Shown here: positions 1 through 64,000 of the stretch, piece by piece | Layout of the letters: every line of letters starts with the position of its first letter | Position numbering within the stretch: position 1 is the stretch's first letter | From: Blastopirellula sp. | GTDB lineage: Bacteria; Planctomycetota; Planctomycetia; Pirellulales; Pirellulaceae | Reading direction: 5' to 3' | NCBI GenBank assembly: GCA_002733575.1 | Contig: NVWB01000001.1 | Coordinates: forward strand, 62,001 to 126,000 | DNA: 64,000 nucleotides | Program-made: the position numbers and the translations under genes | The notes under the pieces: generated by a model | Told to the model about the DNA's origin: nothing | The model's database searches: none | The model's input: only the letters and a program-made list of their open reading frames with translations

Positions 1-428
1 AGATTTCTGGTCTTCAGTCATCCGAATTCTCCTTCGTGGATTGGTTGGGGCCGCTGCCCCTTTAGTTTCTGGTTTTGAGAAAAGCCCCTTGAGGCGTCGT
101 CTCTAAAACCTGACCCACTGGCGAAGTGTCGGGGGTAGCAACTGCAACAGAAATCGATGGGGCTGGCGCGGCCCGCAGGCAAAGCCGAGGACACGGGCCC
201 CGTCTATTTCTATTGCGGGCGCGAGGACCAATAGGTCCTTAGGGCAAGGACCCCACAGGGTCCGCGTAGTACAAAAGAAATGGTAATCGGCCTGGGATAA
301 CACCCGCAATGAAACTGAAACTAGCCGCGTAATTCTACAAGCGGACCCCATTAAAAATGGGGGATTACCTTCCCAGCGGCCGCCGTCAAAACGAGCATTG
401 AGTTGATTCTCGGCAAATCATTTTTGTT
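1..428. other. No recognisable gene
   Basis: I see no convincing gene here. One 82-codon open frame on the minus strand (103-351) has no family features I recognise and no clear ribosome site. The stretch may be a transposon end or decayed DNA, but I cannot show that. Confidence 0.4.
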
Positions 429-1052
429 TCACACTTGCGGTGGGCGACGTCCTGGGATTTCAACGAAGTTCTGCCCAATCCGAAACACGTCCTGAACGCC
501 ACCGCCGAGCGAGATATCAAGCATCACCAGTAAATCACCGAGATCGGCGAATTGCATGCGCAGATTATGTTTTGCAAACCTCGCAACATATTCCGAAGTA
601 AAGAGATCAACGCCCCACTGCTCGGTGTAAGCACTGCTCGAGTTCGCGCGCCTGGAAACCGGGGCAAGACGGATGTAGCCGATACCACGGAGGCGGGCCA
701 TGCGTCGATTATAGACGTGGTGCAAAACTTTGCCCTCAATTTCCGCCGGGCCAAGAGTTCGCTTCCAGGCATGTCGGTAAGGCGTGTAGTCCGGGCTAAC
801 CCAGAGTTGGATCTCCTTGAACAGGTTACCCACGTTGGCATGCGAAAAGATCGGCAGGCGCCGGTCCGGTGGTGTGGGCCAATCAGTCCGAATGAGAAGC
901 GCCTTTCCGGGCGACACTATCTAAATCACCTCGCCGATGTGGTCCTCAATTGCTGCCTGGTTTTTGGCAACAATCGGGATGTGCAGACAAGGCGGTAGCG
1001 CCCAATTTCGGGTCACCTGCTCGTATGCGGCGGCATCGACGGTTCGAGTCAT
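429..1052 (-). pseudogene. Unknown protein, reading frame interrupted by an in-frame TAG
   Basis: A reading frame starts with ATG at 1052, fourteen bases after the stop of the sacsin-like gene, behind a GAGGT-type ribosome site. It runs 43 codons to a TAG at 923-921. The same frame then stays open from a GTG at 917 down to 429. Read through, it would give a protein of about 207 residues. I recognise no domain; the second part is rich in Arg and aromatic residues and contains no obvious membrane segment. Its position makes it the last gene of the AbiE/sacsin-like operon. It could be a decayed gene, two short genes with a GTG restart, or a sequencing error at the TAG. The function is unknown. 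Confidence 0.45.
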
Positions 1053-1066
1053 CCGGTTACCTCAAG

Positions 1067-4000
1067 TTAACCGCCGGAGCCAGTCTCATTCCGCCGGTCA
1101 AACGAAAACTCAAGTGCCTCAACCTTGTCCACACCTGTCAGTGTCAGATCACCGCGCAGCCTAATATCCAGGCTGCTTAGCGGATCGAAGATAAAACGTA
1201 CCCGTAGGTGACCAGCTCCGTCTTCTAACCCACTGACTATGGCCAAAAAGAAGTCAGGATCGTTCTTTGCAGCTTCCACCTCACTAGCGGTGAGTGTGAC
1301 ATCTGTCGGGATCGATGTCCCAGAATTCATCTTGATTTCATAACATTGCCGCAGGTCGTCGATAGCATCGACGCCAATTCCGCGGGCGCTTCGCAGGTCG
1401 TTGAATTGCTGGACGTCGAGCTGCAACGCTCGCCTTACCGCCTCCAGTGCCATCTTCTCACGATCAGTGCCCGGTGGAAGCACGGTCCGGGCCTTTGATT
1501 GCTCCGTCTCGCTACCTGTCATTTTAAGGTTGAAGCGTCGTTCCTTACCTTTGCGCCGCTTAGCAGAGACAAAGCGACCTGCAGATCTCGCACCTTCATT
1601 GACGATGTTGCCAGAAGAAGGCTCGAGATCATCTAGCTCTCGCAGCTTTCTCACCTGAACCGGCTGAGTGGACCTGCCAGATTTCTGCGTTCTAATAGAT
1701 GCATTTCCATTCGGCCCACCTTTGCCCCGGCGCTTTGCCGCTTGCTTGGCAAGGCGGTCCAGCCGCTCCTTTGCATTACCCGGTTCAGACCGTGCCTTAG
1801 GCAGAACCGCGCCTTCAGCTAGTTCACCTGCGACTGCTCGCGGCCAGATCGCCGCCCACGCCCACGCCGCCTTTTGACGATCTCCATCAAAAAGCGATGC
1901 AATGGCAGCACCGGCGCCTTGTGCATTACCCGCACTGGCCGCGTCCCTGACAATCAGACGTAGGGGATTGCGTGCGACATGTGCATTCACAGGCAAAACG
2001 ATTGGGAGCGCTGCAGGCTTCGCAATGATAGACAACTCGGGGTCGATCATGACCGGCGTGTTCAAAAGCTCGTCCCATTCGACCGTTAGGCTATCAAAAA
2101 GAGATTGATCGGCGCTCACCATCTCTTGCCGTAGCAAGGCTACCGCCCTGGAAAATATCGGCCGAATGGCTTCACCCTCGGCCAGACCGTAGGCGGGAGA
2201 CGAGACAACTTGGAAATCCGACGCATTCAGTTGCTCTACGCCGAGAGGCTCGAGTAGCAATTTCAGCGCGTGAAAAGACGTCATTCCAGGCCTCCATACC
2301 CTTAAAGTGGCGGGAGCGGACGCGTGCAAGACCTCACCTTCGAGTGCGTAAACTGGGCGTTCGATCGTCCATTCCTTGCCAGTCCAGAGTGGCAAGCGGC
2401 GTAATACTGCACGTCGTTGCGGTGACATCTCAGTTACTACGCCGGCTATCAGCGTATACGCTCGCATCGCCACCCCCAGATCGGCGCTCGATGGAGCTGT
2501 CACAGCCAACTCTCGAAGCACATTGATAGCGTCCACTGCAGTTGGCACTTTGACACCAAGCGTACTCCAAAGCCGTTCCATACCTTCGATGTGCGGAGCA
2601 AAGGATCTATACGTCCCAAATATCGCTGGCCCACGGAAGACTGTCTCTGGAGACACCCATTGGCCGTTGACTAAGAGAAGACCTATGCCATCCCGTCCTG
2701 CCCGGAATGAGTTCCGCAGTTGCACCGGTGTCATTTTTCCTTCTGGAACCCCTTCGTTTTTGTCATGCTGAGATGCTGCGAGCAGCTGATAAGTGGCGGA
2801 GGCTTCTTCGCTGACCGCTGCCGTAACGGGTTCCTTCCTGAGGGAAATGAGGCGTTCTACCAAGTCCCGTTGAGTTGGGCCCGCCTTCACGCCGATCGCA
2901 GCAAGAACTCCGGATCGCAACACGTGATTATCGACTTTAGTGACAAAGTTGGATCGCTCACCCGGCCGCGGTGGACTTCCCGGCAATTGAAGCTGAAGAT
3001 CCGCGGGACATTGGAGCCCATTACCTGCGTCGGGCATCCATTTAACAGCGGCTAAACGGGCCAGCCAGGTCGCCCGCACTTCGGTACCGCGATTCCAATA
3101 GCCGTTATAAGCGTACGCAGGAAATGTCGTAATTGCGTCGGAGTAGCGTTTCTCCCAAACACGACTCAGCAGTGACAAGAACGCAGTAGCTCGCTTTCGA
3201 CGTGTCTTGACGGGCGCCCGTGCGATGTCAGTAACCGCCGCCTCAGCGTCCGGTGACCAACGGTCATCGATAAGATGAGTGAAATTGCCGGCCGCACGAA
3301 CGCTCCGCAGCTGTTCGGCCGTGCGCATCCTCGTGTGGAGCGGGCTTGTAGGTGTAGTATCACGAGTCCAAAGGGAAACCTCATCCGCAGGCCGGACAAG
3401 TCGCGGTTCTCTGGCAACTCCCCATGCTGAAAGGAGCCGCTGAGCGCCGACGGCGGATCGTCCAGCTTTGTGCTTCAGGATCTGAGCGTACTTTGCGTCC
3501 GCCCACCTCAACCCGGGTGTACGGCCAGCCGCTTTAGCAAAGCTGTCAACTTCGCGGTCGATTGCCCCAGGAAGATACATATCGATTGGCCGCGACCAAC
3601 CCTTAGTCCGCTTGCCATTCTCCTCGTACCAAGTAGCTTTCAGCTCGACCCGGCACCCGACCTTCATACCCAGATCGCTATGTCGTTCGCGCGGGAGATG
3701 CGCCCACGCATCACGGAGTTCAAGTAGTTCCGCGTCTTCCAACCTGACCGCTGCATCTCCCTCGCCGAAAGCGCTATTTCCACGACCAAGGATCGCAAAC
3801 ACATCGGCTGCTGCATCACGGTTTTCGAATAGCAAATTCATGCTTTTGATTTTGGCGAGGAATTCTTTCGTCAATACTTCATGCTCGAAATACGCAGGAT
3901 GAATTCTGCGGGCCAAACCAAGCCGTGTTGCCAGAGCGTCCGGCCTAGCGTTCTCCACTAGGACCCAGAGGTCGGCCGCCGAAGGCTGCGCGGTAACCGT

Positions 4001-5620
4001 GTCGTCTGCAAGCAGCAGGCTTGGTCGAGTGACGAACTGATTGATTATGTTGCAACGTTCAGCAAGCGCAGCAAAACTGACATACCATGCCGATCCCCTA
4101 TTGGGATCACCATCAATGACCTCAAGCGCGTCTTCGACCGACAGGACATCAGATGCGTTTAGCTCTTCGAGCACGTGGCGCCAGCGCCCAGACGGGTCGC
4201 GACTCTTTCGCGGTAGCGCCACGCTGTCGGGTCTTAGGAGATTGACGTCATCCTCAGTGAGAAGGTCCTCAAGCTCTTCCGCTTCATATGCCAGGTCTGA
4301 AAGGGCAGCCACCGCCGACGCGGTCTGAATTTTCAGCTGACTTCTCAGAGTATTGTGACAGGCTTCGATGACCAGTGTTCGCACTTGCGTTGCCGCCCAA
4401 TCCTGCCCTTGGTCGACCTCAGCGGTTAGCGGGACATGGTTCCATGCGGTCGAGGTCTCTGTCCCAAAGGCACGCAGAACAGACCAAGCAACGAGTTGAC
4501 CGAGATCCGCGAACCGGGCCTCATTCCACTCGTTCGGCAGCAGGGTGGAGCGAGCGGAGTCGGGATCAAACTGCGCATCCAGTCCGATCGTAAGACCAGT
4601 GGCAACCGGAAGCGGCATTCGGTCGCTGATACGGAGGGGGTGAGCAGTGCCCATCGGAACGGCTACAGCTATCGGAGTGGTAGTGCCAGTCGCTTTGTTT
4701 GACCTCTTCGTCCCAGCCTTAACCGATCGTCGCGTCGAGTAGCACCGGTACCAATTCGTCGATGATGTAGCGGTGGGCTCGACGATCCTCACGTCTGCGA
4801 TCGCAACCGCTACCTCTTCGTCACCGAAATCGATGGTGTCTTGCCCAGAGGGCGTTACCTCAACTGCAAAAGTTTGGTCACGGGCCGGAACTTCAAGGTC
4901 GTGGAAATGCAACCTTCGGATACTCTTGAGAAAGATCAACGCATCAACGCCGAGCTCGCGTACCGCGTCTATGACCCTCTCGCGTGTCACCGTAGGCTCA
5001 AGCGGGACGGTGAGCATAGTGTCCCGACGCGCAGAGTCGTACACGCCTTCTATGCTAGGCTCAGGATCGCATAGTTCTGGACCGTCGGTGCACATCACGA
5101 AGTGAAAAGGTGAGGCATGTAGAGCGATCGGACTGCCAAGCGAGTTAAGGGTTTGCTGGCCGATACCGAACCGACCGGATGCGTCGGCGTCAGCGTCCTT
5201 TGTGGAAAGCCAGGGCAGCAACATCGCACCAACGTTCGCCAGTGTGACCGGCGCTCCATTGTGAACAATCAGCAGATCGGGCCGGGGTCCAGCCCGATAG
5301 GCCACGTGCAGTACCGTGGCGCCCAGATCGTCGGCATTCTGCAGGCATTCGACTAGCCCTTGGAAGGGTCGTGGACTAAGGGTGCCTGCCCCTTTGTTGG
5401 CACCCTCTTTACTCGCCCGCAGAATCGAGGGTTGTTCAGCCATGATCTCGCCTAGGCGCGCCACAGCTGCTCGCGCCCAACCGACAGTCGGGGCTGGCGG
5501 GACCCAGTCGCGATTTTCCCAATCGTGGGCTAGCCTTTCAGCCGCGGCGTGTCCGGCAGCCGCCGCTTCACTAGTCTCTACTTTATGGTGATTGAGGCTT
5601 TCGGTCGGCGGGCGTGCCAT
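1067..5620 (-). CDS. Sacsin-like GHKL ATPase with C-terminal DUF3883-like domain
   Basis: This 1517-residue protein has a sacsin/Hsp90-type ATP-binding domain near its N terminus. The N-box is ECLQNADD (residues 91-98), the second motif is the non-canonical HNG at 120-122, and a glycine loop GRFGIGQQ lies at 149-156. The centre shows no domain I can name. The last 120 residues resemble DUF3883 (NO VEIN type), with an aspartate followed by E-x-K at about 1428-1430, as in PD-(D/E)xK nuclease folds. GHKL plus DUF3883 proteins are common in restriction and defence islands. The ATG at 5620 overlaps the stop of the AbiEii-like gene (TGATG), so the two are translationally coupled. I infer a DNA-targeting effector; the nuclease assignment is tentative. 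Confidence 0.75.
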   Translation of the reverse strand: MARPPTESLNHHKVETSEAAAAGHAAAERLAHDWENRDWVPPAPTVGWARAAVARLGEIMAEQPSILRASKEGANKGAGTLSPRPFQGLVECLQNADDLGATVLHVAYRAGPRPDLLIVHNGAPVTLANVGAMLLPWLSTKDADADASGRFGIGQQTLNSLGSPIALHASPFHFVMCTDGPELCDPEPSIEGVYDSARRDTMLTVPLEPTVTRERVIDAVRELGVDALIFLKSIRRLHFHDLEVPARDQTFAVEVTPSGQDTIDFGDEEVAVAIADVRIVEPTATSSTNWYRCYSTRRSVKAGTKRSNKATGTTTPIAVAVPMGTAHPLRISDRMPLPVATGLTIGLDAQFDPDSARSTLLPNEWNEARFADLGQLVAWSVLRAFGTETSTAWNHVPLTAEVDQGQDWAATQVRTLVIEACHNTLRSQLKIQTASAVAALSDLAYEAEELEDLLTEDDVNLLRPDSVALPRKSRDPSGRWRHVLEELNASDVLSVEDALEVIDGDPNRGSAWYVSFAALAERCNIINQFVTRPSLLLADDTVTAQPSAADLWVLVENARPDALATRLGLARRIHPAYFEHEVLTKEFLAKIKSMNLLFENRDAAADVFAILGRGNSAFGEGDAAVRLEDAELLELRDAWAHLPRERHSDLGMKVGCRVELKATWYEENGKRTKGWSRPIDMYLPGAIDREVDSFAKAAGRTPGLRWADAKYAQILKHKAGRSAVGAQRLLSAWGVAREPRLVRPADEVSLWTRDTTPTSPLHTRMRTAEQLRSVRAAGNFTHLIDDRWSPDAEAAVTDIARAPVKTRRKRATAFLSLLSRVWEKRYSDAITTFPAYAYNGYWNRGTEVRATWLARLAAVKWMPDAGNGLQCPADLQLQLPGSPPRPGERSNFVTKVDNHVLRSGVLAAIGVKAGPTQRDLVERLISLRKEPVTAAVSEEASATYQLLAASQHDKNEGVPEGKMTPVQLRNSFRAGRDGIGLLLVNGQWVSPETVFRGPAIFGTYRSFAPHIEGMERLWSTLGVKVPTAVDAINVLRELAVTAPSSADLGVAMRAYTLIAGVVTEMSPQRRAVLRRLPLWTGKEWTIERPVYALEGEVLHASAPATLRVWRPGMTSFHALKLLLEPLGVEQLNASDFQVVSSPAYGLAEGEAIRPIFSRAVALLRQEMVSADQSLFDSLTVEWDELLNTPVMIDPELSIIAKPAALPIVLPVNAHVARNPLRLIVRDAASAGNAQGAGAAIASLFDGDRQKAAWAWAAIWPRAVAGELAEGAVLPKARSEPGNAKERLDRLAKQAAKRRGKGGPNGNASIRTQKSGRSTQPVQVRKLRELDDLEPSSGNIVNEGARSAGRFVSAKRRKGKERRFNLKMTGSETEQSKARTVLPPGTDREKMALEAVRRALQLDVQQFNDLRSARGIGVDAIDDLRQCYEIKMNSGTSIPTDVTLTASEVEAAKNDPDFFLAIVSGLEDGAGHLRVRFIFDPLSSLDIRLRGDLTLTGVDKVEALEFSFDRRNETGSGG

Positions 5621-6645
5621 CAGCGCTCCGTCGCGTTTGCACGGGTCTGCAATCGGGCGAGATGATTCATCAGTTCGCCGAAGGAAATGGCGTCTGATTG
5701 AAAAAGACCAGCATCGATCATTTTACCGTAATCATCTTCCAGCGCCTTGAGCGCATCCCCTGCCGGAATTAGCGTCAGCGAACCTTCAACAGCGGTGTGA
5801 TAGTCGATGACGGTGCCAGCACTATCGGTTTCCCGAAAAAAGTGCTGCTTATGTTCTGCAACCTCGTTGGATAGAGCGCGATTCTGCAAGGCTCGTTCAG
5901 CGACACCAATCTGATCGAGACAATCAAGATCATACCAATGACGGGCGTAGCGGTCGCCGCCGCGGAAGGCACCGCGAAGACAGTAGGCATGGATGGCCGT
6001 GGCTTTTTCCCAGAAAGTCCGTTCTGCATCCATCACACGGGGCTTGGCTTCGGGTAAGATCAGTCCTTCTATCGCTTCGGCCAGATCACATTTAATGCTA
6101 TGGTGTCGTGCGGGTTCGCCGGTCGAACGTGCGCCAAACTCCAGGAGAACCGTTGGTCGGACATATCCCGTGCCATTACGAATGGCTTTGTAGTCGAGAT
6201 AGAGTTTGTCATTTTCCAAGCGCAATTTTGCGCCAACTCCATCTTCTTCTATCTTGCCTTCTAGAAGCGGGACTACCTCATCTCTTATCCAGCCCGACAA
6301 TCGATCTTGGACGGCCTCAGTCCATTTTTTCGCTTGTGAGCGATTGGGTGGATAGGGCTTGTCCGGATCAACGATAAGGTCCGGAATGATTTTTCGAATG
6401 TCGTAAGTGACATCGACATCTTCAGAAAACCGGTCGATCGCTTTGTAGACTTTCGACAACGATGTGCCGCCTTTGAAGACGAGGCTTTCCCCGAGCGCGC
6501 TGTCAAATAGAGCGTTCAGCGACCATACAACCCAAATGTCCTTTTCAAGCAGGTCGGCAGGCCGCCCCAGTTTTGAGGCGCCCGTTTCAAGCGCGTCGAT
6601 CTTGTCTTGGTCGGTGAGAGAAAAGTAGGTCTGGACATTGGACAT
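5620..6645 (-). CDS. abiEii: AbiEii/AbiGii-type nucleotidyltransferase toxin
   Basis: This 341-residue protein carries the nucleotidyltransferase signature of AbiEii toxins: FKGGTSLSKVYKAIDRFSEDVD at about residues 54-75, that is a GG-T/S-x-S-K loop followed by the catalytic S-E-D-V-D pair. In type IV AbiE systems the second gene is a GTP-binding nucleotidyltransferase toxin and the first gene is the antitoxin; that is family knowledge. The start at 6645 is chosen because its ATG overlaps the TAA of the antitoxin gene (TAATG) and begins MSNVQTYF; an in-frame ATG 13 codons upstream lies inside the antitoxin gene. Its own TGA overlaps the ATG of the sacsin-like gene, linking all three. Confidence 0.85.
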   Translation of the reverse strand: MSNVQTYFSLTDQDKIDALETGASKLGRPADLLEKDIWVVWSLNALFDSALGESLVFKGGTSLSKVYKAIDRFSEDVDVTYDIRKIIPDLIVDPDKPYPPNRSQAKKWTEAVQDRLSGWIRDEVVPLLEGKIEEDGVGAKLRLENDKLYLDYKAIRNGTGYVRPTVLLEFGARSTGEPARHHSIKCDLAEAIEGLILPEAKPRVMDAERTFWEKATAIHAYCLRGAFRGGDRYARHWYDLDCLDQIGVAERALQNRALSNEVAEHKQHFFRETDSAGTVIDYHTAVEGSLTLIPAGDALKALEDDYGKMIDAGLFQSDAISFGELMNHLARLQTRANATER

Positions 6646-7238
6646 TATATGGCGGCCAGAACGCTTAGTTCTTGGGCTAACCAAGTCGGCGCACCTGCAC
6701 GTAATGCGAAAAGCTCTCGCTGCTCTTCGTCATTTAGTTGCGATTTGAGGCGCTGCAGAACGTGCCTTGCTTCAGATTTACCATAGTAGGCCATTGCCCT
6801 GAAGGCATGCCCTGCCCTGCTGTGTGGCGCGCGCAACTGCCAGTTTGGCACATGCTGCAGTTCAACATTCTGCGCACCCAATTGGAGGCGACGGCTAGGA
6901 CCGGACGTCCAATAAATCTGCCGGGTTGGGTTTTGCGTGCTCAGCCCGAGCATATTGGCTGCAGATGCGCCGCTTGCCGAAATCATCTCGCCTGTGCTCA
7001 TGGCGATGTTCTTGACGACAGATTCGACAGTGGGCGCCCTTTCACCAAACCGCGTTTTTACAGGCAGTGCGAACAGACCCCGCTTAACGCGCATGAGCTC
7101 CCCTCGCCTAACCAATCGGGACAATGCCTGATCGACAGCCGCACGTTCTCCTAAGTGCAACAATTCCTTGGCAGAAACTGTCGCGCCTTCTGGCAAACTT
7201 GCGGAAAACGCCTTGATGGATTCGGCTGTCGTGTTCAT
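6645..7238 (-). CDS. abiEi: AbiEi-like antitoxin / autorepressor
   Basis: This 197-residue protein has an N-terminal winged-helix region (about residues 15-60, ending in RRGELMRVKRGLFALP) typical of AbiEi/DUF6088 antitoxins. The rest is the antitoxin domain. Such proteins bind operator repeats in their own promoter and neutralise the partner nucleotidyltransferase. The ATG at 7238 has AGGAG at a good distance upstream. Just before it lies a perfect 9-bp inverted repeat (7252-7279) that fits an autoregulatory operator. The gene is first in a coupled leftward operon with the toxin and the sacsin-like ATPase. Confidence 0.8.
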   Translation of the reverse strand: MNTTAESIKAFSASLPEGATVSAKELLHLGERAAVDQALSRLVRRGELMRVKRGLFALPVKTRFGERAPTVESVVKNIAMSTGEMISASGASAANMLGLSTQNPTRQIYWTSGPSRRLQLGAQNVELQHVPNWQLRAPHSRAGHAFRAMAYYGKSEARHVLQRLKSQLNDEEQRELFALRAGAPTWLAQELSVLAAI

Positions 7239-7251
7239 GTGAAACTCCTAG

Positions 7252-7279
7252 TGTCAGAAATGTAGTGCACTTTCTGACA
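7252..7279. promoter_or_regulatory. Inverted-repeat operator before abiEi
   Basis: TGTCAGAAA (7252-7260) and its exact reverse complement TTTCTGACA (7271-7279) are separated by 10 bases. The repeat lies 14-41 bases upstream of the abiEi start, between gene and likely promoter. AbiEi antitoxins are known to bind inverted repeats in their own promoters, so this is probably the autoregulatory site. Confidence 0.7.
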
Positions 7280-7376
7280 TTATGCAACTTTACACATAGA
7301 TGCATACCGCACTGTCGGCTGGAGAAAGCACATTGGTCACTACTGGGTGGAACGGTGCGTAGCGCAGGACCACTGG

Positions 7377-8516
7377 TTAGGGCAATTCTAAGGCCGCCGA
7401 CAAAACACCAATGGCTGCGCTCACTTGCTGTACAGTCGAGAACCTCCCAAAACTGAAACGAATGCACTCTGATGCCATTTGGTGATCAAAGCCCATTGCC
7501 TGCAAGACATGGGATGGCTCAATAGATCCGGACGAACATGCTGATTGTGTTGATGCTGCAATCTGTGGCTGTAGACGCGCCAAAAGATCTGAGGCGTCGC
7601 GGCCTTGAAACCGCATCAGAGCATTTCCAGGATGTCGGCATTCCAGCGTTCCAACTAATGTAGCGGTTTGCTTTTCTTCAAGTTTCCTCACGAAAAGGTC
7701 ACGAATACATGCCAAACTTTCGCGCTCGGTTTTTCCGATCTCTCCAACAAGCCGACAGGCTTCACCAAAGCCGACGATTAGTTCTGTCGGCATAGTACCA
7801 CCACGCCGTCCGCCTTGTTGTCCCGCGCCAATAACAACCGGCTTTACCATCCCTGAAGCACCGGGGCCCGTCAGTAGAGCACCAACCCCTTTGGGACCGT
7901 AAAGTTTATGGGCAGAGATGGTGGCCAAGGCGATGTCGAGATCAAGTAGATCAAGATCCATCGCGAGAGGCGCTTGCGCGAGATCGGCGTGAAACAAAAC
8001 ACCGCTGGACCTACAGATGTCGGAAATCGCTCTAAGATCAGCAATTTCACCGTTCTCATTGTTAACGCCAACGATGGATACGAGAGCGGTAGCATCGCTT
8101 AACAACGTTTTCAAATGTTCAGGATCGGGTGCGCCGCAGTCGTTGAGGGCAATAAACCGGGTAACAAACCCACTATATTTCGCTTCATTGAGTATCGAAC
8201 CGTGGTCTGCCGCGCCGATCAAAATTTCTGTGCGCTGAGACCGTTCGGCAATAGCTTGTGCTGTGCGAAACACCATCGCGTTTGCTTCGCTTGCGCCTGA
8301 CGTAAAAATCACGTCATCGCCTTGAAGTCCAAAGAGATTTCCAACTTGCAGGGCTGCCTTCTCAATGGCTGCAGCAGCGTGCCATCCGAGCGCATGATCG
8401 ACTGCGTGTGGGTTAGCAAAAAGCGTAACTGACGCCTCTTGCATGACCTTCAAGACACGCTCATCGACAGGCGTTGAGGCCTGATAATCAAGATAGATGG
8501 TTTCACCAACCTGCAT
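7377..8516 (-). CDS. sspA: Cysteine desulfurase, SspA/DndA-like
   Basis: This 379-residue PLP enzyme of the NifS/IscS class has the PLP lysine in SAHKLYGPKG and the active-site cysteine in QSACSSGS. It takes sulfur from L-cysteine as a protein persulfide. In Dnd and Ssp phosphorothioation systems this enzyme supplies sulfur to the ATP pyrophosphatase (here SspD), and the divergent neighbours sspBCD make that role likely. The start at 8516 (MQVGETIYLDYQ) is chosen because the extended frame to 8606 would run over the sspB start. A housekeeping IscS-like role cannot be excluded from sequence alone. Confidence 0.85.
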   Translation of the reverse strand: MQVGETIYLDYQASTPVDERVLKVMQEASVTLFANPHAVDHALGWHAAAAIEKAALQVGNLFGLQGDDVIFTSGASEANAMVFRTAQAIAERSQRTEILIGAADHGSILNEAKYSGFVTRFIALNDCGAPDPEHLKTLLSDATALVSIVGVNNENGEIADLRAISDICRSSGVLFHADLAQAPLAMDLDLLDLDIALATISAHKLYGPKGVGALLTGPGASGMVKPVVIGAGQQGGRRGGTMPTELIVGFGEACRLVGEIGKTERESLACIRDLFVRKLEEKQTATLVGTLECRHPGNALMRFQGRDASDLLARLQPQIAASTQSACSSGSIEPSHVLQAMGFDHQMASECIRFSFGRFSTVQQVSAAIGVLSAALELP

Positions 8517-8527
8517 GTTGCCCTCAA

Positions 8528-8574
8528 TACTGGACGAAGTCTCCAGTACGTGTATAACGGACCTGCATACTGGA
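8528..8574. promoter_or_regulatory. Repeated TACTGGA half-sites between divergent sspA and sspB
   Basis: The 78-base divergent promoter region holds TACTGGA at 8528-8534, its inverted copy TCCAGTA at 8542-8548, and a third direct copy TACTGGA at 8568-8574. Both direct copies continue with CGA. The arrangement looks like an operator for a dimeric repressor acting on both directions. I see no obvious Ssp-specific regulator gene nearby. Confidence 0.5.
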
Positions 8575-8594
8575 CGATATCCCCAGGAGGTCAA

Positions 8595-9533
8595 GTGAGC
8601 GCACAAGATTTAAAGTCGGACGATTATCGTCCATCTTTCTCGGGACATGAGACCTTTCCTTTACGCTATGGTTGGCTGCAAAAGGCGTATCGCGCCGTCA
8701 GCGAAGCACCAACAGCGAAAGACGCTGTGCATGTTTTCCGGGATCCGGAATCAATCGCACGATTTGGCGTGGGCCGCAACATGGTCGGCGCAATTCGGCA
8801 TTGGGCGATCGGCGCGGGGATACTTGAAGAAACTAAAGAGGGCCTTGAGACGACATGGCTTGGGTCCATGCTGTTCGGCGAGGATGGAATTGATCCGTAC
8901 CTAGAAGAGGATGCTTCACTTTGGCTGCTTCATTGGCATTTGGTCTCCCGTCCTCGGCTCACATCAGCCTATTGGCTGTTTAACGAGTTTAGAGGAGGCA
9001 GTTTTGTTCGGCAGGATATCGTCGCACCTCTTCTTAAACTTGCACAAGAACGTGGGTGGCGCCGAGTGGCGTCAACAACAGTTGATCGGGATCTGCAATG
9101 CCTTCTCAGGACCTATATCGGTGGCCGCGGCTCAAGCGAAGCGGGAGAATCCATACTTGCTGAACTTGGGCTGATCCGTCCGATGGATAAAACGCGGTCG
9201 CGTCTGTCCCGAGGGCGAAAGCCGAATTTACCCAATTCAGTATTCCTTCATTGCTTCAATGAGTTCTGGGCAAAATTTGCACCTGATCAGGCAACTATGT
9301 CATTTGAAAATGCCGCTTATGCGCCCGGTTCCCCGGGCCGAGTATTCTTGCTTGATGAGGATGACATCGTTGATCGCCTTGAGCAGCTCGAAGAAATTTC
9401 AGGTGGAGCATTGGCTTGGTCAGAAACAGCAGGACTGCGACAGATCATCCGCGCCAAAAAACGGTCGATGAAATCGGAGCGACGCATTCTGCGCGAAGCG
9501 CTGATGAGCGATCGCTTGCGGGTGGCCGCATGA
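8595..9533 (+). CDS. sspB: SspB-like DUF4007 protein
   Basis: This 312-residue protein begins with a region typical of DUF4007, including FSGHETFPLRYGWL near residue 15. In the Ssp system SspB is the DUF4007 member, reported to nick DNA during single-strand phosphorothioation. I chose the GTG at 8595 because AGGAGGT stands just before it; the longer frame from 8550 runs through the promoter repeats. The last codons overlap sspC in an ATGA, so sspB and sspC are translationally coupled. No catalytic residues can be named from sequence alone. Confidence 0.8.
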   Translation: MSAQDLKSDDYRPSFSGHETFPLRYGWLQKAYRAVSEAPTAKDAVHVFRDPESIARFGVGRNMVGAIRHWAIGAGILEETKEGLETTWLGSMLFGEDGIDPYLEEDASLWLLHWHLVSRPRLTSAYWLFNEFRGGSFVRQDIVAPLLKLAQERGWRRVASTTVDRDLQCLLRTYIGGRGSSEAGESILAELGLIRPMDKTRSRLSRGRKPNLPNSVFLHCFNEFWAKFAPDQATMSFENAAYAPGSPGRVFLLDEDDIVDRLEQLEEISGGALAWSETAGLRQIIRAKKRSMKSERRILREALMSDRLRVAA

Positions 9534-12500
9534 GCGATTCCGTTTCAATAACACCAAGATTTCGCCGATCGGTTCGCCTCGATACCGATTTTGCCTCGGC
9601 AACTGCAATTGATGGCTTTCACTGTCCGGCTTCTTTCCAAGCGGCCGTGACCTTTATGGCCGCGCACATCGCTGATACGGAACAAGGTGCATTTACGTGG
9701 ACCGGGCCTTATGGCGGCGGCAAGTCGAGCCTGGCGGTTGCGCTTGCCTGTCTTTTTGGTGCACCCAAGCAGATACGAGAACAGGCCGCGTCCTTGTTTG
9801 GCGAGCCAGTGATCGCCGCGTTGAAGGACGCCCTGCCCTATTTCCCATCTCGCTGGGATGTGCTGCCGCTGGTCACTGAACGCCGCTCAATTGCGATACA
9901 GCTTGCAGAGCTTCTAGATCTCACTGTCTCATCAAGTGCATCGGACATCTTAAAAGAAATCGAACGCAGAACGACGGATCGCGGACTTCTTTTGATCATG
10001 GATGAGCTTGGTCGCGGGTTAGAGGCGGCAGCCGACGGAGAAGGCGACCTCCATCTCCTGCAGGACATCGCTGAACTCGCAGCTCGCAGCCAGGGCAAGT
10101 TCATATTCCTCGGAATCCTGCACCAAGCCTTCGAGGAATATGCTGAGCGCCTCGGTCGCAAAGCGCGCGATTCCTGGGCGAAAATTCAGGGGCGGTTTGT
10201 CGATATTTCGATCTCGGTATCGCTTGAGGAGACTATCGAACTAATTGGCGAGGCGCTCGGGCATGAACGCGCTGTCCGCAAAGCTATCCCATTGGCCGAA
10301 GATTGCGTCGAGCAATTGCGCCCCGCACGCAAAAAAACCGAAGCGAAGCGGATGGCCGGAAAGCTTGCACGTACTGCCCCTCTTCACCCGCTGACGGCTT
10401 GCTTGGTGGGTCCGCTCTCACGGCGACGTTTTGGTCAGAACCAACGAAGCGTGTTCTCCTTTCTAAGTTCTGCCGAGCCTTTCGGGTTGCAGGATGCCCT
10501 CAATAAAGAAGCCGTCGATGGTACCTACCCGCCGCATCTTTTGTGGAATTACCTACAGGCCAATTTTGAAGCTGCCATTCTGTCATCACCGGACGGGCGT
10601 CGGTGGGCATTGGCGCATGACGTTCTTGAACGATGTGTAGCGCGCGGTGCAGGTGATCTTGAACAATATGTATTGAAAACCATTGCGATTTTTGAACTGC
10701 TCAAAGACCGCTCGGGACTTGCGACAAATCTTGATACGATTGCACTGGCGCTCAATGATACCAATCGTTCAGATGTAGAGGCGGCGCTCGCACGCCTCGA
10801 ACAGCAATCCGAAATCGTTTTCCGGAAACACACAGGCATATACGTGCTCTACGCGGGATCGGATTTTGACGTCGAGGCTCGTTTGGGGGAAATTCTGTCG
10901 GAACCGACAGACATTGATCTTAACATGGTTCGCTTGCTGGCTGATCTCCAACCGATGCTGGCGAAGCGCCATCATGAGGAAACAGGCGCGATGCGATGGT
11001 TCGAGATGTCTATCGACCCCGCATCCGAGTTGGAGGATTTCAAGCCGCCTAAATACGCCCAGGACATCTTTGGACGCATCGTGTTTGCATTGCCAATGGA
11101 CGGCGAGAGCCAAGAGGAAACCATCAGCGCATGTGAGCGCGCAGCACGCGCTCAAAGTGCATTTCCGTTGATCATTGGCCACCATGCTGACGCAGCCAAA
11201 CTTCTCGATCTTGCGCGGGAACTTGCAGGACTCAACGCTTTGGAACGGAAATTTCCAGAGCTCCGGGGTGACCCGATTGCACGGCGGGAAATCGATGCCC
11301 GTATCACAGAGGTCCGTCAGAAGCTTGAGGATATACTTCATGCCCTGATCGACGAATGTCAGTGGTTTGTTGCAGATCAGAAAGCGCAACGCCTGACCAA
11401 GCGTCTCTTGAACGAGCAGTTATCCACCCTGGCGGATTCGATCTTCAGCGATGGACCACTTATCCGCAATGAGCTTCTAAATTGCTCTGAACCATCCTCA
11501 AATGCGGTTAGTGCGCGAACCAAACTCATGAAACGCATGGCAATGCGCGGTTCCGATATCAATCTTGGGTTTGACGGGAAGAATTATCCCGCAGAACGCG
11601 GGCTCTACATATCCCTCCTGCAGGAAACTGGAATTCATGTTGAGGGCGATTTTGGCGCTCCTTCCAAAGGCGACACGCTGTATCCATTGTGGCAAGTGGC
11701 TGACAGTCTGCTCTCATCAGTGCAGGGAGTTGTGGGAGCCGATAAGGTAATTCAGGCTTGGGGTAAGGGCCCGATTGGGTTGAAGGCCGGACTTGGACCG
11801 GTGTACTTGTCTGCCTATATTTTGTCGCGTCGTGATCGCGTCGCGGTTTACGGCGAAGGTATCTTTCAAGCGAGCTTCAATGAACTTTGTGTTGAATTTC
11901 TTGCGCGTGCCACCAAGGACATTGGTCTGCGCCGGGTTGAGATGGAAGGCTTTGTTGGAGACACGCTTGAGACCCTCGGTGGACTTTTAAAAATCAAAAG
12001 GCCTGCCGAACCTCTTTTGGTTGCACGAACAATTATTGGTGAGTTCGATTCGCTGGTGCCTTGGACTTCCAGAACCCAATCGCTTTCCCCCCAGACACTC
12101 AGGGTACGCGAAATTCTCAAACGCGCCAGTGATCCCAACAAACTCTTGTTTGATGATTTACCTCGCCTGACCAAGCCTTTGGCCGATGGCAGCTTTGATG
12201 CGAAAGCAACGGCAGTCCTGCTCAGAGATGCACTAGCAGAAATGCGCGCTGCCTATCCAAAAGTGCTCGATGATTTGAAAGATCTGATGCTGCGGGAACT
12301 GGACGTGCGCAGCCACAGCGAGGACGCTTTCAAAGACTTGCGCGACAGATCAGACAACATCCGGAATATTGGTGGCGACTTGCGCCTAGAGGCTTTCGTC
12401 GGACGACTGACGCAGTTTCACGGCACGCGCGAGGATATGGAAGGGCTTGCTGGTGTCGCTGTAAACAAGCTTCCCAGAGACTGGAACGACGGCGATCGCG

Positions 12501-12820
12501 AACGCGCTGCCGTCGGCCTTACCGAGCTTGCGACTGAATTTCTAAAGACAGAAACAATGGCTCGGGTGAAAGGTCGCAAAGATAGGCGCCATGCCATGGC
12601 CGTTGTGGTTGGCAAGGAGAACATGCCGCATTCGCTTTTTAGCGAATTCCAAGTTGCCGATGTCGATTGGCATGATGTCGAAACACTGGCTGGAACTCTT
12701 GATCGCGTTTTGAAAGAAGCCGATCATCAGAGCCGCGAGATTATTCTGGCAGCTTTGATCGAGGTCACATCCAAATACCTCAATACAAGCGATGAACTCC
12801 GCGTGGGAGAACGGGCATGA
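9530..12820 (+). CDS. sspC: SspC-like large P-loop ATPase
   Basis: This 1096-residue protein has a Walker A motif GPYGGGKSS at residues 59-67 and a Walker B-like IMDELGRG with the acidic pair at about 158-159. The rest is long and mostly helical, without another domain I can name. In SspABCD systems the third modification gene encodes an ATPase acting with SspB and SspD, which fits this position. The gene overlaps sspB (ATGA at 9530) and sspD (ATGA at 12817). The assignment rests mainly on gene order and the P-loop; BREX-type ATPases are a distant alternative, but no pglZ or methylase is present. Confidence 0.75.
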   Translation: MSDSVSITPRFRRSVRLDTDFASATAIDGFHCPASFQAAVTFMAAHIADTEQGAFTWTGPYGGGKSSLAVALACLFGAPKQIREQAASLFGEPVIAALKDALPYFPSRWDVLPLVTERRSIAIQLAELLDLTVSSSASDILKEIERRTTDRGLLLIMDELGRGLEAAADGEGDLHLLQDIAELAARSQGKFIFLGILHQAFEEYAERLGRKARDSWAKIQGRFVDISISVSLEETIELIGEALGHERAVRKAIPLAEDCVEQLRPARKKTEAKRMAGKLARTAPLHPLTACLVGPLSRRRFGQNQRSVFSFLSSAEPFGLQDALNKEAVDGTYPPHLLWNYLQANFEAAILSSPDGRRWALAHDVLERCVARGAGDLEQYVLKTIAIFELLKDRSGLATNLDTIALALNDTNRSDVEAALARLEQQSEIVFRKHTGIYVLYAGSDFDVEARLGEILSEPTDIDLNMVRLLADLQPMLAKRHHEETGAMRWFEMSIDPASELEDFKPPKYAQDIFGRIVFALPMDGESQEETISACERAARAQSAFPLIIGHHADAAKLLDLARELAGLNALERKFPELRGDPIARREIDARITEVRQKLEDILHALIDECQWFVADQKAQRLTKRLLNEQLSTLADSIFSDGPLIRNELLNCSEPSSNAVSARTKLMKRMAMRGSDINLGFDGKNYPAERGLYISLLQETGIHVEGDFGAPSKGDTLYPLWQVADSLLSSVQGVVGADKVIQAWGKGPIGLKAGLGPVYLSAYILSRRDRVAVYGEGIFQASFNELCVEFLARATKDIGLRRVEMEGFVGDTLETLGGLLKIKRPAEPLLVARTIIGEFDSLVPWTSRTQSLSPQTLRVREILKRASDPNKLLFDDLPRLTKPLADGSFDAKATAVLLRDALAEMRAAYPKVLDDLKDLMLRELDVRSHSEDAFKDLRDRSDNIRNIGGDLRLEAFVGRLTQFHGTREDMEGLAGVAVNKLPRDWNDGDRERAAVGLTELATEFLKTETMARVKGRKDRRHAMAVVVGKENMPHSLFSEFQVADVDWHDVETLAGTLDRVLKEADHQSREIILAALIEVTSKYLNTSDELRVGERA

Positions 12821-13650
12821 GTACAACACGACACGTTTTAGGTCTTTCGGGAGGGCGCGATAGCGCTGCTTTGGCCATATTCATGCGTCAAAGACATCCG
12901 GAAATTGAAGTCGAATATTTCTTCACTGACACAGGCAAAGAATTGCCTGAAGTGTACGAGTATCTGACCCGCCTTGAAGGCTATCTTGGCAAGCCAATAC
13001 GACGCTTAAACCCGGATCGGGATTTTGACTTTTGGCTCAAGAGTTACAAGAGCTATCTGCCTTCCGCGCAGTCCCGGTGGTGCACACGCCAGCTCAAGCT
13101 TCGCCCGTTCGAAAAATGGGTGCGTGAGTTTCTTCAAGCTGGTGAAACAGTCATCTCTTATGTCGCGATCCGCAGCGACGAAGAATACCGAGAGGGCTAT
13201 CAGTCAAACAAAGAGAAGCTCCTGGTCAGGTTACCTTTCAAAGATGTCAGCATTGATAAAGCGGGTGTTATTGAGATCCTAGAAGGATCAGGATTAGGAC
13301 TTCCGGATTACTATAGGTGGCGCAGCCGCAGTGGCTGCACATTTTGCTTCTTTCAACAAAAAATCGAATGGGTGCGCTTGCAGAAAGAGCATCCAGAAGC
13401 GTTTGAAGAAGCCAAACGATATGAAAAGACTGCGATTGAGCACGGGTCACCATTCACGTGGAGCCAGGGCGAGTCACTTACCGACCTTGAGCAGCCGGAA
13501 CGTCAGGAACAGATCAGATTGGATCACGAGAAGCGTTTGGCTAGGGCACGCGCGCGAATTCAGGCAAACCCATTGCGCCCAGATACACCGTTGGACTTAG
13601 ACGACGTATACGGCGGAGCTGCCAAAGCATGCCTCACGTGTCACAAGTAA
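12817..13650 (+). CDS. sspD: SspD-like ATP pyrophosphatase (PAPS reductase family)
   Basis: This 277-residue protein has the PP-loop motif SGGRDS at residues 10-15 and an FFTDTGKELPE segment typical of the PAPS reductase/DndC group. Cysteines occur as WCTRQLK, CTFC and C-terminal CLTC, a set that could hold an Fe-S cluster as in DndC. Such enzymes adenylate the DNA backbone and insert sulfur delivered by the cysteine desulfurase. It is coupled to sspC by an ATGA overlap and ends the sspBCD unit. DndC is the alternative name, but dndB, dndD and dndE are absent and a DUF4007 gene is present, which favours Ssp. Confidence 0.85.
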   Translation: MSTTRHVLGLSGGRDSAALAIFMRQRHPEIEVEYFFTDTGKELPEVYEYLTRLEGYLGKPIRRLNPDRDFDFWLKSYKSYLPSAQSRWCTRQLKLRPFEKWVREFLQAGETVISYVAIRSDEEYREGYQSNKEKLLVRLPFKDVSIDKAGVIEILEGSGLGLPDYYRWRSRSGCTFCFFQQKIEWVRLQKEHPEAFEEAKRYEKTAIEHGSPFTWSQGESLTDLEQPERQEQIRLDHEKRLARARARIQANPLRPDTPLDLDDVYGGAAKACLTCHK

Positions 13651-13844
13651 AGGTAAGGGTGAGCTCGTTGACGGCAAGGACCTTTATCAAGTCATTGCTC
13701 CAACGGAATAATCGCCCACAACCGTTGCGGCTTTCAAAGAAGGCACTAGAGTGATTTTCAACAGATAAACTTAACGGGAAAAGGCGAGCAACTTTTCTCT
13801 AAGAGCAATTGACCAACACGACAGGGGCAATCTAGGCAACAACC
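13651..13844 (+). other. Spacer between sspD and the two-ATPase gene
   Basis: This 194-base gap probably carries the promoter for the next two genes. I see no strong terminator hairpin, so read-through from sspBCD is also possible. Confidence 0.4.
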
Positions 13845-16199
13845 ATGTTTACAGTAACAGCGCGTACAGTATTGGAGCTTGGAGCCGAACTCATCTCGTC
13901 GGATGTAATTGCGTTTTATGAACTGATAAAGAACGGTTTTGACGCCAAATCAAAATCTGGCGTTACCATTCGTTTCCAAATCCTTTTGACACAACGCGCC
14001 GCACAAGTAATAGGACGCGCCTCCATACAGGACTTGAGCGAGCTCCGCAATTTTGTGGCTCACCAAATTGAGAGAGGCGCAAGCTCGTCCGTCAAGACCG
14101 CTTTTGAAGATGAGATGGATGAGGCAACTTCCTTGGAAGAGTTGCGTCGCATCGTCAGCGCAGCACCACGGAAGTATAACAGAATAATTGTCGAAGATAC
14201 TGGCGATGGCATGTCAGCAGGCGATCTGAAGAGCGCCTTTCTAGTCATCGGAACTTCCTCTCGACGCGATGCTGTGGCGAAGGCTTTGGACAGCGGCGAA
14301 GAGGCTTCGCCGTATTTGGGTGAAAAGGGTATTGGTCGCCTTAGCGCGATGCGGCTCGGTGACACGCTCAAAGTAATGAGTGCGACTAAGGCCGACACGA
14401 ACCAAAATATCCTCAAGATCGATTGGAACGATTTTTCCGAGCCAGGTCTGATGCTCGAAGATATCGATGTTAAGCCTCGCCGAGGCCCAAAAAAGGAAGA
14501 CCCATCCTACCAAGGAACGAAACTCTATATTGGTGAACTCCAAAAATCTTGGTCGCGCGAAAAAGTCACCGAACTAGGAAAATATGATTTTGCCAGACTG
14601 ATAGATCCCCGGATGCCTCAAAAGCAGCGCCCAAAAGTAACCATCTTCTACAATGATGAGCGCATTGCCATTCCCAGACTACCGAGCTCTTTACTTGAAG
14701 CTGCTCATGCAACGATGATGGGCCGATTTGAGTATATCGAAGGTGAGCCCATTTTGACATGCAATGCCGAAGTGAAAGACTTGGAGTTCGAGCATCCTCC
14801 TGAGACCCACACATATGTGCTCGGGTCGAAAGAAATGGAAGGCGTGTTCAGCGATGAGCTTGGTGAAGTCCTTGACGACGCCCTAGAGGAGTTGGGACCA
14901 TTCGAGTTCGAACTTTACTGGTACAATCGTCGAAGGTTGAGCCGGGTCGATAGCACTGGACAAAACAAATCTCTTCGGGAATTGCAGGATCAATGGTCTG
15001 GGATTATGCTCTTTAGAGATGGCTTTCGGGTCTTTCCATATGGAGAAGATCGCGATGACTGGTTGGATTTGGATCGCAAAGCGCTGAGGCGCAGTGGCTA
15101 TCTCTTCAACAAGACACAATTCATCGGACGCATATCGATATCTCGAACCAAGAACCCACATCTGATCGACCAAACAAATCGCGAAGGTCTTCGTGAAAAC
15201 GAAGAGCAGCAAGCTTTCCTAAATATTGTGAAGTGGGCGACGCAATATGCATTCGGCGACGCATTCGCAACAACGGAGCGAGAGCACAAGCCACAGAAGA
15301 CGAAAATTGTTGGCGCTGCGAGCCGCCTGAAGACTCTGGAAGGACGTGTAAAAACCGCCGTCAGCGGGCTCCGCGACGTTTTGCCGCCTGATCAAACGAA
15401 GCCGGTCGATGAAGTCCAACACACGCTCCAAGAACTACTTGCATTTGCTGAGGCCTTGCGAGGACGAATTGATGAGGCGGAAAAGGAGGGTCGGCAGCTA
15501 CTAGACATGGCAGGCGTCGGATTGATGGTAGAGGTCGTTGCACACGAGCTGGCTCGATCCTCTGAAAACGCTCTTGATGTCCTAGGTGCGCTGAAAAATG
15601 CTGATGTGTCTGATGAGGTAAGATCACAACTTTCAACATTGCAGTCTGCTCTAAAGTCTCTCAGTAAAAGAATCCGTATCCTGGATCCCATGAGTATTTC
15701 TGGCCGCCAAACACGAGAGGCGTTCGATCTAAAGAAAGTTGTCGGCGAGGTTTTGGACGCGCATCAATCGCAATTTGATCGCGAAAACATTACAGTTATA
15801 CGCAACGACGACAGCGCGCCTGTCCGCGTGCATGCTGTCCAAGGGATGGTCATCCAAGTTCTTGAGAACCTGATATCAAATTCTGTGCATTGGTTAGATG
15901 TACGTGGTCGTCGCGAAGCCAATCTTAGCCCGACCATTCGAATATCAGTTGAAGCAAACCCTCCCCTCATTACCTTCGAAGACAATGGGCAAGGGATCAG
16001 CTCTGAGAATTCTGACAAGGTATTTCACCCGTTCTTTTCTCTGAAGGAAAAGCGCAAGAGACGGGGACTGGGTTTATATATTGCGCGTGAGATCGCTTCA
16101 TATCACAAGGGATCCCTTTCATTATCCAACCATGTGGATGAAGAAACGAACCGTCTCCATCGTTTTTTGTTTGAGCTGCCTGAGGAAGCAAGCCGATGA
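13845..16199 (+). CDS. Protein with two GHKL ATPase domains (MORC/Hsp90-like and histidine-kinase-like)
   Basis: This 784-residue protein has two ATP-binding folds. The N-terminal one shows N-box ELIKNGFDA (26-34), EDTGDGM (117-123) and GEKGIGRLS (159-167), as in MORC/Hsp90 ATPases. The C-terminal part reads like a histidine kinase: an H-box-like VVAHELARS with His at 567, N-box ENLISNS (about 672), EDNGQGIS and GLGLYIA (about 740). The middle 200-450 looks like an S5-type and linker region. No transmembrane segment is visible, so it should be cytoplasmic. It overlaps the receiver-like gene by ATGA. I infer that the pair forms a phosphorelay that senses infection or controls an effector; this is untested. 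Confidence 0.75.
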   Translation: MFTVTARTVLELGAELISSDVIAFYELIKNGFDAKSKSGVTIRFQILLTQRAAQVIGRASIQDLSELRNFVAHQIERGASSSVKTAFEDEMDEATSLEELRRIVSAAPRKYNRIIVEDTGDGMSAGDLKSAFLVIGTSSRRDAVAKALDSGEEASPYLGEKGIGRLSAMRLGDTLKVMSATKADTNQNILKIDWNDFSEPGLMLEDIDVKPRRGPKKEDPSYQGTKLYIGELQKSWSREKVTELGKYDFARLIDPRMPQKQRPKVTIFYNDERIAIPRLPSSLLEAAHATMMGRFEYIEGEPILTCNAEVKDLEFEHPPETHTYVLGSKEMEGVFSDELGEVLDDALEELGPFEFELYWYNRRRLSRVDSTGQNKSLRELQDQWSGIMLFRDGFRVFPYGEDRDDWLDLDRKALRRSGYLFNKTQFIGRISISRTKNPHLIDQTNREGLRENEEQQAFLNIVKWATQYAFGDAFATTEREHKPQKTKIVGAASRLKTLEGRVKTAVSGLRDVLPPDQTKPVDEVQHTLQELLAFAEALRGRIDEAEKEGRQLLDMAGVGLMVEVVAHELARSSENALDVLGALKNADVSDEVRSQLSTLQSALKSLSKRIRILDPMSISGRQTREAFDLKKVVGEVLDAHQSQFDRENITVIRNDDSAPVRVHAVQGMVIQVLENLISNSVHWLDVRGRREANLSPTIRISVEANPPLITFEDNGQGISSENSDKVFHPFFSLKEKRKRRGLGLYIAREIASYHKGSLSLSNHVDEETNRLHRFLFELPEEASR

Positions 16200-18193
16200 C
16201 CTTAGAAGAAATCTTGAAAGACAAAGGTATTTCTCGCGCACTTATTGTAGATGACTGTTTTGATGAAATTCCGTTGGCCAATGATCTTGCTGATATTGAT
16301 GCCCAATGGGCAAACTTCCACGATGATTGGGACGATGACATCGAGATCGCTGTGGGGAGTGTGTACGAAGGCAATTTGGATGAGCCATACGAGCTACGAA
16401 GTAATGATGCCTATGTTGAAGCTCTTTGGAACTTACGAAAAAACATCGGGGCCGAAGCAATTTTCGAAGATTATGAGGCGGCACAACGTTTCGATATTGA
16501 AGCGGTTGCACGCCTCGAAGCATATCTTGGAGAACTCGGATTAAACTGTGTGCGGGCCGGCAGAGCATTTGCAGATCAGCCCGTTGAAACGGACCTGATT
16601 GTAATCGACCTTTTTCTTGGTGCCACTCAGGACCCGGGCGCAGCAGACCTGTCAAAAAGCGGCCTGAGCAGAGTGGCCAAGCAGTACGGGCCAGAAATGC
16701 CGCCAGTTATCCTCTTCTCAAACAGCTCCCGGCTCGCGCACAAGAAGGAAGAGTATCGCGACGTTGTCGGTCTTCTAGAGTCGGGTTTTCGTATCCTAGG
16801 TAAGTCGGAATTGAAGACTGACGGCGCACTTAAGCGACAGCTTGAGCGATTGGTCGTCAATCGCAATGAGACCAAAGCTCTAGCTGGTTTTTTGGACGCG
16901 TTGGAAAAAGGGATGGCAGAAGCGTCAAATCGAACGCTTTCTCTGATGCGGGGCATGAATCTCTCTGACCTGTCACAAGTTCGACAATTGCTTTTGGAAT
17001 TCGAGGGCAAGGCGATGGGGGCCTACCTCGTTGATGTTTTTGATCGTGTTTTGCAATACGAAATCGAGGGTCAGGAAGCAATTATCGCTGCCGCCGATGA
17101 ATTGAGCAAGCTCGACGAGCTTAGCCCCGGTCCGCCCTATTTGGCGGGCGAAATCAAAACGCAAGATTTGGTCGCACGGATGATTTCTCAGGCCGGTGCT
17201 AGATTGCCTTTGGGTGGGAGCGACGCTTTTCCGGTGGTGTTTGGAGATGTTTTCATTGAGATAAATGAGCAAGTTGATGACAACGAACTTCATCTGCAAG
17301 CTGATCAACAGCTTGGGGTCGTAGATGAAGCACAAGAAGCCGTCGTTGTCCCGCAACAAGATGAATCCTCTGAAGTCTTCTTAGTAGTGACACCCGCGTG
17401 CGATCTTGTCCGAGGGGCAGCAGAGTCCGTTCTTCTACTGAAAGGGCGGTTTCGCCCAATCACGGATCAAAGTTGGCTCTATAAGGGTGACAGAAGCCCT
17501 GCGGTTTCAATTCAAGGCACGTTGTGCCGTATCGATTGGGATCTTCAAAAATACCAAACGAGGGAGTTCTCCAACATCAAGGGCGCGATCGACAAGGGTG
17601 AACTGGTCAGAGTCGCACGCCTTCGTCAGCCTCACACCCTCGAATTACAGCAGAAACTACTGACATCATTGGGACGGGTCGGTTTGCCTGCACCCATGCC
17701 TGCAAGCATCAAGACAACAATTGATGCATACATTTACGGAGCCGATCGGAAGATCAAGCGGGTCGAAGTGCCTGAACTTTCTGTGGGAAGTGCCTGTTTC
17801 GTTGGACGAGACAAGGATGCGAACAGGGTTGTGAGTTTGGTTCTAGCAGAAGCTGCCTGTGAAAATGTCCTAAAAGCGCTCGACAACTTATCTGAAGATG
17901 ACGTCCATGCCTCCGGCAAAGCCGCGCTCAAAGCGATGACATCCTCAACCGAGCTTATTCAGCGGCTGGAAGCCGGCGTCCAACTCAAAAGCCCGGATGA
18001 AGGAGCTTCAAAGGAGATCAAGGTCGAGACCAAGGGGGGACAGGTGACAGTATTGCACCTAATTTGGAATGGCGAACAACCTCCGGACGAACAACCGGTA
18101 AAAAGCAAATTGTTGCAGGGGCTGGTTTTTCATGTGCGGACGCATTCAGAGCAACTAGAGCAAGCAAATATGCCAACTGAACAAGAAGCCTGA
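16196..18193 (+). CDS. Receiver-like protein with long unknown C-terminal region
   Basis: The first 210 of 665 residues look like a divergent receiver domain: the acidic pair VDD at 18-20, a phospho-acceptor candidate Asp138 in VIDLFLG, a Ser-rich strand end in VILFSNSS, and the conserved lysine in ILGKSEL (Lys203). A large insertion (about 30-110) separates the acidic pair from the acceptor. The remaining 450 residues match no domain I know; they contain an acidic stretch near 355-395 and a TPACDLVRG segment. No DNA-binding output domain is evident, so this is not an ordinary response regulator. It is coupled to the kinase-like gene (ATGA), its likely phosphodonor. Confidence 0.65.
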   Translation: MTLEEILKDKGISRALIVDDCFDEIPLANDLADIDAQWANFHDDWDDDIEIAVGSVYEGNLDEPYELRSNDAYVEALWNLRKNIGAEAIFEDYEAAQRFDIEAVARLEAYLGELGLNCVRAGRAFADQPVETDLIVIDLFLGATQDPGAADLSKSGLSRVAKQYGPEMPPVILFSNSSRLAHKKEEYRDVVGLLESGFRILGKSELKTDGALKRQLERLVVNRNETKALAGFLDALEKGMAEASNRTLSLMRGMNLSDLSQVRQLLLEFEGKAMGAYLVDVFDRVLQYEIEGQEAIIAAADELSKLDELSPGPPYLAGEIKTQDLVARMISQAGARLPLGGSDAFPVVFGDVFIEINEQVDDNELHLQADQQLGVVDEAQEAVVVPQQDESSEVFLVVTPACDLVRGAAESVLLLKGRFRPITDQSWLYKGDRSPAVSIQGTLCRIDWDLQKYQTREFSNIKGAIDKGELVRVARLRQPHTLELQQKLLTSLGRVGLPAPMPASIKTTIDAYIYGADRKIKRVEVPELSVGSACFVGRDKDANRVVSLVLAEAACENVLKALDNLSEDDVHASGKAALKAMTSSTELIQRLEAGVQLKSPDEGASKEIKVETKGGQVTVLHLIWNGEQPPDEQPVKSKLLQGLVFHVRTHSEQLEQANMPTEQEA

Positions 18194-18343
18194 TGTGCAA
18201 ACCTTTTTACGCTTAACACTTCGACGCACTGTGCGGATATCAGTGAGGGTGGTAGACTTTATGGCTAGATCCATGAACAATAACCGGGCTCCAGAGCAAG
18301 GATCCTTCCTTCGGATTCTCATTCGTTGGAAGGACTCCGCTGC
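18194..18343 (+). other. Spacer before the helicase operon
   Basis: These 150 bases separate the kinase/receiver pair from the helicase unit. The stretch holds GGAAGGA just before the helicase GTG; no clear terminator hairpin is visible. Confidence 0.4.
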
Positions 18344-19978
18344 GTGAATCACACCGCGCCAGGTATATCGATTAAAGAACTGCTCCTGGCCGCAAAACCA
18401 AGGTCAGTCCGCCAATTGTTGCCCCAGCCCACCTTAGACCTCATTGAAAGGATGTCTCCGGGTTTACTGGAGACTGACGAAGCCAACCGAGTTGCTATTG
18501 CGACAATTGATCCAACGGAAGCCATACATGACGCGAAGACACGGTCTCAGATCATCAGATTACTTCCATTGTCAAAGGCACGTGAATTCTGCGAGAAACT
18601 TGGTCTTGCGGTCGGCCGTAGCCCCTACGACGCAATTGAAGAGGGTATCCAACGTATTGGTATCGAACCGCTCTGCGATTTTTTCGGGATTGTAGATGAT
18701 CCAAGAGCCCCGAAGCCAATGGCGCCTTCATCACATGAGGCAGCCGTTTCCTACGGGTTGTTTCCCCACCAAAGAGTGGCAGCAGGCAAGGTCGCAACAG
18801 CACTGCGGCAACCACCCCGAAAAGTTATCCTTCACATGCCGACGGGGGCGGGCAAGACGCGCACAGCAATGCATCTCGTAGCGCGACACCTCCGCGAATT
18901 TGGTCCGACAGTAGTTGTATGGCTTGCACAGAACCGGGAATTACTCGACCAAGCTTCCGAGGAATTTGAAAAGGCGTGGCTACCACTCGGAGATCGGTCG
19001 GTTCAACTGATGCGTTTTTGGGGTAATAGGCGCGCGCCACTTGAAGAGTTGAAAGATGGTTTGGTGGTCGCGGGCCTTGCAAAGATGGCGAGCCTGGATG
19101 CTCGAGATGTGGCGACGCTGCTACAACTCGCCGACCGAGCGTCTCTGACGATAATCGATGAAGCACATCAAGCGATAGCACCCACTTACGCGAGTGTTCT
19201 CCGAGCCTTAACTTCAAAACGACCCGAAAATGCACTCCTCGGTTTGACCGCGACACCTGGGCGCAGTTGGTCAGAGATTGAGGAAGACAAACGCCTCTCT
19301 GATTTCTTTGAGGGACAAAAAGTTCTCTTGGAAGTTGAGGGCTATGACGATCCAGTATCATTTCTGATGAAAGAGAAGTACCTCGCACGTCCGGTTTTCC
19401 GGCAGTTGGAAGCGCCGTCAGAGGTGCATTTGGATAAAGCAGATCAAAGTACGATTCACAATGACCCGGATCTTTCGGACGAGTTCCTCGAAAAGCTTGG
19501 GCGTGACACGGCGCGCACGGAAGCAATCCTCGGGGCCATCGTCGATGCGATCACAAGGCATGACCGCATCATTGTATTTGCTCCATCCGTTGAGAACGCC
19601 AAGCTCCTTCAAGCGATGCTAACAATTAATGACATCGAAGCGCTTTTCGTCTCCGGCGAGACTGAAACGACCGAACGAGAACGAAGAATACGCCGATATA
19701 AGTCAAATGCCCGCAATAAAATTGTCATGGTGAACTTTGGCGTACTAACAACCGGATTTGATGCACCACGCACAAGTTGCGCGATTATCGCAAGGCCGAC
19801 GCGGTCTCTCGTACTTTACAGCCAGATGGTTGGAAGAGCGACCCGCGGGCTACGAGCTGGCGGTAACGAAGAAGCAGAGATCATTACTATCACGGATCCG
19901 AGCCTGCCGGGCTTTGGGAGCGTGACTGAAGCATTTTCGAATTGGGAGGACGTTTGGAATGAACCAGTCAGCGAATGA
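18344..19978 (+). CDS. SF2 DEAH-box helicase
   Basis: This 544-residue superfamily 2 helicase shows motif I MPTGAGKTRT, motif II IIDEAH, motif III GLTATPGR, motif V VLTTGFDAPR and motif VI QMVGRATRG, the layout of type I/III restriction and UvrB-like translocases. A domain of about 130 residues precedes the helicase core and is unassigned. I chose the GTG at 18344 because GGAAGGA stands nine bases upstream; a TTG at 18326 is possible but weaker. The end overlaps the MORC-like gene by 20 bases. SF2 helicases next to MORC-like ATPases and nucleases are a known restriction-type pattern. Confidence 0.85.
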   Translation: MNHTAPGISIKELLLAAKPRSVRQLLPQPTLDLIERMSPGLLETDEANRVAIATIDPTEAIHDAKTRSQIIRLLPLSKAREFCEKLGLAVGRSPYDAIEEGIQRIGIEPLCDFFGIVDDPRAPKPMAPSSHEAAVSYGLFPHQRVAAGKVATALRQPPRKVILHMPTGAGKTRTAMHLVARHLREFGPTVVVWLAQNRELLDQASEEFEKAWLPLGDRSVQLMRFWGNRRAPLEELKDGLVVAGLAKMASLDARDVATLLQLADRASLTIIDEAHQAIAPTYASVLRALTSKRPENALLGLTATPGRSWSEIEEDKRLSDFFEGQKVLLEVEGYDDPVSFLMKEKYLARPVFRQLEAPSEVHLDKADQSTIHNDPDLSDEFLEKLGRDTARTEAILGAIVDAITRHDRIIVFAPSVENAKLLQAMLTINDIEALFVSGETETTERERRIRRYKSNARNKIVMVNFGVLTTGFDAPRTSCAIIARPTRSLVLYSQMVGRATRGLRAGGNEEAEIITITDPSLPGFGSVTEAFSNWEDVWNEPVSE

Positions 19979-21794
19979 AAATGAAGGTGAGATTGGCGCA
20001 GAGATCATTCCCCCGGAACTTGCCGTACGCGCCATGCGTGATAGCGGCTATAGGAACACCGACTATGCTCTCGCTGAGTTAATTGATAATTCCGTACAAG
20101 CCAACGCGACGCAAGTTGATGTCATCTGTCTCGAGGTCATGAAGCAGGTTAGTCAGAGAAAAAGTCGGCGTATTGAACAGATCGCGGTCGTCGACAACGG
20201 AGACGGCATGACGCCAGAAACGCTCAGGATCGCGTTACAGTTCGGCAACGGAACACACTTAAAAGACCGAAAGGGGATTGGGCGCTTCGGCATGGGGCTT
20301 CCGAATTCTTCAATATCGCAATGCCGACGAGTAGAAGTCTGGTCTTGGCAGGCTGGACCAAAAAATGCGATGTGGACATATTTGGACGTCGACGAAATCG
20401 AAACTGCCGGCCTGAAAGCCGTACCTCGACCGGTGCCCAAGCCGGTTCCGGAAGAATGGCGGGAACGTTCAGAGCTCTTCGGAACTTCTGGGACACTGGT
20501 TCTATGGTCCAACTTTGACGATCACCGACTTCAATGGCGCGGTGCAAAGGCGACACTCGAGAACACCGAGACTTTAATTGGACGCATGTATCGTAAGTTC
20601 ATTGATGCAGGTGATCTAACAATACGCCTTGCGGCCTATCATGATGGTGAAGCGACATTTGACGCACCAACGCGCGTCAACGATCCGCTATATATCACCC
20701 CACAATCATCCACTCCTCCTCCCTTTGACAAGGAGCCGATGTTTCAGACATGGGGAGAGGGCGATCAGGAGTTTTCGATCGAGATTGATGGTTCGACCCA
20801 TCTCGTTACCGTCCGTATCAGCTGGGCAAAAGAAGACACCGTCACGCGGGGCTCTTCTGCAGATCGAGGATCGACGGCCTATGGCAAACATGCCGCAAGA
20901 AACGTGGGAGTCTCTGTCGTGAGGGAGCGGCGCGAGCTTGAGCTCGATAAGGCATGGACAATTGGATACGACCCTCGGGAAAGATGGTGGGGTATTGAAG
21001 TCGAGTTTCCGTCGGCACTCGATGAAATCTTCGGCGTCACCAACAATAAGCAACACGCCAACACATTCGCCGCTATGGCTCAGTTTGACTGGGAAGAGGA
21101 AGCCGAACCCGGTGAGCAGCGATCGGTGTTCAGGGAACGTACCCTCGCCAGCGGCGATCCTAGAGGGCTGCTGATAGACATAGCGGAGTACATCCAAGAT
21201 CAGCTCGATGAAATCCGGCGCAGGATCAAGGCTCAGACAAAGGGCAAGCGCAGTACCCAAAAAAGGCATGACGACCCTGATGTCGACGATCAGGCAACCG
21301 ACAAGTTTAATGAACGCGCCGAGGGCGGCCACGAGGCTTCTTCAGACGAGGCTGGGTTTTCTGATGATGACCAGTCCAGGCTGCAAGACGATCTAACCGA
21401 AAATGATCACTACTCGGCTGAAGGTGCAAAGAACATCGTCGATGCTATCGTCAGCCGAAAGCGCAAAGTCCAATTTTCAACCGGACATCTCGACGGTCAT
21501 CACTTCTTCTCCACAAAACAATTCGGAGATCTGACGAAGATTACTTTCAATACGAACCACCCGATATATGAACAGCTGCTTGAAGCCTTGGACCCAGACA
21601 CGGAGGACGACACTGATGCAGATCTTCTTGATCGTGTTCATAAGGCTTCTGATACGCTGAAGCTTCTCTTCGCGGCTTGGGCTCGATACGAACTTGAAGA
21701 AACCCAGAAGCACGATGATCTTATGGAAATGCGCCAGGAATGGGGTAAGATGACGAAAGTGTTCCTGCGGGAAAATGCTGAGGACAGTAAGTGA
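19959..21794 (+). CDS. MORC-like GHKL ATPase
   Basis: This 611-residue protein has a clean Bergerat fold at its N terminus: N-box ELIDN (40-44), VVDNGDGM (77-84) and GIGRFGMGLP (106-115). This is the MORC/MutL type seen in prokaryotic paraMORC proteins. A probable S5-like domain follows to about 350, then a charged linker (about 400-470) and a C-terminal helical part. Comparative genomics places such proteins in restriction-like systems with SF2 helicases and endonucleases, as here. The gene overlaps the helicase gene upstream and the phospholipase-D-type gene downstream (GTGA), so the three are coupled. No nuclease motif is visible in this protein itself. Confidence 0.8.
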   Translation: MNQSANENEGEIGAEIIPPELAVRAMRDSGYRNTDYALAELIDNSVQANATQVDVICLEVMKQVSQRKSRRIEQIAVVDNGDGMTPETLRIALQFGNGTHLKDRKGIGRFGMGLPNSSISQCRRVEVWSWQAGPKNAMWTYLDVDEIETAGLKAVPRPVPKPVPEEWRERSELFGTSGTLVLWSNFDDHRLQWRGAKATLENTETLIGRMYRKFIDAGDLTIRLAAYHDGEATFDAPTRVNDPLYITPQSSTPPPFDKEPMFQTWGEGDQEFSIEIDGSTHLVTVRISWAKEDTVTRGSSADRGSTAYGKHAARNVGVSVVRERRELELDKAWTIGYDPRERWWGIEVEFPSALDEIFGVTNNKQHANTFAAMAQFDWEEEAEPGEQRSVFRERTLASGDPRGLLIDIAEYIQDQLDEIRRRIKAQTKGKRSTQKRHDDPDVDDQATDKFNERAEGGHEASSDEAGFSDDDQSRLQDDLTENDHYSAEGAKNIVDAIVSRKRKVQFSTGHLDGHHFFSTKQFGDLTKITFNTNHPIYEQLLEALDPDTEDDTDADLLDRVHKASDTLKLLFAAWARYELEETQKHDDLMEMRQEWGKMTKVFLRENAEDSK

Positions 21795-22702
21795 AAATTG
21801 GCGATAACCTGTTGTCGGTTCTCCGCAGCGCCCAAAAAAGAGTTCGTATCGCAGCGCCTTTCATTAAGGTGCCAGCTCTTGAGCGTGCATTGTCGGTTGT
21901 TCCAGACGACGTTGAAGTGACATGTGTGACGCGCTGGAGGCCAGAGGACATTGCCAGTGGTGTTTGTGACCTTGAGATATTTGATTTGATAAAGAGCCGG
22001 GATCGGTCCGTTCTGCTAATCCACCCTCATCTCCACGCAAAATTCTTCGCGGCTGATACGGCCTGCCTCGTTGGTTCGGCCAATCTATCGTATACGGCAC
22101 TCGGATGGCGGATACCGTCAAACATTGAACTGTTGGTTAAACTCGACACTTTCGATCACGGGCTGGATGATTGGTGGCGAGCGCTGCAAGCCGAGAGTAT
22201 AAACGCAACTGATGAGATACGCTTTGCGATAGAGCGAGAAGCTGCGGAACTTAGAGCCACCAAAAAGCCTATCGCGCGGCCGGAGGCCGACCAACACAAA
22301 GACTATGACGACTCAACTTGGGTGCCTGAGTGCCCGAGATGGACCGGCCTTTGGGAGGTCTATTCTGGTGACGAAGAACAGTTACCGAGCAGTGCACTTG
22401 CCTCCGCCAAATCTGATCTCGCGACCTTAAGCCTGCCCCCAGGTATGAATTTTATGGGATTTGAAAAGGCACTGCGAACGGCGTTTCGCCATACAAGAAT
22501 TTTTGATGAGATTGACAAACTCGCTCAAGAAGGGCTGACCGATCTCGCAGCCAGCTCTTTGTTGATCGAGAAATTTGATATCGAATCGGGGAATGTCCCC
22601 CGTCGATGGCAGCTGATCAAGCGCTGGCTAAGCGAACTCTATCCGGAAGATTTTAGGGTGGAGGCAAACCAGGAAGTTCTTCTCAAAGGGAAGAACTTAT
22701 GA
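21791..22702 (+). CDS. Phospholipase-D-type nuclease with one HKD motif
   Basis: This 303-residue protein has a single HKD motif: His82, Lys84 and Asp89 in HLHAKFFAAD, followed by GSANLS (95-100). A single-motif member must dimerise to build the active site, as in Nuc/BfiI-type nucleases. The start is the GTG at 21791, overlapping the stop of the MORC-like gene. It is the best candidate for the DNA-cutting subunit of the helicase-MORC unit. The last 150 residues are unassigned and may bind partners. DISARM also has a PLD protein, but its DUF1998 and methylase genes are absent. Confidence 0.75.
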   Translation: MKIGDNLLSVLRSAQKRVRIAAPFIKVPALERALSVVPDDVEVTCVTRWRPEDIASGVCDLEIFDLIKSRDRSVLLIHPHLHAKFFAADTACLVGSANLSYTALGWRIPSNIELLVKLDTFDHGLDDWWRALQAESINATDEIRFAIEREAAELRATKKPIARPEADQHKDYDDSTWVPECPRWTGLWEVYSGDEEQLPSSALASAKSDLATLSLPPGMNFMGFEKALRTAFRHTRIFDEIDKLAQEGLTDLAASSLLIEKFDIESGNVPRRWQLIKRWLSELYPEDFRVEANQEVLLKGKNL

Positions 22703-22753
22703 ACTTTGCGCCAGGAGGATCGGAATATCGAGGGGGGGACGGATTTCGACAAA

Positions 22754-23656
22754 CTACAAATGAAGCTCTAGCGCTTTCACTAAATATCTACTGTGTCTTT
22801 CGTAAACACCCTTCTCCAATCCGGTCAACTCAAGGTCAGCTGAGCCCTCTTTTATTATCTTAGGAACTGATTGGATTCGTTGTGTTAGGTCTGCTCTTAG
22901 TCCGTTTGCCCAAGATCTGACCCGCTCTGTTGTATCCGGATCAACTAGATTTCCCAAGTCGCGATACGACTCGTTTAGCCTTGCAGACGGACTCCCAACT
23001 GACTTTCGGCAGGTAGGGCAGGCGAGATATCCGAGAAAAGGGAATTTGTGCTCGCTGAGTAAGAGCCCGGTCAAATAGATCTCAGATGGTAGAAACCACC
23101 CGGAATTTGGTTGCCATTCGGAAGTAACGTAATCCAGTAGCTGCATATTTGAAGCGCTCTTCTTGTAAGTTTCAAAAAAGGCCTCAATGGCTCGTGCAAA
23201 AAAACAGTCATAGTGCCAGTCACTACAGCATTTTGGATAGCCAAGACTGTGTTCTTCACCGACTTCATGACACCGACCGTCTTCATAAGCGCTCGCGATA
23301 GTCTTATTGCAGGTCAGCCAAAAGATCCTTTGCGGAGTTTGAAAACCCGCCATGAACGCGGCCCGTAATGCTTCATCATCCAATTTCAGCCGCCGACTAG
23401 GATGGTATACTGGAATCGTAGCGAACCCCCTGAAGACATCAACGTCACCAAATAGTTCCACTAAATCCAAGTACAGCTTTTCTCGTTCTGGATTATGGGT
23501 CATCGCAAAGAAGGAAGGTTTTTCGGATTCCAACACTTTGAGAATTTGCAACTTTTCACAGAAGGCCGATTGCAAATCGATATGAGCGCTCTGATGCTCA
23601 TCAAACTTCTGAGCTACAAGTTCGTACCATTGTTCATGGGACTTTGAAGTTCTCAT
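22754..23656 (-). CDS. Unknown protein with a YPxCC motif and a CPTC pair
   Basis: I do not recognise this 300-residue protein with confidence. It contains GYPKCCSDWHYDCF around residues 138-151, recalling the GYPxCC motif of DUF483-type proteins, and a second cysteine pair in ACPTCRKS. These could bind a metal. It faces the helicase-MORC-PLD operon and ends 51 bases from it, at the edge of the island. It may be cargo of the island or an unrelated gene; nothing here shows which. Confidence 0.6.
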   Translation of the reverse strand: MRTSKSHEQWYELVAQKFDEHQSAHIDLQSAFCEKLQILKVLESEKPSFFAMTHNPEREKLYLDLVELFGDVDVFRGFATIPVYHPSRRLKLDDEALRAAFMAGFQTPQRIFWLTCNKTIASAYEDGRCHEVGEEHSLGYPKCCSDWHYDCFFARAIEAFFETYKKSASNMQLLDYVTSEWQPNSGWFLPSEIYLTGLLLSEHKFPFLGYLACPTCRKSVGSPSARLNESYRDLGNLVDPDTTERVRSWANGLRADLTQRIQSVPKIIKEGSADLELTGLEKGVYERHSRYLVKALELHL

Positions 23657-23689
23657 AAAATCAATCTCGTCCAGTTATATTTGATAGTC

Positions 23690-24004
23690 TTAACTGTCGA
23701 TCACCGATTGTGGTTTGTCCACTATCAAGTCTGGCACATCGCGCAAGCTGTTCGAATTGAACGTCGCAATAAACACCTCCGTCGTCACAAACGTATGTGG
23801 CGCGCCGGGCCTTGGCGACTGCGGCCCACCTGCGATCAAGTCCTTGTACCGCAGATTTGCTGGCAAAGACCACGACAGGGCAGCCACATCGGCGCGGCGC
23901 AAATAATCCGATACGGTCGCCCGCCCCAATGACAGGCTCAGCGCTATCTGACGACCTGATAATCCATCCGCCCGAAGTCGCAGGGCTTCTAGTATCTTCC
24001 GCAT
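23690..24004 (-). pseudogene. IS21-type istA N-terminal fragment
   Basis: The first 58 codons (24004 down to about 23830) match the start of IS21 transposases: MRKILEALRLRADGLSGRQI, a helix-turn-helix region, then LSWSLPANL. After that the frame loses resemblance, so this is a short remnant. One hairpin mini-element (24007-24044) lies immediately upstream of the start codon. Confidence 0.6.
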
Positions 24005-24006
24005 TC

Positions 24007-24044
24007 GCTGCCCGGCAGTGCATGTTTACATGCATGAGTATCCG
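24007..24044 (-). repeat. Hairpin mini-element, copy 1
   Basis: Read on the plus strand this has shoulder CTGCCCGGCA, stem GTGCATGT, loop TT, stem ACATGCAT (one G-T pair at the base) and a partial GAG shoulder. It resembles the four other copies in the window, but its right shoulder is the least conserved. It lies between the IS110 and IS21 remnants. Confidence 0.45.
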
Positions 24045-24050
24045 TATTGG

Positions 24051-24690
24051 TCAAGCAGGCATTTCAGTCCATTTCCGACCGTCACGCAACAACGCATTTG
24101 CCATAACTACAAGCTTGCGCATGACCGCTGTAATCGCAAGTTTCTTGCATTTCCCTTTGGCAATCAGCTCATGATATTTTGCTTTCATATCCGGGTTGAA
24201 TCGGGTGGCGACCACGGCAGGTAGGTAGATCGCCCTTCGCAGACAGGCGCGCCCACCTTGGATTCGTTCTTTACCCTGCCATTTACCTGATTGGCGTGAG
24301 ATCGGAGCAAGGCCTGCCAGGCTTGCGGCCTGCTTTCCGCTCAAGTTTCCCAGCTCGGGCATTTCGATCAGCATCGCAAAAGCGGTTATCTTTGCAATGC
24401 CAGGAATGCTGATGAGAATGTCGGCCTTTTCGGAGAGCGTTTTGTCAACTGAGATTGTCGTCTCAATAGCTGCATCTATCTGCGCAATGTCGCGCTCAAC
24501 CTGGCGCAGGCGCTGAGTGGCCTGCTTCCTGAGCAACGGGTGTGTTGCGGTTGCCAGCCGAGCCCTGGCAGCTGTTCGATCCTTGATCAAGGCCTGTCGG
24601 GCTGTTGCCATCCCTTTGAGATTGTGAAGCGTTTCGCTTTTGGGCTCGTCGGCTTTCAACTCCAGGAGAGACCCCATCCGAGCCGTGTTG
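24051..24690 (-). pseudogene. IS110-family transposase, C-terminal part
   Basis: About 209 residues match the C-terminal half of IS110/IS116/IS902 transposases: ISIPGIAKITAFAMLIEMPE, LAGLAPISRQSGKW and the final Ser/Gly-rich catalytic region. The N-terminal DEDD domain is missing. Near 24690 the sequence switches to an IS30 transposase on the other strand, so this is a junction between two element remnants. Confidence 0.75.
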
Positions 24691-24691
24691 C

Positions 24692-25483
24692 ACGGTTCAC
24701 CGTAAGCTGATCAGGTATCCTCAGATCATGGCAGCGGTGCGTGACGGTCTTGATGTAGGTTGGTCGCCAGAGCAGATCGCCGGACGCATGCGGTTGGAGC
24801 GCCACCCAAGCCGCGTCAGCCACGAGACGATCTATCGATATGCCTATTCGAAAGACGGCCGTGCTGAGAAGTTCTACCGCCATCTGCCGGAACATCGCCA
24901 CCGTCGTAGACCACTTGGAACGCGCAGGCATCATGGGCGTCGGTTCCTTGATGAACAGGCCATTGCGCATCGACCCGACGTGATCGCCGACCGCAGCCAG
25001 TTCGGCCACTGGGAGTGCGATTTGGTCATGTTCCGCAAGGAGTTTGGCAAAGCCAACATAACGTCACTCGTAGAGCGTGTCAGTCGGTTCGCGGTGGTTC
25101 TCAAGAACCTGGATCGTCAATCAAAACCGGTGATGGATGGCCTGATTGATGGGTTATCTCCCCTGCCCGCACATGCCCGCCGCTCGATCACCTTTGACCG
25201 GGGTACAGAGTTCACCGCATGGCAACATCCGAAGGCGGGTCTTGGCGTTGAACCATGGTTCTGTGATCCTCAGTCACCTTGGCAAAAGGGCACCGTCGAG
25301 AACACCAACAACCGCCTCCGTCGCTACCTGCCGCGAAAGGCTGACCCCACGGCGTTCACAAATCGATATTTGAGGTCGATTTGCGACCGCCTTAACGCTA
25401 CACCGCGCAAGTGTCTGGGCTATCAAACGCCAGCCGAAGTCTTCAGGGTAAAACTGATGGAAGAAGAGACATCACCCAGATAA
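24692..25483 (+). pseudogene. IS30-family transposase, lacking its N terminus
   Basis: The frame is open from about 24692 and reads RKLIRYPQIMAAV then WSPEQIAGRM, HETIYRYAYS, GHWECDLVMF and the DDE core, ending with RLNATPRKCLGYQTPAEVF, as in IS30 transposases. The helix-turn-helix N terminus is missing at the IS110 junction. The first ATG in the frame is at 24728. It is probably inactive. Confidence 0.8.
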
Positions 25484-25684
25484 ACTGGCCCAATAGAAAT
25501 TGCGCTTCACCGTGAGTTCACACAACTACCACGTCACGAAATTCCATCAAATAGTTTCCGGGAGCTACGATCTTTGGCCATGACCACCTAGTTCGAAATC
25601 GCAGGAGTTTAGGCCGCGTAACGGTGTGATTGCCGGGTATTTCTGGCCCGAGCAGTTTAAGTTTACGGTGCCACCGCACCCTTT
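25484..25684. other. Spacer, no gene seen
   Basis: These 200 bases between the IS30 remnant and the TetR gene hold no open frame of note. The IS30 right end should lie here, but I could not pair it with a left end because that is lost. Confidence 0.4.
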
Positions 25685-26422
25685 TTAGCGCGCGTCACTA
25701 TCGCCCATTACATAAAGCGAATTATGCCAGTAATCCGTCAGGACCTCGATAATAAGATCCGGGTCGTCAGCATAAGGGCCCATGGATTTCGACCGGTCGA
25801 GAAATATCTGGCGAAGTGTTTCTTCGGCCAAGGCGATCAATTCCCTGACTTTCAGGTGTACGACCACCGGGTCCTGTGACCGGTATTGATCAGGCAAGCG
25901 CCTGCGTAGATCGTGGATCACCATCTGCGCCCAGTCATGGTTCAGCCGGTCCCGCAGATCAGCGATTTCTGGGCAGTCGCGCATCAGGGCCTCGCGCCCG
26001 GCCAGCAGAAGGGCGTTTTTGGCATAGACCTGGACATAAAATGCGTTGGACCGGCGAATGGCGACTTTGACCGGCAGATGTCTACCGCCGCGGGGTCGGT
26101 TCATCCGCACCATCGCAAAATAATACCGGATCATCGCAGCGGACGCTTCGGTCTTGTCCTTGAAGTGGCTGTAAAACGTACTCCGCGCGATGGCGGCCGA
26201 GGCAACGATATGTTCGACGACAAGCTCGTCATAGCCGATGCGCTCCATTTCCCGCGCCGTGGCAGCCAGAATCGCCGCCCGGGTGCGTTGTTTCTTGCGC
26301 AGTTTGCCTTTTTCCGCTGCGCGGACTGTCAGATCCGACGAAAGATGAAAGGCCGATTCAGACGCTGTATCGGATATTGCCACCGGGTTCACGACATCTT
26401 CCATCTGTTGCCTGTCTGCCAT
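25685..26422 (-). CDS. TetR-family transcriptional regulator
   Basis: This 245-residue protein has the TetR helix-turn-helix at about residues 42-90 (RAAILAATAREMERIGYDEL, then IARSTFYSHFKDKTE). An extra 40 residues precede it. The ligand domain is not assignable. IS66 copy 1 is inserted 100 bases upstream of its start and may have separated it from former neighbours or its promoter. Its target is unknown; the fatty-acid-like genes on the far side of the IS are a possibility. Confidence 0.85.
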   Translation of the reverse strand: MADRQQMEDVVNPVAISDTASESAFHLSSDLTVRAAEKGKLRKKQRTRAAILAATAREMERIGYDELVVEHIVASAAIARSTFYSHFKDKTEASAAMIRYYFAMVRMNRPRGGRHLPVKVAIRRSNAFYVQVYAKNALLLAGREALMRDCPEIADLRDRLNHDWAQMVIHDLRRRLPDQYRSQDPVVVHLKVRELIALAEETLRQIFLDRSKSMGPYADDPDLIIEVLTDYWHNSLYVMGDSDAR

Positions 26423-26513
26423 TCCTGATCCATCAACGCCTTGACCTGTGCGTATCAGGCGGGCCTTGTTCGATAGAACTTTGGCGCTGCGTCATTTATC
26501 TGCTCGGTTCTGG

Positions 26514-26521
26514 CATCTTTC
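26514..26521. repeat. Target-site duplication of IS66 copy 1, left
   Basis: CATCTTTC, repeated exactly at 28956-28963 on the other side of the element. Confidence 0.9.
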
Positions 26522-26534
26522 GTGAGCGTCCTGC

Positions 26535-28097
26535 TCACGCTACCGGGGTGTAATTCCACGGCATCAATTCGTCCAGTTTTGTGGTTTTGTGGTCTGCAAT
26601 GCGGGACAGAACATTCGTCAGCCATGCTTGGGGATCAACCTTGTTCAGCTTGGCGGTTTCGATCAGAGTGAAGGCAATAGCCATGGAATCGCCGCCGCGC
26701 TTTGAGCCAGCAAACATCCAATTCTTGCGGCCTATAGCGACCGGCTTCATAGCGCGCTCGGCAGAATTATTATCCAATTCCAGAAAGCCGTTGTCGAGGT
26801 AGGGTCGTGTTTTGGGCATGCGGTTCAGGGCATATCGAATGGCCTTTGCCAAAGGCGATTTGCCGGATATTTTGGGAGGCTGAGCCTGAAGCCACTCCTC
26901 CAAATCATCGAAAATGGGTTTGGCCATGGCCTGCCGCAGGGCAGCGCGGGCTTCTGGTGATTGGCCCCTAACCTCTTTCTCCACGCCATACAATTGTGCG
27001 ATCCGTTTGATGGTCTCCTCGGCGATGGCGGAACCCTGCGCGGTAAACACGTCGATAAATTTGCGTCTGATATGGGCCATGCAAGCCACTTCCGAGGCCT
27101 TATCCTTTCCGAACACATCATTGAAACCGGCATAGCCATCCGCATGCACCCAGCCCTTGTAGCCTGCCAGGTGGCTGACGGGATGCTCGCCTTTTCGATC
27201 CACTGTGAATTGATACCAAACGCAGGGCGGTGCCCGTCCAGCACAGCCGGACAGATTGTCTGTCTGTGCGCCTGTGGCGCACGGGCCGGACCATGGTCGT
27301 TCGTCTCTGACATAGGCCCAGATGCGGGCTGTCTTGGTCTTTTTGTTTCCCGGGGCTAACATCTTCAGTGGGGTATCATCTGCAAACAGGGATGAGCCAG
27401 CTTTGACCCGTTTTGCAATGGCCTCGGCCAATGGTTCCAGCAGCGCGGTAGATTTGCCCACCCAATCTGCCATTGTCGAGCGATCCAGATCGACGCCCTC
27501 ACGGGCATAGATTTGGCTTTGGCGATAGAGCGGTAGGTGATCGGCATATTTACTGACCAATACATGCGCCAACAAACCTGGCCCAGGTCTGCCCCGCTCT
27601 ATCGGTCGTGACGGCAGTGGGGCTTGCGATATTGCCTCACAGCGACGGCATGTCATGCGGGGCCGAATAATTTGGTTCACGACAAAGCGGCCTGGGATGT
27701 ATTCCAGTTCTTCGGTGACATCTTCGCCCAGTTTTGAAAGATCACCTCCGCATTCGGGGCAATCCTCACTGGCAAACAAAACCTGCTCGATACGATCCAG
27801 ATGATCCGGTAGCGGTTTACGCTTGGGCTTTCCCTTTGGCTCAACAGGTTCAGCAGGCGCGGTTTCCCCAACCTCCTTCGCCGCTTCGGCTATCTCGTCA
27901 TTCTCGACGAACAATTGCAACTGGTCCATGCTCTCGGATGTGGACCCGAAGCGATGCCGGTTCGCCCCGTATAACTGGTGCTGAAGTTGTTCAACCTTCA
28001 GGGTCAATGCCTTCACTTCCGCCGCCAACAACGTACTCACCTGACGCAGTTCAGTGGGGTCTTCGGGTAGATTATCAAGGACGTTCAGCATGGCCAT
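26535..28097 (-). CDS. tnpC: IS66 transposase TnpC
   Basis: This is the large DDE transposase of IS66, about 520 residues, with the coiled N terminus (LEQLQHQLYGANRHRFG-type), a zinc-finger-like segment CPECGG and the C-terminal domain LDNNSAERAMKPVAIGRKNW. Compared with the TnpC at 52146-53648 it has an insertion of about 19 residues before WYQF. The start MAMLNVLDNLPEDP at 28097 matches the start of the other copy. Confidence 0.9.
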   Translation of the reverse strand: MAMLNVLDNLPEDPTELRQVSTLLAAEVKALTLKVEQLQHQLYGANRHRFGSTSESMDQLQLFVENDEIAEAAKEVGETAPAEPVEPKGKPKRKPLPDHLDRIEQVLFASEDCPECGGDLSKLGEDVTEELEYIPGRFVVNQIIRPRMTCRRCEAISQAPLPSRPIERGRPGPGLLAHVLVSKYADHLPLYRQSQIYAREGVDLDRSTMADWVGKSTALLEPLAEAIAKRVKAGSSLFADDTPLKMLAPGNKKTKTARIWAYVRDERPWSGPCATGAQTDNLSGCAGRAPPCVWYQFTVDRKGEHPVSHLAGYKGWVHADGYAGFNDVFGKDKASEVACMAHIRRKFIDVFTAQGSAIAEETIKRIAQLYGVEKEVRGQSPEARAALRQAMAKPIFDDLEEWLQAQPPKISGKSPLAKAIRYALNRMPKTRPYLDNGFLELDNNSAERAMKPVAIGRKNWMFAGSKRGGDSMAIAFTLIETAKLNKVDPQAWLTNVLSRIADHKTTKLDELMPWNYTPVA

Positions 28098-28163
28098 TCT
28101 ATACAGAATTGCGCGTCGAATAGGAATCCACAAACGTCCACATTGCTTGATATTTGCATCCGG

Positions 28164-28511
28164 CTATCCCGTCTTCAGAGGCCGCCACGTGCGCTTTGGA
28201 ATGCGCCAATCAATGCCTTCCAGCAGCATCGCCAGTTGCGCCGAGGTCAGGTTGATCTTGCCCTCTTTTGCTGCTGGCCAAACAAACCGGCCTCGCTCAA
28301 GTCGTTTGGAAAACAGACACGCGCCCTGTGAATCCCACCAGATGATTTTAAGCAAATCCCCACGTCGCCCCCGAAACACAAACAGATGGCCGGAAAACGG
28401 ATCCTGCTCCAGAGTCTTCTCAGCCTGCGCTGCCAGCGTGTTAAATCCCCGCCGCATATCGGTCACGCCCGCAGCCAGCCAGACCCGCGTGTTGCTCGGC
28501 ACCGGGATCAC
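28164..28511 (-). CDS. tnpB: IS66 accessory protein TnpB
   Basis: This 115-residue IS66 Orf2 protein shows [18 protein letters not shown] near its start and [15 protein letters not shown] in the middle. It is required with TnpA for IS66 movement. It overlaps tnpA by four bases. Confidence 0.92.
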
Positions 28512-28870
28512 GAAGCCAATTCTTTCAACAACCGCGCCAACGCATCCCCGTCAAAGCTGCCCTCAGCAGTAACCCTGTGTCCGCTGGAAAGCTCGATCTC
28601 GATCCGTCCCGCCGGAACGGTGGCCAAAGCAGGAACAGGGCTGGTCGCGACTTCAACCTCTACCGGCAAGAACACCGGTTCAGATTCTTCGGGCACGGCA
28701 TCTGCATCCGGCGCATACCGTTCATCCTTCAGCCATTTGAATATCAGATTGGCGTTCATCGCATAACGGCGCGCAACCTGCGCAACCGAAACACCCGCCG
28801 CCGTCGTCTGAAAACAGATCGAACGCTTCTCTTCATCCGGCCAACGCCGCTTCTTCTGCTTTCCCGCCAT
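28508..28870 (-). CDS. tnpA: IS66 accessory protein TnpA
   Basis: This 120-residue IS3/IS66 Orf1-type DNA-binding protein has the helix-turn-helix [21 protein letters not shown] at about residues 27-47. The ATG at 28870 is the first in the frame and lies 85 bases from the right end of the element. Confidence 0.9.
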
Positions 28871-28955
28871 AAAGTGCCCCTAAGTGTCCACTATCAATGG
28901 TGGACACTAGCGCACCAGAAACAGCCCCGTTAGGCGGGGGACACCGGACGCTTAC

Positions 28956-28963
28956 CATCTTTC
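28956..28963. repeat. Target-site duplication of IS66 copy 1, right
   Basis: CATCTTTC, the partner of the copy at 26514-26521. Confidence 0.9.
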
Positions 28964-29118
28964 TTTGGTTTCTGAGGCTCTCAGGTTAATGTGACAACAC
29001 CATAGTGGCTGCCCTTGAAATCAATTGTCACGTTTTGATACTCACCCGCGAATTCAAAAGGCGGCATCTATCACAGGTTGGCCAGCAGACCGATATTCCA
29101 AAAGTTTGCGGCATCACC

Positions 29119-29244
29119 TCCTCGTTTTGTGGTTGGTGTGCACCGCCACCAAAACGGTCAACCATCATCTCCTTCAAAAGATGTGCCGTCCCCATTTCAA
29201 CTTGCTGGGAAGGGGACGGTGTCTGATGAAGTTGGAACTAATAC
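29119..29244 (-). mobile_element. Solo IS481 left-end remnant
   Basis: Read on the minus strand from 29244, this stretch begins TGTATTAG and follows the noncoding left end of the IS481 element at 41573-41700 closely, including the segment before the transposase start. The transposase itself is absent. The end hairpin CCGTCCCC...GGGGACGG is kept. It lies 27 bases past the stop of the acyl-CoA synthetase gene and may act as a terminator for that operon. The region 28964-29118 beside it holds nothing I recognise. Confidence 0.75.
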
Positions 29245-29270
29245 ATTTTAACGCATGGCACTTTCCTATC

Positions 29271-30830
29271 TCACATATCTTCGATGAGTTGTTTTGCCCT
29301 GTCCTTCAGCTGTTTCTTCAGTATTTTCGCGTTGGGCGAATAGGGAAGGGTTTCCACTACGAAAATATGCGAAGGTACTTTGTATGCAGCGAGCGTGCCT
29401 CTGACAAAATTCTTCACGTCTTTCGGATCAATCTTCGCACCGGGCGTACCTTCCACGAATGCCACAACGGTTTCATCGCCAGCTTGTTCACAGCCAACAA
29501 CGGCAGAATTCAGAACATCCGGGTGCGAATTCAACTGTGCTTCAACTTCAACCGGATACACGTTGAACCCGGACTTGATGATTAGTTCCTTGGTGCGTCC
29601 CTCAATCGACAGAGCGCCTTTCTCATTCTGGCGGACGACATCGCCGGTATTCATATAGCCATCTTCGTCGAATATGGCCGCCGTTGCTTCGGGATTGCCG
29701 AAATAGCCGACCATCACATTAGGTCCGCGTACCCAGAGTTCTCCAAGATCGCCTTTGGGAACTTCTTTACCATTCTCGTCGACGATCTTGATTTCCACGC
29801 CAGCGACCGGTGCGCCAAGGTTCACCTCGTCCGAACCGATTTCATAACTACTGCGCGAAATCGTTGGCGCAGTCTCTGTCAGGCCATACCCGTTGCAAAG
29901 AACGTTACCGAAAAGCTTTTCAACCGAGCGCCGCAACGTGATATCAAGCGGCGCTGTCCCGACGATCAAAAATCTAATGCTATTGGGCGTCAGGGTAAGG
30001 CCACCTTTTCCACAAGTATCTATGATCCTAGCATAAAGCGCAGGGACTGCCTGGAACGTAGTTAGCGTGCCAGAGGTGATCAGATCGATGGCTTTTTCCA
30101 GGTCAAACCTGGGCATGATGATCAATCGGGTACCGGCATAAACCGCGCCCAACATTCCGGTAAAGCCGTAGGAATGCGCAACCGGCATAAGACACAAGCC
30201 TATATCTGCTGGCCCGGACGTCCCTATACGTTTGGCACGCACACCATTGAACATCAGATTTCGATGGCTCAACATAACGCCTTTGGGACGACCGGTCGTG
30301 CCAGTGGTGTAAATCAGAATTGCGACCTGTTTTGCTGGATCTTCGAAGGTCTCCATCGGTAAGCTCTCTTCGTTGAGTACGCCTACCATTAGTTCTCCGA
30401 TCGATCCGAAATTTTGTTTTTCAGCTCCGTGGCGTTCCGCATGCTCGCGCGCGTTTTGGGATACGGTATCTGTGTAAATAACTCTCCTGGGAGAACAATC
30501 TTCACAAATTGCGTCGATTTCACGAGCACTTTGTCTTGCATTGATAACCGCTGTGATTGCATCCAAATTACTCGCAGCGAAAATTAGTGTAATTGCAGCT
30601 ATTGAGTTTTCACAAACGAGCATAACTCGATCACCTGGGCTTACTCCAATTTCTTTGAGTTTTTCCGAAGCATGTTGCACCGCTTCCTTCAAGTCAGAGT
30701 AGGACCACTTCTTGTTATTTTCGTCGACGAAGGCGATCCGGTTACGCCCCGGCAGTGCGCCTTCTTCCAGGGCCTTGTGGATCCTGGAAGGAAGGCCAGT
30801 CACCGCGTCTGCGTGCGCTGGATTAATCAT
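29271..30830 (-). CDS. Acyl-CoA synthetase (AMP-forming)
   Basis: This 519-residue adenylate-forming enzyme has the P-loop-like YTTGTTGRPKG, GYGLTETAP, NTGDVV, GRTKELIIKSGFNVYP and a C-terminal catalytic lysine in NAKILKK. It activates a carboxylic acid to its CoA thioester. The substrate class (fatty or arylalkanoic acid) is not readable. I chose the ATG at 30830 because the longer frame overlaps the upstream dehydrogenase stop. It is the last gene of the leftward operon that starts with the FAD oxidase and would act on the acid made by the aldehyde dehydrogenase. Confidence 0.88.
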   Translation of the reverse strand: MINPAHADAVTGLPSRIHKALEEGALPGRNRIAFVDENNKKWSYSDLKEAVQHASEKLKEIGVSPGDRVMLVCENSIAAITLIFAASNLDAITAVINARQSAREIDAICEDCSPRRVIYTDTVSQNAREHAERHGAEKQNFGSIGELMVGVLNEESLPMETFEDPAKQVAILIYTTGTTGRPKGVMLSHRNLMFNGVRAKRIGTSGPADIGLCLMPVAHSYGFTGMLGAVYAGTRLIIMPRFDLEKAIDLITSGTLTTFQAVPALYARIIDTCGKGGLTLTPNSIRFLIVGTAPLDITLRRSVEKLFGNVLCNGYGLTETAPTISRSSYEIGSDEVNLGAPVAGVEIKIVDENGKEVPKGDLGELWVRGPNVMVGYFGNPEATAAIFDEDGYMNTGDVVRQNEKGALSIEGRTKELIIKSGFNVYPVEVEAQLNSHPDVLNSAVVGCEQAGDETVVAFVEGTPGAKIDPKDVKNFVRGTLAAYKVPSHIFVVETLPYSPNAKILKKQLKDRAKQLIEDM

Positions 30831-30846
30831 CTGAGACCCCGACCAT

Positions 30847-31899
30847 TTAAGGCACCAAAACCGCGCGGCCGACAAACTCACCATTTTTGAGCTCGTTCAG
30901 TACGCTGTCTGCCTCGGACAACGGCCGCTCCTGGACTGGTACGTGATTCACACCGTGTTCGCGTGCCAACTGAATAAGCTCCTTCAGTTCACGTAAATTT
31001 CCAACCCAGCTTCCTTGGATATGCAATGGCCGCATCGGGATGTACGGGAGCGGAACGACGAGTTCACCGCCATAAAGACCGCAGACCACAATCCGCGCGC
31101 CTCGAACGACACTTGCGATTGCGAGGTTGATCGTGGGCTCGGCCCCGACCAGATCCAGAACCGCGACCGCACCGCCACTCGTCGCGTCGATGATTTGTTG
31201 GGCGGCGTCTTCGTCGCCGGAATTGATGGTGGTCAGTGCGCCGGCATTTTTTGCCGCGTCCAATTTGCTGTCCTCGATGTCGACGACTATGGCACCCTTG
31301 TGGCCAAGCGCCTTCAGGATCGAAAGCGCCATAAAGCCAAGCCCACCCGCGCCGAGGATCACCAGAGGCTCGTCCTTCAGGATATCCCCGAACTTGCGGA
31401 TCGCGCTGTAAGTGGTCACCCCCGAACAGGCCATCAACGCAGCCTGCGCCGGATCAAGATCACCAATTTCCACGCAAAATCTGGGATCGGGCACAATGAC
31501 ATATTCAGAGAATCCGCCTGGATGCTGAACGCCCAAGAATTGAGGGGTCATACACAGGTTTTCCTGACCACGCTGACAAGTGGCGCACTCACCGCAGCCA
31601 AGCCAGGGATGAACCACACATTTCCGCCCGATACAGGTGACATCAGCATCGGGACCGGTCGCAACGATTTCACCAGAAATTTCGTGGCCCAGCGTGAGGG
31701 GCGGATGAATGCCCCGCTCTGAAATCGCCAGAGTTTTACCGCCGCCGAGGTTATAGGCTCCTTCCCAAAGATGAACATCCGTGTGGCAAACACCGGCATG
31801 ACCAATCTTGACAAGTACCTGGCTGCCTACGAGCCGCGGAATTTCGCTCTCAACCGGCACTAGGGGTCGATTATGCTCCAAAACACTGTAACTGCGCAT
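30847..31899 (-). CDS. Zinc-dependent alcohol dehydrogenase, copy 1
   Basis: This 350-residue medium-chain dehydrogenase has catalytic zinc ligands in GVCHTDVH and GHE, a structural zinc cluster GCGECATCQRGQENLC, and the NAD-binding GAGGLG. It oxidises an alcohol to an aldehyde. It is very similar along its whole length to the protein at 57098-58150, so the two are recent paralogs. It lies between the aldehyde dehydrogenase and the acyl-CoA synthetase in a leftward operon. Confidence 0.9.
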   Translation of the reverse strand: MRSYSVLEHNRPLVPVESEIPRLVGSQVLVKIGHAGVCHTDVHLWEGAYNLGGGKTLAISERGIHPPLTLGHEISGEIVATGPDADVTCIGRKCVVHPWLGCGECATCQRGQENLCMTPQFLGVQHPGGFSEYVIVPDPRFCVEIGDLDPAQAALMACSGVTTYSAIRKFGDILKDEPLVILGAGGLGFMALSILKALGHKGAIVVDIEDSKLDAAKNAGALTTINSGDEDAAQQIIDATSGGAVAVLDLVGAEPTINLAIASVVRGARIVVCGLYGGELVVPLPYIPMRPLHIQGSWVGNLRELKELIQLAREHGVNHVPVQERPLSEADSVLNELKNGEFVGRAVLVP

Positions 31900-32032
31900 T
31901 TAAGTTCCTCCCAATTTCAAACTGGCCAGCAGTAGCGCCTCTTTCTCTGATCGAATGACTCGCGAAACTCACTTTGACACCGCGAATGGACTCGAGCGGA
32001 TACGCTCCACGAAGCCATTTTCTATGACTGTA

Positions 32033-33466
32033 TTATTTCCAACCCGAGACAAGTTTGACTTCGAGGAAGTCCTCCATGCCCCATTTCCCGCCTTCGCGAC
32101 CGTTGCCCGATTGTTTGACGCCCCCAAAAGGCGCACCTGCGCCACGACGAACGCCATTTGCTTCAACCATGCCGGACCGTAGCTGCCGCGACACACGCTT
32201 CAACTTTTCATCATCCTGCGTCTGGACATAGTTCATCAGGCCGAACTCGGTGTCATTTGCAATCCTGATCGCATCCTCTTCGTCCTTGAACTTCATCATC
32301 ACCAGAACCGGGCCAAAAATCTCCTCCCTGGCGATGGTCATATCGTTGGTCACGTCGGCAAAGATTGTAGGACGCACAAAGAAGCCACGATTAAAACTGT
32401 CCGACCGGCCGGGGCCGCCAACAATCAGACGGGCGCCCTCGTCGATCCCCTTTTGGATCAGACTTTGGATCTTTTCAAACTGCGCCTTGTTCACGACAGG
32501 GCCTAAATGCGGACCATGTTTACCAGCCGCGCCGACAGTGAGCGTCTGTCCGACATTTTCAGCAGTCTGGACGGCCTCATCGTAAACACTTTCCTCGATG
32601 ACCATGCGGCTCGGCGCAATGCACGATTGACCCGAATTGATCATGAGTTGGCGTACGCCCCGCTCGACAGCGTCTGGATCGGCGTCAGCGAAAACTAGGT
32701 TTGCACCTTTGCCGCCCAATTCCAGATGCACTCGCTTCAAGCTTTCCACCGCGTTAGCCGAAACCAGTTTTCCGGCCCGCCCCGATCCGGTGAAGCTGAC
32801 AACATCGACATCCATATGTCCCGATAAGGCGGCGCCCACACTAGCCCCGTCGCCGTTCACCAGGTTGAATACGCCCGGAGGGAAGCCAGCCTCATCGATC
32901 ATGTCGGCAAGGATTAAAGCGCTCAGCGGGCTTTCTTCAGAGGGCTTTAGAACCATTGTGCAGCCTGAAACAATGGCGGCGCCAACTTTCAGCATTACCT
33001 GATTCATCGGCCAGTTCCACGGTGTGATCAACGCTGCCACGCCCACCGGTTCATAAATGATCCAACTGTCCGGAGAATCTTCGCTCAGCGGCTCTTCAAA
33101 CGTGAATTCGCGGGCCACCTTAGCAAAATTGCGCAGATGTCCCAAACCGGCCATAAAATGAACATTTCTAGAAAAATCGATCGGCGTGCCCATTTCCAGG
33201 CTCATGGCGTTTGCCATTGAGTCTGCGCCTTCTTCGTAATTCTTTATCAGCCGTTCAAGAGCAGCGATACGTTCCTCTCCCGGCGTATCCTTCCATGCTG
33301 GAAAAGCTGCCCGCGCGGCGGCGACCGCATCATTCACATCTTTCGCGCCGCCCAAAGAAATAGCCGTGCAAGGCATTTCTGTCGTTGGGTTAATAACATT
33401 ATGATCCCGCGGTTCATGCGGTTCGACCCATTCACCGTTGATATAAAATTGGCGTGTGTTCTGCAT
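32033..33466 (-). CDS. Aldehyde dehydrogenase
   Basis: This 477-residue NAD(P)-dependent enzyme has TPWNWPMNQ, the cofactor loop FTGSGRAGK, the general-base glutamate in LELGGKGANL and the catalytic cysteine in NSGQSCIAPS. It converts an aldehyde to an acid, which the acyl-CoA synthetase two genes downstream would activate. The length is normal for the family. It follows the GST gene in the same direction. Confidence 0.9.
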   Translation of the reverse strand: MQNTRQFYINGEWVEPHEPRDHNVINPTTEMPCTAISLGGAKDVNDAVAAARAAFPAWKDTPGEERIAALERLIKNYEEGADSMANAMSLEMGTPIDFSRNVHFMAGLGHLRNFAKVAREFTFEEPLSEDSPDSWIIYEPVGVAALITPWNWPMNQVMLKVGAAIVSGCTMVLKPSEESPLSALILADMIDEAGFPPGVFNLVNGDGASVGAALSGHMDVDVVSFTGSGRAGKLVSANAVESLKRVHLELGGKGANLVFADADPDAVERGVRQLMINSGQSCIAPSRMVIEESVYDEAVQTAENVGQTLTVGAAGKHGPHLGPVVNKAQFEKIQSLIQKGIDEGARLIVGGPGRSDSFNRGFFVRPTIFADVTNDMTIAREEIFGPVLVMMKFKDEEDAIRIANDTEFGLMNYVQTQDDEKLKRVSRQLRSGMVEANGVRRGAGAPFGGVKQSGNGREGGKWGMEDFLEVKLVSGWK

Positions 33467-33594
33467 ATCATCTCAGTATTTTGCGCCAAGTCGTTTCGGA
33501 CCAGGGCAAAAGGCCTCCCTACTACATTTCAATTTCTCTAAGTCCGCCGGGTTATTTGACATCTCGTCTGGAAACCCTTCAGCGAACGGCTTGT

Positions 33595-34281
33595 TCAGTT
33601 CTTTCCTTTACCAAACATGTTCTTCCACTCTTCCGATCCAGGTTTTGCTTCCCACTGTTTCTGGCCGTTCAGTGTATCGATCCCCTTCCGAACTCCGGGT
33701 CGCATTTTGATTACTTCGTACCACCGGGTAATGTTTGGATAATCATTTAGGTCACGCCGATGCAGTTTGCGTGTGCGGATCCACGGAAACGTACTGATGT
33801 CGGCGATCGAATAATTCCCTGCCAGGTATTCTGTTTCGCCGAGTCGACGCTCAAGAATATCGTAGATTCGCCCGACTTCCCGACCATATCTTTCGATTGC
33901 ATAAGGAAGTTCTTCAGACGCATAGACCATGAAGTGATGAGCTTGGCCCAGCATGGGTCCCACAGTGGAGTTCTGGAAAAATAACCATTGAAGCGTCTCG
34001 GAACGAGAAACCGGTTCCTGTGGCAAATACTTCTCTGCTTTTTCCGCCAGGTAAATCAGCACGGCACCGGATTCGAAGATGGTAATGGGTTTGCCGTGCC
34101 GGCCATCGTGATCCACGATGGCCGGCACTTTGTTGTTGGGATTTATCTTTAGAAACTTCGGCTCGAATTGTTTGCCGGCGGTAATGTCGACAGGAACAAC
34201 CTCATAGTCCAAATTGAGCTCAGCCAACATAATGGCTGCTTTGTACCCGTTTGGCGTCGGCCAGAAATAAAGATCAATCAT
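33595..34281 (-). CDS. Glutathione S-transferase, YfcG/Nu-class-like
   Basis: This 228-residue protein has a thioredoxin-like N domain starting LYFWPTPNGYKAA, with the T-P-N motif of YfcG-type (Nu class) enzymes, then NPNNKVPAIVD and ESGAVLIYLA. The C-terminal helical domain follows. It ends at 33595, 129 bases before the aldehyde dehydrogenase, and starts 19 bases after the FAD oxidase. In such operons a GST often handles a reactive aldehyde, epoxide or disulfide; the exact task is unknown. Confidence 0.85.
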   Translation of the reverse strand: MIDLYFWPTPNGYKAAIMLAELNLDYEVVPVDITAGKQFEPKFLKINPNNKVPAIVDHDGRHGKPITIFESGAVLIYLAEKAEKYLPQEPVSRSETLQWLFFQNSTVGPMLGQAHHFMVYASEELPYAIERYGREVGRIYDILERRLGETEYLAGNYSIADISTFPWIRTRKLHRRDLNDYPNITRWYEVIKMRPGVRKGIDTLNGQKQWEAKPGSEEWKNMFGKGKN

Positions 34282-34299
34282 GACACTTACTCACTCAGA

Positions 34300-35952
34300 T
34301 TAGCCGACAATATTCAGGCCTTTGGGGCGATCGATCAGCATGCCGGGGTTCATAATCCAGTTAGGATCGAACTCCTTCTTCACTGCGCCAAGCGCCTTGC
34401 GGTACAGCGGGTCGACTTCCTGATCGTACCAAGGACGGAAGGATCTACCAACGGCGTGGTGGTGCGTAATCGTGGCACCCACATCCATCAGAGCGTCCGA
34501 AGCCGCATCCGAAATGGACTGATAAGCCTCTAGCGCATTGCCGTGGTTCGAATTCGCCATGATCGAATAGTAAGGCGACGGCCCGTCCGGATAGAGAAAC
34601 GAGAAGCGACGGCACAGAATGCCACCGCCGGTGGCCTGATTTATCGCGTCTTTCACTCGCGCCATGATCTCGGTGTCCGCCTCTTCGAACTTGTCCCAGG
34701 TGTAGGAGGTTTCGAAAGTGAATGACACGATGCCCATCGCGGAACGTGTGTGCATCAAGCGCGGCAGATAACGGAACTGTTTGCGCCAACTCCCTTGCGC
34801 ACCGACGCGGCTGTTTTCCAGTGCATTGGTGGTCGAGTCGGCCTTGGCCGTAACCGTGCCACCAAAGTCCTGACAAATTTCCAAACCACGTTCGAGCCAT
34901 GCATCAACCGGGTGGTCCGCCGATTCAAAACCAAGCAAGAGAACAGAGTCGGTCCCATCGCCTGCGCCATAGAATTTGGCATCCTGCTCGTCCAGATAGC
35001 GGGCGTTGGCCGGGAAAAGCCCCGCCTGAGTGATCTGCCGAACGGCCTTGGCCCCCTGATAGAAGCTGGGGAAGGAAATCGACGCGTTGGCGCGGAACTC
35101 CACGCGACCCTGCAGCTTCATCCAAGCCTCGGTGATTATGCCCATCGAGCCCTCAGAGCCGATGAACAAACGGTCCGGATCTGGACCCGCGCCTGATCCC
35201 GGCAGCCGGCGGTTTTCGATAGTGCCGTTCGGCGTCACGACCCGCAAGCTTTCGACCATGTCGTCAATGTGGGTCAGATGCGTCGCATAGTGACCCGAAG
35301 ATCGCGTGGCGATCCAGCCACCAAGCGACGAGAATTCCCAGGACTGCGGAATGTGGCGCAGGGTCAGACCATGCGGTTTCAGCTGCTCTTCTAGCGAGGG
35401 TCCAAGCACGCCACCCTGGATGAGGGCACAGCGGGATACCTCGTCCACTTCGAGCACTTGGTTCAGGTTTCCAAGGTCGACAACGACAACGCCCTTATAA
35501 GCATCATCTTCGGGAGCCCAAAAACCGCCGGTAACGCTCGAACCGCCGCCGAAAGGAATACAGGCGTAGCCATTTTCGCCGCACCAATCGTAAATGGCGG
35601 CAATATCATTTTCATCGCGTGGATAAGCGATGACGTCCGGCGCCCGGCCAAAATCCCGGCGATAGATATGCATCATATCCTTGAAACCTTTGCCGTACGT
35701 GTGGATCACGCGGTCCCACTTTTCCGACGTACAGAAGCTCTCAAGACTTGCCGGAATTTTGATGCGCGGCGCCTTCAGCTCGATGTCATCAAGTGTCGGC
35801 GTTTTCTTGACTTCGATATTATCAAGTCCAAGTCGATCTTTAACCCGCTTGGCCATGACCTTGATTTCGTCTTCCGAGATCCCCTCGTCTTCATAACCCC
35901 ACGACCAGAACTTTCGCCGTTTGCCGAAATATCCACTTTTTTGTTGTGCCAC
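34300..35952 (-). CDS. FAD-linked oxidase, alkyl-DHAP-synthase family
   Basis: This 550-residue VAO/PCMH-fold flavoprotein resembles alkyl-dihydroxyacetonephosphate synthases: RRKFWSWGYED at 12-22, HTYGKGFKD, the FAD phosphate loop IPFGGGSSVTGG at 132-143 and FIGSEGSMGIITEA. Bacterial members oxidise alcohols or act on ether-linked compounds; the substrate is unknown here. I chose the GTG at 35952 because GAGGAG stands just upstream; the longer frame to 36003 has no ribosome site. It opens the leftward operon, and a GntR-type box lies 59-91 bases upstream. Confidence 0.8.
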   Translation of the reverse strand: MAQQKSGYFGKRRKFWSWGYEDEGISEDEIKVMAKRVKDRLGLDNIEVKKTPTLDDIELKAPRIKIPASLESFCTSEKWDRVIHTYGKGFKDMMHIYRRDFGRAPDVIAYPRDENDIAAIYDWCGENGYACIPFGGGSSVTGGFWAPEDDAYKGVVVVDLGNLNQVLEVDEVSRCALIQGGVLGPSLEEQLKPHGLTLRHIPQSWEFSSLGGWIATRSSGHYATHLTHIDDMVESLRVVTPNGTIENRRLPGSGAGPDPDRLFIGSEGSMGIITEAWMKLQGRVEFRANASISFPSFYQGAKAVRQITQAGLFPANARYLDEQDAKFYGAGDGTDSVLLLGFESADHPVDAWLERGLEICQDFGGTVTAKADSTTNALENSRVGAQGSWRKQFRYLPRLMHTRSAMGIVSFTFETSYTWDKFEEADTEIMARVKDAINQATGGGILCRRFSFLYPDGPSPYYSIMANSNHGNALEAYQSISDAASDALMDVGATITHHHAVGRSFRPWYDQEVDPLYRKALGAVKKEFDPNWIMNPGMLIDRPKGLNIVG

Positions 35953-36010
35953 TGGTATTCTCCTCACGTAGCGTTTTACTCGGCGTAGTTTTCGCGAGCT
36001 CAAAATGTAT

Positions 36011-36043
36011 TACCAAAGTGGTAGTACCAACTTGAAGTACCAT
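36011..36043. promoter_or_regulatory. GntR-type operator box A
   Basis: TACCA-AAG-TGGTA (36011-36023) is a perfect palindrome that overlaps a second one, TGGTA-G-TACCA (36019-36029). A further half-site TACCA lies at 36038-36042. The same double arrangement recurs before dctP. It precedes the FAD-oxidase operon. Confidence 0.7.
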
Positions 36044-36114
36044 AGCGTTTTGTTGTGCAGCTGTCCACCTCCGCTTTCGAACTTTTTCAATGTTTTATTG
36101 TTTTTTCCGTCACT

Positions 36115-36330
36115 TATATAAATGGGCATACAATGGTGCTATCCGTTTCATTGGAATCGCTACCGTTGCAGCGCATCAAAACTGGAGCCCTCCACAAACC
36201 CTCGCGGGTCCCTTTTTGAGATTCTCTTCTTCCTAATTGCTCAGAAAGGGAGGTCGAAAAGATTGGTCGGAGGAACGGTGTTATTAGCCGGCGGCCTAGG
36301 AAATTGCGGGCGCAATTTCCGGCTTTTTTT
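36115..36330 (+). ncRNA. Candidate small RNA ending at an orphan terminator
   Basis: A strong intrinsic terminator at 36299-36330 stands on the plus strand with no plus-strand gene before it for many kilobases. A TATAAA-like -10 lies near 36115. A transcript of about 200 bases between them is the simplest explanation. No known RNA family is recognised and the promoter guess is weak. Confidence 0.3.
36299..36330 (+). terminator. Rho-independent terminator
   Basis: GGAAATTGC (36299-36307) pairs perfectly with GCAATTTCC (36312-36320) around a four-base loop, followed by GGC and seven T. It is orphan with respect to protein genes on this strand. Confidence 0.8.
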
Positions 36331-36493
36331 CCGAAAAGCATCCAAGCTTTGGAAGCTGCCCAAAGCTATTTCTTGGTGAATTTCGTCACTAGGTTGCTCA
36401 CTGAAATGACCTGGCGCCTAACAATCTACAGCAACGATATAGTCGCCATCGTGTTCAGCAATATTCGTTTGCTCAGTGGACGCAAAGTTAGTT
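36331..36493. other. Spacer, no gene seen
   Basis: No open frame or motif of note between the orphan terminator and the inverted repeat after dctM. Confidence 0.4.
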
Positions 36494-36534
36494 CTAGCTG
36501 CCTGTCACAGAAGCAAATTACGACAGGCAGCTAG
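36494..36534 (-). terminator. Inverted repeat after dctM
   Basis: CTAGCTGCCTGTC (36494-36506) and its exact complement (36522-36534) form a 13-bp stem with a 15-base loop, 24 bases past the dctM stop. There is no T run on the minus strand, so it may be a rho-assisted terminator or an RNA-stabilising stem rather than a classic terminator. Confidence 0.6.
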
Positions 36535-36558
36535 TATCAGTTTTCTCTAATCTTTCTT

Positions 36559-37875
36559 CTAGTTTGCAAAAATTGCATTAGGCAACCAAATAGCAACTTC
36601 CGGGAACACCAACACCAAAACCAGGCAAAACACTTGTGCCGCAATGAAGGGAACCACACCTCTGAACATGTGCGACAGCTTGATCTCCGGAGGAGCAATC
36701 GCTCGAAGATAGAATATCGAAGGTGCCATTGGTGGGCTCAGATAGCCGGTTTGAAGGACAATCAGGAAAAGAACCGAGAACCAAATCAGATCGAACCCAG
36801 AGTCTGCTATGATCGGAACGGCGATTGGAACCAGGATCAGAACAACCGAAACGAGGTCTAGAACAAAGCCACCGATGAAGGCGATAAAGAGGATGATTGC
36901 TAAGACAGTCCACGGCCCCACATTCGCTGTTTGAATCAGATCCTGTGTCAATCGCACGCCGCCCAAAGCCACGAAAACTCCCGAGAAGATGTGGCCAGCA
37001 ACAAGGATCGTCAAAATCATCGTCGACACAGACAATGTTGTTTTCATGGCGCGCCATAGAAAGTGGAGCTTCAGGTTTCTTGCAAGAAGGGCAAGGAACA
37101 GGGTCCCCACCGCACCACAAGCCGCCGCTTCCGTTGGAGTAGCCCAACCAAGAAGAATTGTGCCGAGCACGGTAAAGATCAGGAAGATCGGCGGTAGCAA
37201 CCCCGAAATCGTAATTGTCAGCTTTTCAAGAAGCGTCAGAGATTCGACCTCGCTGGCATGCCTAGGCGCCGAAGACGGATCGATAATGGCGCGCGCCATG
37301 ATGTACAGGATGAAAGTCAGAGCCATGAGCAGTCCGGGGAAAAGGATCCCGGCAAAAAGTCTACCAACGGAAACTTCTACAACCGGTGCCAGAATGATGA
37401 CCACCACCGAAGGCGGAATTGCCGTTCCCAGAGAACCACCGGCACAAACCGTACCGGATATGAGAGACTTGTTGTAGCCATAGCTCAACATGATCGGCAA
37501 AGCCAACAGGCCAATTACGGTTTCAGTCGCACCGACGACACCGCTGCTCATCGCGAAAACGACACCCATAAGGACTGTACCGACGGCCAGCCCACCGGGT
37601 ACTTTGTGCGTCCAGACATGGATACCCCGGAACAGGCGTTCGGCAATTCCCGTACTTTCCAAGAGAGATCCCATAAACACAAAGAGTGGGATTGACGCCA
37701 GAACATAGTTACCCGCAACGTCGTGGATTTCCATCGCGAAGAGGTAGACAGCCGCGTCCCCGTACCGAATCAAACCAAACACGAGCGATACGCCCATCAT
37801 GGCTAGTGCCACCGGAAACCCTGAAAAGATCACCAAGATCAAAGCCGGTAGCATCAAAAGAACGTAACCATCCAT
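36559..37875 (-). CDS. dctM: TRAP transporter large permease DctM
   Basis: This 438-residue membrane protein has about 12 hydrophobic segments and starts MDGYVLLMLPALILV, typical of DctM. It couples sodium entry to uptake of an organic acid handed over by DctP. It follows dctQ with a two-base gap. Confidence 0.92.
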   Translation of the reverse strand: MDGYVLLMLPALILVIFSGFPVALAMMGVSLVFGLIRYGDAAVYLFAMEIHDVAGNYVLASIPLFVFMGSLLESTGIAERLFRGIHVWTHKVPGGLAVGTVLMGVVFAMSSGVVGATETVIGLLALPIMLSYGYNKSLISGTVCAGGSLGTAIPPSVVVIILAPVVEVSVGRLFAGILFPGLLMALTFILYIMARAIIDPSSAPRHASEVESLTLLEKLTITISGLLPPIFLIFTVLGTILLGWATPTEAAACGAVGTLFLALLARNLKLHFLWRAMKTTLSVSTMILTILVAGHIFSGVFVALGGVRLTQDLIQTANVGPWTVLAIILFIAFIGGFVLDLVSVVLILVPIAVPIIADSGFDLIWFSVLFLIVLQTGYLSPPMAPSIFYLRAIAPPEIKLSHMFRGVVPFIAAQVFCLVLVLVFPEVAIWLPNAIFAN

Positions 37876-37877
37876 AA

Positions 37878-38486
37878 TTATTCTCCGCCCTCGGACATCA
37901 GACCCTCTTTTCTCTCAAATGCTTCACCACGAATAAGTCGCGATACATTCCGATACAGTTCCACCAAGATCTGAACTGCGAATACAAAAAAACCGAACGC
38001 CGCCACAGCTCTAAACGGCCACAAAACCGGGTTCCAAGCTGACTCTCCGGTTGTTTCGCCAGTTCTATATGTTTCGAGGAAACTCTCTGTTAGCCCCCAA
38101 AACGACCAAATCACAAAGATTCCAGCAAAGACGTAACCAACGATGTAGATGACCAAATTCACCCGGTCGGGTAGCAAGTCAGTCATCAGGTCGACCTTTA
38201 CGTGTCCGCCAATTTGCAGGGTGTATCCAATTCCTAGCAGGAAAAAGGACCCAGTCAGAAAGTAAGCCATTTCATACGCCCACAAGGTCGGCGCATCGAA
38301 AACGTAACGGGCAACCACTTCTACTACCATTGACAGAATAAGTGGAATCAGCAGCAAAGCACCGACATATGAAACCCACTTGACCGTCGCCTCAGTTGTA
38401 TCCAAAAGTCTTTCCAACTTTTTAACCTCCAATTCATGTGTCCCGAACCGGCGAACATTTCTCGCTACAAGAGCTGTGAAACGCAT
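37878..38486 (-). CDS. dctQ: TRAP transporter small permease DctQ
   Basis: This 202-residue protein has four predicted membrane helices and the family segment VEVVARYVFDAPTLWAYEMA. A 40-residue N-terminal cytoplasmic extension is longer than usual. It pairs with DctM. Confidence 0.9.
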   Translation of the reverse strand: MRFTALVARNVRRFGTHELEVKKLERLLDTTEATVKWVSYVGALLLIPLILSMVVEVVARYVFDAPTLWAYEMAYFLTGSFFLLGIGYTLQIGGHVKVDLMTDLLPDRVNLVIYIVGYVFAGIFVIWSFWGLTESFLETYRTGETTGESAWNPVLWPFRAVAAFGFFVFAVQILVELYRNVSRLIRGEAFERKEGLMSEGGE

Positions 38487-38735
38487 TCCGAGATTTTTCA
38501 GGAGTCATACCTGTAACAATCAAAGTCCTATTCGCGCGCTCTAAACCTTTTACTGGTTCGCCGAACCCAAGTTGGAGGCCTTCACCTGGCGTCCGAAATT
38601 GCACAAAACTAGCGGCACCGACCGCCCTTGGCCTTCTTCACGCCAAATTCCCATTCGCGTAATGGCTTTTCAGTTCCGGGAGCCACGTCTTCGCTGTGCG
38701 GGAAAGGACGGCCGTTCCTTTTGGGCTTGAACTCG

Positions 38736-38771
38736 CTCCAGCAACTCCGTTGATCTCGGGAATTGCTGGAG
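38736..38771 (-). promoter_or_regulatory. Intercistronic stem-loop between dctP and dctQM
   Basis: CTCCAGCAA (38736-38744) and its exact complement TTGCTGGAG (38763-38771) lie 24 bases after the dctP stop. Binding-protein genes often have such a stem to stabilise their mRNA or attenuate the permease genes. The rest of the 38487-38794 gap holds no gene. Confidence 0.6.
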
Positions 38772-38794
38772 AGCTTGTCGTAACTTCGAGTCGC

Positions 38795-39814
38795 TTACCG
38801 ATAGATGTCGGCTGCTACCCATTTTCTGGCATAGGCACGCTGATGCTCGAGAACTTTCTTGAACCAAAGGTTCTCTTCGGCATGATTGTCAGACCAAGCT
38901 GCAGTCAATTCGTCGGCCTTCTGGATAACTTCATCATCCAGAACAACAAATTCCACTCCAGCGTCTACATAAGTCTGATAGGCTTGCGCATCGTCATCGC
39001 CCCGTTGCTCGTAGGATACGCGAAGCTCCAGCGCCGCTGCAAACTCGATGAGTTTTTGGTTGCGCTCACCCAACCGCTCCCACACGTCTTTGTTGAACAG
39101 ACATTCCACCACCACGGAGGGCTGGTGCAGCGCCGGAAATATGTTGTACTTCGCGATATCATGGAAGCCTTGCCGCTCGTTGGAGGACAGAGTGCCCCAT
39201 TCAAGGGCGTCGATAACCCCGCGCTCAAGAGCCGGGTAGATTTCCGAGCCCGCCATCGAAACCGTGGACAACCCCAATCCGGCTCCGATATCTGCCCATG
39301 CGCCAGAGGTGCGCATCTTCACACCTTCAAAGTCTGCAAGCGTTTGGATTCGCTTAGTGGAAATCATCCCGACCTCTGCCGGTGCCATACCGCAAGGAAG
39401 CGCCACGACACCAAATTCCTCCATGCGCCATTCGCGAAGCAGTTCGGTTCCGCCGCCAAAGGAAAGCCAGTGCTGCATTACTTCCGCACTCGGGCTCCCT
39501 GCATATCCGGAGAACAGAACAGAAGTTGTGTCGATGCCCCAGTCGTAGCCGGACCAGTTGTGGCCGGCCTCAACCAGGCCTTTCGACACAGCTTCTGTCA
39601 CTTTCAGTGAACTGCCAATAGCACCTCCGGCCAGAACTTCGATATCAACCTCTCCATTCGTGAGAAAGCTGATGTTATCCGACATGCGCTCCATGGACTC
39701 GATCCATTGACCTCCAGGCCAAGGCGTCGCCATATTCAAACGCTCCACCGCGAGAGCAGGCGCCCCCAATACCGCAAGTGCTGCGGTTACAAATGTGATA
39801 TTCTTACCAAACAT
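38795..39814 (-). CDS. dctP: TRAP transporter substrate-binding protein DctP
   Basis: This 339-residue periplasmic protein starts with signal peptide MFGKNITFVTAALAVLGAPA and continues with NMATPWPGGQW and GSEIYPALERGVIDALEWG, the pattern of TakP-like receptors for monocarboxylates. The ATG at 39814 has GGGAGGA upstream. It should bind the acid substrate or an intermediate of the linked catabolic genes. A GntR-type box lies about 130 bases upstream. Confidence 0.9.
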   Translation of the reverse strand: MFGKNITFVTAALAVLGAPALAVERLNMATPWPGGQWIESMERMSDNISFLTNGEVDIEVLAGGAIGSSLKVTEAVSKGLVEAGHNWSGYDWGIDTTSVLFSGYAGSPSAEVMQHWLSFGGGTELLREWRMEEFGVVALPCGMAPAEVGMISTKRIQTLADFEGVKMRTSGAWADIGAGLGLSTVSMAGSEIYPALERGVIDALEWGTLSSNERQGFHDIAKYNIFPALHQPSVVVECLFNKDVWERLGERNQKLIEFAAALELRVSYEQRGDDDAQAYQTYVDAGVEFVVLDDEVIQKADELTAAWSDNHAEENLWFKKVLEHQRAYARKWVAADIYR

Positions 39815-39944
39815 GTTTTCCTCCCTGGAATTTTTGTTGGCCGTTTCTGATGCCACCTCTTCCGGTCGCACCAATTTTGAGCGCCAGGTCCTCTGCCGCC
39901 GTTCATTCCTCTATCTCACCAAGCATGTCTAGCCAGTGTGATAA

Positions 39945-39963
39945 TACCATATTGGCACTACCA
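39945..39963. promoter_or_regulatory. GntR-type operator box B
   Basis: TACCA-TAT-TGGCA-C-TACCA repeats the layout of box A with one substitution in the central arm. It lies 131-149 bases upstream of dctP. Confidence 0.65.
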
Positions 39964-39974
39964 ATTTTGCTTGT

Positions 39975-40241
39975 CAACTGTGTTTGGGATTCTGACGTGT
40001 TCTGATTGTGAAGGCGCGGCACACCAGCGGAATGCGCCCGCTGATAGCTTAAGTTGAGCTACTCTCAGCGCACGCGCGCCCGCACAATTCGCGGCCGATC
40101 GAGGCGAAACCTTCCAAGCTCGCCGAATCTGTTTCTGAAATTGGGCCGGCGCTCAACTTGTCCGCCATCGGGGACAATTTACTTCTGGGCACCTCTATAA
40201 ATTGCACCTGACCTGAACGCGCTGAAGATTTAAGAGTTGAT
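39975..40241. other. Spacer, no gene seen
   Basis: About 270 bases between the dctP promoter and an IS5 remnant. No gene recognised. Confidence 0.4.
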
Positions 40242-40540
40242 GTGGCGGAGGAATGGCAGTCGTGGCACAGATGGGTTTCTTCGATCTTTCGGATCATTAT
40301 GCGAGCTTGGATGCCAAGAAGGCCCCGCTGGTCGAGATCAACACAGTCGTACCGTGGGAAGAGTTCCGTCCTCTTCTGGAGCAGATCTGGCGCAAGCCTG
40401 AAAGTGAGCGGAAATCCAATGCCGGGCGCAAGCCGATGGATGCCGTACTGATGTTCAAAACCCTGGTTCTGAGCGCGCTCTACAACCTGTCTGACGATCA
40501 GGTCGAGTATCAGATCAGGGATCGTTTATCCTTTATGCCT

Positions 40541-40580
40541 TGCCCGGCAGGCGATGCCTGCATCGCCGAGAGGTGAGTTC
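40541..40580 (-). repeat. Hairpin mini-element, copy 2
   Basis: Plus strand: shoulder TGCCCGGCA, stem GGCGATGC, loop CT, stem GCATCGCC, shoulder GAGAGG. It splits the IS5 transposase between RLSFM and FLGLGLGD. Orientation is opposite to copies 3 to 5. Confidence 0.7.
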
Positions 40581-40861
40581 TTGGGTCTTGGTCTTGGCGA
40601 CAGGGTTCCGGACGCAAAGACCGTGTGGCTTAATTGCGAAGCTCTGCACAGACGGGCAAGGTGGAGGAGTTGTTCAAGCTCTTTGATCGGCATCTGGCAC
40701 GGCAGGGCTATATTGCGCGGGGTGGGCAAATACTGGATGCATCCATTGTGCCGGTGCCGCGCAGCCACAACACACGCGAGGAAAACGCAGCGATCAAAGG
40801 CAGTGAGGAACCGGAAGACTGGGAAAACAAGCCTGCAAAGCGGTCGCAAAAGGATGTCGAC

Positions 40862-40904
40862 GCGCCCCTCTCGGGCATTCTTTGAATGCCCTGCCGGGCA
40901 AGGG
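40862..40904 (+). repeat. Hairpin mini-element, copy 3
   Basis: Shoulder CCCTCTC, stem GGGCATTC, loop TTT, stem GAATGCCC, shoulder TGCCGGGCAAGG. It splits the IS5 transposase between QKDVDA and WTKKHGKNH. Confidence 0.7.
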
Positions 40905-41011
40905 ATGGACCAAGAAACACGGCAAAAACCATTATGGCTATAAGAACCATGTGAACGTGGACCGAAAGCACAAATTGATCCGCCGCTACCATGTCAGCGA
41001 CGCCGCCCTGC

Positions 41012-41051
41012 ATCCCTCTCATCGAATACGATGCATTCGACTGTCGGGCAG
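41012..41051 (+). repeat. Hairpin mini-element, copy 4
   Basis: Shoulder CCCTCTC, stem TCGAAT, longer loop ACGATGC, stem ATTCGA, shoulder TGTCGGGCAGTG. It splits the IS5 transposase between SDAALH and DSQAVE. Both the stem sequence and the loop differ from the other copies. Confidence 0.6.
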
Positions 41052-41329
41052 TGGACAGCCAGGCAGTGGAGGCGTTGCTGATGCGCGGCGATACCGCTTC
41101 CGGGGGTTGGGTGGGCGCTGCCTATCGGTCGGAAGAAATCGAGGCAAAGCTCAAAGCCAGGGGGCTGACCAGCCGCATCCATCGCAAGGGCAAACGAGGC
41201 AAGACCCTGACCGAACGGGCGAAACAGAGCAACAGGACCAGATCATCGGTGCGCGTCCGGGTTGAGCATGTGTTCGGCGCGCAGGCGAACGACATGGGCG
41301 GCACTCTTGTACGAACTATCGGTCTGGTT

Positions 41330-41446
41330 TGCCGCCCAGGCCATCTCAGCGTCGAACCAGATCGTCAGCGAACCGCGTTGCTTCAGCGCTTTGTTATAGC
41401 CGGGCCAGTTCGTGGCCTTGTAAGTCGGGAGGATAGGTTTGCTCAT
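41330..41446 (-). pseudogene. IS5-type transposase N-terminal fragment
   Basis: MSKPILPTYKATNWPGYNKA followed by a TIWFDAEMAW segment is the start of an IS5 transposase of a different subgroup. After about 40 codons it runs into the reversed end of the neighbouring IS5 remnant. Confidence 0.65.
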
Positions 41447-41515
41447 GACCCTCGGCTAACACACCGGATTCCACGGCTGAATTCTCTCAAGGTGATTTGC
41501 GCAACAAAGCTCATC

Positions 41516-41572
41516 TGATGACCTCAAATCCAGCGTGTACAACGGCCCATACAAGCCTGCTATGGCCTCAGA
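41516..41572. repeat. Left arm of IS-derived inverted repeat around gntR1, part 1
   Basis: This arm, continued at 42812-42838 beyond the inserted IS481, is an inverted copy of 43692-43772 with few mismatches. The pair brackets gntR1. Confidence 0.75.
41566..41572. repeat. Target-site duplication of IS481, left
   Basis: CCTCAGA, repeated exactly at 42805-42811. Confidence 0.8.
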
Positions 41573-42804
41573 TGTATTAGTTCTGACTTGATCTGACACC
41601 GCCCCCATTTCAGCGAACTGGAATGAGGGCGGCACATCTCTTGAAAGAGATGATGGTTGTCCGTTTTGATGGTGGTGCACACCAACCACAAAACGAGGAA
41701 ACCACAATGTTGAATACTACCGATAAGATTATCAAACACAAAACCGGTTTGCTGAACCTGGCTGAGGAACTGGGTAACGTGTCCAAGGCCTGTCAGGTCA
41801 TGGGCATGTCGCGCGACACCTTTTACCGTTACAAATCGGCGGTCGAGGATGGCGGCATCGAGGCGTTGTTCGAGCGAACCCGACGCAAACCCAATCTGGC
41901 GAACCGGGTGGATCAGACGACCGAGGACGCGGTGATTAAATCCGCCACTGATTTCCCGGCATATGGCCAGGCCCGCACCTCCAATGAGCTACGCAAGCTG
42001 GGTGTGTTTGTCTCACCTTCAGGCGTCAGGTCAATCTGGCTACGGCACGATCTGGCGAACTTCAAAGTTCGCCTAAAAGCTCTGGAGGCCAAGGTTTCTG
42101 AAGAAAGTGGCATCCTGACCGAAGCACAGGTGCAGGCGCTGGAAAAGAAGAAGCTGGACGATGAAGCCTGCGGTGAGATCGAAACAGCCCATCCAGGCTA
42201 TCTGGGCTCGCAGGACACGTTCTATGTAGGCACCCTCAAAGGCGTCGGCCGTGTTTACCAGCAGACCTATGTCGACACCTATTGCAAGGTGGCGCATGCA
42301 AAGCTCTACACCACCAAGACCCCGATCACCGCTGCCGATTTGCTGAACGACCGGGTACTGCCGTTCCATGACGAGCACGACCTGCCAGTGCTACGAATAC
42401 TGACGGATCGCGGCACAGAATATTGCGGACGCGTCGACAAACACGACTTCCAACTCTTCTTGGCAATCAACGACATCGACCATACCAAAACCAAGGTGAG
42501 GTCGCCGCAGACAAACGGTATCTGTGAGCGGTTCCACAAAACAATCCTGCAGGAATTTTATCAGATCACGTTCCGAAAGAAGGTCTATCAATCCGTTGAG
42601 GAATTGCAGGCCGACTTGGATGAATGGCTGCACCATTACAACACCGAACGAACTCATCAGGGCAAAATGTGTTGCGGTAGAACGCCGTTCCAGACCATGA
42701 TTGAGGGCAAGCTGATCTGGAAGGAAAAGTTTGTGAACTGAACTTGGCCTGACAGACGCCGCTAGAAAAACGGCCAACTGTCAGATCAAGTCGGAATTAC
42801 TACA
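41573..42804 (+). mobile_element. IS481-family element with 7-bp duplication
   Basis: Ends pair as TGTATTAGTTCTGACTTGAT (41573) and, read inward from 42804, TGTAGTAATTCCGACTTGAT, continuing alike for six more bases. The element is flanked by CCTCAGA at 41566-41572 and 42805-42811. The transposase is full length, so it may be active. It sits inside one arm of an older inverted repeat. Confidence 0.85.
41707..42741 (+). CDS. IS481-family transposase
   Basis: This 344-residue DDE transposase has an N-terminal helix-turn-helix (GNVSKACQVMGMSRDTFYRY, about 26-45) and an integrase core with LRILTDRGTEYCG, TKVRSPQTNGICERFH and HHYNTERTHQGK. The ATG at 41707 (MLNTTDKI) fits the family start; the longer frame runs into the element end. 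Confidence 0.9.
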   Translation: MLNTTDKIIKHKTGLLNLAEELGNVSKACQVMGMSRDTFYRYKSAVEDGGIEALFERTRRKPNLANRVDQTTEDAVIKSATDFPAYGQARTSNELRKLGVFVSPSGVRSIWLRHDLANFKVRLKALEAKVSEESGILTEAQVQALEKKKLDDEACGEIETAHPGYLGSQDTFYVGTLKGVGRVYQQTYVDTYCKVAHAKLYTTKTPITAADLLNDRVLPFHDEHDLPVLRILTDRGTEYCGRVDKHDFQLFLAINDIDHTKTKVRSPQTNGICERFHKTILQEFYQITFRKKVYQSVEELQADLDEWLHHYNTERTHQGKMCCGRTPFQTMIEGKLIWKEKFVN

Positions 42805-42811
42805 CCTCAGA
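42805..42811. repeat. Target-site duplication of IS481, right
   Basis: CCTCAGA, partner of 41566-41572. Confidence 0.8.
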
Positions 42812-42838
42812 AGGTCGATTAATCGAGGTGCCCCTCTA
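42812..42838. repeat. Left arm of IS-derived inverted repeat around gntR1, part 2
   Basis: AGGTCGATTAATCGAGGTGC and following bases continue the arm interrupted by IS481 and pair with 43692-43718. Confidence 0.75.
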
Positions 42839-42878
42839 TTCCGTTGGCAGGTTTAAAACTACTAGGCAACGTAGGTAT

Positions 42879-43616
42879 TCAAGTTTGATCTAGATCGCTT
42901 ATCAAAGCGCTTTGCCAAAGTTGGGAGGAGTGTGACAGATGGTCCTGCATCAGCTTCGCACATTCATCAGGATCACTACGCTCCAACGCGCCAAAAATTT
43001 CGATGTGTTTCGAATGAGAAATTTTTGACCGTTCAATATCAGTAAAGTACTGAAACCGCTTCTCTCTAGTGAATTCGTAAAACCAGTTTACAACGCGAAG
43101 AAGCATAGAGTTTCCGGTGCAGGCGACAATTTTTTTGTGAAACTGTTCGTCCTCAATGTTTATTGGTGCTCCTTTTTCAATACGGCTGGCCGATTCTTCC
43201 AGAATCTTTCGAATTGCTTCAAGATCTTCATCGTCACGACGCTCGGCAGCCATACGAACAGCAGCTACTTCCAAAATGCTGCGAACTTCTCCTGCGTCTT
43301 CCACCAGTTTGCTATCTGGATAAATGCCAGCATTGACTTCAACTACAAGAGTGTCGATGCTGCTATCTTTGCACAAATCGCGTAGGTAAATTCCAGCTTG
43401 AGGGCGACGCTCTACTACTCTCAGAGCTTCAAGAGCAGTGAACGCCTCTCGCACGGCCGCACGTGTAGTTGAGAACTTTTCAGCAAACTCACGTTCTGAA
43501 AAAAGACGTTCGCCACTCTCGAAATGCCGGTCGCGAATAAACTTCAGAATCGCACCCTGCAGTAGCGTTGATGATGATGGCATACTATTCCCCAGTGAAC
43601 TCATCTGCTGTGCCAT
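42879..43616 (-). CDS. GntR/FCD-family regulator, copy 1
   Basis: This 245-residue protein has a winged helix at about residues 18-85 (ERLFSEREFAEKFSTTRAAV then REAFTALEALRVVERR) and a C-terminal FCD ligand domain. It closely resembles the protein at 44595-45404. FCD regulators often bind TGGT/ACCA palindromes, as found here in four promoters. It is enclosed by an IS-derived inverted repeat, and an IS110-like remnant sits just upstream, so its own promoter may be altered. A TTGACA lies 14 bases before the ATG. Confidence 0.88.
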   Translation of the reverse strand: MAQQMSSLGNSMPSSSTLLQGAILKFIRDRHFESGERLFSEREFAEKFSTTRAAVREAFTALEALRVVERRPQAGIYLRDLCKDSSIDTLVVEVNAGIYPDSKLVEDAGEVRSILEVAAVRMAAERRDDEDLEAIRKILEESASRIEKGAPINIEDEQFHKKIVACTGNSMLLRVVNWFYEFTREKRFQYFTDIERSKISHSKHIEIFGALERSDPDECAKLMQDHLSHSSQLWQSALISDLDQT

Positions 43617-43639
43617 TGTGTGGTAATCGTGTCAACATC

Positions 43640-43690
43640 AATGATGGGGTGGATGCCCCGCCCGGCGGCATCGCAATGTGCCAGAATGAC
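43640..43690 (+). mobile_element. IS110 left-end remnant
   Basis: GGCATCGCAATGTGCCAGAA and its surroundings match the upstream region of the IS110 fragment at 56458-56510. No transposase follows. Confidence 0.5.
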
Positions 43691-43691
43691 A

Positions 43692-43772
43692 AAGGGGCGC
43701 CTCGATTAATCAACCTTCTGAGGCCGTAGCAGGCTTGTATGGGCCGTTGTTCACGCTGGATTTGAGGTCATC
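43692..43772. repeat. Right arm of IS-derived inverted repeat around gntR1
   Basis: This is the reverse complement, with few mismatches, of 41516-41572 joined to 42812-42838. Confidence 0.75.
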
Positions 43773-43835
43773 AGGGCTGATCCCTGATCCGCGCCGGTCG
43801 TTGGTGGTGCGGATCGCATCCGCATCCTTATGTTT

Positions 43836-43990
43836 TCACGCCGGGAACGGATTCAGGCGGTGCAACTGACCAAGTCGGCGGATGTTGTAGGCGAGATTCT
43901 TCATCCCAATTTTCGCTCTGGCCCGCGCCAGTCCGATGGTTCGCACAAGAGTGCCGCCCATGTCGTTCGCCTGCGCGCCGAACACATGCT
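43836..43990 (-). pseudogene. IS5-family transposase C-terminal fragment
   Basis: The minus strand reads EHVFGAQANDMGGTLVRTIG then LARARAKIGMKNLAYNIRRL, the end of an IS5 transposase, and stops at 43836. It matches the reading cut off at 41325. Confidence 0.7.
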
Positions 43991-43993
43991 CAA

Positions 43994-44553
43994 GGGGCAC
44001 AAGATTTACCCCTATCTGCTGCGCGGTCTGCGCGTGGACCGGCCCAATCAGGTCTGGTGTGCAGACAGCACCTACCTGCCGATGCGGCGTGGGTTCCTGT
44101 AATTGGTGGCGATCATGGACTGGCACACGCGCAAGGTTCTGGCGTGGCGTATCTCGAACACGCTAGAGGCAGACTTCTGCGTCGAGGCGCTGAACGAGGC
44201 GATCCACAAGTTCGGGCCACCTGAGATCATGAATGCGGATCAAGGTAGCCAGTTCACATCATTTGCCTGGACAGACCGGCTGCGCCAATCCGGCGTGCGC
44301 ATATCGATGCCTCTCGGTGATTGCTTGCAATCACCTGCCGGTAATAGACGGCAAGGGGCGCTTCTTGGACAACATCTTCGTAGAACGACTGTGGCGATCC
44401 CTGAAATATGAATGCGTTTACCTGCACGCTTGGGAAACCGGATCGGAGGCGAAAGCGTGCGTCAGAAAATGGATCGAGTTCTACAATAACAAGCGTCCAC
44501 ACTCAGCTCTTGCCGGCAAACCACCAGCCCTGATCAGCAGGTGCAAAAAGTAG
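43994..44553 (+). pseudogene. IS3-family OrfB fragment with stop and hairpin insertion
   Basis: The frame reads GHKIYPYLLRGLRVDRPNQV, then WCADSTYLPMRRGFL, a TAA at 44100, VAIMDWHTRKVLAWRISN, NADQGSQFTSFAW, the hairpin insertion at 44310, then DGKGRFLDNIFVERLWRSLK and FYNNKRPHSALAGKPP. This is IS3 OrfB without its N terminus. It is inactive. Confidence 0.8.
44310..44346 (+). repeat. Hairpin mini-element, copy 5
   Basis: Shoulder CCTCTC, stem GGTGATTGC, loop TT, stem GCAATCACC, shoulder TGCCGG. It splits the IS3 transposase between RISM and DGKGRFLD. Confidence 0.7.
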
Positions 44554-44594
44554 CTTAATTTACGCCAGATCCTGTACAACAGATGGGGAGTAGC

Positions 44595-45404
44595 TCAACA
44601 GTCCCTTTTTCTCAAAATGGCATCCCACAAACGATATGTGTGCGACAAGTGTTCATCCATCAATTCGGAAGTTTTGGCGGGGTCACCACGCTGAAGTGCT
44701 TCAAAAATCTTTAGATGCTCCGAGTGAGATATTTTTGACCTCTCCAAATCGGAGAAATAGTGCTCCCTCCGAAGTTTTGAAAATTCGTAAAACCAGTTAA
44801 CAACGCGAAGGAGGAGTATATTTTGAGATGAGCCTACGATTTTCTTGTGAAATAGCTCGTCTTCGCGAATAATTGACTCTCCTGCCAGGAGCCGGTTCTC
44901 TGAGTCACGCAATACATTTGAAATTTCTTCCAGATCACTTTTCTTACAGATCACTGCTGCTTTTTTTGCGGCTTCGATTTCCAGAATTCGACGCACTTGC
45001 GAAGCATCTTCAACTTGTTGGACAGTCGGCAGAATTCCGGCATTTGTCTCGAGAACAAGTGCTTCGATGCTTGTTTCTGCGTTCAAATCTCGCAGAAAGA
45101 TTCCAGACTGTTTCCGTCGCTCAACGACCCTCAAGGTTTCCAAAGTTGTAATTGCCTCGCGAACTGAAGCTCTAGTCGTCGAAAATTTTGCTGCAAATTC
45201 GCGCTCGGAAAAAAGGCGCTCACCGCATTCGTAGTGCCGTTGCCTGATGAACTTAAGAATTTCGCCCTGTAGTCTAGTTTGGGTTGATGACACTTGAACA
45301 CCGTTATTGAGGTTGGCGGACGTGCATACGCTGCTTAGCGCAGCCGGTTTCGGTCGATTTGAGCTCACCAGGTATGCTACCGCGGTTTCCACTTGACGTG
45401 TCAT
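44595..45404 (-). CDS. GntR/FCD-family regulator, copy 2
   Basis: This paralog of the 42879-43616 regulator has the same winged helix (ERLFSEREFAAKFSTTRASV, then REAITTLETLRVVERR) and FCD domain. The start is uncertain: ATG 45404 gives 269 residues, but alignment with the paralog suggests the true start could be 45-50 codons downstream, near a GTG. Two TGGTA/TACCA palindromes (box C) lie between it and caiB, so it probably regulates itself and caiB. Confidence 0.85.
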   Translation of the reverse strand: MTRQVETAVAYLVSSNRPKPAALSSVCTSANLNNGVQVSSTQTRLQGEILKFIRQRHYECGERLFSEREFAAKFSTTRASVREAITTLETLRVVERRKQSGIFLRDLNAETSIEALVLETNAGILPTVQQVEDASQVRRILEIEAAKKAAVICKKSDLEEISNVLRDSENRLLAGESIIREDELFHKKIVGSSQNILLLRVVNWFYEFSKLRREHYFSDLERSKISHSEHLKIFEALQRGDPAKTSELMDEHLSHTYRLWDAILRKRDC

Positions 45405-45419
45405 GGGAATACATGACAT

Positions 45420-45452
45420 TGGTACTACCAGTATTGACATACCAAAATGGTG
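45420..45452. promoter_or_regulatory. GntR-type operator box C
   Basis: TGGTA-C-TACCA (45420-45430) and TACCA-AAA-TGGTG (45440-45452) lie in the divergent region between gntR2 and caiB. Confidence 0.7.
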
Positions 45453-45551
45453 ATGTCAAACGTGGCCGAGATTTTTCTCCCGGCTATGATGTTGCATTTC
45501 GCGACGGAGGCTGTACCGGCCGCCAAGCCAAAAAGAATGAAAGGTGAAGTT

Positions 45552-46775
45552 ATGCCAGGACCTTTAGCCGGAATGAAAGTTCTTGATATGTCGCGCATTT
45601 TGGCAGGTCCTTGGCTTACGCAGATACTTTCTGACATGGGCGCCGAAGTCTGGAAGATCGAACGCCCCGGCAGCGGCGACGACACGCGGCATTGGGGGCC
45701 GCCCTATTTGAGGGACAATGCCGGAAACGAAACGCCGGATTCCGCCTACTTCCAGGCCGCAAACCGGGGCAAGAAATCCATCTGCGTCGACATAAAATCC
45801 GAGGAAGGTCGCGAAGTTGTGCAGATGCTGGCCGCCAAGGCGGATGTGTTTGTGGAAAACTACAAAGTCGGTGATCTTGCTCGCTTTGGTCTGAGTTTCG
45901 AAGACATCAAGCAGATCCGGCCAAGCATCGTCTATTGTTCCATTACTGGCTATGGTCAAACAGGCCCCTACAAGAATCGCGCTGGATACGATATGGCCAT
46001 TCAAGCCATCAGTGGCCTGATGAGTATGACGGGAGAAAAAGCGTATTTGCCGGGCGGTGGCCCGCAAAAAGTTGGTGTTCCGATTGCGGATTTGATGACC
46101 GGAACCCTGTCATCCGCAGCTACAATTGCCGCCTATCACCATGCGAAAAACACGGGTGTCGGGCAACACATCGATATGGCGCTTTTCGATGTGATGGTGT
46201 CCTCCCTAGCCAATCAGAATATGAACTACCTGATCGGCGGTGAGATCCCTCAGACTATGGGGAACGCACATCCCAACATTGCCCCTTATCAGGTCTTTCA
46301 AACAAAAGACAGCAGTTTTGTCTTGGCCGTGGGGAATGATAGGCAGTACAGGAAATTCTGCGATGTGGCCGAGTGCCCAGAACTGGTCGAAGATGTTCGT
46401 TTTGTCACCACGTCGGATCGGCTTGGAAATCGTGAAGCGCTCACCGAGAAGCTTCAGTCCATAATTGTCATGCAGACAACGGATTTTTGGGTGCAGAGCC
46501 TTTCGCGTTCAGGGGTACCTTGTTCGCCAATCAACAACCTACGAGACGTCTTCGACAATGAACAAATCAGGCACAGGGGCTTGCAGATTACTGGGAGGCA
46601 CAAGAATAACTGCAAGCTGCCATTAGTCGGCAGTCCAATAAAATTCTCTGAAACGGCGGTGGATTACCAAAATGCCCCACCTGTTTTGAATGAGCATCGA
46701 GACTATATTCTCGACGAAGTTTTGGGTCTTTCGAGCAGCTGCAAGCAAAGGCTGACGCTGGGAATTCCAGAGTAA
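45552..46775 (+). CDS. CaiB/BaiF-type (class III) CoA-transferase
   Basis: This 407-residue enzyme has LAGMKVLDMSRILAGPWLTQ at the start, RRG-type NRGKKSICVD, and the catalytic aspartate Asp147 in AGYDMAIQA. It moves CoA between acids without free acyl-phosphate. I chose the ATG at 45552 because AAGGTGA precedes it and family alignment begins there; the longer frame overlaps the operator. With the acyl-CoA synthetase it would activate the substrate acid or recycle CoA. Confidence 0.9.
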   Translation: MPGPLAGMKVLDMSRILAGPWLTQILSDMGAEVWKIERPGSGDDTRHWGPPYLRDNAGNETPDSAYFQAANRGKKSICVDIKSEEGREVVQMLAAKADVFVENYKVGDLARFGLSFEDIKQIRPSIVYCSITGYGQTGPYKNRAGYDMAIQAISGLMSMTGEKAYLPGGGPQKVGVPIADLMTGTLSSAATIAAYHHAKNTGVGQHIDMALFDVMVSSLANQNMNYLIGGEIPQTMGNAHPNIAPYQVFQTKDSSFVLAVGNDRQYRKFCDVAECPELVEDVRFVTTSDRLGNREALTEKLQSIIVMQTTDFWVQSLSRSGVPCSPINNLRDVFDNEQIRHRGLQITGRHKNNCKLPLVGSPIKFSETAVDYQNAPPVLNEHRDYILDEVLGLSSSCKQRLTLGIPE

Positions 46776-46789
46776 TTACGAGGGTCGAC

Positions 46790-47292
46790 AGGCACGCGGC
46801 ATGTGCCTTCGGCTCCGGGTGATCGATATCCCTGCATCGTTCCTTCTCGTTTCCGAAACGGTAGATGGCTGTTTTCCGCACGATTGTTCAGCCCTTTGTG
46901 CGACCAATGATCTATGCCGGGCGCAACCTCTCGCTTGGCCGCCCGCTTATCCCGTCGGGGCTGGAGAATTTCGTCCAGAATAGCACCGTGTTGATCAACT
47001 GCGCGCCAGAGCCAGAACTTCCTGCCCGCGCCTTTCACGACGACCTCGTCCAGATGCCAGACGTCGTCGGGATGTCCCTGCAGCCACCGCAGGTTACGAG
47101 CTATCCGAAGTCCGAAGTTGGTAGTCCAGCGCCGAATGGTCTCATATGACACGTCTATCCCACGCTCCATCAGCATCTCATCAACCTCGCGCAGGCTCAG
47201 ATTGAACCGGGCGTACAGCCGACCGCATAACTGATGATGGATCGGGGAAACCGATGACCTCTTAGTTTGGGAAGATCAGGGCAATTTTTCAT
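46790..47292 (-). pseudogene. IS6-family transposase remnant, copy 1
   Basis: From ATG 47292 the frame reads MKNCPDLPKLRGHRFPRSII, shifts once, then gives RFNLSLREVDEMLMERGIDV and DVWHLDEVVVKGAGRKFWLW, loses a segment, and ends near HKGLNNRAENSHLPFRKRE. The frameshift and internal deletion make it inactive. It lies directly behind caiB. Confidence 0.75.
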
Positions 47293-47400
47293 TGGATCCC
47301 GCTAAACCCAGGTGCAGAGCTCGTCAACGTGACAGAACCGTTCAGTATTGATCACTGGTTGTTGTGGAGAATCATGCCGCCCACAAGGCGAATGGCGACA

Positions 47401-48312
47401 TCACCGTTTCGACGTGGACCTAGAGGCAGTGGCTATCGTCGAGCGAATCCACTTGTGCAGCGGAGATTGATGCGTTCGAGTCGTCCAAAAGATGTCAATT
47501 TCAATTGGAACATCTAGCGGAAGTTTTTTTCGCACAACCCAGTCTCCAAGCTGGTCAGCGATCAAGCTGGGTATGATTGCGACAAGGTCCGTCCCTCGAA
47601 TGTATCCGCCTATGTCGCCGTATTCCGAAAGTTCAATTGTTGGCGCAATATTGATGCCATTTGCTTCAAACTTGCTCAGGTAGAGCGGACGCCAACCGCC
47701 TGAAAACCGGATCAAGATGTGATTTACCGCTTCGTAATCCTCCAAAGTCATTGTGGTCTCACAAAGCGGGTTTTCCCGGTCCATGATGCAGCAATACTGA
47801 TCGGTTCTAACATGGCGTTTGTAGACTTTGTCGCCAAAGAACTGCACGGGACCAATCAGGAGGTCACATTCTCCGCGTTTGAGCTGCTCCTCGCCCCGCG
47901 CGTGAGAATTGATCACCCGGAGAACTATTCCCGGTGCCCTGTCTCGAAGTGTTCGAATGAACGATGGCAGAATGGTCACCCGCTCATAATGGTTACAAGA
48001 GATGGTCACCTGACCTCTTGCGGTGGCCGCAGAAAAATCAGTCTCGAACGCAACGGACTGTATGTCTTCGAGCATTCTTGAAGTTTGCAGCACAATTGCT
48101 CTGCATCGCTCAGTTGGAATCATTTCTGCGCCCGCCCTCACGAACAAGGGGTCGTCAAAGCAGTCTCTCAGTCTCGCGATCGTATAACTGACGTTGGATT
48201 GCGTCTGACCGAGTTTCTCGGCCGTGCGGGAGAACGACCCGAGTTCGTAAACAAATTGCATTGTTCGCAACGCAGCGAAATCAACACTCAGGATTTTTTG
48301 TTTAGAGTCCAT
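47401..48312 (-). CDS. LysR-family transcriptional regulator
   Basis: This 303-residue protein has the LysR winged helix at about residues 12-70 (FAALRTMQFVYELGSFSRTA, then QTQSNVSYTIARLRDCFDDP) and a substrate domain. It diverges from the P450-ferredoxin pair, the usual layout for a LysR controlling its neighbour. The shared AT-rich spacer (48313-48432) should hold its binding sites. Confidence 0.88.
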   Translation of the reverse strand: MDSKQKILSVDFAALRTMQFVYELGSFSRTAEKLGQTQSNVSYTIARLRDCFDDPLFVRAGAEMIPTERCRAIVLQTSRMLEDIQSVAFETDFSAATARGQVTISCNHYERVTILPSFIRTLRDRAPGIVLRVINSHARGEEQLKRGECDLLIGPVQFFGDKVYKRHVRTDQYCCIMDRENPLCETTMTLEDYEAVNHILIRFSGGWRPLYLSKFEANGINIAPTIELSEYGDIGGYIRGTDLVAIIPSLIADQLGDWVVRKKLPLDVPIEIDIFWTTRTHQSPLHKWIRSTIATASRSTSKR

Positions 48313-48432
48313 ATACCTACATGTAAATCAAATTCCTTCATACACAAAATCAATTAAATCAAATTGACAACTCGAAATAATAATTATCTTGTTAAACACC
48401 TCAAGAGCAGCCCCTGCCCAAAGGATGTTACT

Positions 48433-49617
48433 ATGGTAAACCCAGTGCCTGTCGTCAAAGATGTCGTTTTTCAAAACCTTCTGGACGATCCGTATCCCAG
48501 CTATGACCGCATTCGGAATCTGGCCTCCGCGGTCTGGGTCGACAGCGCCCGGATCAACCTGGTGACTCGGTTTGACGACATCATGGAGGTCGAGCGCAAT
48601 CATGCGGTTTTTGCGTCGACCAACCCGAAATCGCTGATGAACAAGGTGATGGGACACTCACTAATGCGCAAGGATGACGAGCTGCACCAGATCGAGCGCA
48701 AGGCGCTTGAACCTTCTTTCCGTCCCGGCGTCGTCAAAAAACACTGGGGTCCGATCTTTTCCGACATCGCCGATCGCCTGATCAGCGCGTTCGAGGACAA
48801 AGGCGAGGCGGATTTGTTCAAGGATTTTGCTGGTCCGATGGCATCTTACGCGCTGATCGAGCTGCTTGGATTTAAGTCGGATGTTGCCTGGCAGGATATC
48901 TCGCTCTGGTCGCAGTCACTGATGGACGCGGTAGGAAACTACAGCACTGATCCGGGAATCACCGCCCGGGGAAAAGCGGCAGCGGGGGCAATTGAAACTG
49001 AAATTGACCGGGTTCTTGGCTACCACACCGAAAACGAAAACCCGTCGATCCTGTCAAGCATAGCACATGCCGAGCACAAGCATTCCATCGAGCAGATCCG
49101 AGCCAACGTCAATGTGGTGGTTGGTGGTGGCCTGAATGAACCACGGGATTCGATACTGACGCTTATCTACGGGCTGTTGCTAAACCCCAATCAGCTGGCG
49201 CGGGTCCAAAAGGAAAAGCGTCTTTTTGCGACCGCCTTCGAAGAAGCGGTACGCTGGGTTTCACCAATCGGTATGTATCCCCGCCGCGTGACGCAAGACA
49301 CCGTTCTTGGCGACACGCAGTTGAAAGAGGGCGATCAGATAGGGATTTGCATTGGTGCAGCAAACCGCGACCCCTCCCATTTCGACGATCCCAGCGTCTT
49401 TGACATAAACCGTCCCCGCCAACAGCATCTTGCCTTTGGAGGCGGACCTCATTTTTGCGCCGGCACCTGGGTCGCCAAGCAGATGGTCGGCGAGATTGCG
49501 GTTCCGATGATCTTTGACCGGTTGAAAAACCTCCGGCTACACGGCTCCAGACCAGTCATCGAAAACGGTTGGGTGTTTCGCGGACCGACAAGTTTACCCG
49601 TTCAGTGGGACGTTTAG
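48433..49617 (+). CDS. Cytochrome P450 with unusual I-helix
   Basis: This 394-residue soluble P450 has HxxxR in the C helix (HQIER), ExxR (EAVR) in the K helix, and the heme loop FGGGPHFCAGTW with Cys342. The I-helix reads GGGLNEPRD instead of the usual A/G-G-x-D/E-T-T, so the acid-alcohol pair that delivers protons is altered. I chose ATG 48433, which has AAGGA upstream; a TTG at 48364 would be implausible. The next gene, 10 bases on, is its likely electron donor. The substrate is unknown; ether-cleaving P450s are one group in which I recall similar motifs, but I cannot verify it here. Confidence 0.9.
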   Translation: MVNPVPVVKDVVFQNLLDDPYPSYDRIRNLASAVWVDSARINLVTRFDDIMEVERNHAVFASTNPKSLMNKVMGHSLMRKDDELHQIERKALEPSFRPGVVKKHWGPIFSDIADRLISAFEDKGEADLFKDFAGPMASYALIELLGFKSDVAWQDISLWSQSLMDAVGNYSTDPGITARGKAAAGAIETEIDRVLGYHTENENPSILSSIAHAEHKHSIEQIRANVNVVVGGGLNEPRDSILTLIYGLLLNPNQLARVQKEKRLFATAFEEAVRWVSPIGMYPRRVTQDTVLGDTQLKEGDQIGICIGAANRDPSHFDDPSVFDINRPRQQHLAFGGGPHFCAGTWVAKQMVGEIAVPMIFDRLKNLRLHGSRPVIENGWVFRGPTSLPVQWDV

Positions 49618-49627
49618 AGGAAAAACC

Positions 49628-49948
49628 ATGATCACATTTACATTTGTTAATCCAGACGGCACCGAAACTGCCGTTCAGGTCGCACCGGGATACTCGGTAA
49701 TGCAAGCGGCGCTGGCCAACGGAATCAATGGCGTCACCGCCGAATGCAACGGCAGCGCCGCCTGCGCGACCTGTCATGCCTATTTTGACGAAAGCGTGAC
49801 AAGCGCACTTCCCGAGATCAAAGAGCACGAGGACGACATGCTGGATTTCGCAGCATCACCCCGCGAGGCCGGCAGCCGACTTAGCTGTCAGATCTTGGTA
49901 TCCGAAGCGCTGGAGGGCACCCGTATCAGGCTGCCGGACGCGCAGTAA
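49628..49948 (+). CDS. [2Fe-2S] ferredoxin, putidaredoxin/adrenodoxin type
   Basis: This 106-residue protein has cluster cysteines 40, 46, 49 and 87 in the C-x5-C-x2-C...C pattern. It should pass electrons to the upstream P450. AGAGGA precedes the ATG. No ferredoxin reductase gene is present in the window, so one must come from elsewhere. Confidence 0.9.
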   Translation: MITFTFVNPDGTETAVQVAPGYSVMQAALANGINGVTAECNGSAACATCHAYFDESVTSALPEIKEHEDDMLDFAASPREAGSRLSCQILVSEALEGTRIRLPDAQ

Positions 49949-49984
49949 TAAGCAAAATCAACGAAAACCCAACGGGAGGAACCC

Positions 49985-50450
49985 ATGAAACACTTTGCAA
50001 AAATCTGCCTGACAGCAGCTGTGTTGGTCGTATCCGGTTCTGTGGCCTTGGCCGCGGATTATACCTTGACCATTTCCAGCTGGGCACCGCCGACTCATGG
50101 CATGAATGCCAAGATGTGACCGCGTTTCGTCGAAATGGTTGAAGAGGCCACAGATGGCAAGGTCACCGCCGAACTGAAGCTGAGCCTCGCCCCGCCGTCG
50201 GCGCAGATGGACCTGATCCAGGATGGTGCGGCTGATGCCTCGATCATCTTCCACAGCTACGAGGGATCAATCGAGGCCGCCTCGGTCGCCTACTGGCGAG
50301 TCTAAGAAAATATCTGAGCAAGGCCAATGAGCATCGTGGTGTCAAATTGATTGGCTTAGTCACGCATCGTCCGGCGCAGCTGCACACACACAGACATGTG
50401 ACTGCGCGAACCGGTATCGCAGGTATGGAACTGCGGGTTGCCGTCATAGC
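49985..50450 (+). pseudogene. Broken TRAP substrate-binding protein (second dctP)
   Basis: Signal peptide MKHFAKICLTAAVLVVSGSV is followed by YTLTISSWAPPTHGMNAKM, an in-frame TGA (probably a former TGG), FVEMVEEATDGKVTAELKL, a one-base frameshift at about 50305, and KANEHRGVKLIGLVTHRPAQ. The gene is then cut by an IS30 remnant, leaving less than half. It is a relic of a second TRAP system in the P450 operon. Confidence 0.75.
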
Positions 50451-50458
50451 AGAGCGCC

Positions 50459-50632
50459 ATGAACAAACGTGTCCGCCGATACTTGCCGCGAGACACAGCT
50501 CTGCTGTCACTCCCAAATCGATATATAAAGTCGATCTGCGAGCGCCTGAACGCGACACCCCGCAAATGCCTTGGATGGAAGACGCCAGCCGAAGCTTTCC
50601 GAGATGAACTGATGAAGCTGGAGCGGCGATGA
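50459..50632 (+). pseudogene. IS30-family transposase C-terminal fragment
   Basis: The frame reads NKRVRRYLPRDTALL, then SICERLNATPRKCLGWKTPA, the end of an IS30 transposase. Nothing of the catalytic core is left. Confidence 0.7.
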
Positions 50633-50695
50633 GATACCTTACCCACGCAAGCCGATGCAATCGGAATGGAACTCACACTGCGCCGGATTTAGGGC

Positions 50696-50944
50696 TTCCG
50701 TATTCCGCGTGAAATCATCCCATTTGCCGTGTGGGCGTATCATCGCTTCGCACTCAGCACAGCGGATATCGAGGATTTACTCGCTGAGCGTGGTGTGACC
50801 GTCAGTAGGGAAAGTGTGAAGCTGTGGGTCAATTGGTTTGGCCGCCATTTCGCGATTTGCATTCGATGGGATCGCCCCAGATCGCGCGACATATGGCATT
50901 TGGATGAACTTGTCATTCGGATCGGAGGTGAACGATACTGGCTC
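50696..50944 (+). pseudogene. IS6-family transposase fragment, copy 2
   Basis: The frame reads YHRFALSTADIEDLLAERGV, then DIWHLDELVIRIGGERYWL, and is cut by the left end of IS256 copy 1 at 50945. Confidence 0.7.
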
Positions 50945-52114
50945 GGGGGAGTGTCAGATATTCCGTGTATGACTGATCTGGTTCATGCTTCTGCAAAAGG
51001 AAGCAAAGATGACCATTTCCAAAGAATTACTGGACGAACTGTTGAAGGGCTGCGAGCGGCCCGAGGATTTGCTCGGCGACGCCGGGTTGATGAAAGAGCT
51101 GAAGATCAGGCTCATGGAGCGGATGCTGGGAGCCGAGTTGACGGCGCATTTGGGCTATGAGGAAGGCAGGGATGCACCGCCGGGTCAATCCAACCGGCGC
51201 AATGGTACAGCCGCCAAGCGCCTGAAGGGCCAGGACGGTGAGGTGCCGATTTCTGTGCCGCGTGACCGGGATGGCAGTTTCGAACCAGAGCTGATCAGGA
51301 AGGGCCAGACCCGGATTGACGGGATAGACGACAAGATCATAGCCCTTTACGCTCATGGTTTGACTGTCCGTGACATCCGCGCCCACCTTGAGGATGTCTA
51401 CGGTCTAAAGGTTTCGCCCGACCTGATCAGCCGGGTCACCGATGCCGTGCTGGACGAGGTGCGGGAATGGCAATCCCGGGCGCTGGAGCGAATGTATCCT
51501 ATCGTCATTTTCGACGCTCTTAGGGTCAAAATCCGGGACGCTGACAGTCGTATGGTCAAGAACAAAGCAGTCTATGTGGCTCTTGGCGTCTCACGGGATG
51601 GCGTGCGTGAAGTTCTCGGGCTCTGGATCGCTGACAACGAAGGTGCAAAATTCTGGCTTTCGGTGATGAACGAGTTGAAGAACCGTGGCGTACAGGACAT
51701 CCTGATCGCCGTCGTGGACGGGCTCAAAGGCTTCCCAGAGGCCATCACCGCCGCTTTCCCTGATACCACGGTTCAAACCTGCATTGTGCATCTGGTGCGC
51801 CATTCCCTGAACTTCTGTGCCTGGAAAGATCGCAAAGCCGTGGCTGCCGATCTGAAACGGATTTACCAGGCCGCGACCGCCGATCAGGCCACCGGTGAGC
51901 TGGATGCGTTTGAGGAAAAATGGGCCGGGAAATATCCCTCAATTGCCCCGGCCTGGCGCAGGGCCTGGGAGGAGGTCATCCCGTTCTTCGCCTTCGACCC
52001 GGCGATCCGCAAGATCATCTATACGACGAATGCAATCGAGAGCCTGAACCGCGTGATCCGGAAATCCATCAAAACGCGTGGATCGTTTCCGACAGAGGAA
52101 GCTGCGACAAAGCT

Positions 52115-52122
52115 GATCTACT
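52115..52122. repeat. Target-site duplication of IS66 copy 2, left
   Basis: GATCTACT, repeated exactly at 54510-54517. Confidence 0.92.
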
Positions 52123-52145
52123 GTAAGCGTCCGGTCTGACTGCCC

Positions 52146-53648
52146 TTACCGCGCATTCCACGGCAACAGATCAGCGACGCGGTTGATTTTATAGTCGGGA
52201 ATGCGGGCGAGTGTATCGGCAAGCCAAGCTTGGGGGTCGATGCCATTCAACTTAGCGGTTTCGATCAGGGTGTAGGCGATGGCGGCGGCTTTGCCACCTG
52301 TTTGTGATCCTACGAACAGGTAGTTCTTGCGCCCGATGGCGACGGAGCGCATTGCCCTTTCCGCAGTGTTGTTGTCCAACTCCAGGATGCCATGATCGAG
52401 GTAAGGTTTGAGCCGCGCCATGCGCGTCAGGGCATAACGGATTGCTCCGGCCAGCGGCGATTTACCGGAGATACTGGGCAATTGGGCGTGCAGCCATATC
52501 TTGAGATCGTCGAAGATCGGCTTTGCGTTTGCCTGCCGGATCTCGACACGTCTGTCTGGTGGTAATCCGCGTGCTTCCTTCTCGACAGCGTAAAGCTGCG
52601 CGATGCGTCTGATGGCCTCGTCGGCGATGGCCGAACCCTGGGCTCGGTGGATGTCGACGAACTTGCGCCTGACATGGGCCATACAGGCGACCTCGCTGAT
52701 ATCGCCGGAGCGATAGAGGTCTTCGAACCCGGCATAGCCGTCCGCGTGCATCCAGCCTTGATACTTCGCGAGGTGATCTTTGGGGTGCTGCCCTTTGCGA
52801 TCTGGCGAGAACTGATACCAGCTGGCGGGTGGAACGCTACTGCCCCAAGGTCGTTCATCCCGTCCGTAAGCCCAAAGACGTGCCGTCGCCGTCTTGCCGG
52901 TGCCGGGGGCAAGCATTTTGATGGGTGTGTCGTCTGCGAAGATGGCCTGTCCAGCCAGCACATGCCGTCCGATGGCATCCGCGAGCGGTTCTAGCAACGC
53001 TGTCGACTTACCGACCCAGTCGGCCAGCGTTGAGCGATCAATGTCGATCCCGTCGCGCTCAAAGATGCCGCTTTGGCGATAGAGCGGCAGGTGATCAGCG
53101 TATTTGTTGACCAAAACATGGGCAAGAAGGCCTGGACCAGGACGCCCGCGCTCGATGGGGCGTGATGGCAAGGGGGCCTGCGTGAACGCCTCGCAGCCCG
53201 AACAGGCAAAGCGTGGCCGCACGATGCGGTTCACGATGAACCGGCCGGGAACGTATTCCAGTTCTTCGGTCACGTCCTCGCCCAAGCGGCGCAACGCACC
53301 ACCACATTGGACGCAGTCGTCATCGCCGGTAGTCAGCTCAATTTCCATGCGTGGGATGTGATCGGGGATTGGACGTCGCTTTGGCTTATCCTTTGGTTCC
53401 TCGTCGGGAAGACGCAGCTTTGCTGTCATCTTTGCGACAGCGATCTCGCTGGTCTCCAACGCCAATTGCAGTTGTTCAATGCTTTCCGACAACGATCCGA
53501 ACCGGTGATTGCGTTGGCCCGCCAACTGATGTCGCAGCTTCTCGATCAGAACCGCCTGCGACTTCACTTCGGCCAGCAACAGCGCTGTGAACTGCCTCAG
53601 TTCATCGGGGTCTTCTGGTAAAGATTTGGACACGTCCAGCATGGTCAA
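52146..53648 (-). CDS. tnpC: IS66 transposase TnpC
   Basis: This 500-residue DDE transposase has QLAGQRNHRFGSLSESIEQL near residues 42-61, a CVQCGG zinc segment, and LDNNTAERAMRSVAIGRKNY at the C-terminal side. It is intact. Confidence 0.92.
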   Translation of the reverse strand: MTMLDVSKSLPEDPDELRQFTALLLAEVKSQAVLIEKLRHQLAGQRNHRFGSLSESIEQLQLALETSEIAVAKMTAKLRLPDEEPKDKPKRRPIPDHIPRMEIELTTGDDDCVQCGGALRRLGEDVTEELEYVPGRFIVNRIVRPRFACSGCEAFTQAPLPSRPIERGRPGPGLLAHVLVNKYADHLPLYRQSGIFERDGIDIDRSTLADWVGKSTALLEPLADAIGRHVLAGQAIFADDTPIKMLAPGTGKTATARLWAYGRDERPWGSSVPPASWYQFSPDRKGQHPKDHLAKYQGWMHADGYAGFEDLYRSGDISEVACMAHVRRKFVDIHRAQGSAIADEAIRRIAQLYAVEKEARGLPPDRRVEIRQANAKPIFDDLKIWLHAQLPSISGKSPLAGAIRYALTRMARLKPYLDHGILELDNNTAERAMRSVAIGRKNYLFVGSQTGGKAAAIAYTLIETAKLNGIDPQAWLADTLARIPDYKINRVADLLPWNAR

Positions 53649-53702
53649 ACCATAGCAAAACGAGGGAGAAACGGGAATCCCAAGCGGACATTCATTGCCG
53701 TT

Positions 53703-54050
53703 TTATCCCGCCTTGAGCGGCTTCCAGCTGCGTTGCGGTAAACGCCAGTCGATCCCTTCCAGCAACATCGCCAACTGGGCCGCCGTTAGGGCAATCTTGC
53801 CCTCTTTTGCTGAGGGCCAGACAAACCGGCCCTTCTCAAGCCGTTTGCTGAACAGGCACGCGCCTTGGCCATCCCACCATATGATCTTGATCAGATCGCC
53901 CCGCCGACCGCGAAAGACGAACATGTGGCCCGCAAACGGGTCCTGCTTCAGCGTCTGCTTGGCTTGCGCTGCCAGCGTCGTGAACCCACGCCGCATGTCG
54001 GTCACACCCGCCGCAAGCCACACCCGCGTATTAACCGGAACCGGAATCAT
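53703..54050 (-). CDS. tnpB: IS66 accessory protein TnpB
   Basis: This 115-residue Orf2 protein shows [18 protein letters not shown] and [15 protein letters not shown]. It overlaps tnpA by four bases. Confidence 0.92.
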
Positions 54051-54424
54051 ACCGACAGCCCCCGGATCAGCCGCGCCAACGCCTCGGGGTCGTAGTCACC
54101 GATGATCCTCAAGCGGTGACCGCCTGCGATATCAATCTCAATCGCACTTTGTGCGGACTGGGATTCGAGAGTTGGAGCCGGACCATCCTTCAGGGTGTGA
54201 TCAATAATCTCAACAGGCAGGAAACAGGGCGTCTCAACCGTCAATTCCTCAACCGCGTCAGGATCAGGCGCATACCGGGGATCACGCAGCCACTTAAAGA
54301 TCATGTTTGCATTCATCGCATAGCGACGAGCAACCTGCGCCACCGAAACACCCGTTGCTGTCGTCTGAAAACAGATCGACCGCTTCTCTTCATCCGTCCA
54401 AAGTCGCTTCGTTCGACGCGCCAT
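54047..54424 (-). CDS. tnpA: IS66 accessory protein TnpA
   Basis: This Orf1 DNA-binding protein has helix-turn-helix [22 protein letters not shown] chose ATG 54424 (MARRTKRLW) because GGGGCAGAG precedes it; ATG 54436 is possible. Confidence 0.88.
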
Positions 54425-54509
54425 TCTCTGCCCCATAGTGTCCGCTATCCAAAGCGGACACTATCGATCACGCTCTAAGAGCGGCAGAGCAGTGAGACCG
54501 GACGCTTAC

Positions 54510-54517
54510 GATCTACT
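54510..54517. repeat. Target-site duplication of IS66 copy 2, right
   Basis: GATCTACT, partner of 52115-52122. Confidence 0.92.
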
Positions 54518-54675
54518 TGGCGATCCGCAACTTCCAGAAAGGTGGCAGGAATGTCCGAGAATGGTTTGCCGCCAGGAACCAATTCGCTATCATGTTTGAG
54601 GAACGCTTCTATGCGTAACCGTATCTGAAACCCGCATGGGCCAGCCCAGATACACAGAGTTTATGACACTCCCCC

Positions 54676-54944
54676 CTGTCGTGGACGTAGGTCAGGCCAT
54701 TCCGAAAGACCTGGCTGCATCTCTTAGAGACTGCGTGCAGAACATAGGAAGTCCTTACCTGCGGAGACCGAAATGCGGCGGCTTTATGTGTCGACCGCGG
54801 AGACAACCATGCTCCCGGCATACGCAAACGTTTCCTCCCGTCGAGATACCGAGATTGCGCCACACTTCTGAGCTTGCACTGCACCGTAACGCGCGTTGGC
54901 GCGATCCATGTTGTGTTCCCTTCAGGGCTTGACTGGTGCTGTGC
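54676..54944. other. Stretch between two IS256 elements, no gene seen
   Basis: About 270 bases hold no recognisable gene. They may be decayed DNA of the former IS6 or catabolic region. Confidence 0.4.
54937..54944. repeat. Probable target-site duplication of IS256 copy 2, left
   Basis: TGCTGTGC, repeated at 56349-56356. Confidence 0.65.
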
Positions 54945-56348
54945 GGAGCTATGGTTGATTTTGGGTGACGGCGTCCATTCAAGCGACGCAGGTTGCATTG
55001 GTATCGGTCACTTCGACACCGTCGTTGAACTTGATGCCTTCGATGAGTTTGGGCAACTGATTTCTGCCTTTCAGGCGTAACCATTTTTTGGATGCCGCCT
55101 GAATGAGCGTGAACACCATCAGCTTTGCTGTTTTTTGCGACAGTGCACCTTTGGTTCTGACCGTCCTGTGTCTGACGGTGGCGAAGACACTTTCTATCGG
55201 GTTTGAGGTTCGCAAATGGATCCAGTGTTCTGCAGGGAAATCTTAGAAGGCCAGTAATTCGTCTCTGCTCTTTGTCAGGCAGGTCACAGCCTTCTCAAAT
55301 TTGACACCGTATTTCTCTTTGAACAGATCGAGTGCGACCAGGGCCTCGGCGCGTGTTTCCGCATGCTGGATGTCGTTCAGATCAGATTTCACCGCTGCCG
55401 CCATAGGCTTGGGAAAATGGTTCAGAACGTTCTTCACCTTATGAACCCAGCAACGCTGATGTCTGGTGCTGGGAAATACCTCATCCAGAGCTTTCCAGAA
55501 GCCCATGGCACCGTCGCCAACCGCAATCTCCGGGGCGATGGACAGGCCACGGCTCCTGAGGCCCACCAACAACTCACGTCAGCTTTGCGCACTTTCGCGC
55601 AGACCAACCTGAAAGCCCAACAGCTCCTTTTCCCTTCAGGCGTGGCACCGATGATTACCAGCATGCATTCTGCGTTGTCTTCCATGCGGGCCTGAAGATA
55701 GACACCGTCAGCCCAGATATAGACATAGCGGCGGGCGGAGAGATCGCGTCGCTGCCAGCTGTCATACTGAGCCTGCCACCCTGCCGTAAGGCGCGTGATC
55801 ACACCGGGCGACAAGTTTGGCGCGTCTGGTCCAAGCAGGGGACCCAGCGCCTCCTGAAAATCACCTGTGGAAATCCCGCGCAGATATAACACCGGCAAAA
55901 GGGCATCCAGGCTTGGAGAACGGCGCGCCCATTTTGGCAGGATGCTGGAGGTGAAACGAACTTTCGCGGTTTCCGGTTGCTCCGAAATCCGATCACGAAC
56001 CTTGGGGCGTCGCACTTCAACAGCACCGACCCCCGTATGAATCTGGCGCTCCGGCCCAAACCCATGCCGCACAATACGCTGTCGACCGTCCACCAGCCGC
56101 TCTTCGCTGAAATCGGCAACAAAGGCATCCGCCTCAGCGACTAATGCTTCGGCAAGCATACGGCGCGCTCCCTCGCGTGCAATTTCTGTCAAAGGATCAT
56201 CAATCTTTTCAGATTGGCGGAAGGGCAGGATCGTTCTATCGTCTTTCATGGCGTATCGCTCCTTGTGAGGTTCTGGCTGGCTTTGACACCCGCCACGATA
56301 CGGCGCCTTCAAATTTCAGCCATCACCCAAATTCGCGCATAGCTCCAC
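54945..56348 (-). mobile_element. IS256-family element, copy 2
   Basis: The left end GGAGCTATGGTTGATTTTGG matches, with a two-base offset and some mismatches, the right end read inward from 56348 (GTGGAGCTATGCGCGAATTT). TGCTGTGC at 54937-54944 and 56349-56356 fits an 8-bp target duplication. The transposase is broken. Confidence 0.75.
54979..56249 (-). pseudogene. IS256-family transposase with frameshift and two stops
   Basis: From ATG 56249 (MKDDRTILPFRQ, AAGGAGCG upstream) the frame is good to ECMLVIIGATPEGK, then shifts by one base in an A run at about 55640. The correct frame has a TGA at about 55579 (expected Trp in SAQSWRELL) and a TAA at about 55243 (expected Tyr in LLAFYDFPAEHW). The rest to 54979 is normal. 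Its ends look usable, but the protein is dead. Confidence 0.85.
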
Positions 56349-56356
56349 TGCTGTGC
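56349..56356. repeat. Probable target-site duplication of IS256 copy 2, right
   Basis: TGCTGTGC, partner of 54937-54944. Confidence 0.65.
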
Positions 56357-56457
56357 GATTAGACAACCACGTCTGAGTGCCAATCTCGGCTTGCAGATGC
56401 GGCCAAGAGACAAACTCGGTACCACGTCAAAGGTGATGGATTTACGGGCACTGAAGG

Positions 56458-56498
56458 GACCGTGATGGTGTGGATACCCCCACTCAACGGCATCGCAA
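56458..56498 (+). repeat. 41-bp perfect inverted repeat, left arm
   Basis: This arm (starting GACCGTGATGGTGTGGATAC) is the exact reverse complement of 56692-56732. It contains the upstream region of an IS110 transposase fragment. Confidence 0.9.
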
Positions 56499-56543
56499 TG
56501 TGCCAGAATGGTGACGTATCACCAAGCAAGGAGGAGGGTATCC

Positions 56544-56700
56544 ATGGAAGATGTTAGCATTATTGGAGTCGATTTAGCCAAGAAGGTTTTTCAACTGCAC
56601 GGGTCGGCGTCGGATGGATCGGTTGTGTTTCGTAAGAAACTGTCCCGGTTGCAGTTTGCCAAATTTATAAAAGACCACCCGCGCTGTATCGTTGCGATGC
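56544..56700 (+). pseudogene. IS110-family transposase N-terminal fragment
   Basis: GGAGGAGGG precedes ATG 56544. The protein reads MEDVSIIGVDLAKKVFQLHG, the first catalytic aspartate region of the DEDD domain, then FAKFIKDHPRCIVAM. Exactly there it runs into the inverted copy of its own upstream region. Only about 52 codons remain. Confidence 0.8.
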
Positions 56701-56732
56701 CGTTGAGTGGGGGTATCCACACCATCACGGTC
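56692..56732 (-). repeat. 41-bp perfect inverted repeat, right arm
   Basis: Exact reverse complement of 56458-56498; it ends the IS110 frame. Confidence 0.9.
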
Positions 56733-56839
56733 AGTGTTTTTGTCTGCCGTCGCTCTCCGCAGCCGTCATCTTCTGGCTCTGAAAATCAACGAGCCTAGAT
56801 ATAGATCTTTTTGGTTGAACCAATTTAGAAAACTGGCTA

Positions 56840-56866
56840 TACCATTTTGGTAACGCCAAGTTGGTA
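56840..56866. promoter_or_regulatory. GntR-type operator box D
   Basis: TACCA-TTT-TGGTA (56840-56852) is a perfect palindrome, followed by a degenerate second copy CGCCA-AGT-TGGTA (56854-56866). It lies about 240 bases upstream of the second alcohol dehydrogenase; the stretch 56867-57097 holds no gene. Confidence 0.65.
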
Positions 56867-57097
56867 ATTTTCCCATCTTGATCAAGCAGGGTAGAAGAGG
56901 GCAGCATTTGGGCCAGGTCCGAGCTCCGCAGAAAGAAATGCGACATTGGAGAGGAGATTCTGCCGCAATTGGAGGGACAGCGTCGTCAAAGGTCGTGGGC
57001 CGAAAACCTCACTTTTGGGACCCTTCCCATGCTTCGATGAAAGCCGGAAACGCCATGTCGCAGAACTAGCGACAACTTCACAATATAGGAGATTGAA

Positions 57098-58150
57098 ATG
57101 AAAAGCGTACGTGTTTGTGAGCACGGTGAACCGTTGGTTTCGGTGGAAACCGAGACGCCCCAATTGAAGGGGACCGAGGTTCTCTTGAAAGTGAACGCCT
57201 CGGGTATCTGCCACACAGACCTGCACCTTTGGGAGGGTGGATATGACTTGGGGGGCGGCAACAGATTGAACATTGCCGAGCGCGGGATCTCGTTGCCAAT
57301 GACGATGGGTCATGAGGTTGCAGGCACTGTGATCTCTGTGGGTCCGGAGGGGGATGCTTCGGTGATCGGAAAAGAGTGCGTTGCGTATCCTTGGTTGGGG
57401 TGCGGTGAATGCTCCACATGCAAAAGGGGCCAAGAAAACCTTTGTGCGACCTCTAGATCTCTTGGTGTTTTTATCCCGGGGGGCTACGCCGAGTACGTTG
57501 TTCTTCCGCACGCAAAATACTGTGTTGAACACGGAGGCATTCCCGCCTCACAAGCAGCGCTGCTGGCATGTTCCGGCGTGACGACTTACAGTGCCATCCG
57601 CAAATTTGGCGATGTCCTCAAGGAAGAACCCCTTGTGATACTTGGCGCTGGCGGTCTGGGACTGATGGCGTTGTCGATCGTTCAGGCAATGGAATTCAAG
57701 GGAGCAATAGTCGTCGATATTGACCCCAAAAAGCTGGATGCTGCTGTGCAAGCCGGTGCGATAGCGGTGGTCAATTCAAGCGAAGATGGCGCGGCTGACA
57801 AGATCAAGGAACAGACGGGCGGCGGTGCGATGGCCGTTCTCGACCTTGTGGGCGCCGAAGCGACGATAAACCTGGCTTTGGATTCGGTGGCCCGTGCGGC
57901 ACAAATTGTTGTATGTGGCCTTTACGGTGGCGAACTCAGAGTGCCGCTTCCCTTTGTTCCGATGCGACCGCTGAATATCCGGGGAAGTTGGGTTGGCAAC
58001 CTTACGGAATTGAGGGAGGTTATCAAACTAGCACAAGACAAGGGGATCGCGCCGGTTCCGGTAACGGAATGTCCCCTGAGCCAAGCCAATGATGCGTTGA
58101 TGGATCTCAAGGACGGCAAGCTCGTGGGCCGTGCCGTGATCCGGCCTTAA
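57098..58150 (+). CDS. Zinc-dependent alcohol dehydrogenase, copy 2
   Basis: This 350-residue paralog of the 30847-31899 enzyme has zinc ligands in GICHTDLH and GHE, structural cluster GCGECSTCKRGQENLC and GAGGLG. AGGAGA precedes the ATG. A GntR-type box upstream suggests the same regulation as the first copy. Together they may act on different alcohols or growth conditions. Confidence 0.9.
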   Translation: MKSVRVCEHGEPLVSVETETPQLKGTEVLLKVNASGICHTDLHLWEGGYDLGGGNRLNIAERGISLPMTMGHEVAGTVISVGPEGDASVIGKECVAYPWLGCGECSTCKRGQENLCATSRSLGVFIPGGYAEYVVLPHAKYCVEHGGIPASQAALLACSGVTTYSAIRKFGDVLKEEPLVILGAGGLGLMALSIVQAMEFKGAIVVDIDPKKLDAAVQAGAIAVVNSSEDGAADKIKEQTGGGAMAVLDLVGAEATINLALDSVARAAQIVVCGLYGGELRVPLPFVPMRPLNIRGSWVGNLTELREVIKLAQDKGIAPVPVTECPLSQANDALMDLKDGKLVGRAVIRP

Positions 58151-58316
58151 ACGCAATACAGGCCGGGTTTTAAGTCCTAGTACACCGCCACGAGATGACG
58201 AGTTTTCAAGTGCGATGTCCGAAAACAGGGGTATTGAACATCCGCTGAATAATTTGGAGGCTTGTATTCGGACCCTGGTGCAGCCTTGCCAGGTAGCCCT
58301 TCATAGGCCGAGCGTT

Positions 58317-58329
58317 TGGTATCGTGCCA
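58317..58329. promoter_or_regulatory. Weak GntR-like box before acyl-CoA dehydrogenase remnant
   Basis: TGGTA-TCG-TGCCA differs by one base from a palindrome of the same half-sites. It lies 56 bases before the ATG at 58385. Confidence 0.3.
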
Positions 58330-58384
58330 AATGCATCCAATCGTAACATGAACGCCGAGAATTTTGTTGGAGGCAAAGGGGAGC

Positions 58385-58670
58385 ATGGATCTGAGGCTCG
58401 ATGATAGAGAACGCGATTTGTTACAAAGAGCGATTGCTTTCGCAGAGCGCGAAGTCGCGCCCAAAGCGTCGGCTTGGGAAGATGCAGCGTGCTTATCCAC
58501 CGAGGCCCTAAAGGCCGCTTCAAAGGCGGGGCTATCGGTCTGGAAGTGCCGACAGCGATGGGTGGGCTTGGCGGAAGCTTTACCCTTAAGGCACGTGTGG
58601 TCGAAGAAATGGCTCGCCATTGCTTTGCCTTTACCTTCAGCCGGCCTTGTTGCAAGGATCGCGGATGATC
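58385..58670 (+). pseudogene. Acyl-CoA dehydrogenase N-terminal remnant
   Basis: GAGG-rich sequence precedes ATG 58385. The protein starts MDLRLDDRERDLLQRAIAFA, EREVAPKASAWED, shifts frame near 58530, and continues IGLEVPTAMGGLGGSFTLKA and VVEEMARHCFAFTFS, typical of the N-terminal domain of acyl-CoA dehydrogenases. An IS5 remnant cuts it at about 58680. It shows that a beta-oxidation-like step once belonged to this cluster. Confidence 0.75.
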
Positions 58671-58709
58671 TGATAGATGCGCATTTTGTCACCAGCTCGG
58701 ATGCCATTG

Positions 58710-58995
58710 ATGCCGCATAAGTTCAACGCTGCCCGACGGCACAAGTTTTCGAAGAAGCGGTATCGGGTGACGAATTGGGCCAGCTATAATGAAAACCTTC
58801 GGCAACAAGGTGATTTGACTGTTTGGATCAATACTGATGCGCTCAAACTTTGGGCTGCGCCGCGTCGGATATCACGGGGTGGTCAGCCGAAATACTCGGA
58901 TTTGGCCATCACGATTTGCCTGACTTTAAGCATGATATACAAACAGCCGTTGCGCCAAACACAAGGGCTGACGCGTGACGTGGCAAAGCTCATGG
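58710..58995 (+). pseudogene. IS5-family transposase N-terminal fragment
   Basis: MPHKFNAARRHKFSKKRYRV, then NLRQQGDLTVWINTDALKLW and LTRDVAKLMG is the start of an IS5 transposase. It is replaced by other sequence from about 58995. Confidence 0.75.
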
Positions 58996-59044
58996 GGTTC
59001 GAGTACCGTGCAACGACGGTTCAGTGGCATGCGGATCGTGCTGC

Positions 59045-59310
59045 ACAACGCCCCAAAATAACAAAGCTGGCCCAGAACCGACCTTGCGCCAATATGTTGA
59101 GGATCGGTTGTCAAGTCACGTGACCAGTTCCGATGGTGAGATCGCTCCCGGCCCCGATGTTGTCTGGACAAAACGCCGTTCTGTTCGGCAGCAGCATCGT
59201 AGGTGGGCAACAGCGTGGTCGCCGGAACAAATTGCTCACAGACTGCCACTGGACTATCCGGAAGATGAAACGATGCGCATCAGCCATGAGGCCATATACC
59301 AAGCACACTG
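59045..59310 (+). pseudogene. IS30-family transposase fragment
   Basis: The frame reads LRQYVEDRLSSHVTSSDGEI, VVWTKRRSVRQQHRRWATAW, then SPEQIAHRLP and MRISHEAIYQA, the front half of an IS30 transposase, then decays. Confidence 0.75.
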
Positions 59311-59687
59311 TCGCAAGTGCAGTATTCGTCTCATTCTGCCGCGCAACACGCGCGAGCGAGCGGCTCGGTCAACAATGGGATTTTACCCAGCAGGATAGGC
59401 TGAGCCTATTCGCCTGGAAAAGACGAAGAAGTAGCAACAGGCGCACTCGCAGCTTCATAAGAGACTGCCCAACATAAGCAGTGACCCGTATCAGCTTTGC
59501 AGTGGAGATTGCCTACGAGACAGACGAAATTCTGTCATGGGCCAGCCCACCACAGGCGTCTACACAGATTCACGGTACCCCGTTTGAGAACGCCGGTGCA
59601 ATAATCCTTCACTGAAGCGGCCGGATTGTCTGGTTGGCCGGAGCAAAACTCCATCAGTGTTACGCTTTCTGTTTTCAGAGGGCGGGG
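59311..59687. other. Spacer, decayed transposon DNA
   Basis: About 380 bases without a gene I can support; they lie between IS30 and IS21 remnants and are probably IS debris. Confidence 0.35.
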
Positions 59688-60036
59688 ATGAAGAACGTGG
59701 ATTTATACGGTCGGGTACGTCATGCAGTTCTAATTGATGGTATGAGTAGTCGGGAAGCGGCACGGGTATTTGGAGTTGATCCACGCACCGTCGCCAAGAT
59801 GTTGGCGTTTTCTGTGCCCCCCGGATACCGGCGCAGCCAACCTGTACGTCGCCCGAAGCTGGATGCGTTTACCGGGATTATTGATCAGGCCCTTGAGACA
59901 GATAAGCTGGTTCCAAAGAAGCAGCGGCATACCTCAAAGCGTATCTTTGAACGGTTGCGTGATGAGTATCAGTTTACGGGCGGCATCACGATCGTGAAGG
60001 ATTATATCTTCGCAGCCAGGCAGCGTCAGCGGGAGA
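59688..60036 (+). pseudogene. IS21-type istA N-terminal fragment
   Basis: GGCGGGG precedes ATG 59688. The protein reads MKNVDLYGRVRHAVLIDGMS, SREAARVFGVDPRTVAKML, then KRIFERLRDEYQFTGGITIV, typical of IS21 IstA. The frame stays open but loses resemblance after RQRQRE at 60036; the DDE core and istB are missing. Confidence 0.8.
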
Positions 60037-60186
60037 CGCTACTGAGAAAAATCCGTTCGGGAGGGAACGGCATATTAAGCGATGACGAATTGGACCTGTG
60101 GGCACGCCCGTCCGTTCTGCAAAAAATGAATCAGGTAGTGTCTGTCCGCTATCCGGTGGTGCCAGGTGCATCACAAAAGGAGCCAA

Positions 60187-60405
60187 TCACTCCCAAATGG
60201 GCTTCTTTCCAAGAACCAACGAAACGGTTTCGTCGAATTCGGCTCGGTTTGCCGTTACCAGGGCGTCTCTGATTGTAGAGAACTCACCGAACTCATGGCC
60301 GCAGCCATGGCAGGAAAGGACGGCATCACGCTTGGGAGGTTCGCTTTCGTCGATCACGTTATTGAGCCCGCATACCGTGCATTCAAAGAAAATATTGCCG
60401 CTCAT
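60187..60405 (-). CDS. Small zinc-ribbon protein
   Basis: This 72-residue protein has two cysteine pairs, CTVC (about 9-12) and CHGC (about 32-35), which form a likely zinc ribbon. The rest is acidic. I chose ATG 60405 (MSGNIFFEC) because GGAGCG stands upstream; the frame extends to 60468. The function is unknown. It lies among IS remnants without clear partners. Confidence 0.55.
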   Translation of the reverse strand: MSGNIFFECTVCGLNNVIDESEPPKRDAVLSCHGCGHEFGEFSTIRDALVTANRAEFDETVSLVLGKKPIWE

Positions 60406-60983
60406 GCCAACGCTCCAATTCAATACACCAAAGAAAGCAGCGTCGGCGAGAATCACGAGGTGTGTCAATGGGCGGGGGTCCTCAAGCCCAATTCACTATG
60501 TAAAAATGAGCATTTGCCTTTTCCGATCAGGACGAAAGTACAAGCGCTGTGAGGCTGCGGAAAGAGTGAAAATGACCGGGGTCGTCAGGCCACTCACCTC
60601 CCTCGCCCGGTCAGTCCTTTTGGGGTAGGACAGTTTCCGATTACATCAGATAGTATCCATCTGATATTTCAAAATCGACCAAAGTGTCGTGAAAAATTGT
60701 CACACCTCCAAATGTTCTACCTGGGAACAAATGGACCGGCCCCGGTTATGAGCCGTGCAGTTTCAGTTCAGAAATTCGTCCACCAAGTCATACCCGTCAT
60801 CAGGCACCGATACGTTTGGGGATGCCGTTCTGTACATCGCCAGCACTGGTTGCGCACATCAGAACTCTGGACCGCAGGATAGCAAGCTTTTGCAATCAAT
60901 CGTAAAGTTTTTGATCAGACGTTTAGGCTCGCGTCACCACAATTTGTTCATAGATTTTTTGCAGACAGGGGCTAAGGTTAGTT
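60406..60983. other. Spacer, no gene seen
   Basis: About 580 bases. A small palindrome TCAGAT...ATCTGA lies near 60645-60665. I see no gene I can support. Confidence 0.4.
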
Positions 60984-61361
60984 ATGCTCAAATTTTTGGC
61001 TTGTCTGTACCTGATTGCCTTAGCCAGCCCGGCTCTAGCGCAGGACTGGAGCCTGCGTTTGGCAGGTACCCAGCTGGGTCAGGTCCAGGCGCGGGCGGTG
61101 ACGGCTGGGACCATGCCGACTGTTATTGATGACGGGCAGTCCCGGGTCCAGGTTGAGGGGGCTTATTCTCACACATACGCTACCAAGAGCAGCATCAAGC
61201 TCGGGATATTCCGGGTCGATTCGGGCGGGCGCGTGTGCATTGATTTTCGCATCGGCGTTGGCCGCTGCGGTCGTTATGTGCACAGCAAGGGCATTCTGGT
61301 GACGCTGATCGAAAGGGGCGGGCGGTTTCCGATCCGAGTTCATCTGGATCTGAGGCCCTGA
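60984..61361 (+). CDS. Small exported protein of unknown function
   Basis: This 125-residue protein begins with a signal peptide MLKFLACLYLIALASPALAQ. The mature part of about 105 residues is basic, with two cysteines (in RVCIDFRIGVGRCGRY) that could form a disulfide. I do not recognise the family. No operon partner is evident. Confidence 0.5.
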   Translation: MLKFLACLYLIALASPALAQDWSLRLAGTQLGQVQARAVTAGTMPTVIDDGQSRVQVEGAYSHTYATKSSIKLGIFRVDSGGRVCIDFRIGVGRCGRYVHSKGILVTLIERGGRFPIRVHLDLRP

Positions 61362-61582
61362 CGCGCAGAGGTATGGCTGCTAACGATATGTCCGACGCCG
61401 TGCGGGGGCATTTTCGCGGCGAGGATTGGGATAACGAAATGCGAGAGGGTGATTGAGTTCGACGCAGCAAACTAAGGTGCGGTCAGCGGAACGTGTTGAA
61501 GGGTAGTGGCGCGGGTTTTGGCGAGGAATAAAGCCTCCACACAGCCGCTTTCGTCTGCCAGTCCGGTTGCCAGAATCTGCGG
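61362..61582. other. Spacer, no gene seen
   Basis: Between two convergent small genes; no clear terminator found. Confidence 0.4.
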
Positions 61583-61975
61583 CTACTTTGCGGGCATAAA
61601 CGTGTAGAACAGGTGTTCGTGGTCGACTGATCCCGAGTTCGAGAGTGTCACCTCGTGACCGGGAGTGGTGGACCAGCGGTCGCCTACTCGGAAAGTATAG
61701 CTTTCGCCACTTGTGTGATCAACCACTGACAACTCTCCCATCGTAGCTTGGCACACACTTTGTGCTGGCACTGTGGAATCCCAAGAGGCTCCTGGTTTCA
61801 GGGTTATCTTGCGAAACAGAATCTTGTCTACGCCCGGTGTCAGCGAAGGATATTCGGCGATCACGTCGACAGTAACGCCGTCTGGCAAATCCTGTGCTTG
61901 GCCGGTGCTGGGCACTGCCAATAACGCAATGGCTAGTAAACCTACTGCGATGAACACGTTTGAGACACGTAACAT
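61583..61975 (-). CDS. Exported cupin-like protein
   Basis: This 130-residue protein has a signal peptide (VGLLAIALLAVPSTGQAQ) and a small beta-barrel segment with KITLKPGASWDST, GELSVVD and FRVGDRW, then HEHLFYTFMP, resembling a minimal cupin. The usual metal histidines are mostly missing, so enzymatic activity is doubtful. The function is unknown. Confidence 0.6.
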   Translation of the reverse strand: MLRVSNVFIAVGLLAIALLAVPSTGQAQDLPDGVTVDVIAEYPSLTPGVDKILFRKITLKPGASWDSTVPAQSVCQATMGELSVVDHTSGESYTFRVGDRWSTTPGHEVTLSNSGSVDHEHLFYTFMPAK

Positions 61976-62172
61976 ATCATTCTCCCTATAAAGATGAACG
62001 TTGTGCTGCTCGATGCCCTCAAATGATAGAAACCAATATAGCAGATTTTCGGGGATTGACGAAATTTAGTCGCTACCTGACTCCACTTTTGTTCTCGGTT
62101 GCCAAGAACATGTGGCGGTAATTTGACGGTGCAACTACGGGTTTCCCGTAGTCCAGCAAAGGAACGGATCGG

Positions 62173-62313
62173 ATGATTAGGCTGAAATGGAAGAAGGCTG
62201 CGACCGCTACTGATATGACCGAAGTGTTACGCACATGCCGGACGAAGGGTTGGCGTGTCGTGCCTACCGGTTTCTTGTCCGGCGGCGGCTGGCTCATTTT
62301 CACAAAGGTCTAA
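62173..62313 (+). CDS. Possible 46-residue protein
   Basis: An open frame starts MIRLKWKKAATATDMTEVLR and ends SGGGWLIFTKV, with AAGGAACGG before the ATG. The basic start and compact hydrophobic end look protein-like, but no family is recognised. Confidence 0.3.
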   Translation: MIRLKWKKAATATDMTEVLRTCRTKGWRVVPTGFLSGGGWLIFTKV

Positions 62314-62436
62314 AAGGAGCCTGATGTGGCAATACATTTCGACAGACCTACACGCGGCTTGCCAGTCGTGGTTCCTGAGGCGTTGTTGCAGAGATCACGG
62401 GACAAGCGCAGATCGCCCTTACCCATGAAGTTGTTC

Positions 62437-62575
62437 AGCCGACACACTCGAACCTGGCGCGTCCAAGTTCGGTCATTCTGTTGAGAACCTGCACACCGAC
62501 CCTTGCCTCTGTTTTCTGATTATCGAAGTTACGCGAATTCAGCTTTGGCCCGATCACTGCTTTCCAGCGCCCGAT
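62437..62575 (-). pseudogene. IS5-family transposase C-terminal fragment
   Basis: The minus strand reads AVIGPKLNSRNFDNQKTEAR, then VLNRMTELGRARFECVG and stop, the typical end of an IS5 transposase. An IS5-like terminus (GGCGTTGTTGCAGAGATC) lies near 62382. Confidence 0.65.
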
Positions 62576-62598
62576 CGGGAGTGGAAAGATTCTGGGGG

Positions 62599-63963
62599 TC
62601 ATGCCGCAGTTTGGCGGTGAGAGACCTTGAGGCGTCCGTCCAGCACAGCGGCTCTTGTCAGTGCAACACGATGGGCTCCACGTGGGGACCAACGCATTCT
62701 GCGACGCTTGCCCATGCGGGTGTTTGCAATGTCGTCGACGCACCCCTCTGCCCGTGAGGACGAGATCGGAAGGCCAACTCTGTATCGCTTCGCGTAGTTC
62801 GGAGCTGAGCGCTCATTATTTCGAAGATACGTTTCCAACGCGTCGCAGCGGGCAGTGACCTTTCGGATCGAGGAACCAATCTGAGGTCGGGATTGGTCCT
62901 CAAACCGACGGCTGGTGTGCTTGAGTGTCTGGATAGCAGCCAAAGCGCGGCGGAGTTGTCCATGCCAAACTAACCACCGAATGCGCTCTGCCAACCATGG
63001 AAGGTCATCAGCATCTTTTCGTCCGCAACAGGCTTGCGCGAGACCAACCGTTGCGTTCTCAACATGTCTGATCCGCATTGAAATGTGCCACCAATCGAGG
63101 ATGTGCCTGACAGGCTGATCAACGGCGCGTTTCACATAATTAACCAGTGCTGGTTCACCATCAGAAAAGACAGTGATCTGGTCGCCCGGCCGCCACCCAG
63201 CCGCAGCCAAATCCTCGCTGATCTGGCGACTTGATGAAGGCGACGCGGATTCCACAAAGCCAAATCGCCTGCTACCCGTTGTTGTCTCGATGCGCCCAAC
63301 TACGACATCAAGGTGCCGTTTCTGATATTCTGGTCGGCACCGAATATGGGCGCCGTCCAAAAATACATTGGCCGGACCTGACTCCTGCGACGTCTCAGAT
63401 GTCTCTGGTTTGCTGCAAGAGAGGCTGGGTTCAAGCTTTTCGGCGACACGGCCAAACCGGTTGCGTGTAGTGACGTGGGACTGAACCTGGCACGGCAAGA
63501 ACGTATTCATCGGCCGCGCGGCTTCACGAAATGAGTGGCGCGATGCCAGCTCTGCCTGCAAACGTTGTAATTCTGGCGTCGCGCGGTCAGGTAGGAAATA
63601 GCTGAGCGGTGAGAGCGGGCTGCCTATTCTTCCGTTGGTATCCGCCTGACATAGGCAAAGCTTGATGCGTGGAGCACGCGCAGTGATACGTCCGAACATG
63701 GTATCCAGTGTGCGCGAGCGATAGTCATGGATACGCCGTACGCGCCCGCATCCTGGACAAGGACGACAGGCTTGAGACATTTTCTCCACCTGATCCTGCA
63801 CGATGGCTTTCTGCAATTGGGCGAGGATCGTCTTGGCATCTTCAAGCATAAGACCGATCGCCTCACCACTCATTTTTCGAAAGGGCCGAGACCAGGTGCC
63901 TAGTGCGTGTTTTCGTGTTTTTCCATCCTCGAAAATTGTTTCAACCGTGATCCGAACGTCCAT
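62599..63963 (-). CDS. ISKra4-like transposase
   Basis: This 454-residue protein has a zinc-binding N-terminal part (CRPCPGCGRVRRIHDYRSRT) and a transposase core with VFLDGAHIRCRPEYQKRHLD, ITVFSDGEPALVNYVKRAVD and HILDWWHISMRIRH, then a C-terminal RMGKRRRMRWSPRGAHRVAL. This fits ISKra4-type transposases. It appears complete; the right end of the element lies at or beyond the window edge. Confidence 0.75.
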   Translation of the reverse strand: MDVRITVETIFEDGKTRKHALGTWSRPFRKMSGEAIGLMLEDAKTILAQLQKAIVQDQVEKMSQACRPCPGCGRVRRIHDYRSRTLDTMFGRITARAPRIKLCLCQADTNGRIGSPLSPLSYFLPDRATPELQRLQAELASRHSFREAARPMNTFLPCQVQSHVTTRNRFGRVAEKLEPSLSCSKPETSETSQESGPANVFLDGAHIRCRPEYQKRHLDVVVGRIETTTGSRRFGFVESASPSSSRQISEDLAAAGWRPGDQITVFSDGEPALVNYVKRAVDQPVRHILDWWHISMRIRHVENATVGLAQACCGRKDADDLPWLAERIRWLVWHGQLRRALAAIQTLKHTSRRFEDQSRPQIGSSIRKVTARCDALETYLRNNERSAPNYAKRYRVGLPISSSRAEGCVDDIANTRMGKRRRMRWSPRGAHRVALTRAAVLDGRLKVSHRQTAA

Positions 63964-64000
63964 GCACCATCTCCAAATCGCTCAGACTTAGCACATCCGC

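Follow-up and report, generated by a model that had tools for sequence, protein, structure and literature searches.

Two described systems, SspABCD-SspFGH and SspABCD-SspE, consist of the SspA-D genes and adjoining interference genes. Their modification module is recognized by the four genes together and by single-stranded phosphorothioate in the DNA. According to a 2021 study, neither SspE nor SspFGH is present in 2,211 of 2,678 sspBCD loci, which led its authors to ask about other restriction partners (PMC8092258; here and below, statements on published systems refer to the accessible portions of the cited papers). DndCDEA-PbeABCD is linked to phosphorothioation (PT) as well, and its PbeA protein combines a PLD domain with a ResIII-type helicase (PMC6459918). 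In the CglI and NgoAVII (R2N2) systems, the PLD nuclease and the SF2 helicase are separate proteins with experimentally tested ATP-driven DNA cleavage (PMC4267653). Finally, restriction operons that encode a MORC protein together with an SF2 helicase and, in a few cases, an HKD nuclease have been predicted by Iyer et al. in 2008, with Nitrococcus and Roseovarius among the species listed; the accessible text of that paper, figures aside, contains no reference to PAPS reductase, desulfurase or phosphorothioation (PMC2292703).

Here, we analyze a locus of Blastopirellula sp. that shares the SspA-D genes with the SspFGH- and SspE-containing systems but in which no SspE or SspG was detected, with a trio of helicase, MORC-like ATPase and PLD-family nuclease in their place.

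Organization of the locus

The locus spans positions 7377-22702 of the window, that is, the whole stretch of 64,000 nucleotides that was analyzed, and comprises sspA, sspBCD, a kinase-receiver pair (HK-RR) and the trio, all where the original prediction placed them:

7377..8516, minus strand: sspA, cysteine desulfurase (PADLOC SspA, 1.4e-100; Aminotran_5)
8528-8548 and 8568-8588, no strand: two operator-like boxes in the sspA-sspB gap (direct repeat D1), putatively regulatory
8595..9533, plus strand: sspB, DUF4007 (PADLOC SspB, 9.9e-96; PF13182, 6e-77)
9530..12820, plus strand: sspC, BrxC-like P-loop ATPase (PADLOC SspC, E=0, 1094 bits)
12817..13650, plus strand: sspD, PAPS-reductase-like (PADLOC SspD, 4e-135)
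13845..16199, plus strand: HK, histidine kinase with an extra N-terminal GHKL ATPase (HATPase_c_3, HEF_HK, HATPase_c)
16196..18193, plus strand: RR, response-regulator-like, a receiver (residues 1-230) with a helical insert and a C-terminal part (receiver fold in the model)
18326..19978, plus strand: SF2 helicase, RadD- and PbeA-like (ResIII, Helicase_C; RadD, 1.6e-36; motifs intact)
19959..21794, plus strand: MORC-like GHKL-S5 ATPase (HATPase_c_3; structural model compared with Morc3)
21791..22702, plus strand: PLD-family nuclease with a single HKD motif (PLDc_2, 2.4e-5, below the Pfam cut-off)

As anticipated, the genes are tightly coupled within units: by their coordinates, same-strand overlaps of 4 bases join sspB to sspC, sspC to sspD, HK to RR and MORC to PLD, and one of 20 bases joins the helicase and MORC genes. 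Gaps of 194 bases between sspD and HK and of 132 bases between RR and the helicase gene separate the units. The statement that all genes run in the same direction had to be corrected for sspA, which is divergent from sspB. A promoter scan scored below the shuffled mean, and a terminator scan 1.5 sd above it. The same window also carries Tiamat-like and AbiE genes.

The modification genes and the known interference partners

PADLOC profiles match all four modification genes, so that the full SspA, B, C and D set is present as predicted; judging from these matches, SspA-D should place sulfur on self DNA. The likelier start of sspA is the ATG at 8516, the ORF being open up to a TTG at 8606, and that of sspB is the GTG at 8595, which is preceded by AGGAGGT. 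The two boxes between these genes are of the type TACTGGA-N7-TCCAGTA and are spaced by 40 bases. With a pattern derived from these same two sites, no third box was detected in the window; confined to the sspA-sspB gap, the boxes do not place HK-RR or the trio under a single regulator.

No known partner was recognized originally in the locus; across the genome, which is 88% complete, neither SspE nor SspG was found, and the same search detects SspG in two further genomes (G059 and G291). The only DUF262 gene of the genome was considered as a candidate SspE and rejected, being a 370 aa, PD-T4-2-like protein. The DndFGH-type profile TIGR03238 has no match in the genome but is silent in every control genome too. 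Among the PADLOC matches listed for the trio proteins, there is no SspE, F, G or H profile.

The kinase-receiver pair

The description of this pair as a two-GHKL ATPase plus receiver proved accurate. The H-box of HK (VAHELAR), with its His present in 19 of 19 homologues, is accompanied by HATPase_c_3, HEF_HK and HATPase_c matches, and the extra N-terminal GHKL ATPase is BbrUII-like in NCBIfam. The RR model folds as a receiver (best Z 14.1 over 124 residues at rmsd 2.3) with a predicted helical insert of about 80-90 residues, and the signature residues D, D, D, S and K (the D-D-D-S/T-K pattern) do not vary among the homologues (18 of 18). Thus, an H-box kinase and a receiver with all signature residues are common to this pair and the orthodox two-component systems. 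The extra GHKL ATPase, the helical insert and the ssp linkage distinguish it both from these and from Detocs, a two-component system that acts as an infection-triggered executioner. Neither the receiver nor the C-terminal part of RR matches any Pfam model, and the RR profile produced nothing meaningful against solved structures. A Foldseek search with the whole model, the C-terminal half of which is largely low-confidence, had no match with an E-value of 0.001 or lower; no relative of the receiver was detected in viral contigs.

Homologues of HK-RR could have turned up mostly without sspBCD. Instead, they are ssp-linked in 6 of 6 plasmid records and in 9 of 11 other genomes, the remaining two being G601 and G279, the latter with a short contig. 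In Rhizorhabdus, AbiE genes, too, adjoin HK-RR. Because the pair occurs at both SspFGH and trio loci and, in 4 genomes, separates sspC from sspD, we set aside its originally proposed role as an effector; by its gene neighborhoods, it more likely goes with the modification side, as a phosphorelay regulator or sensor. A tentative elaboration, which we regard as possible, is a marking operon with a phosphorelay of its own, in which the MutL-like ATPase-HK would read the state of the DNA or of PT, and a new output domain of the receiver would set marking or release SspFGH or the trio. It is doubtful that HK-RR is an infection-triggered executioner, as is Detocs, with a toxic C-terminal part: the invariant Cys of that part (18 of 18 homologues) and its lack of a Pfam match would fit, but the pair accompanies two different interference modules, and its position between sspC and sspD is that of a regulator.

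The helicase-MORC-PLD trio

The originally assigned identities of the three proteins were corroborated by the helicase and GHKL domains, a MORC-type model and an HKD motif. Among the sequences that cover the respective motifs, the Walker A Lys of the helicase is retained in 65 of 65 and the DEAH motif in 74 of 74. The nearest solved structure is the repair helicase RadD (3.5e-24), and residues 140-333 match PbeA (PADLOC, 5e-22). Over roughly residues 8-428, the ATPase model aligns with Morc3 (Z 21.5, 309 residues, rmsd 4.0), MutL (Z 18.6) and Hsp90s (Z about 17). As in MORC and paraMORC proteins, a GHKL ATPase is joined to an S5 domain (by the model and the GHKL motifs), and residues D43, N44, D79, G83 and G108 are kept in 78 of 78 sequences. 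Compared by eye, residues 317-327 (GVSVVRERREL) fit the GhXhhpXXRhl motif of Iyer et al. except at one position, hence the label 'MORC-like'. The third protein carries the motif HAKFFAADTACLVGSAN at residue 82, passes no Pfam cut-off and yields nothing meaningful against solved structures; in related loci, 61 of 65 PLDs contain an HKD-type motif, with the motif Asp missing from 3 full-length proteins.

The trio differs from each described assembly of similar proteins. Compared with PbeABCD, the modification genes are ssp rather than dnd, the PLD and the helicase are separate genes rather than a fusion, and a MORC-like ATPase stands against the SMC-like PbeC; among the nine proteins of the locus, there is no PLD-helicase fusion and no SMC-like gene. 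The separate PLD nuclease and SF2 helicase resemble those of CglI and NgoAVII, which have a C5-methylase where this locus has PT genes and, in the passages covered, no MORC subunit (PMC4267653 mentions MORC once, elsewhere in its text). No cognate DNA methyltransferase is encoded among the nine proteins, and neither a B3 domain on the nuclease nor a Z1 domain on the helicase has a Pfam match, although diverged domains could escape detection. For DISARM, there is a weak match between the PLD and DrmC (2.9e-6), with DrmA and DrmB missing from the matches listed. For MZA (MzaABCDE), the MzaB match is limited to the GHKL part of the MORC-like protein (residues 22-144).

Linkage of the trio to ssp genes

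The search for the same gene order in other genomes covered 79 loci from the best 80 of 296 MORC relatives (583-947 bits), with linkage defined as sspB, C or D at at least 100 bits within 10 kb of MORC. Plasmid loci and the window supplied the sequences for the profiles, the 79 loci none; the SspC training set includes an unannotated plasmid protein of Treponema taken as 'SspC'. Contrary to what would be seen if trio homologues occurred mostly without sspBCD, 73 of the 79 loci are linked, with the trio co-directional with ssp in 39, convergent in 19 and divergent in 15. These loci are not independent: many come from Streptomyces and Nostoc, and two (L063 and L065) from one assembly. By the titles of the MORC relatives, the hosts include Proteobacteria, Cyanobacteria, Actinomycetota, Bacteroidota and others. 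Among the six loci without an ssp gene at 100 bits, five (L029, L030, L048, L060 and L095) are truncated by the contig boundary on one or both sides; the sixth (L061) is not truncated and has weak SspA and SspC matches only. The notion that every MORC relative is PT-linked was rejected: in the six genomes compared (G181 and G344, at 80-83 bits, were left out), looser MORCs of 182-309 bits in G033, G140, G428, G874 and G1005 have no ssp gene in the stretch covered, and one in G276 (199 bits) is ssp-linked. A looser MORC relative on a Roseivivax plasmid lies beside Druantia and is not ssp-linked.

On plasmids, sspD is on the same record in 12 of 12 MORC matches at at least 39% identity (11 among the records listed, Hymenobacter via annotation), and ssp loci also account for 12 of the 13 helicase matches. 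The cross-tables list 60 of the 69 sspD records, 40 of the 51 MORC records and 60 of the 358 AbiEii records. As a control from the same window, AbiEii shares 3 of its 60 listed records, which include many near-identical Sinorhizobium plasmids, with the listed sspD records, in one case within 15 kb; the Tiamat-like protein, with 5 plasmid records and none among the listed 60 of 69 sspD records, is too rare to serve as one. Chance proximity in a defense island, with no functional link, is thus highly improbable for the trio, for all that Tiamat-like and AbiE genes share the window: ssp genes accompany the trio at 73 of the 79 loci and on all 12 plasmid records, as opposed to 3 of the 60 AbiEii records listed, and SspD itself is rare (above 280 bits in 8 of the 396 genomes sampled from the order).

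The trio is largely complementary to SspFGH. No SspF, G or H at at least 100 bits is present in any of the 79 MORC loci. SspG is found on 33 of the 69 plasmid sspD records, and the trio on one of these 33, a plasmid that carries SspFGH; 6.2 such records would be expected (P 0.0011, from hand-compiled counts with relatedness ignored; the trio set, n=13, consists of the 12 close MORC records and Rhodobacteraceae SC52, which has looser matches). The trio is not always the sole partner of ssp: an SspE-like gene is present in 6 trio loci and a partial one at the edge in 7, the profile having been built from 3 of the 79 loci, so that 3 of the 6 matches arise by construction. The Hymenobacter trio plasmid carries an SspE-like gene that the plasmid search for SspE (one cyanobacterial query) missed, making the latter an undercount.

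Distances of the trio proteins follow those of SspB-D only moderately (Spearman 0.30-0.49; helicase versus SspA, 0.23), compared with 0.71-0.81 among the sspBCD products and 0.51-0.55 among the trio proteins themselves. In 7 of 12 PLD-less loci where the place of the PLD is visible, an HTH-HNH-like protein lies beside the helicase, compared with 1 of the 65 loci with a PLD; two further PLD-less loci (L074 and L080, of 14) were dropped because the contig ends at MORC. The L072 copy of this protein was checked against Pfam, and the other copies match it at at least 564 bits.

A probable third interference module

The linkage to ssp (73 of 79 loci and all 12 plasmid records, compared with 3 of the 60 AbiEii records listed), the single record shared with SspG and the intact motifs suggest that the trio probably serves SspABCD as a third interference module; recurrence with sspBCD and complementarity with SspFGH are as expected of such a module. 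The predicted new defense configuration is supported for the trio but not for HK-RR, which accompanies SspFGH too. The best explanation of the locus, and in our view a fairly probable one, is a PT restriction-modification system in which SspA-D provide the mark, the trio is the interference arm and HK-RR is an attached phosphorelay. In the mechanism that this gene content suggests, SspA-D would put sulfur on self DNA, and the trio proteins would assemble into a complex: the helicase would travel along DNA, the MORC-like dimer would close into a clamp or loop, and DNA with no mark or too little of it would be cut by a dimer of the PLD. The kinase-receiver phosphorelay, attached to the modification operon, would probably sense the state of the DNA or of infection via the extra GHKL ATPase and may tune marking or restriction.

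The direction of cutting could be the reverse, with the trio switched on by the host PT mark to attack phage DNA and silent without marks. SspE, with the same marking genes, works as such a PT-licensed effector (PMC8092258; PMC9646914), some trio loci also contain SspE-like genes, and the distance correlations suggest that the trio was swapped between ssp lineages. Nevertheless, we consider this unlikely because no SspE- or DndB-type domain was detected by Pfam in the three trio proteins, and SspFGH, which the trio seemingly replaces on plasmids, acts on unmarked DNA (PMC8092258).

That the trio is no weapon and instead resolves nicks or ends resulting from PT insertion appears improbable. Such a housekeeping role would suit the proximity of the helicase to RadD and the ATPase fold, which matches MutL almost as well as MORC, but nearly all SspG-bearing sspD records lack the trio, which makes it dispensable for marking, and the replacement of the PLD by an HNH-like protein in 7 loci speaks against it as well.

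Implications

No publication on the linkage of either the trio or HK-RR to ssp was found in a search of mainly open-access literature covering main texts (supplements and figures aside), nor did we find an earlier description of a PT restriction-modification locus of this kind. The trio, as an interference arm, would fill part of the gap represented by the orphan sspBCD loci with a named, portable module and be a compact set for testing PT-based separation of self from non-self. HK-RR raises the possibility of phosphorelay control over PT immunity; if this reading is true, epigenetic defense would be run by two-component signaling. MORC ATPases are linked to chromatin in eukaryotes, and the trio would tie MORC-like ATPases to a DNA backbone mark.

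Organization of the locus and its surroundings

The region 7377-22702 of the window, which comes from a 9.25-Mb draft genome (G000; completeness 88%), encompasses nine genes. The phosphorothioate (PT) marking proteins SspA, SspB, SspC and SspD are all clearly identified by PADLOC profiles. The sspA and sspB genes are divergent and separated by two operator-like boxes, the second of which overlaps the ribosome-binding site of sspB, whereas sspC overlaps both sspB and sspD by 4 bases. Next, 194 bases beyond sspD, comes a kinase-receiver pair (HK-RR) whose genes overlap by 4 bases and, after another 132 bases, a trio of helicase, MORC-like ATPase and PLD-family nuclease with overlaps of 20 (helicase/MORC) and 4 (MORC/PLD) bases.

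Features in and around the locus
1067-5620, minus strand: Tiamat-type defence protein (PADLOC TmtA, 1377 bits)
5620-7238, minus strand: AbiEii/AbiEi toxin-antitoxin pair, adjoining sspA
8528-8548: operator-like box between sspA and sspB, 21-base inverted repeat
8568-8588: second such box, 21-base inverted repeat, 40 bases from the first
22754-23656, minus strand: 300-aa protein immediately following the PLD gene, without a match in Pfam or PADLOC
26535-28133 and onward: IS66 transposase, right of the island

With the TmtA-matching protein, which we take to be Tiamat, the island contains at least three defence systems. Beyond the transposase lie genes of metabolism (AMP-ligase, dehydrogenases, CoA-transferase, P450). 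A Rhizorhabdus locus (L004) likewise has an AbiE pair, there after HK-RR.

Linkage of the trio to ssp

A search of 84,980 species genomes with a MORC alignment yielded 79 loci from the best 80 of 296 relatives (best-segment identity 43-83%, many close relatives included). The ssp profiles with which these loci were searched derive from plasmid loci with annotation and from the window, linkage being defined as a match of at least 100 bits within 10 kb. SspB, SspC or SspD is linked to MORC in 73 of these 79 loci (SspC in 70, SspD in 66, SspB in 64, SspA in 51, and the helicase in 77), so that these close homologues occur mostly with sspBCD, in agreement with the original prediction. At least one side is cut by a contig end in five of the six loci without ssp at this threshold (L029, L030, L048, L060 and L095); the sixth, L061, is not cut and shows weak SspA and SspC matches at its far end. 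The trio and ssp are co-directional in 39 of the linked loci, convergent in 19 and divergent in 15; thus, the linkage was re-made or rearranged, yet kept.

Among named plasmids, all 12 MORC matches with at least 39% identity share a record with sspD, within 12 kb in every case (sspD is among the matches listed for 11 and comes from the annotation for Hymenobacter). The helicase matches lie at ssp loci in 12 of 13 cases, the exception being Bacillus badius, which is absent from the sspD records listed. At the Treponema plasmid locus, the annotation shows a DUF4007 gene but no SspD, and one gene resembles a desulfurase. By comparison, the AbiEii control taken from the window matched 358 plasmid records, 60 of them listed; three of those 60 recur among the sspD records listed, one within 15 kb. 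SspD itself (>280 bits) is found in 8 of the 396 genomes of the order sample. Whereas MORC scores in the 79 loci are 583-947 bits, looser relatives (182-309 bits) have ssp nearby in one of six genomes (G276), and a Roseivivax relative (28%) adjoins Druantia. Thus, one MORC lineage, represented by the best of the 296 relatives, appears to be dedicated to ssp.

ssp is also present in four of five viral-collection contigs with MORC; contigs L145-L148 hold genes of both ssp and the trio, a hint of mobile carriers, phage-like or otherwise.

Relationship to known interference partners

No SspF, SspG or SspH was detected within 10 kb in any of the 79 loci by the same profile search. Among plasmids, SspG is found on 33 records, all among the sspD records listed, and the trio on 13; they share a single record, Agrobacterium CFBP7129, against 6.2 expected (P 0.0011, from manually compiled counts, relatedness ignored). 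One SspE query matched four plasmids and none of the trio records, although it missed the SspE-like gene carried by the Hymenobacter trio plasmid. SspE-like genes (>150 bits) occur in 6 of the 79 loci, with a partial one at the edge in seven actinobacterial loci. Thus, the trio can occur alongside SspE or SspFGH, but in 60 of the 73 ssp-linked loci neither is in reach.

In the 88%-complete genome of the window, SspE was not found: the sole DUF262 protein has 370 residues and is PD-T4-2-like rather than SspE. SspG was not found either, by a search that detects it in two other genomes. The DndFGH-type profile had no match in this genome or in any control genome.

A probable conserved core and exchangeable nuclease

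Wherever the sites are covered, the helicase retains the Walker A lysine (65/65), the DEAH motif (74/74) and Q, G and R of motif VI (77/77), and MORC retains the main GHKL residues (78/78). The structure model of MORC (pLDDT 86.5; first 430 residues compared) is closest to Morc3 (Z 21.5, 309 residues, rmsd 4.0), followed by MutL (Z 18.6) and Hsp90s (Z about 17). Of 65 PLDs, including that of the window, 61 have the HKD-type motif. The PLD is absent (60-bit threshold) from 14 loci, and its place is visible in 12. Seven of these, all cyanobacterial by title (L062, L070, L072, L073, L077, L086 and L087), encode instead, just upstream of the helicase, an HTH-HNH-like protein (HTH and HNH_4; Pfam-tested in L072 only); two PLD-less loci, L091 and L093, have SspE. 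Given that the PLD is replaced or missing in some loci, helicase and MORC look like a fixed core and the nuclease like an exchangeable part. L074 and L080 also encode the HTH-HNH protein, their contigs ending at MORC.

The kinase-receiver pair

The kinase consists of a BbrUII-like GHKL ATPase followed by an H-box and a second GHKL kinase domain. Residues 1-230 of the receiver model adopt a receiver fold with a helical insert (best Z 14.1, 124 residues, rmsd 2.3). The H-box histidine is invariant in 19 kinases, as are the signature residues in 18 receivers. On plasmids, all six records with the receiver have sspD within 13 kb, and all six also have SspG. A search of two genome samples (396 and 392) found the receiver in 11 genomes besides that of the window, with ssp in reach in nine; the contig of G279 is 6 kb long, and G601 shows no ssp over 20 of its 23.6 kb. 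Five of the nine ssp-linked genomes (G291, G556, G562, G571 and G606) also have SspF, G or H in reach.

HK-RR also occurs at 6 of the 79 trio loci, in four of them, as in the window, between sspD and the trio. Elsewhere this slot is taken by a DndB-family gene (L022-L025, L031, L039 and L050; PF14072 in L022, L039 and L050, a profile match in the rest); DndB is otherwise known from dnd systems. In L067, the slot that the HTH-HNH-like protein takes elsewhere (8818-9978) encodes a protein with a DACNK sensor and a DisA-type cyclase, suggesting nucleotide signalling at an ssp locus. GmrSD_N (DUF262) proteins are located between sspD and the trio in L035 (6565-8639), along with a SIR2-domain protein, and in L051 (6474-7520).

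The original prediction presented both units as effectors. The trio, a recurrent ssp partner, fits this role, but HK-RR accompanies SspFGH loci too and in four genomes (G291, G448, G562 and G606) sits co-directionally between sspC and sspD. Since it goes with two distinct interference modules and sometimes lies within the marking operon, the simplest reading of HK-RR is as a regulator or sensor, which is the chief amendment to the original prediction.

A putative mechanism and its novelty

The best supported scheme is that SspABCD would mark self DNA and the trio would attack unmarked DNA: the helicase would scan or translocate, a MORC-like dimer would clamp or loop DNA, as proposed for prokaryotic MORCs (PMC2292703), and the PLD would cut. 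Precedents include CglI/NgoAVII, in which the helicase and the PLD nuclease are distinct proteins and cleave only with ATP hydrolysis (PMC4267653), and PbeABCD, a PT system that combines PLD and helicase in a single protein and stops replication with no cutting visible (PMC6459918). The mark may act in either direction, as with SspFGH, which attacks unmarked DNA, or as with SspE, which requires the mark (PMC8092258).

Among 2,678 sspBCD loci, 2,211 are without a partner, and further restriction counterparts are one of two possibilities named (PMC8092258). The 2008 prediction of operons pairing MORC with a helicase, in a few cases also with an HKD domain, includes no PT link in its text (PMC2292703), and term searches of the main text of two recent PT/BREX surveys did not find MORC (PMC10853773 and PMC12839542). 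Neither the trio-ssp nor the HK-RR-ssp linkage was found in the literature searched. Thus, the locus belongs to a known kind of system, PT-based restriction-modification, of which it appears to represent a new form.

Follow-up and report, generated by a model that had tools for sequence, protein, structure and literature searches.

What do three overlapping genes for an SF2 helicase, a MORC-family ATPase and a PLD-superfamily protein do close to the phosphorothioate (PT) modification genes sspABCD? The question was raised by one locus of the window, which here means the whole stretch of 64,000 nucleotides that was analysed. The genes of this locus are as follows.

7377-8516, minus strand: sspA, cysteine desulfurase (sulphur donor), Cys of the SACSS loop present (PADLOC SspA, 1e-100; Aminotran_5)
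8598-9533, plus strand: sspB (DUF4007; PADLOC SspB, 8e-96; PF13182, 5e-77)
9530-12820, plus strand: sspC, BrxC-like P-loop ATPase with Walker A GPYGGGKS (PADLOC SspC, E=0)
12817-13650, plus strand: sspD, PAPS-reductase-like phosphorothioation enzyme, full length (PADLOC SspD, 4e-135, 1-277/277)
13845-16199, plus strand: accessory histidine-kinase-like protein with HATPase_c_3, HEF_HK and HATPase_c (PF13589; PF19191, 2e-5; PF02518)
16196-18193, plus strand: accessory receiver-like partner of the kinase, assigned from linkage and VDD and VIDLF motifs only, without a Pfam match
18344-19978, plus strand: SF2 helicase/translocase with a RadD-like core and an N-terminal extension of about 135 aa (Pfam, NCBIfam, profile match, motifs)
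19959-21794, plus strand: MORC-family GHKL-S5 ATPase with a C-terminal helical and beta extension (Pfam, profile, fold, motifs)
21791-22702, plus strand: single-HKD PLD-superfamily nuclease-like protein with a C-terminal helical domain (Pfam, motifs, fold model)

The helicase gene runs from a GTG at 18344 to its stop at 19978 (544 aa), with GGAAGGA about 10 nt upstream, the MORC gene from an ATG at 19959 to 21794 (611 aa) and the PLD gene from a GTG at 21791 to 22702 (303 aa). The ORF calls gave an overlap of 20 nt between helicase and MORC and of 4 nt (GTGA) between MORC and PLD, so that the overlapping starts and stops reported in the preliminary description were confirmed, with exact coordinates. 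The four ssp genes are all full length (PADLOC E-values of 1e-95 or better), and sspA is divergent from the sspB-sspC-sspD block (8598-13650). After sspD come the kinase-like gene, the receiver-like gene and then the helicase-MORC-PLD triad. Since the kinase/receiver-like pair (13845-18193) intervenes between sspD and the helicase, the triad is near sspBCD in the window and not contiguous with it; of the adjacency described earlier, the closeness and a conserved link to ssp were upheld, while contiguity was not. A 54-aa ORF (22700-22864) overlaps the PLD stop; it has no counterpart among the genes listed for the nearest relative (L038), a list restricted to genes of at least 100 aa. A scan for promoters and terminators gave sites that were no more frequent than in shuffles. 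A 300-aa protein is encoded on the minus strand (22754-23656), in the gap that separates the triad from clustered IS remnants at 24-29 kb, and neither a Pfam, PADLOC or NCBIfam match nor a homologue in related loci was found for it.

The MORC protein of the window is 83% identical to a Roseovarius MORC, and none of 59 relatives has it above 38% identity. The contig looks like one of the Roseobacter group (window positions 29000-53000), with an IS481 that is 86% identical to those of Phaeobacter plasmids. The assembly comprises 9.25 Mb in 438 contigs and is possibly a mixed bin.

We then examined the three proteins of the triad. The helicase matched ResIII (2e-22) and Helicase_C (6e-13) in Pfam, and its profile matches were RadD (4e-47) and SauUSI (2e-21). 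Its motifs GAGKT (position 168), DEAH (272) and QMVGRATR (494) are intact, Walker A, DEAH and motif VI are conserved, and the core residues are invariant in 63 homologues. The MORC protein matched HATPase_c_3 (2e-21) and carries intact ELIDN (40), DNGDGM (79), GIGRFGMG (106) and NNKQ (362) motifs. The N, G1 and G2 motifs of ATP binding (E-DN, DxGxG, GxGxxG) are thus present, and residues E40, D43, N44, D79 and G83 are invariant in 70 homologues, as is K364, the Lys of NNKQ, which is the basic residue of the S5 domain. The motif of MORCs proper, GhXhhpXXRhl, may correspond to GVSVVRERREL in this protein, which fits save for a Glu at one hydrophobic position, and the protein may be either a MORC proper or a paraMORC. 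Animal MORC2, MORC4 and MORC3 were the first matches of the profile search, and the nearest folds of the model were MORC3 (Z 21.7) and MORC4 (Z 21.2), in matches that span residues 6-429 of 611 and cover the GHKL and S5 domains. Human MORC2, MORC3 and MORC4 are the nearest solved structures (Z of about 18-22); the bacterial protein differs from them in that no CW domain was found in it with Pfam and in its distinct C-terminal extension.

The PLD protein matched PLDc_2 at 2e-5, just under the Pfam cut-off. It contains exactly one HxKx4D (H82/K84/D89), in agreement with the single HKD motif and the numbering of H82 and K84 given earlier, followed by GSAN (95-98) and NIE (111-113). Residues H82, K84, S96, N98, N111 and E113 are identical in 70 of 70 homologues, while the Asp of the HKD motif is variable (D in 50/70). 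The structure model (pLDDT 91.7) matched the PLD domain of the restriction enzyme SauUSI best (Z 16.2, rmsd 2.1, 142 residues), then NucT/Nuc (Z 14.3) and BfiI (Z 13.5), in matches that span residues 1-149 of 303. SauUSI dimerises via its PLD domain, and its ATP-dependent cleavage is carried out by an HKD dimer (PDB 7clg; PMC7913695). The nearest folds, which include enzymes that dimerise through the PLD domain, back dimerisation of the PLD protein and do not prove it. That this protein would instead be a lipid- or DNA-binding scaffold and not a nuclease is suggested by the variable Asp and by TrmB and PPK, which share the fold and have other roles. We consider this quite unlikely, given that the remaining six catalytic-type positions are invariant, that the fold is nearest to those of SauUSI, Nuc and BfiI, and that a predicted endonuclease takes the place of the PLD protein at two of the loci described below.

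The linkage of the triad to the ssp genes was determined by scanning 85,000 species genomes for the MORC protein, which gave 79 loci, the flanking genes of which were typed with profile HMMs built for this analysis. The helicase was found at 77 of the 79 loci and the PLD gene at 65, and sspB, sspC or sspD was present in the available flank of 74; the five loci without ssp were all shortened by contig ends. When the full 10-kb flanks were available, 49 of 49 loci carried ssp genes, in six phyla, 48 of them clearly and one (L058) weakly, with sspA and a 67-bit sspC match at the edge of the locus. A tblastn search of plasmids with the MORC protein gave 12 close matches and one more distant match (Treponema, H16), and those inspected belong to triads of helicase, MORC and nuclease with ssp genes next to them, in Alphaproteobacteria, Cyanobacteria, Hymenobacter and Treponema. 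More distant plasmid MORCs lack ssp neighbours, such as a Roseivivax MORC which lies beside the Druantia gene druA without ssp. The occurrence of the triad in dozens of unrelated genomes puts this gene set far beyond chance, and the exclusivity of ssp around MORC excludes chance when compared with the base rate of DUF4007, the SspB family, which is present in 41 of 1571 sampled genomes. The sspBCD link of the triad is conserved and specific. A MORC restriction system that is independent of Ssp and only shares defence islands with it would be in line with the MORC, SF2 helicase and nuclease operons that occur elsewhere with DNA methylases (PMC2292703). However, exclusivity to ssp argues against plain defence-island clustering as the source of the linkage, and ssp genes are present in every complete neighbourhood of the MORC clade, across phyla, in at least three orientations and through many switches of arrangement, which makes such independence very improbable.

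Relative to ssp, the triad is either downstream in the same direction or encoded on the opposite strand, to one side or the other, and the MORC tree requires at least 14 changes of gene arrangement. The correlation of pairwise identities was 0.84 for SspC and SspD and 0.38 for MORC and SspC; at L055 and L163, the MORC proteins are 68% identical while the SspC proteins are only 24% identical. These changes of arrangement, together with similar triads beside very different SspC proteins, indicate that the module was repeatedly re-paired with different Ssp machines, and on these comparisons the link between the triad and Ssp looks functional rather than inherited baggage.

Random draws centred on Ssp showed the triad at 9 of 29 evaluable DUF4007 loci, with 4/10 in Pseudomonadota, 4/6 in Alphaproteobacteria, 1/5 in Actinomycetota and 0/8 in the phylum of the window assembly itself. 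Other drawn loci carried SspFGH, an SspE-like gene, as detected with a single-sequence model which misses divergent SspE, or PbeA with PbeC. This last locus (L158:8298-19005) has SspABCD directly followed by PbeA (HKD-SF2, 1e-185) and a PbeC-like ABC ATPase, which is a pairing of Ssp with Pbe, a system described with Dnd.

Variants of the triad were found in which the nuclease is fused or replaced. The L061 locus (Latescibacterota) has no separate PLD gene, and an NgoFVII/PbeA-type HKD domain is fused at the N-terminus of its triad helicase (L061:7558-9978), which is a chimera of the Pbe and triad types. On plasmids of Aminobacter and Agrobacterium (L014 and L015), the third gene is replaced by one that matches a CBASS-type endonuclease effector (7e-10 for the Aminobacter protein), which we read as a predicted Cap4-like endonuclease, and the DEAH box of the helicase is gone there. 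The Agrobacterium plasmid (L015:5705-20612) carries SspFGH together with this variant of the triad, with its Cap4-like nuclease and degraded helicase. The fusion of HKD with the helicase and the replacement of the nuclease support a putative nuclease role for the PLD protein.

Comparison of the triad with known systems showed that it is of the same operon type, MORC with an SF2 helicase and a nuclease, as the prokaryotic MORC/paraMORC R-M operons of Iyer 2008 (PMC2292703), as had been proposed at the outset, with a MORC protein which matches animal MORCs first in both profile and fold. Species of that study, such as Nitrococcus mobilis and Anabaena variabilis, are also in this set (L031 and H6). 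The study ties MORC operons to DNA methylases, and phosphorothioation is unmentioned in it. MORC is unmentioned in a 2024 reappraisal of PT and in a 2026 survey of BREX, and no paper tying MORC to Ssp was found among the freely accessible journal articles searched. The triad has no model as a named system in PADLOC (2023) or NCBIfam (2026). What is known is thus the operon type of 2008, unmentioned with PT; what is new is the dedicated pairing with Ssp, its breadth and the modular nuclease.

Like the triad, SspFGH of the SspABCD-SspFGH system (Vibrio anguillarum; PMC8092258) is a three-gene module beside sspBCD with ATPase and motor parts, and the cutting of DNA without the mark is a proposed logic shared by both. 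Its parts, however, are a Walker A protein, an unknown protein and an FtsK-like protein, whereas those of the triad are an SF2 helicase, a MORC and a PLD protein. No PADLOC match to SspF, SspG or SspH was found at E<=0.01 for the MORC and PLD proteins, nor among the 25 matches listed for the helicase, while the SspFGH proteins of L015 matched at 1e-219 or better. SspABCD-SspE has the modification genes in common with our locus, but SspE is one GmrSD-type NTPase-nuclease without homology to the triad, in which GmrSD_N (DUF262) with a C-terminal nuclease was not found with Pfam or PADLOC. The DndCDEA-PbeABCD or CxC-ABC systems (PMC6459918, PMC10853773) resemble the triad in having an HKD nuclease, an SF2 helicase and a clamp-type ATPase beside PT genes. 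They differ from it in that Pbe has a fused HKD-SF2 protein, an ABC ATPase and a Dnd partner, whereas the triad has separate genes, a GHKL/MORC ATPase and an Ssp partner. The triad was not assigned to PbeABCD, as its HKD protein is separate, its ATPase is of the GHKL and not the CxC ABC type, and its helicase matches PbeA weakly in PADLOC and in the motor part only. SauUSI (PDB 7clg; PMC7913695) is the protein to which the PLD domain is closest in fold, and the helicase matches it in sequence, but it joins PLD, SF2 and SRA in a single chain, the SRA-type part of which reads modified cytosine, whereas the triad is split into separate genes, includes a MORC and gave no SRA match in Pfam; it is thus not a type IV enzyme of the SauUSI type. 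Membership of DISARM was rejected as well, with only a weak match to the DrmC motif (3e-6 in PADLOC; a score of 23 bits in NCBIfam, where the cut-off is 133) and with DrmA and DrmB not listed for the ten proteins scanned.

Our preferred reading is that the triad is probably a restriction (effector) module dedicated to SspABCD, a further type of partner besides SspE, SspFGH and the Pbe-like modules, in which a motor, an HKD dimer and a MORC clamp would act together and DNA would be discriminated by its marks. This reading rests directly on the dedicated linkage to sspABCD, the intact catalytic motifs, the folds, the HKD-helicase fusion and the nuclease replacement. The SF2 helicase would be the ATP-driven motor that translocates on DNA, and the single-HKD protein, as a dimer, would make DNA breaks. 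The MORC ATPase would close on DNA as an ATP-gated dimer and couple or license the motor and the nuclease, and may thus fill the slot of the DndD-like ABC ATPase (PbeC) of the Pbe systems. The phosphorothioate marks made by SspABCD would decide whether DNA is spared or attacked. A phosphorothioate-reading domain was not recognised in the helicase, MORC or PLD protein. We infer that the three proteins form a complex, that DNA is cleaved and that the marks signal self. With less certainty, we take unmarked DNA to be the target, which is the SspFGH logic that we favour, rather than PT to be the trigger, which is the SspE logic.

The PLD-less loci bear on this last choice. The ssp genes are broken or missing at 11 of 13 loci without PLD and at 7 of 69 loci with PLD (Fisher 1.5e-7), nearly all of the former being from Nostocaceae and phylogenetically non-independent. 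Since they come almost all from one cyanobacterial clade, the co-loss of ssp and PLD is no more than a hint at a nuclease that may do harm or be of no use when DNA is unmodified. At some of the loci that lack PLD, SspE or a DndB-like gene is present instead. A triad that stays silent until PT marks of the host license it, and then damages unmarked phage DNA, would become useless and not toxic when ssp is lost. The founding Ssp partner, SspE, works in this PT-triggered way (PMC8092258), two PLD-less cyanobacterial loci have SspE in the operon, and PT licensing would predict the near-absolute linkage to ssp just as well. On the other hand, a motor with a separate HKD nuclease and a clamp ATPase resembles SspFGH, DndFGH or SauUSI more than it does SspE, which is a single protein, and toxicity accounts at least equally well for the absence of PLD from loci with broken ssp genes. 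We therefore regard licensing by PT as possible, though doubtful, and keep unmarked DNA as the favoured target.

An HNH_4 gene abuts a truncated helicase at nine loci of Nostocaceae and relatives (L059, L067, L069, L070, L071, L074, L077, L083 and L084). At these loci PLD is absent, ssp is often broken and MORC is intact, and the helicase is without its first 180 residues or so, including Walker A (checked in L070). HNH_4 was set aside as a replacement of the nuclease, because it truncates the helicase, deletes Walker A and occurs at other positions too; as the HNH gene is also found elsewhere in other loci, it may be a mobile insertion. A DndB/DGQHR-type gene is often located between sspD and the triad (L006, L019-L022, L028 and L096).

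The kinase/receiver-like pair of the window was found beside Ssp at 6 of the 79 loci (L024, L025, L029, L037, L038 and L043), and a homologue of the kinase is also present at L116 and L121. The pair was rejected as part of the core of the triad because of this low number and of its varying positions. In the literature, pairs of a HEF_HK kinase and a receiver are linked to R-M loci with cytosine methylases (PMC8011034); the receiver domain PF19192 was undetected in the receiver-like protein of the window even at E<=10. Such a pair could signal in an abortive or post-replicative role, in which the triad would sense phage replication intermediates or inhibition of Ssp and destroy the DNA of host and phage alike, PT serving only as a guard. 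For HKD-SF2 systems linked to PT, suicide has been put forward as a mode of action (PMC10853773). We find an abortive or post-replicative role unlikely, since the module has no fixed toxin-like regulator and the kinase pair is confined to those few loci.

A broader reading, to which we give even chances, is that the bacterial MORC would be the DNA clamp of a PT-guided restriction complex, interchangeable with ABC-type clamps, and that these loci would form an unnamed, cross-phylum class of Ssp effectors in which a constant MORC core is combined with different nucleases (a separate HKD, a fused HKD or a Cap4-like one).

Most sspBCD loci of a published survey are without SspE and SspFGH, and its authors suggested further restriction partners (PMC8092258). 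The triad, which is present at about a third of the drawn Ssp loci, is a concrete candidate for such a partner. Its operon combines a prokaryotic MORC with a motor and a nuclease and comes with a defined DNA mark. This would open the biochemistry of bacterial MORCs, from which a eukaryotic family of chromatin-silencing proteins has been proposed to descend, to direct tests.
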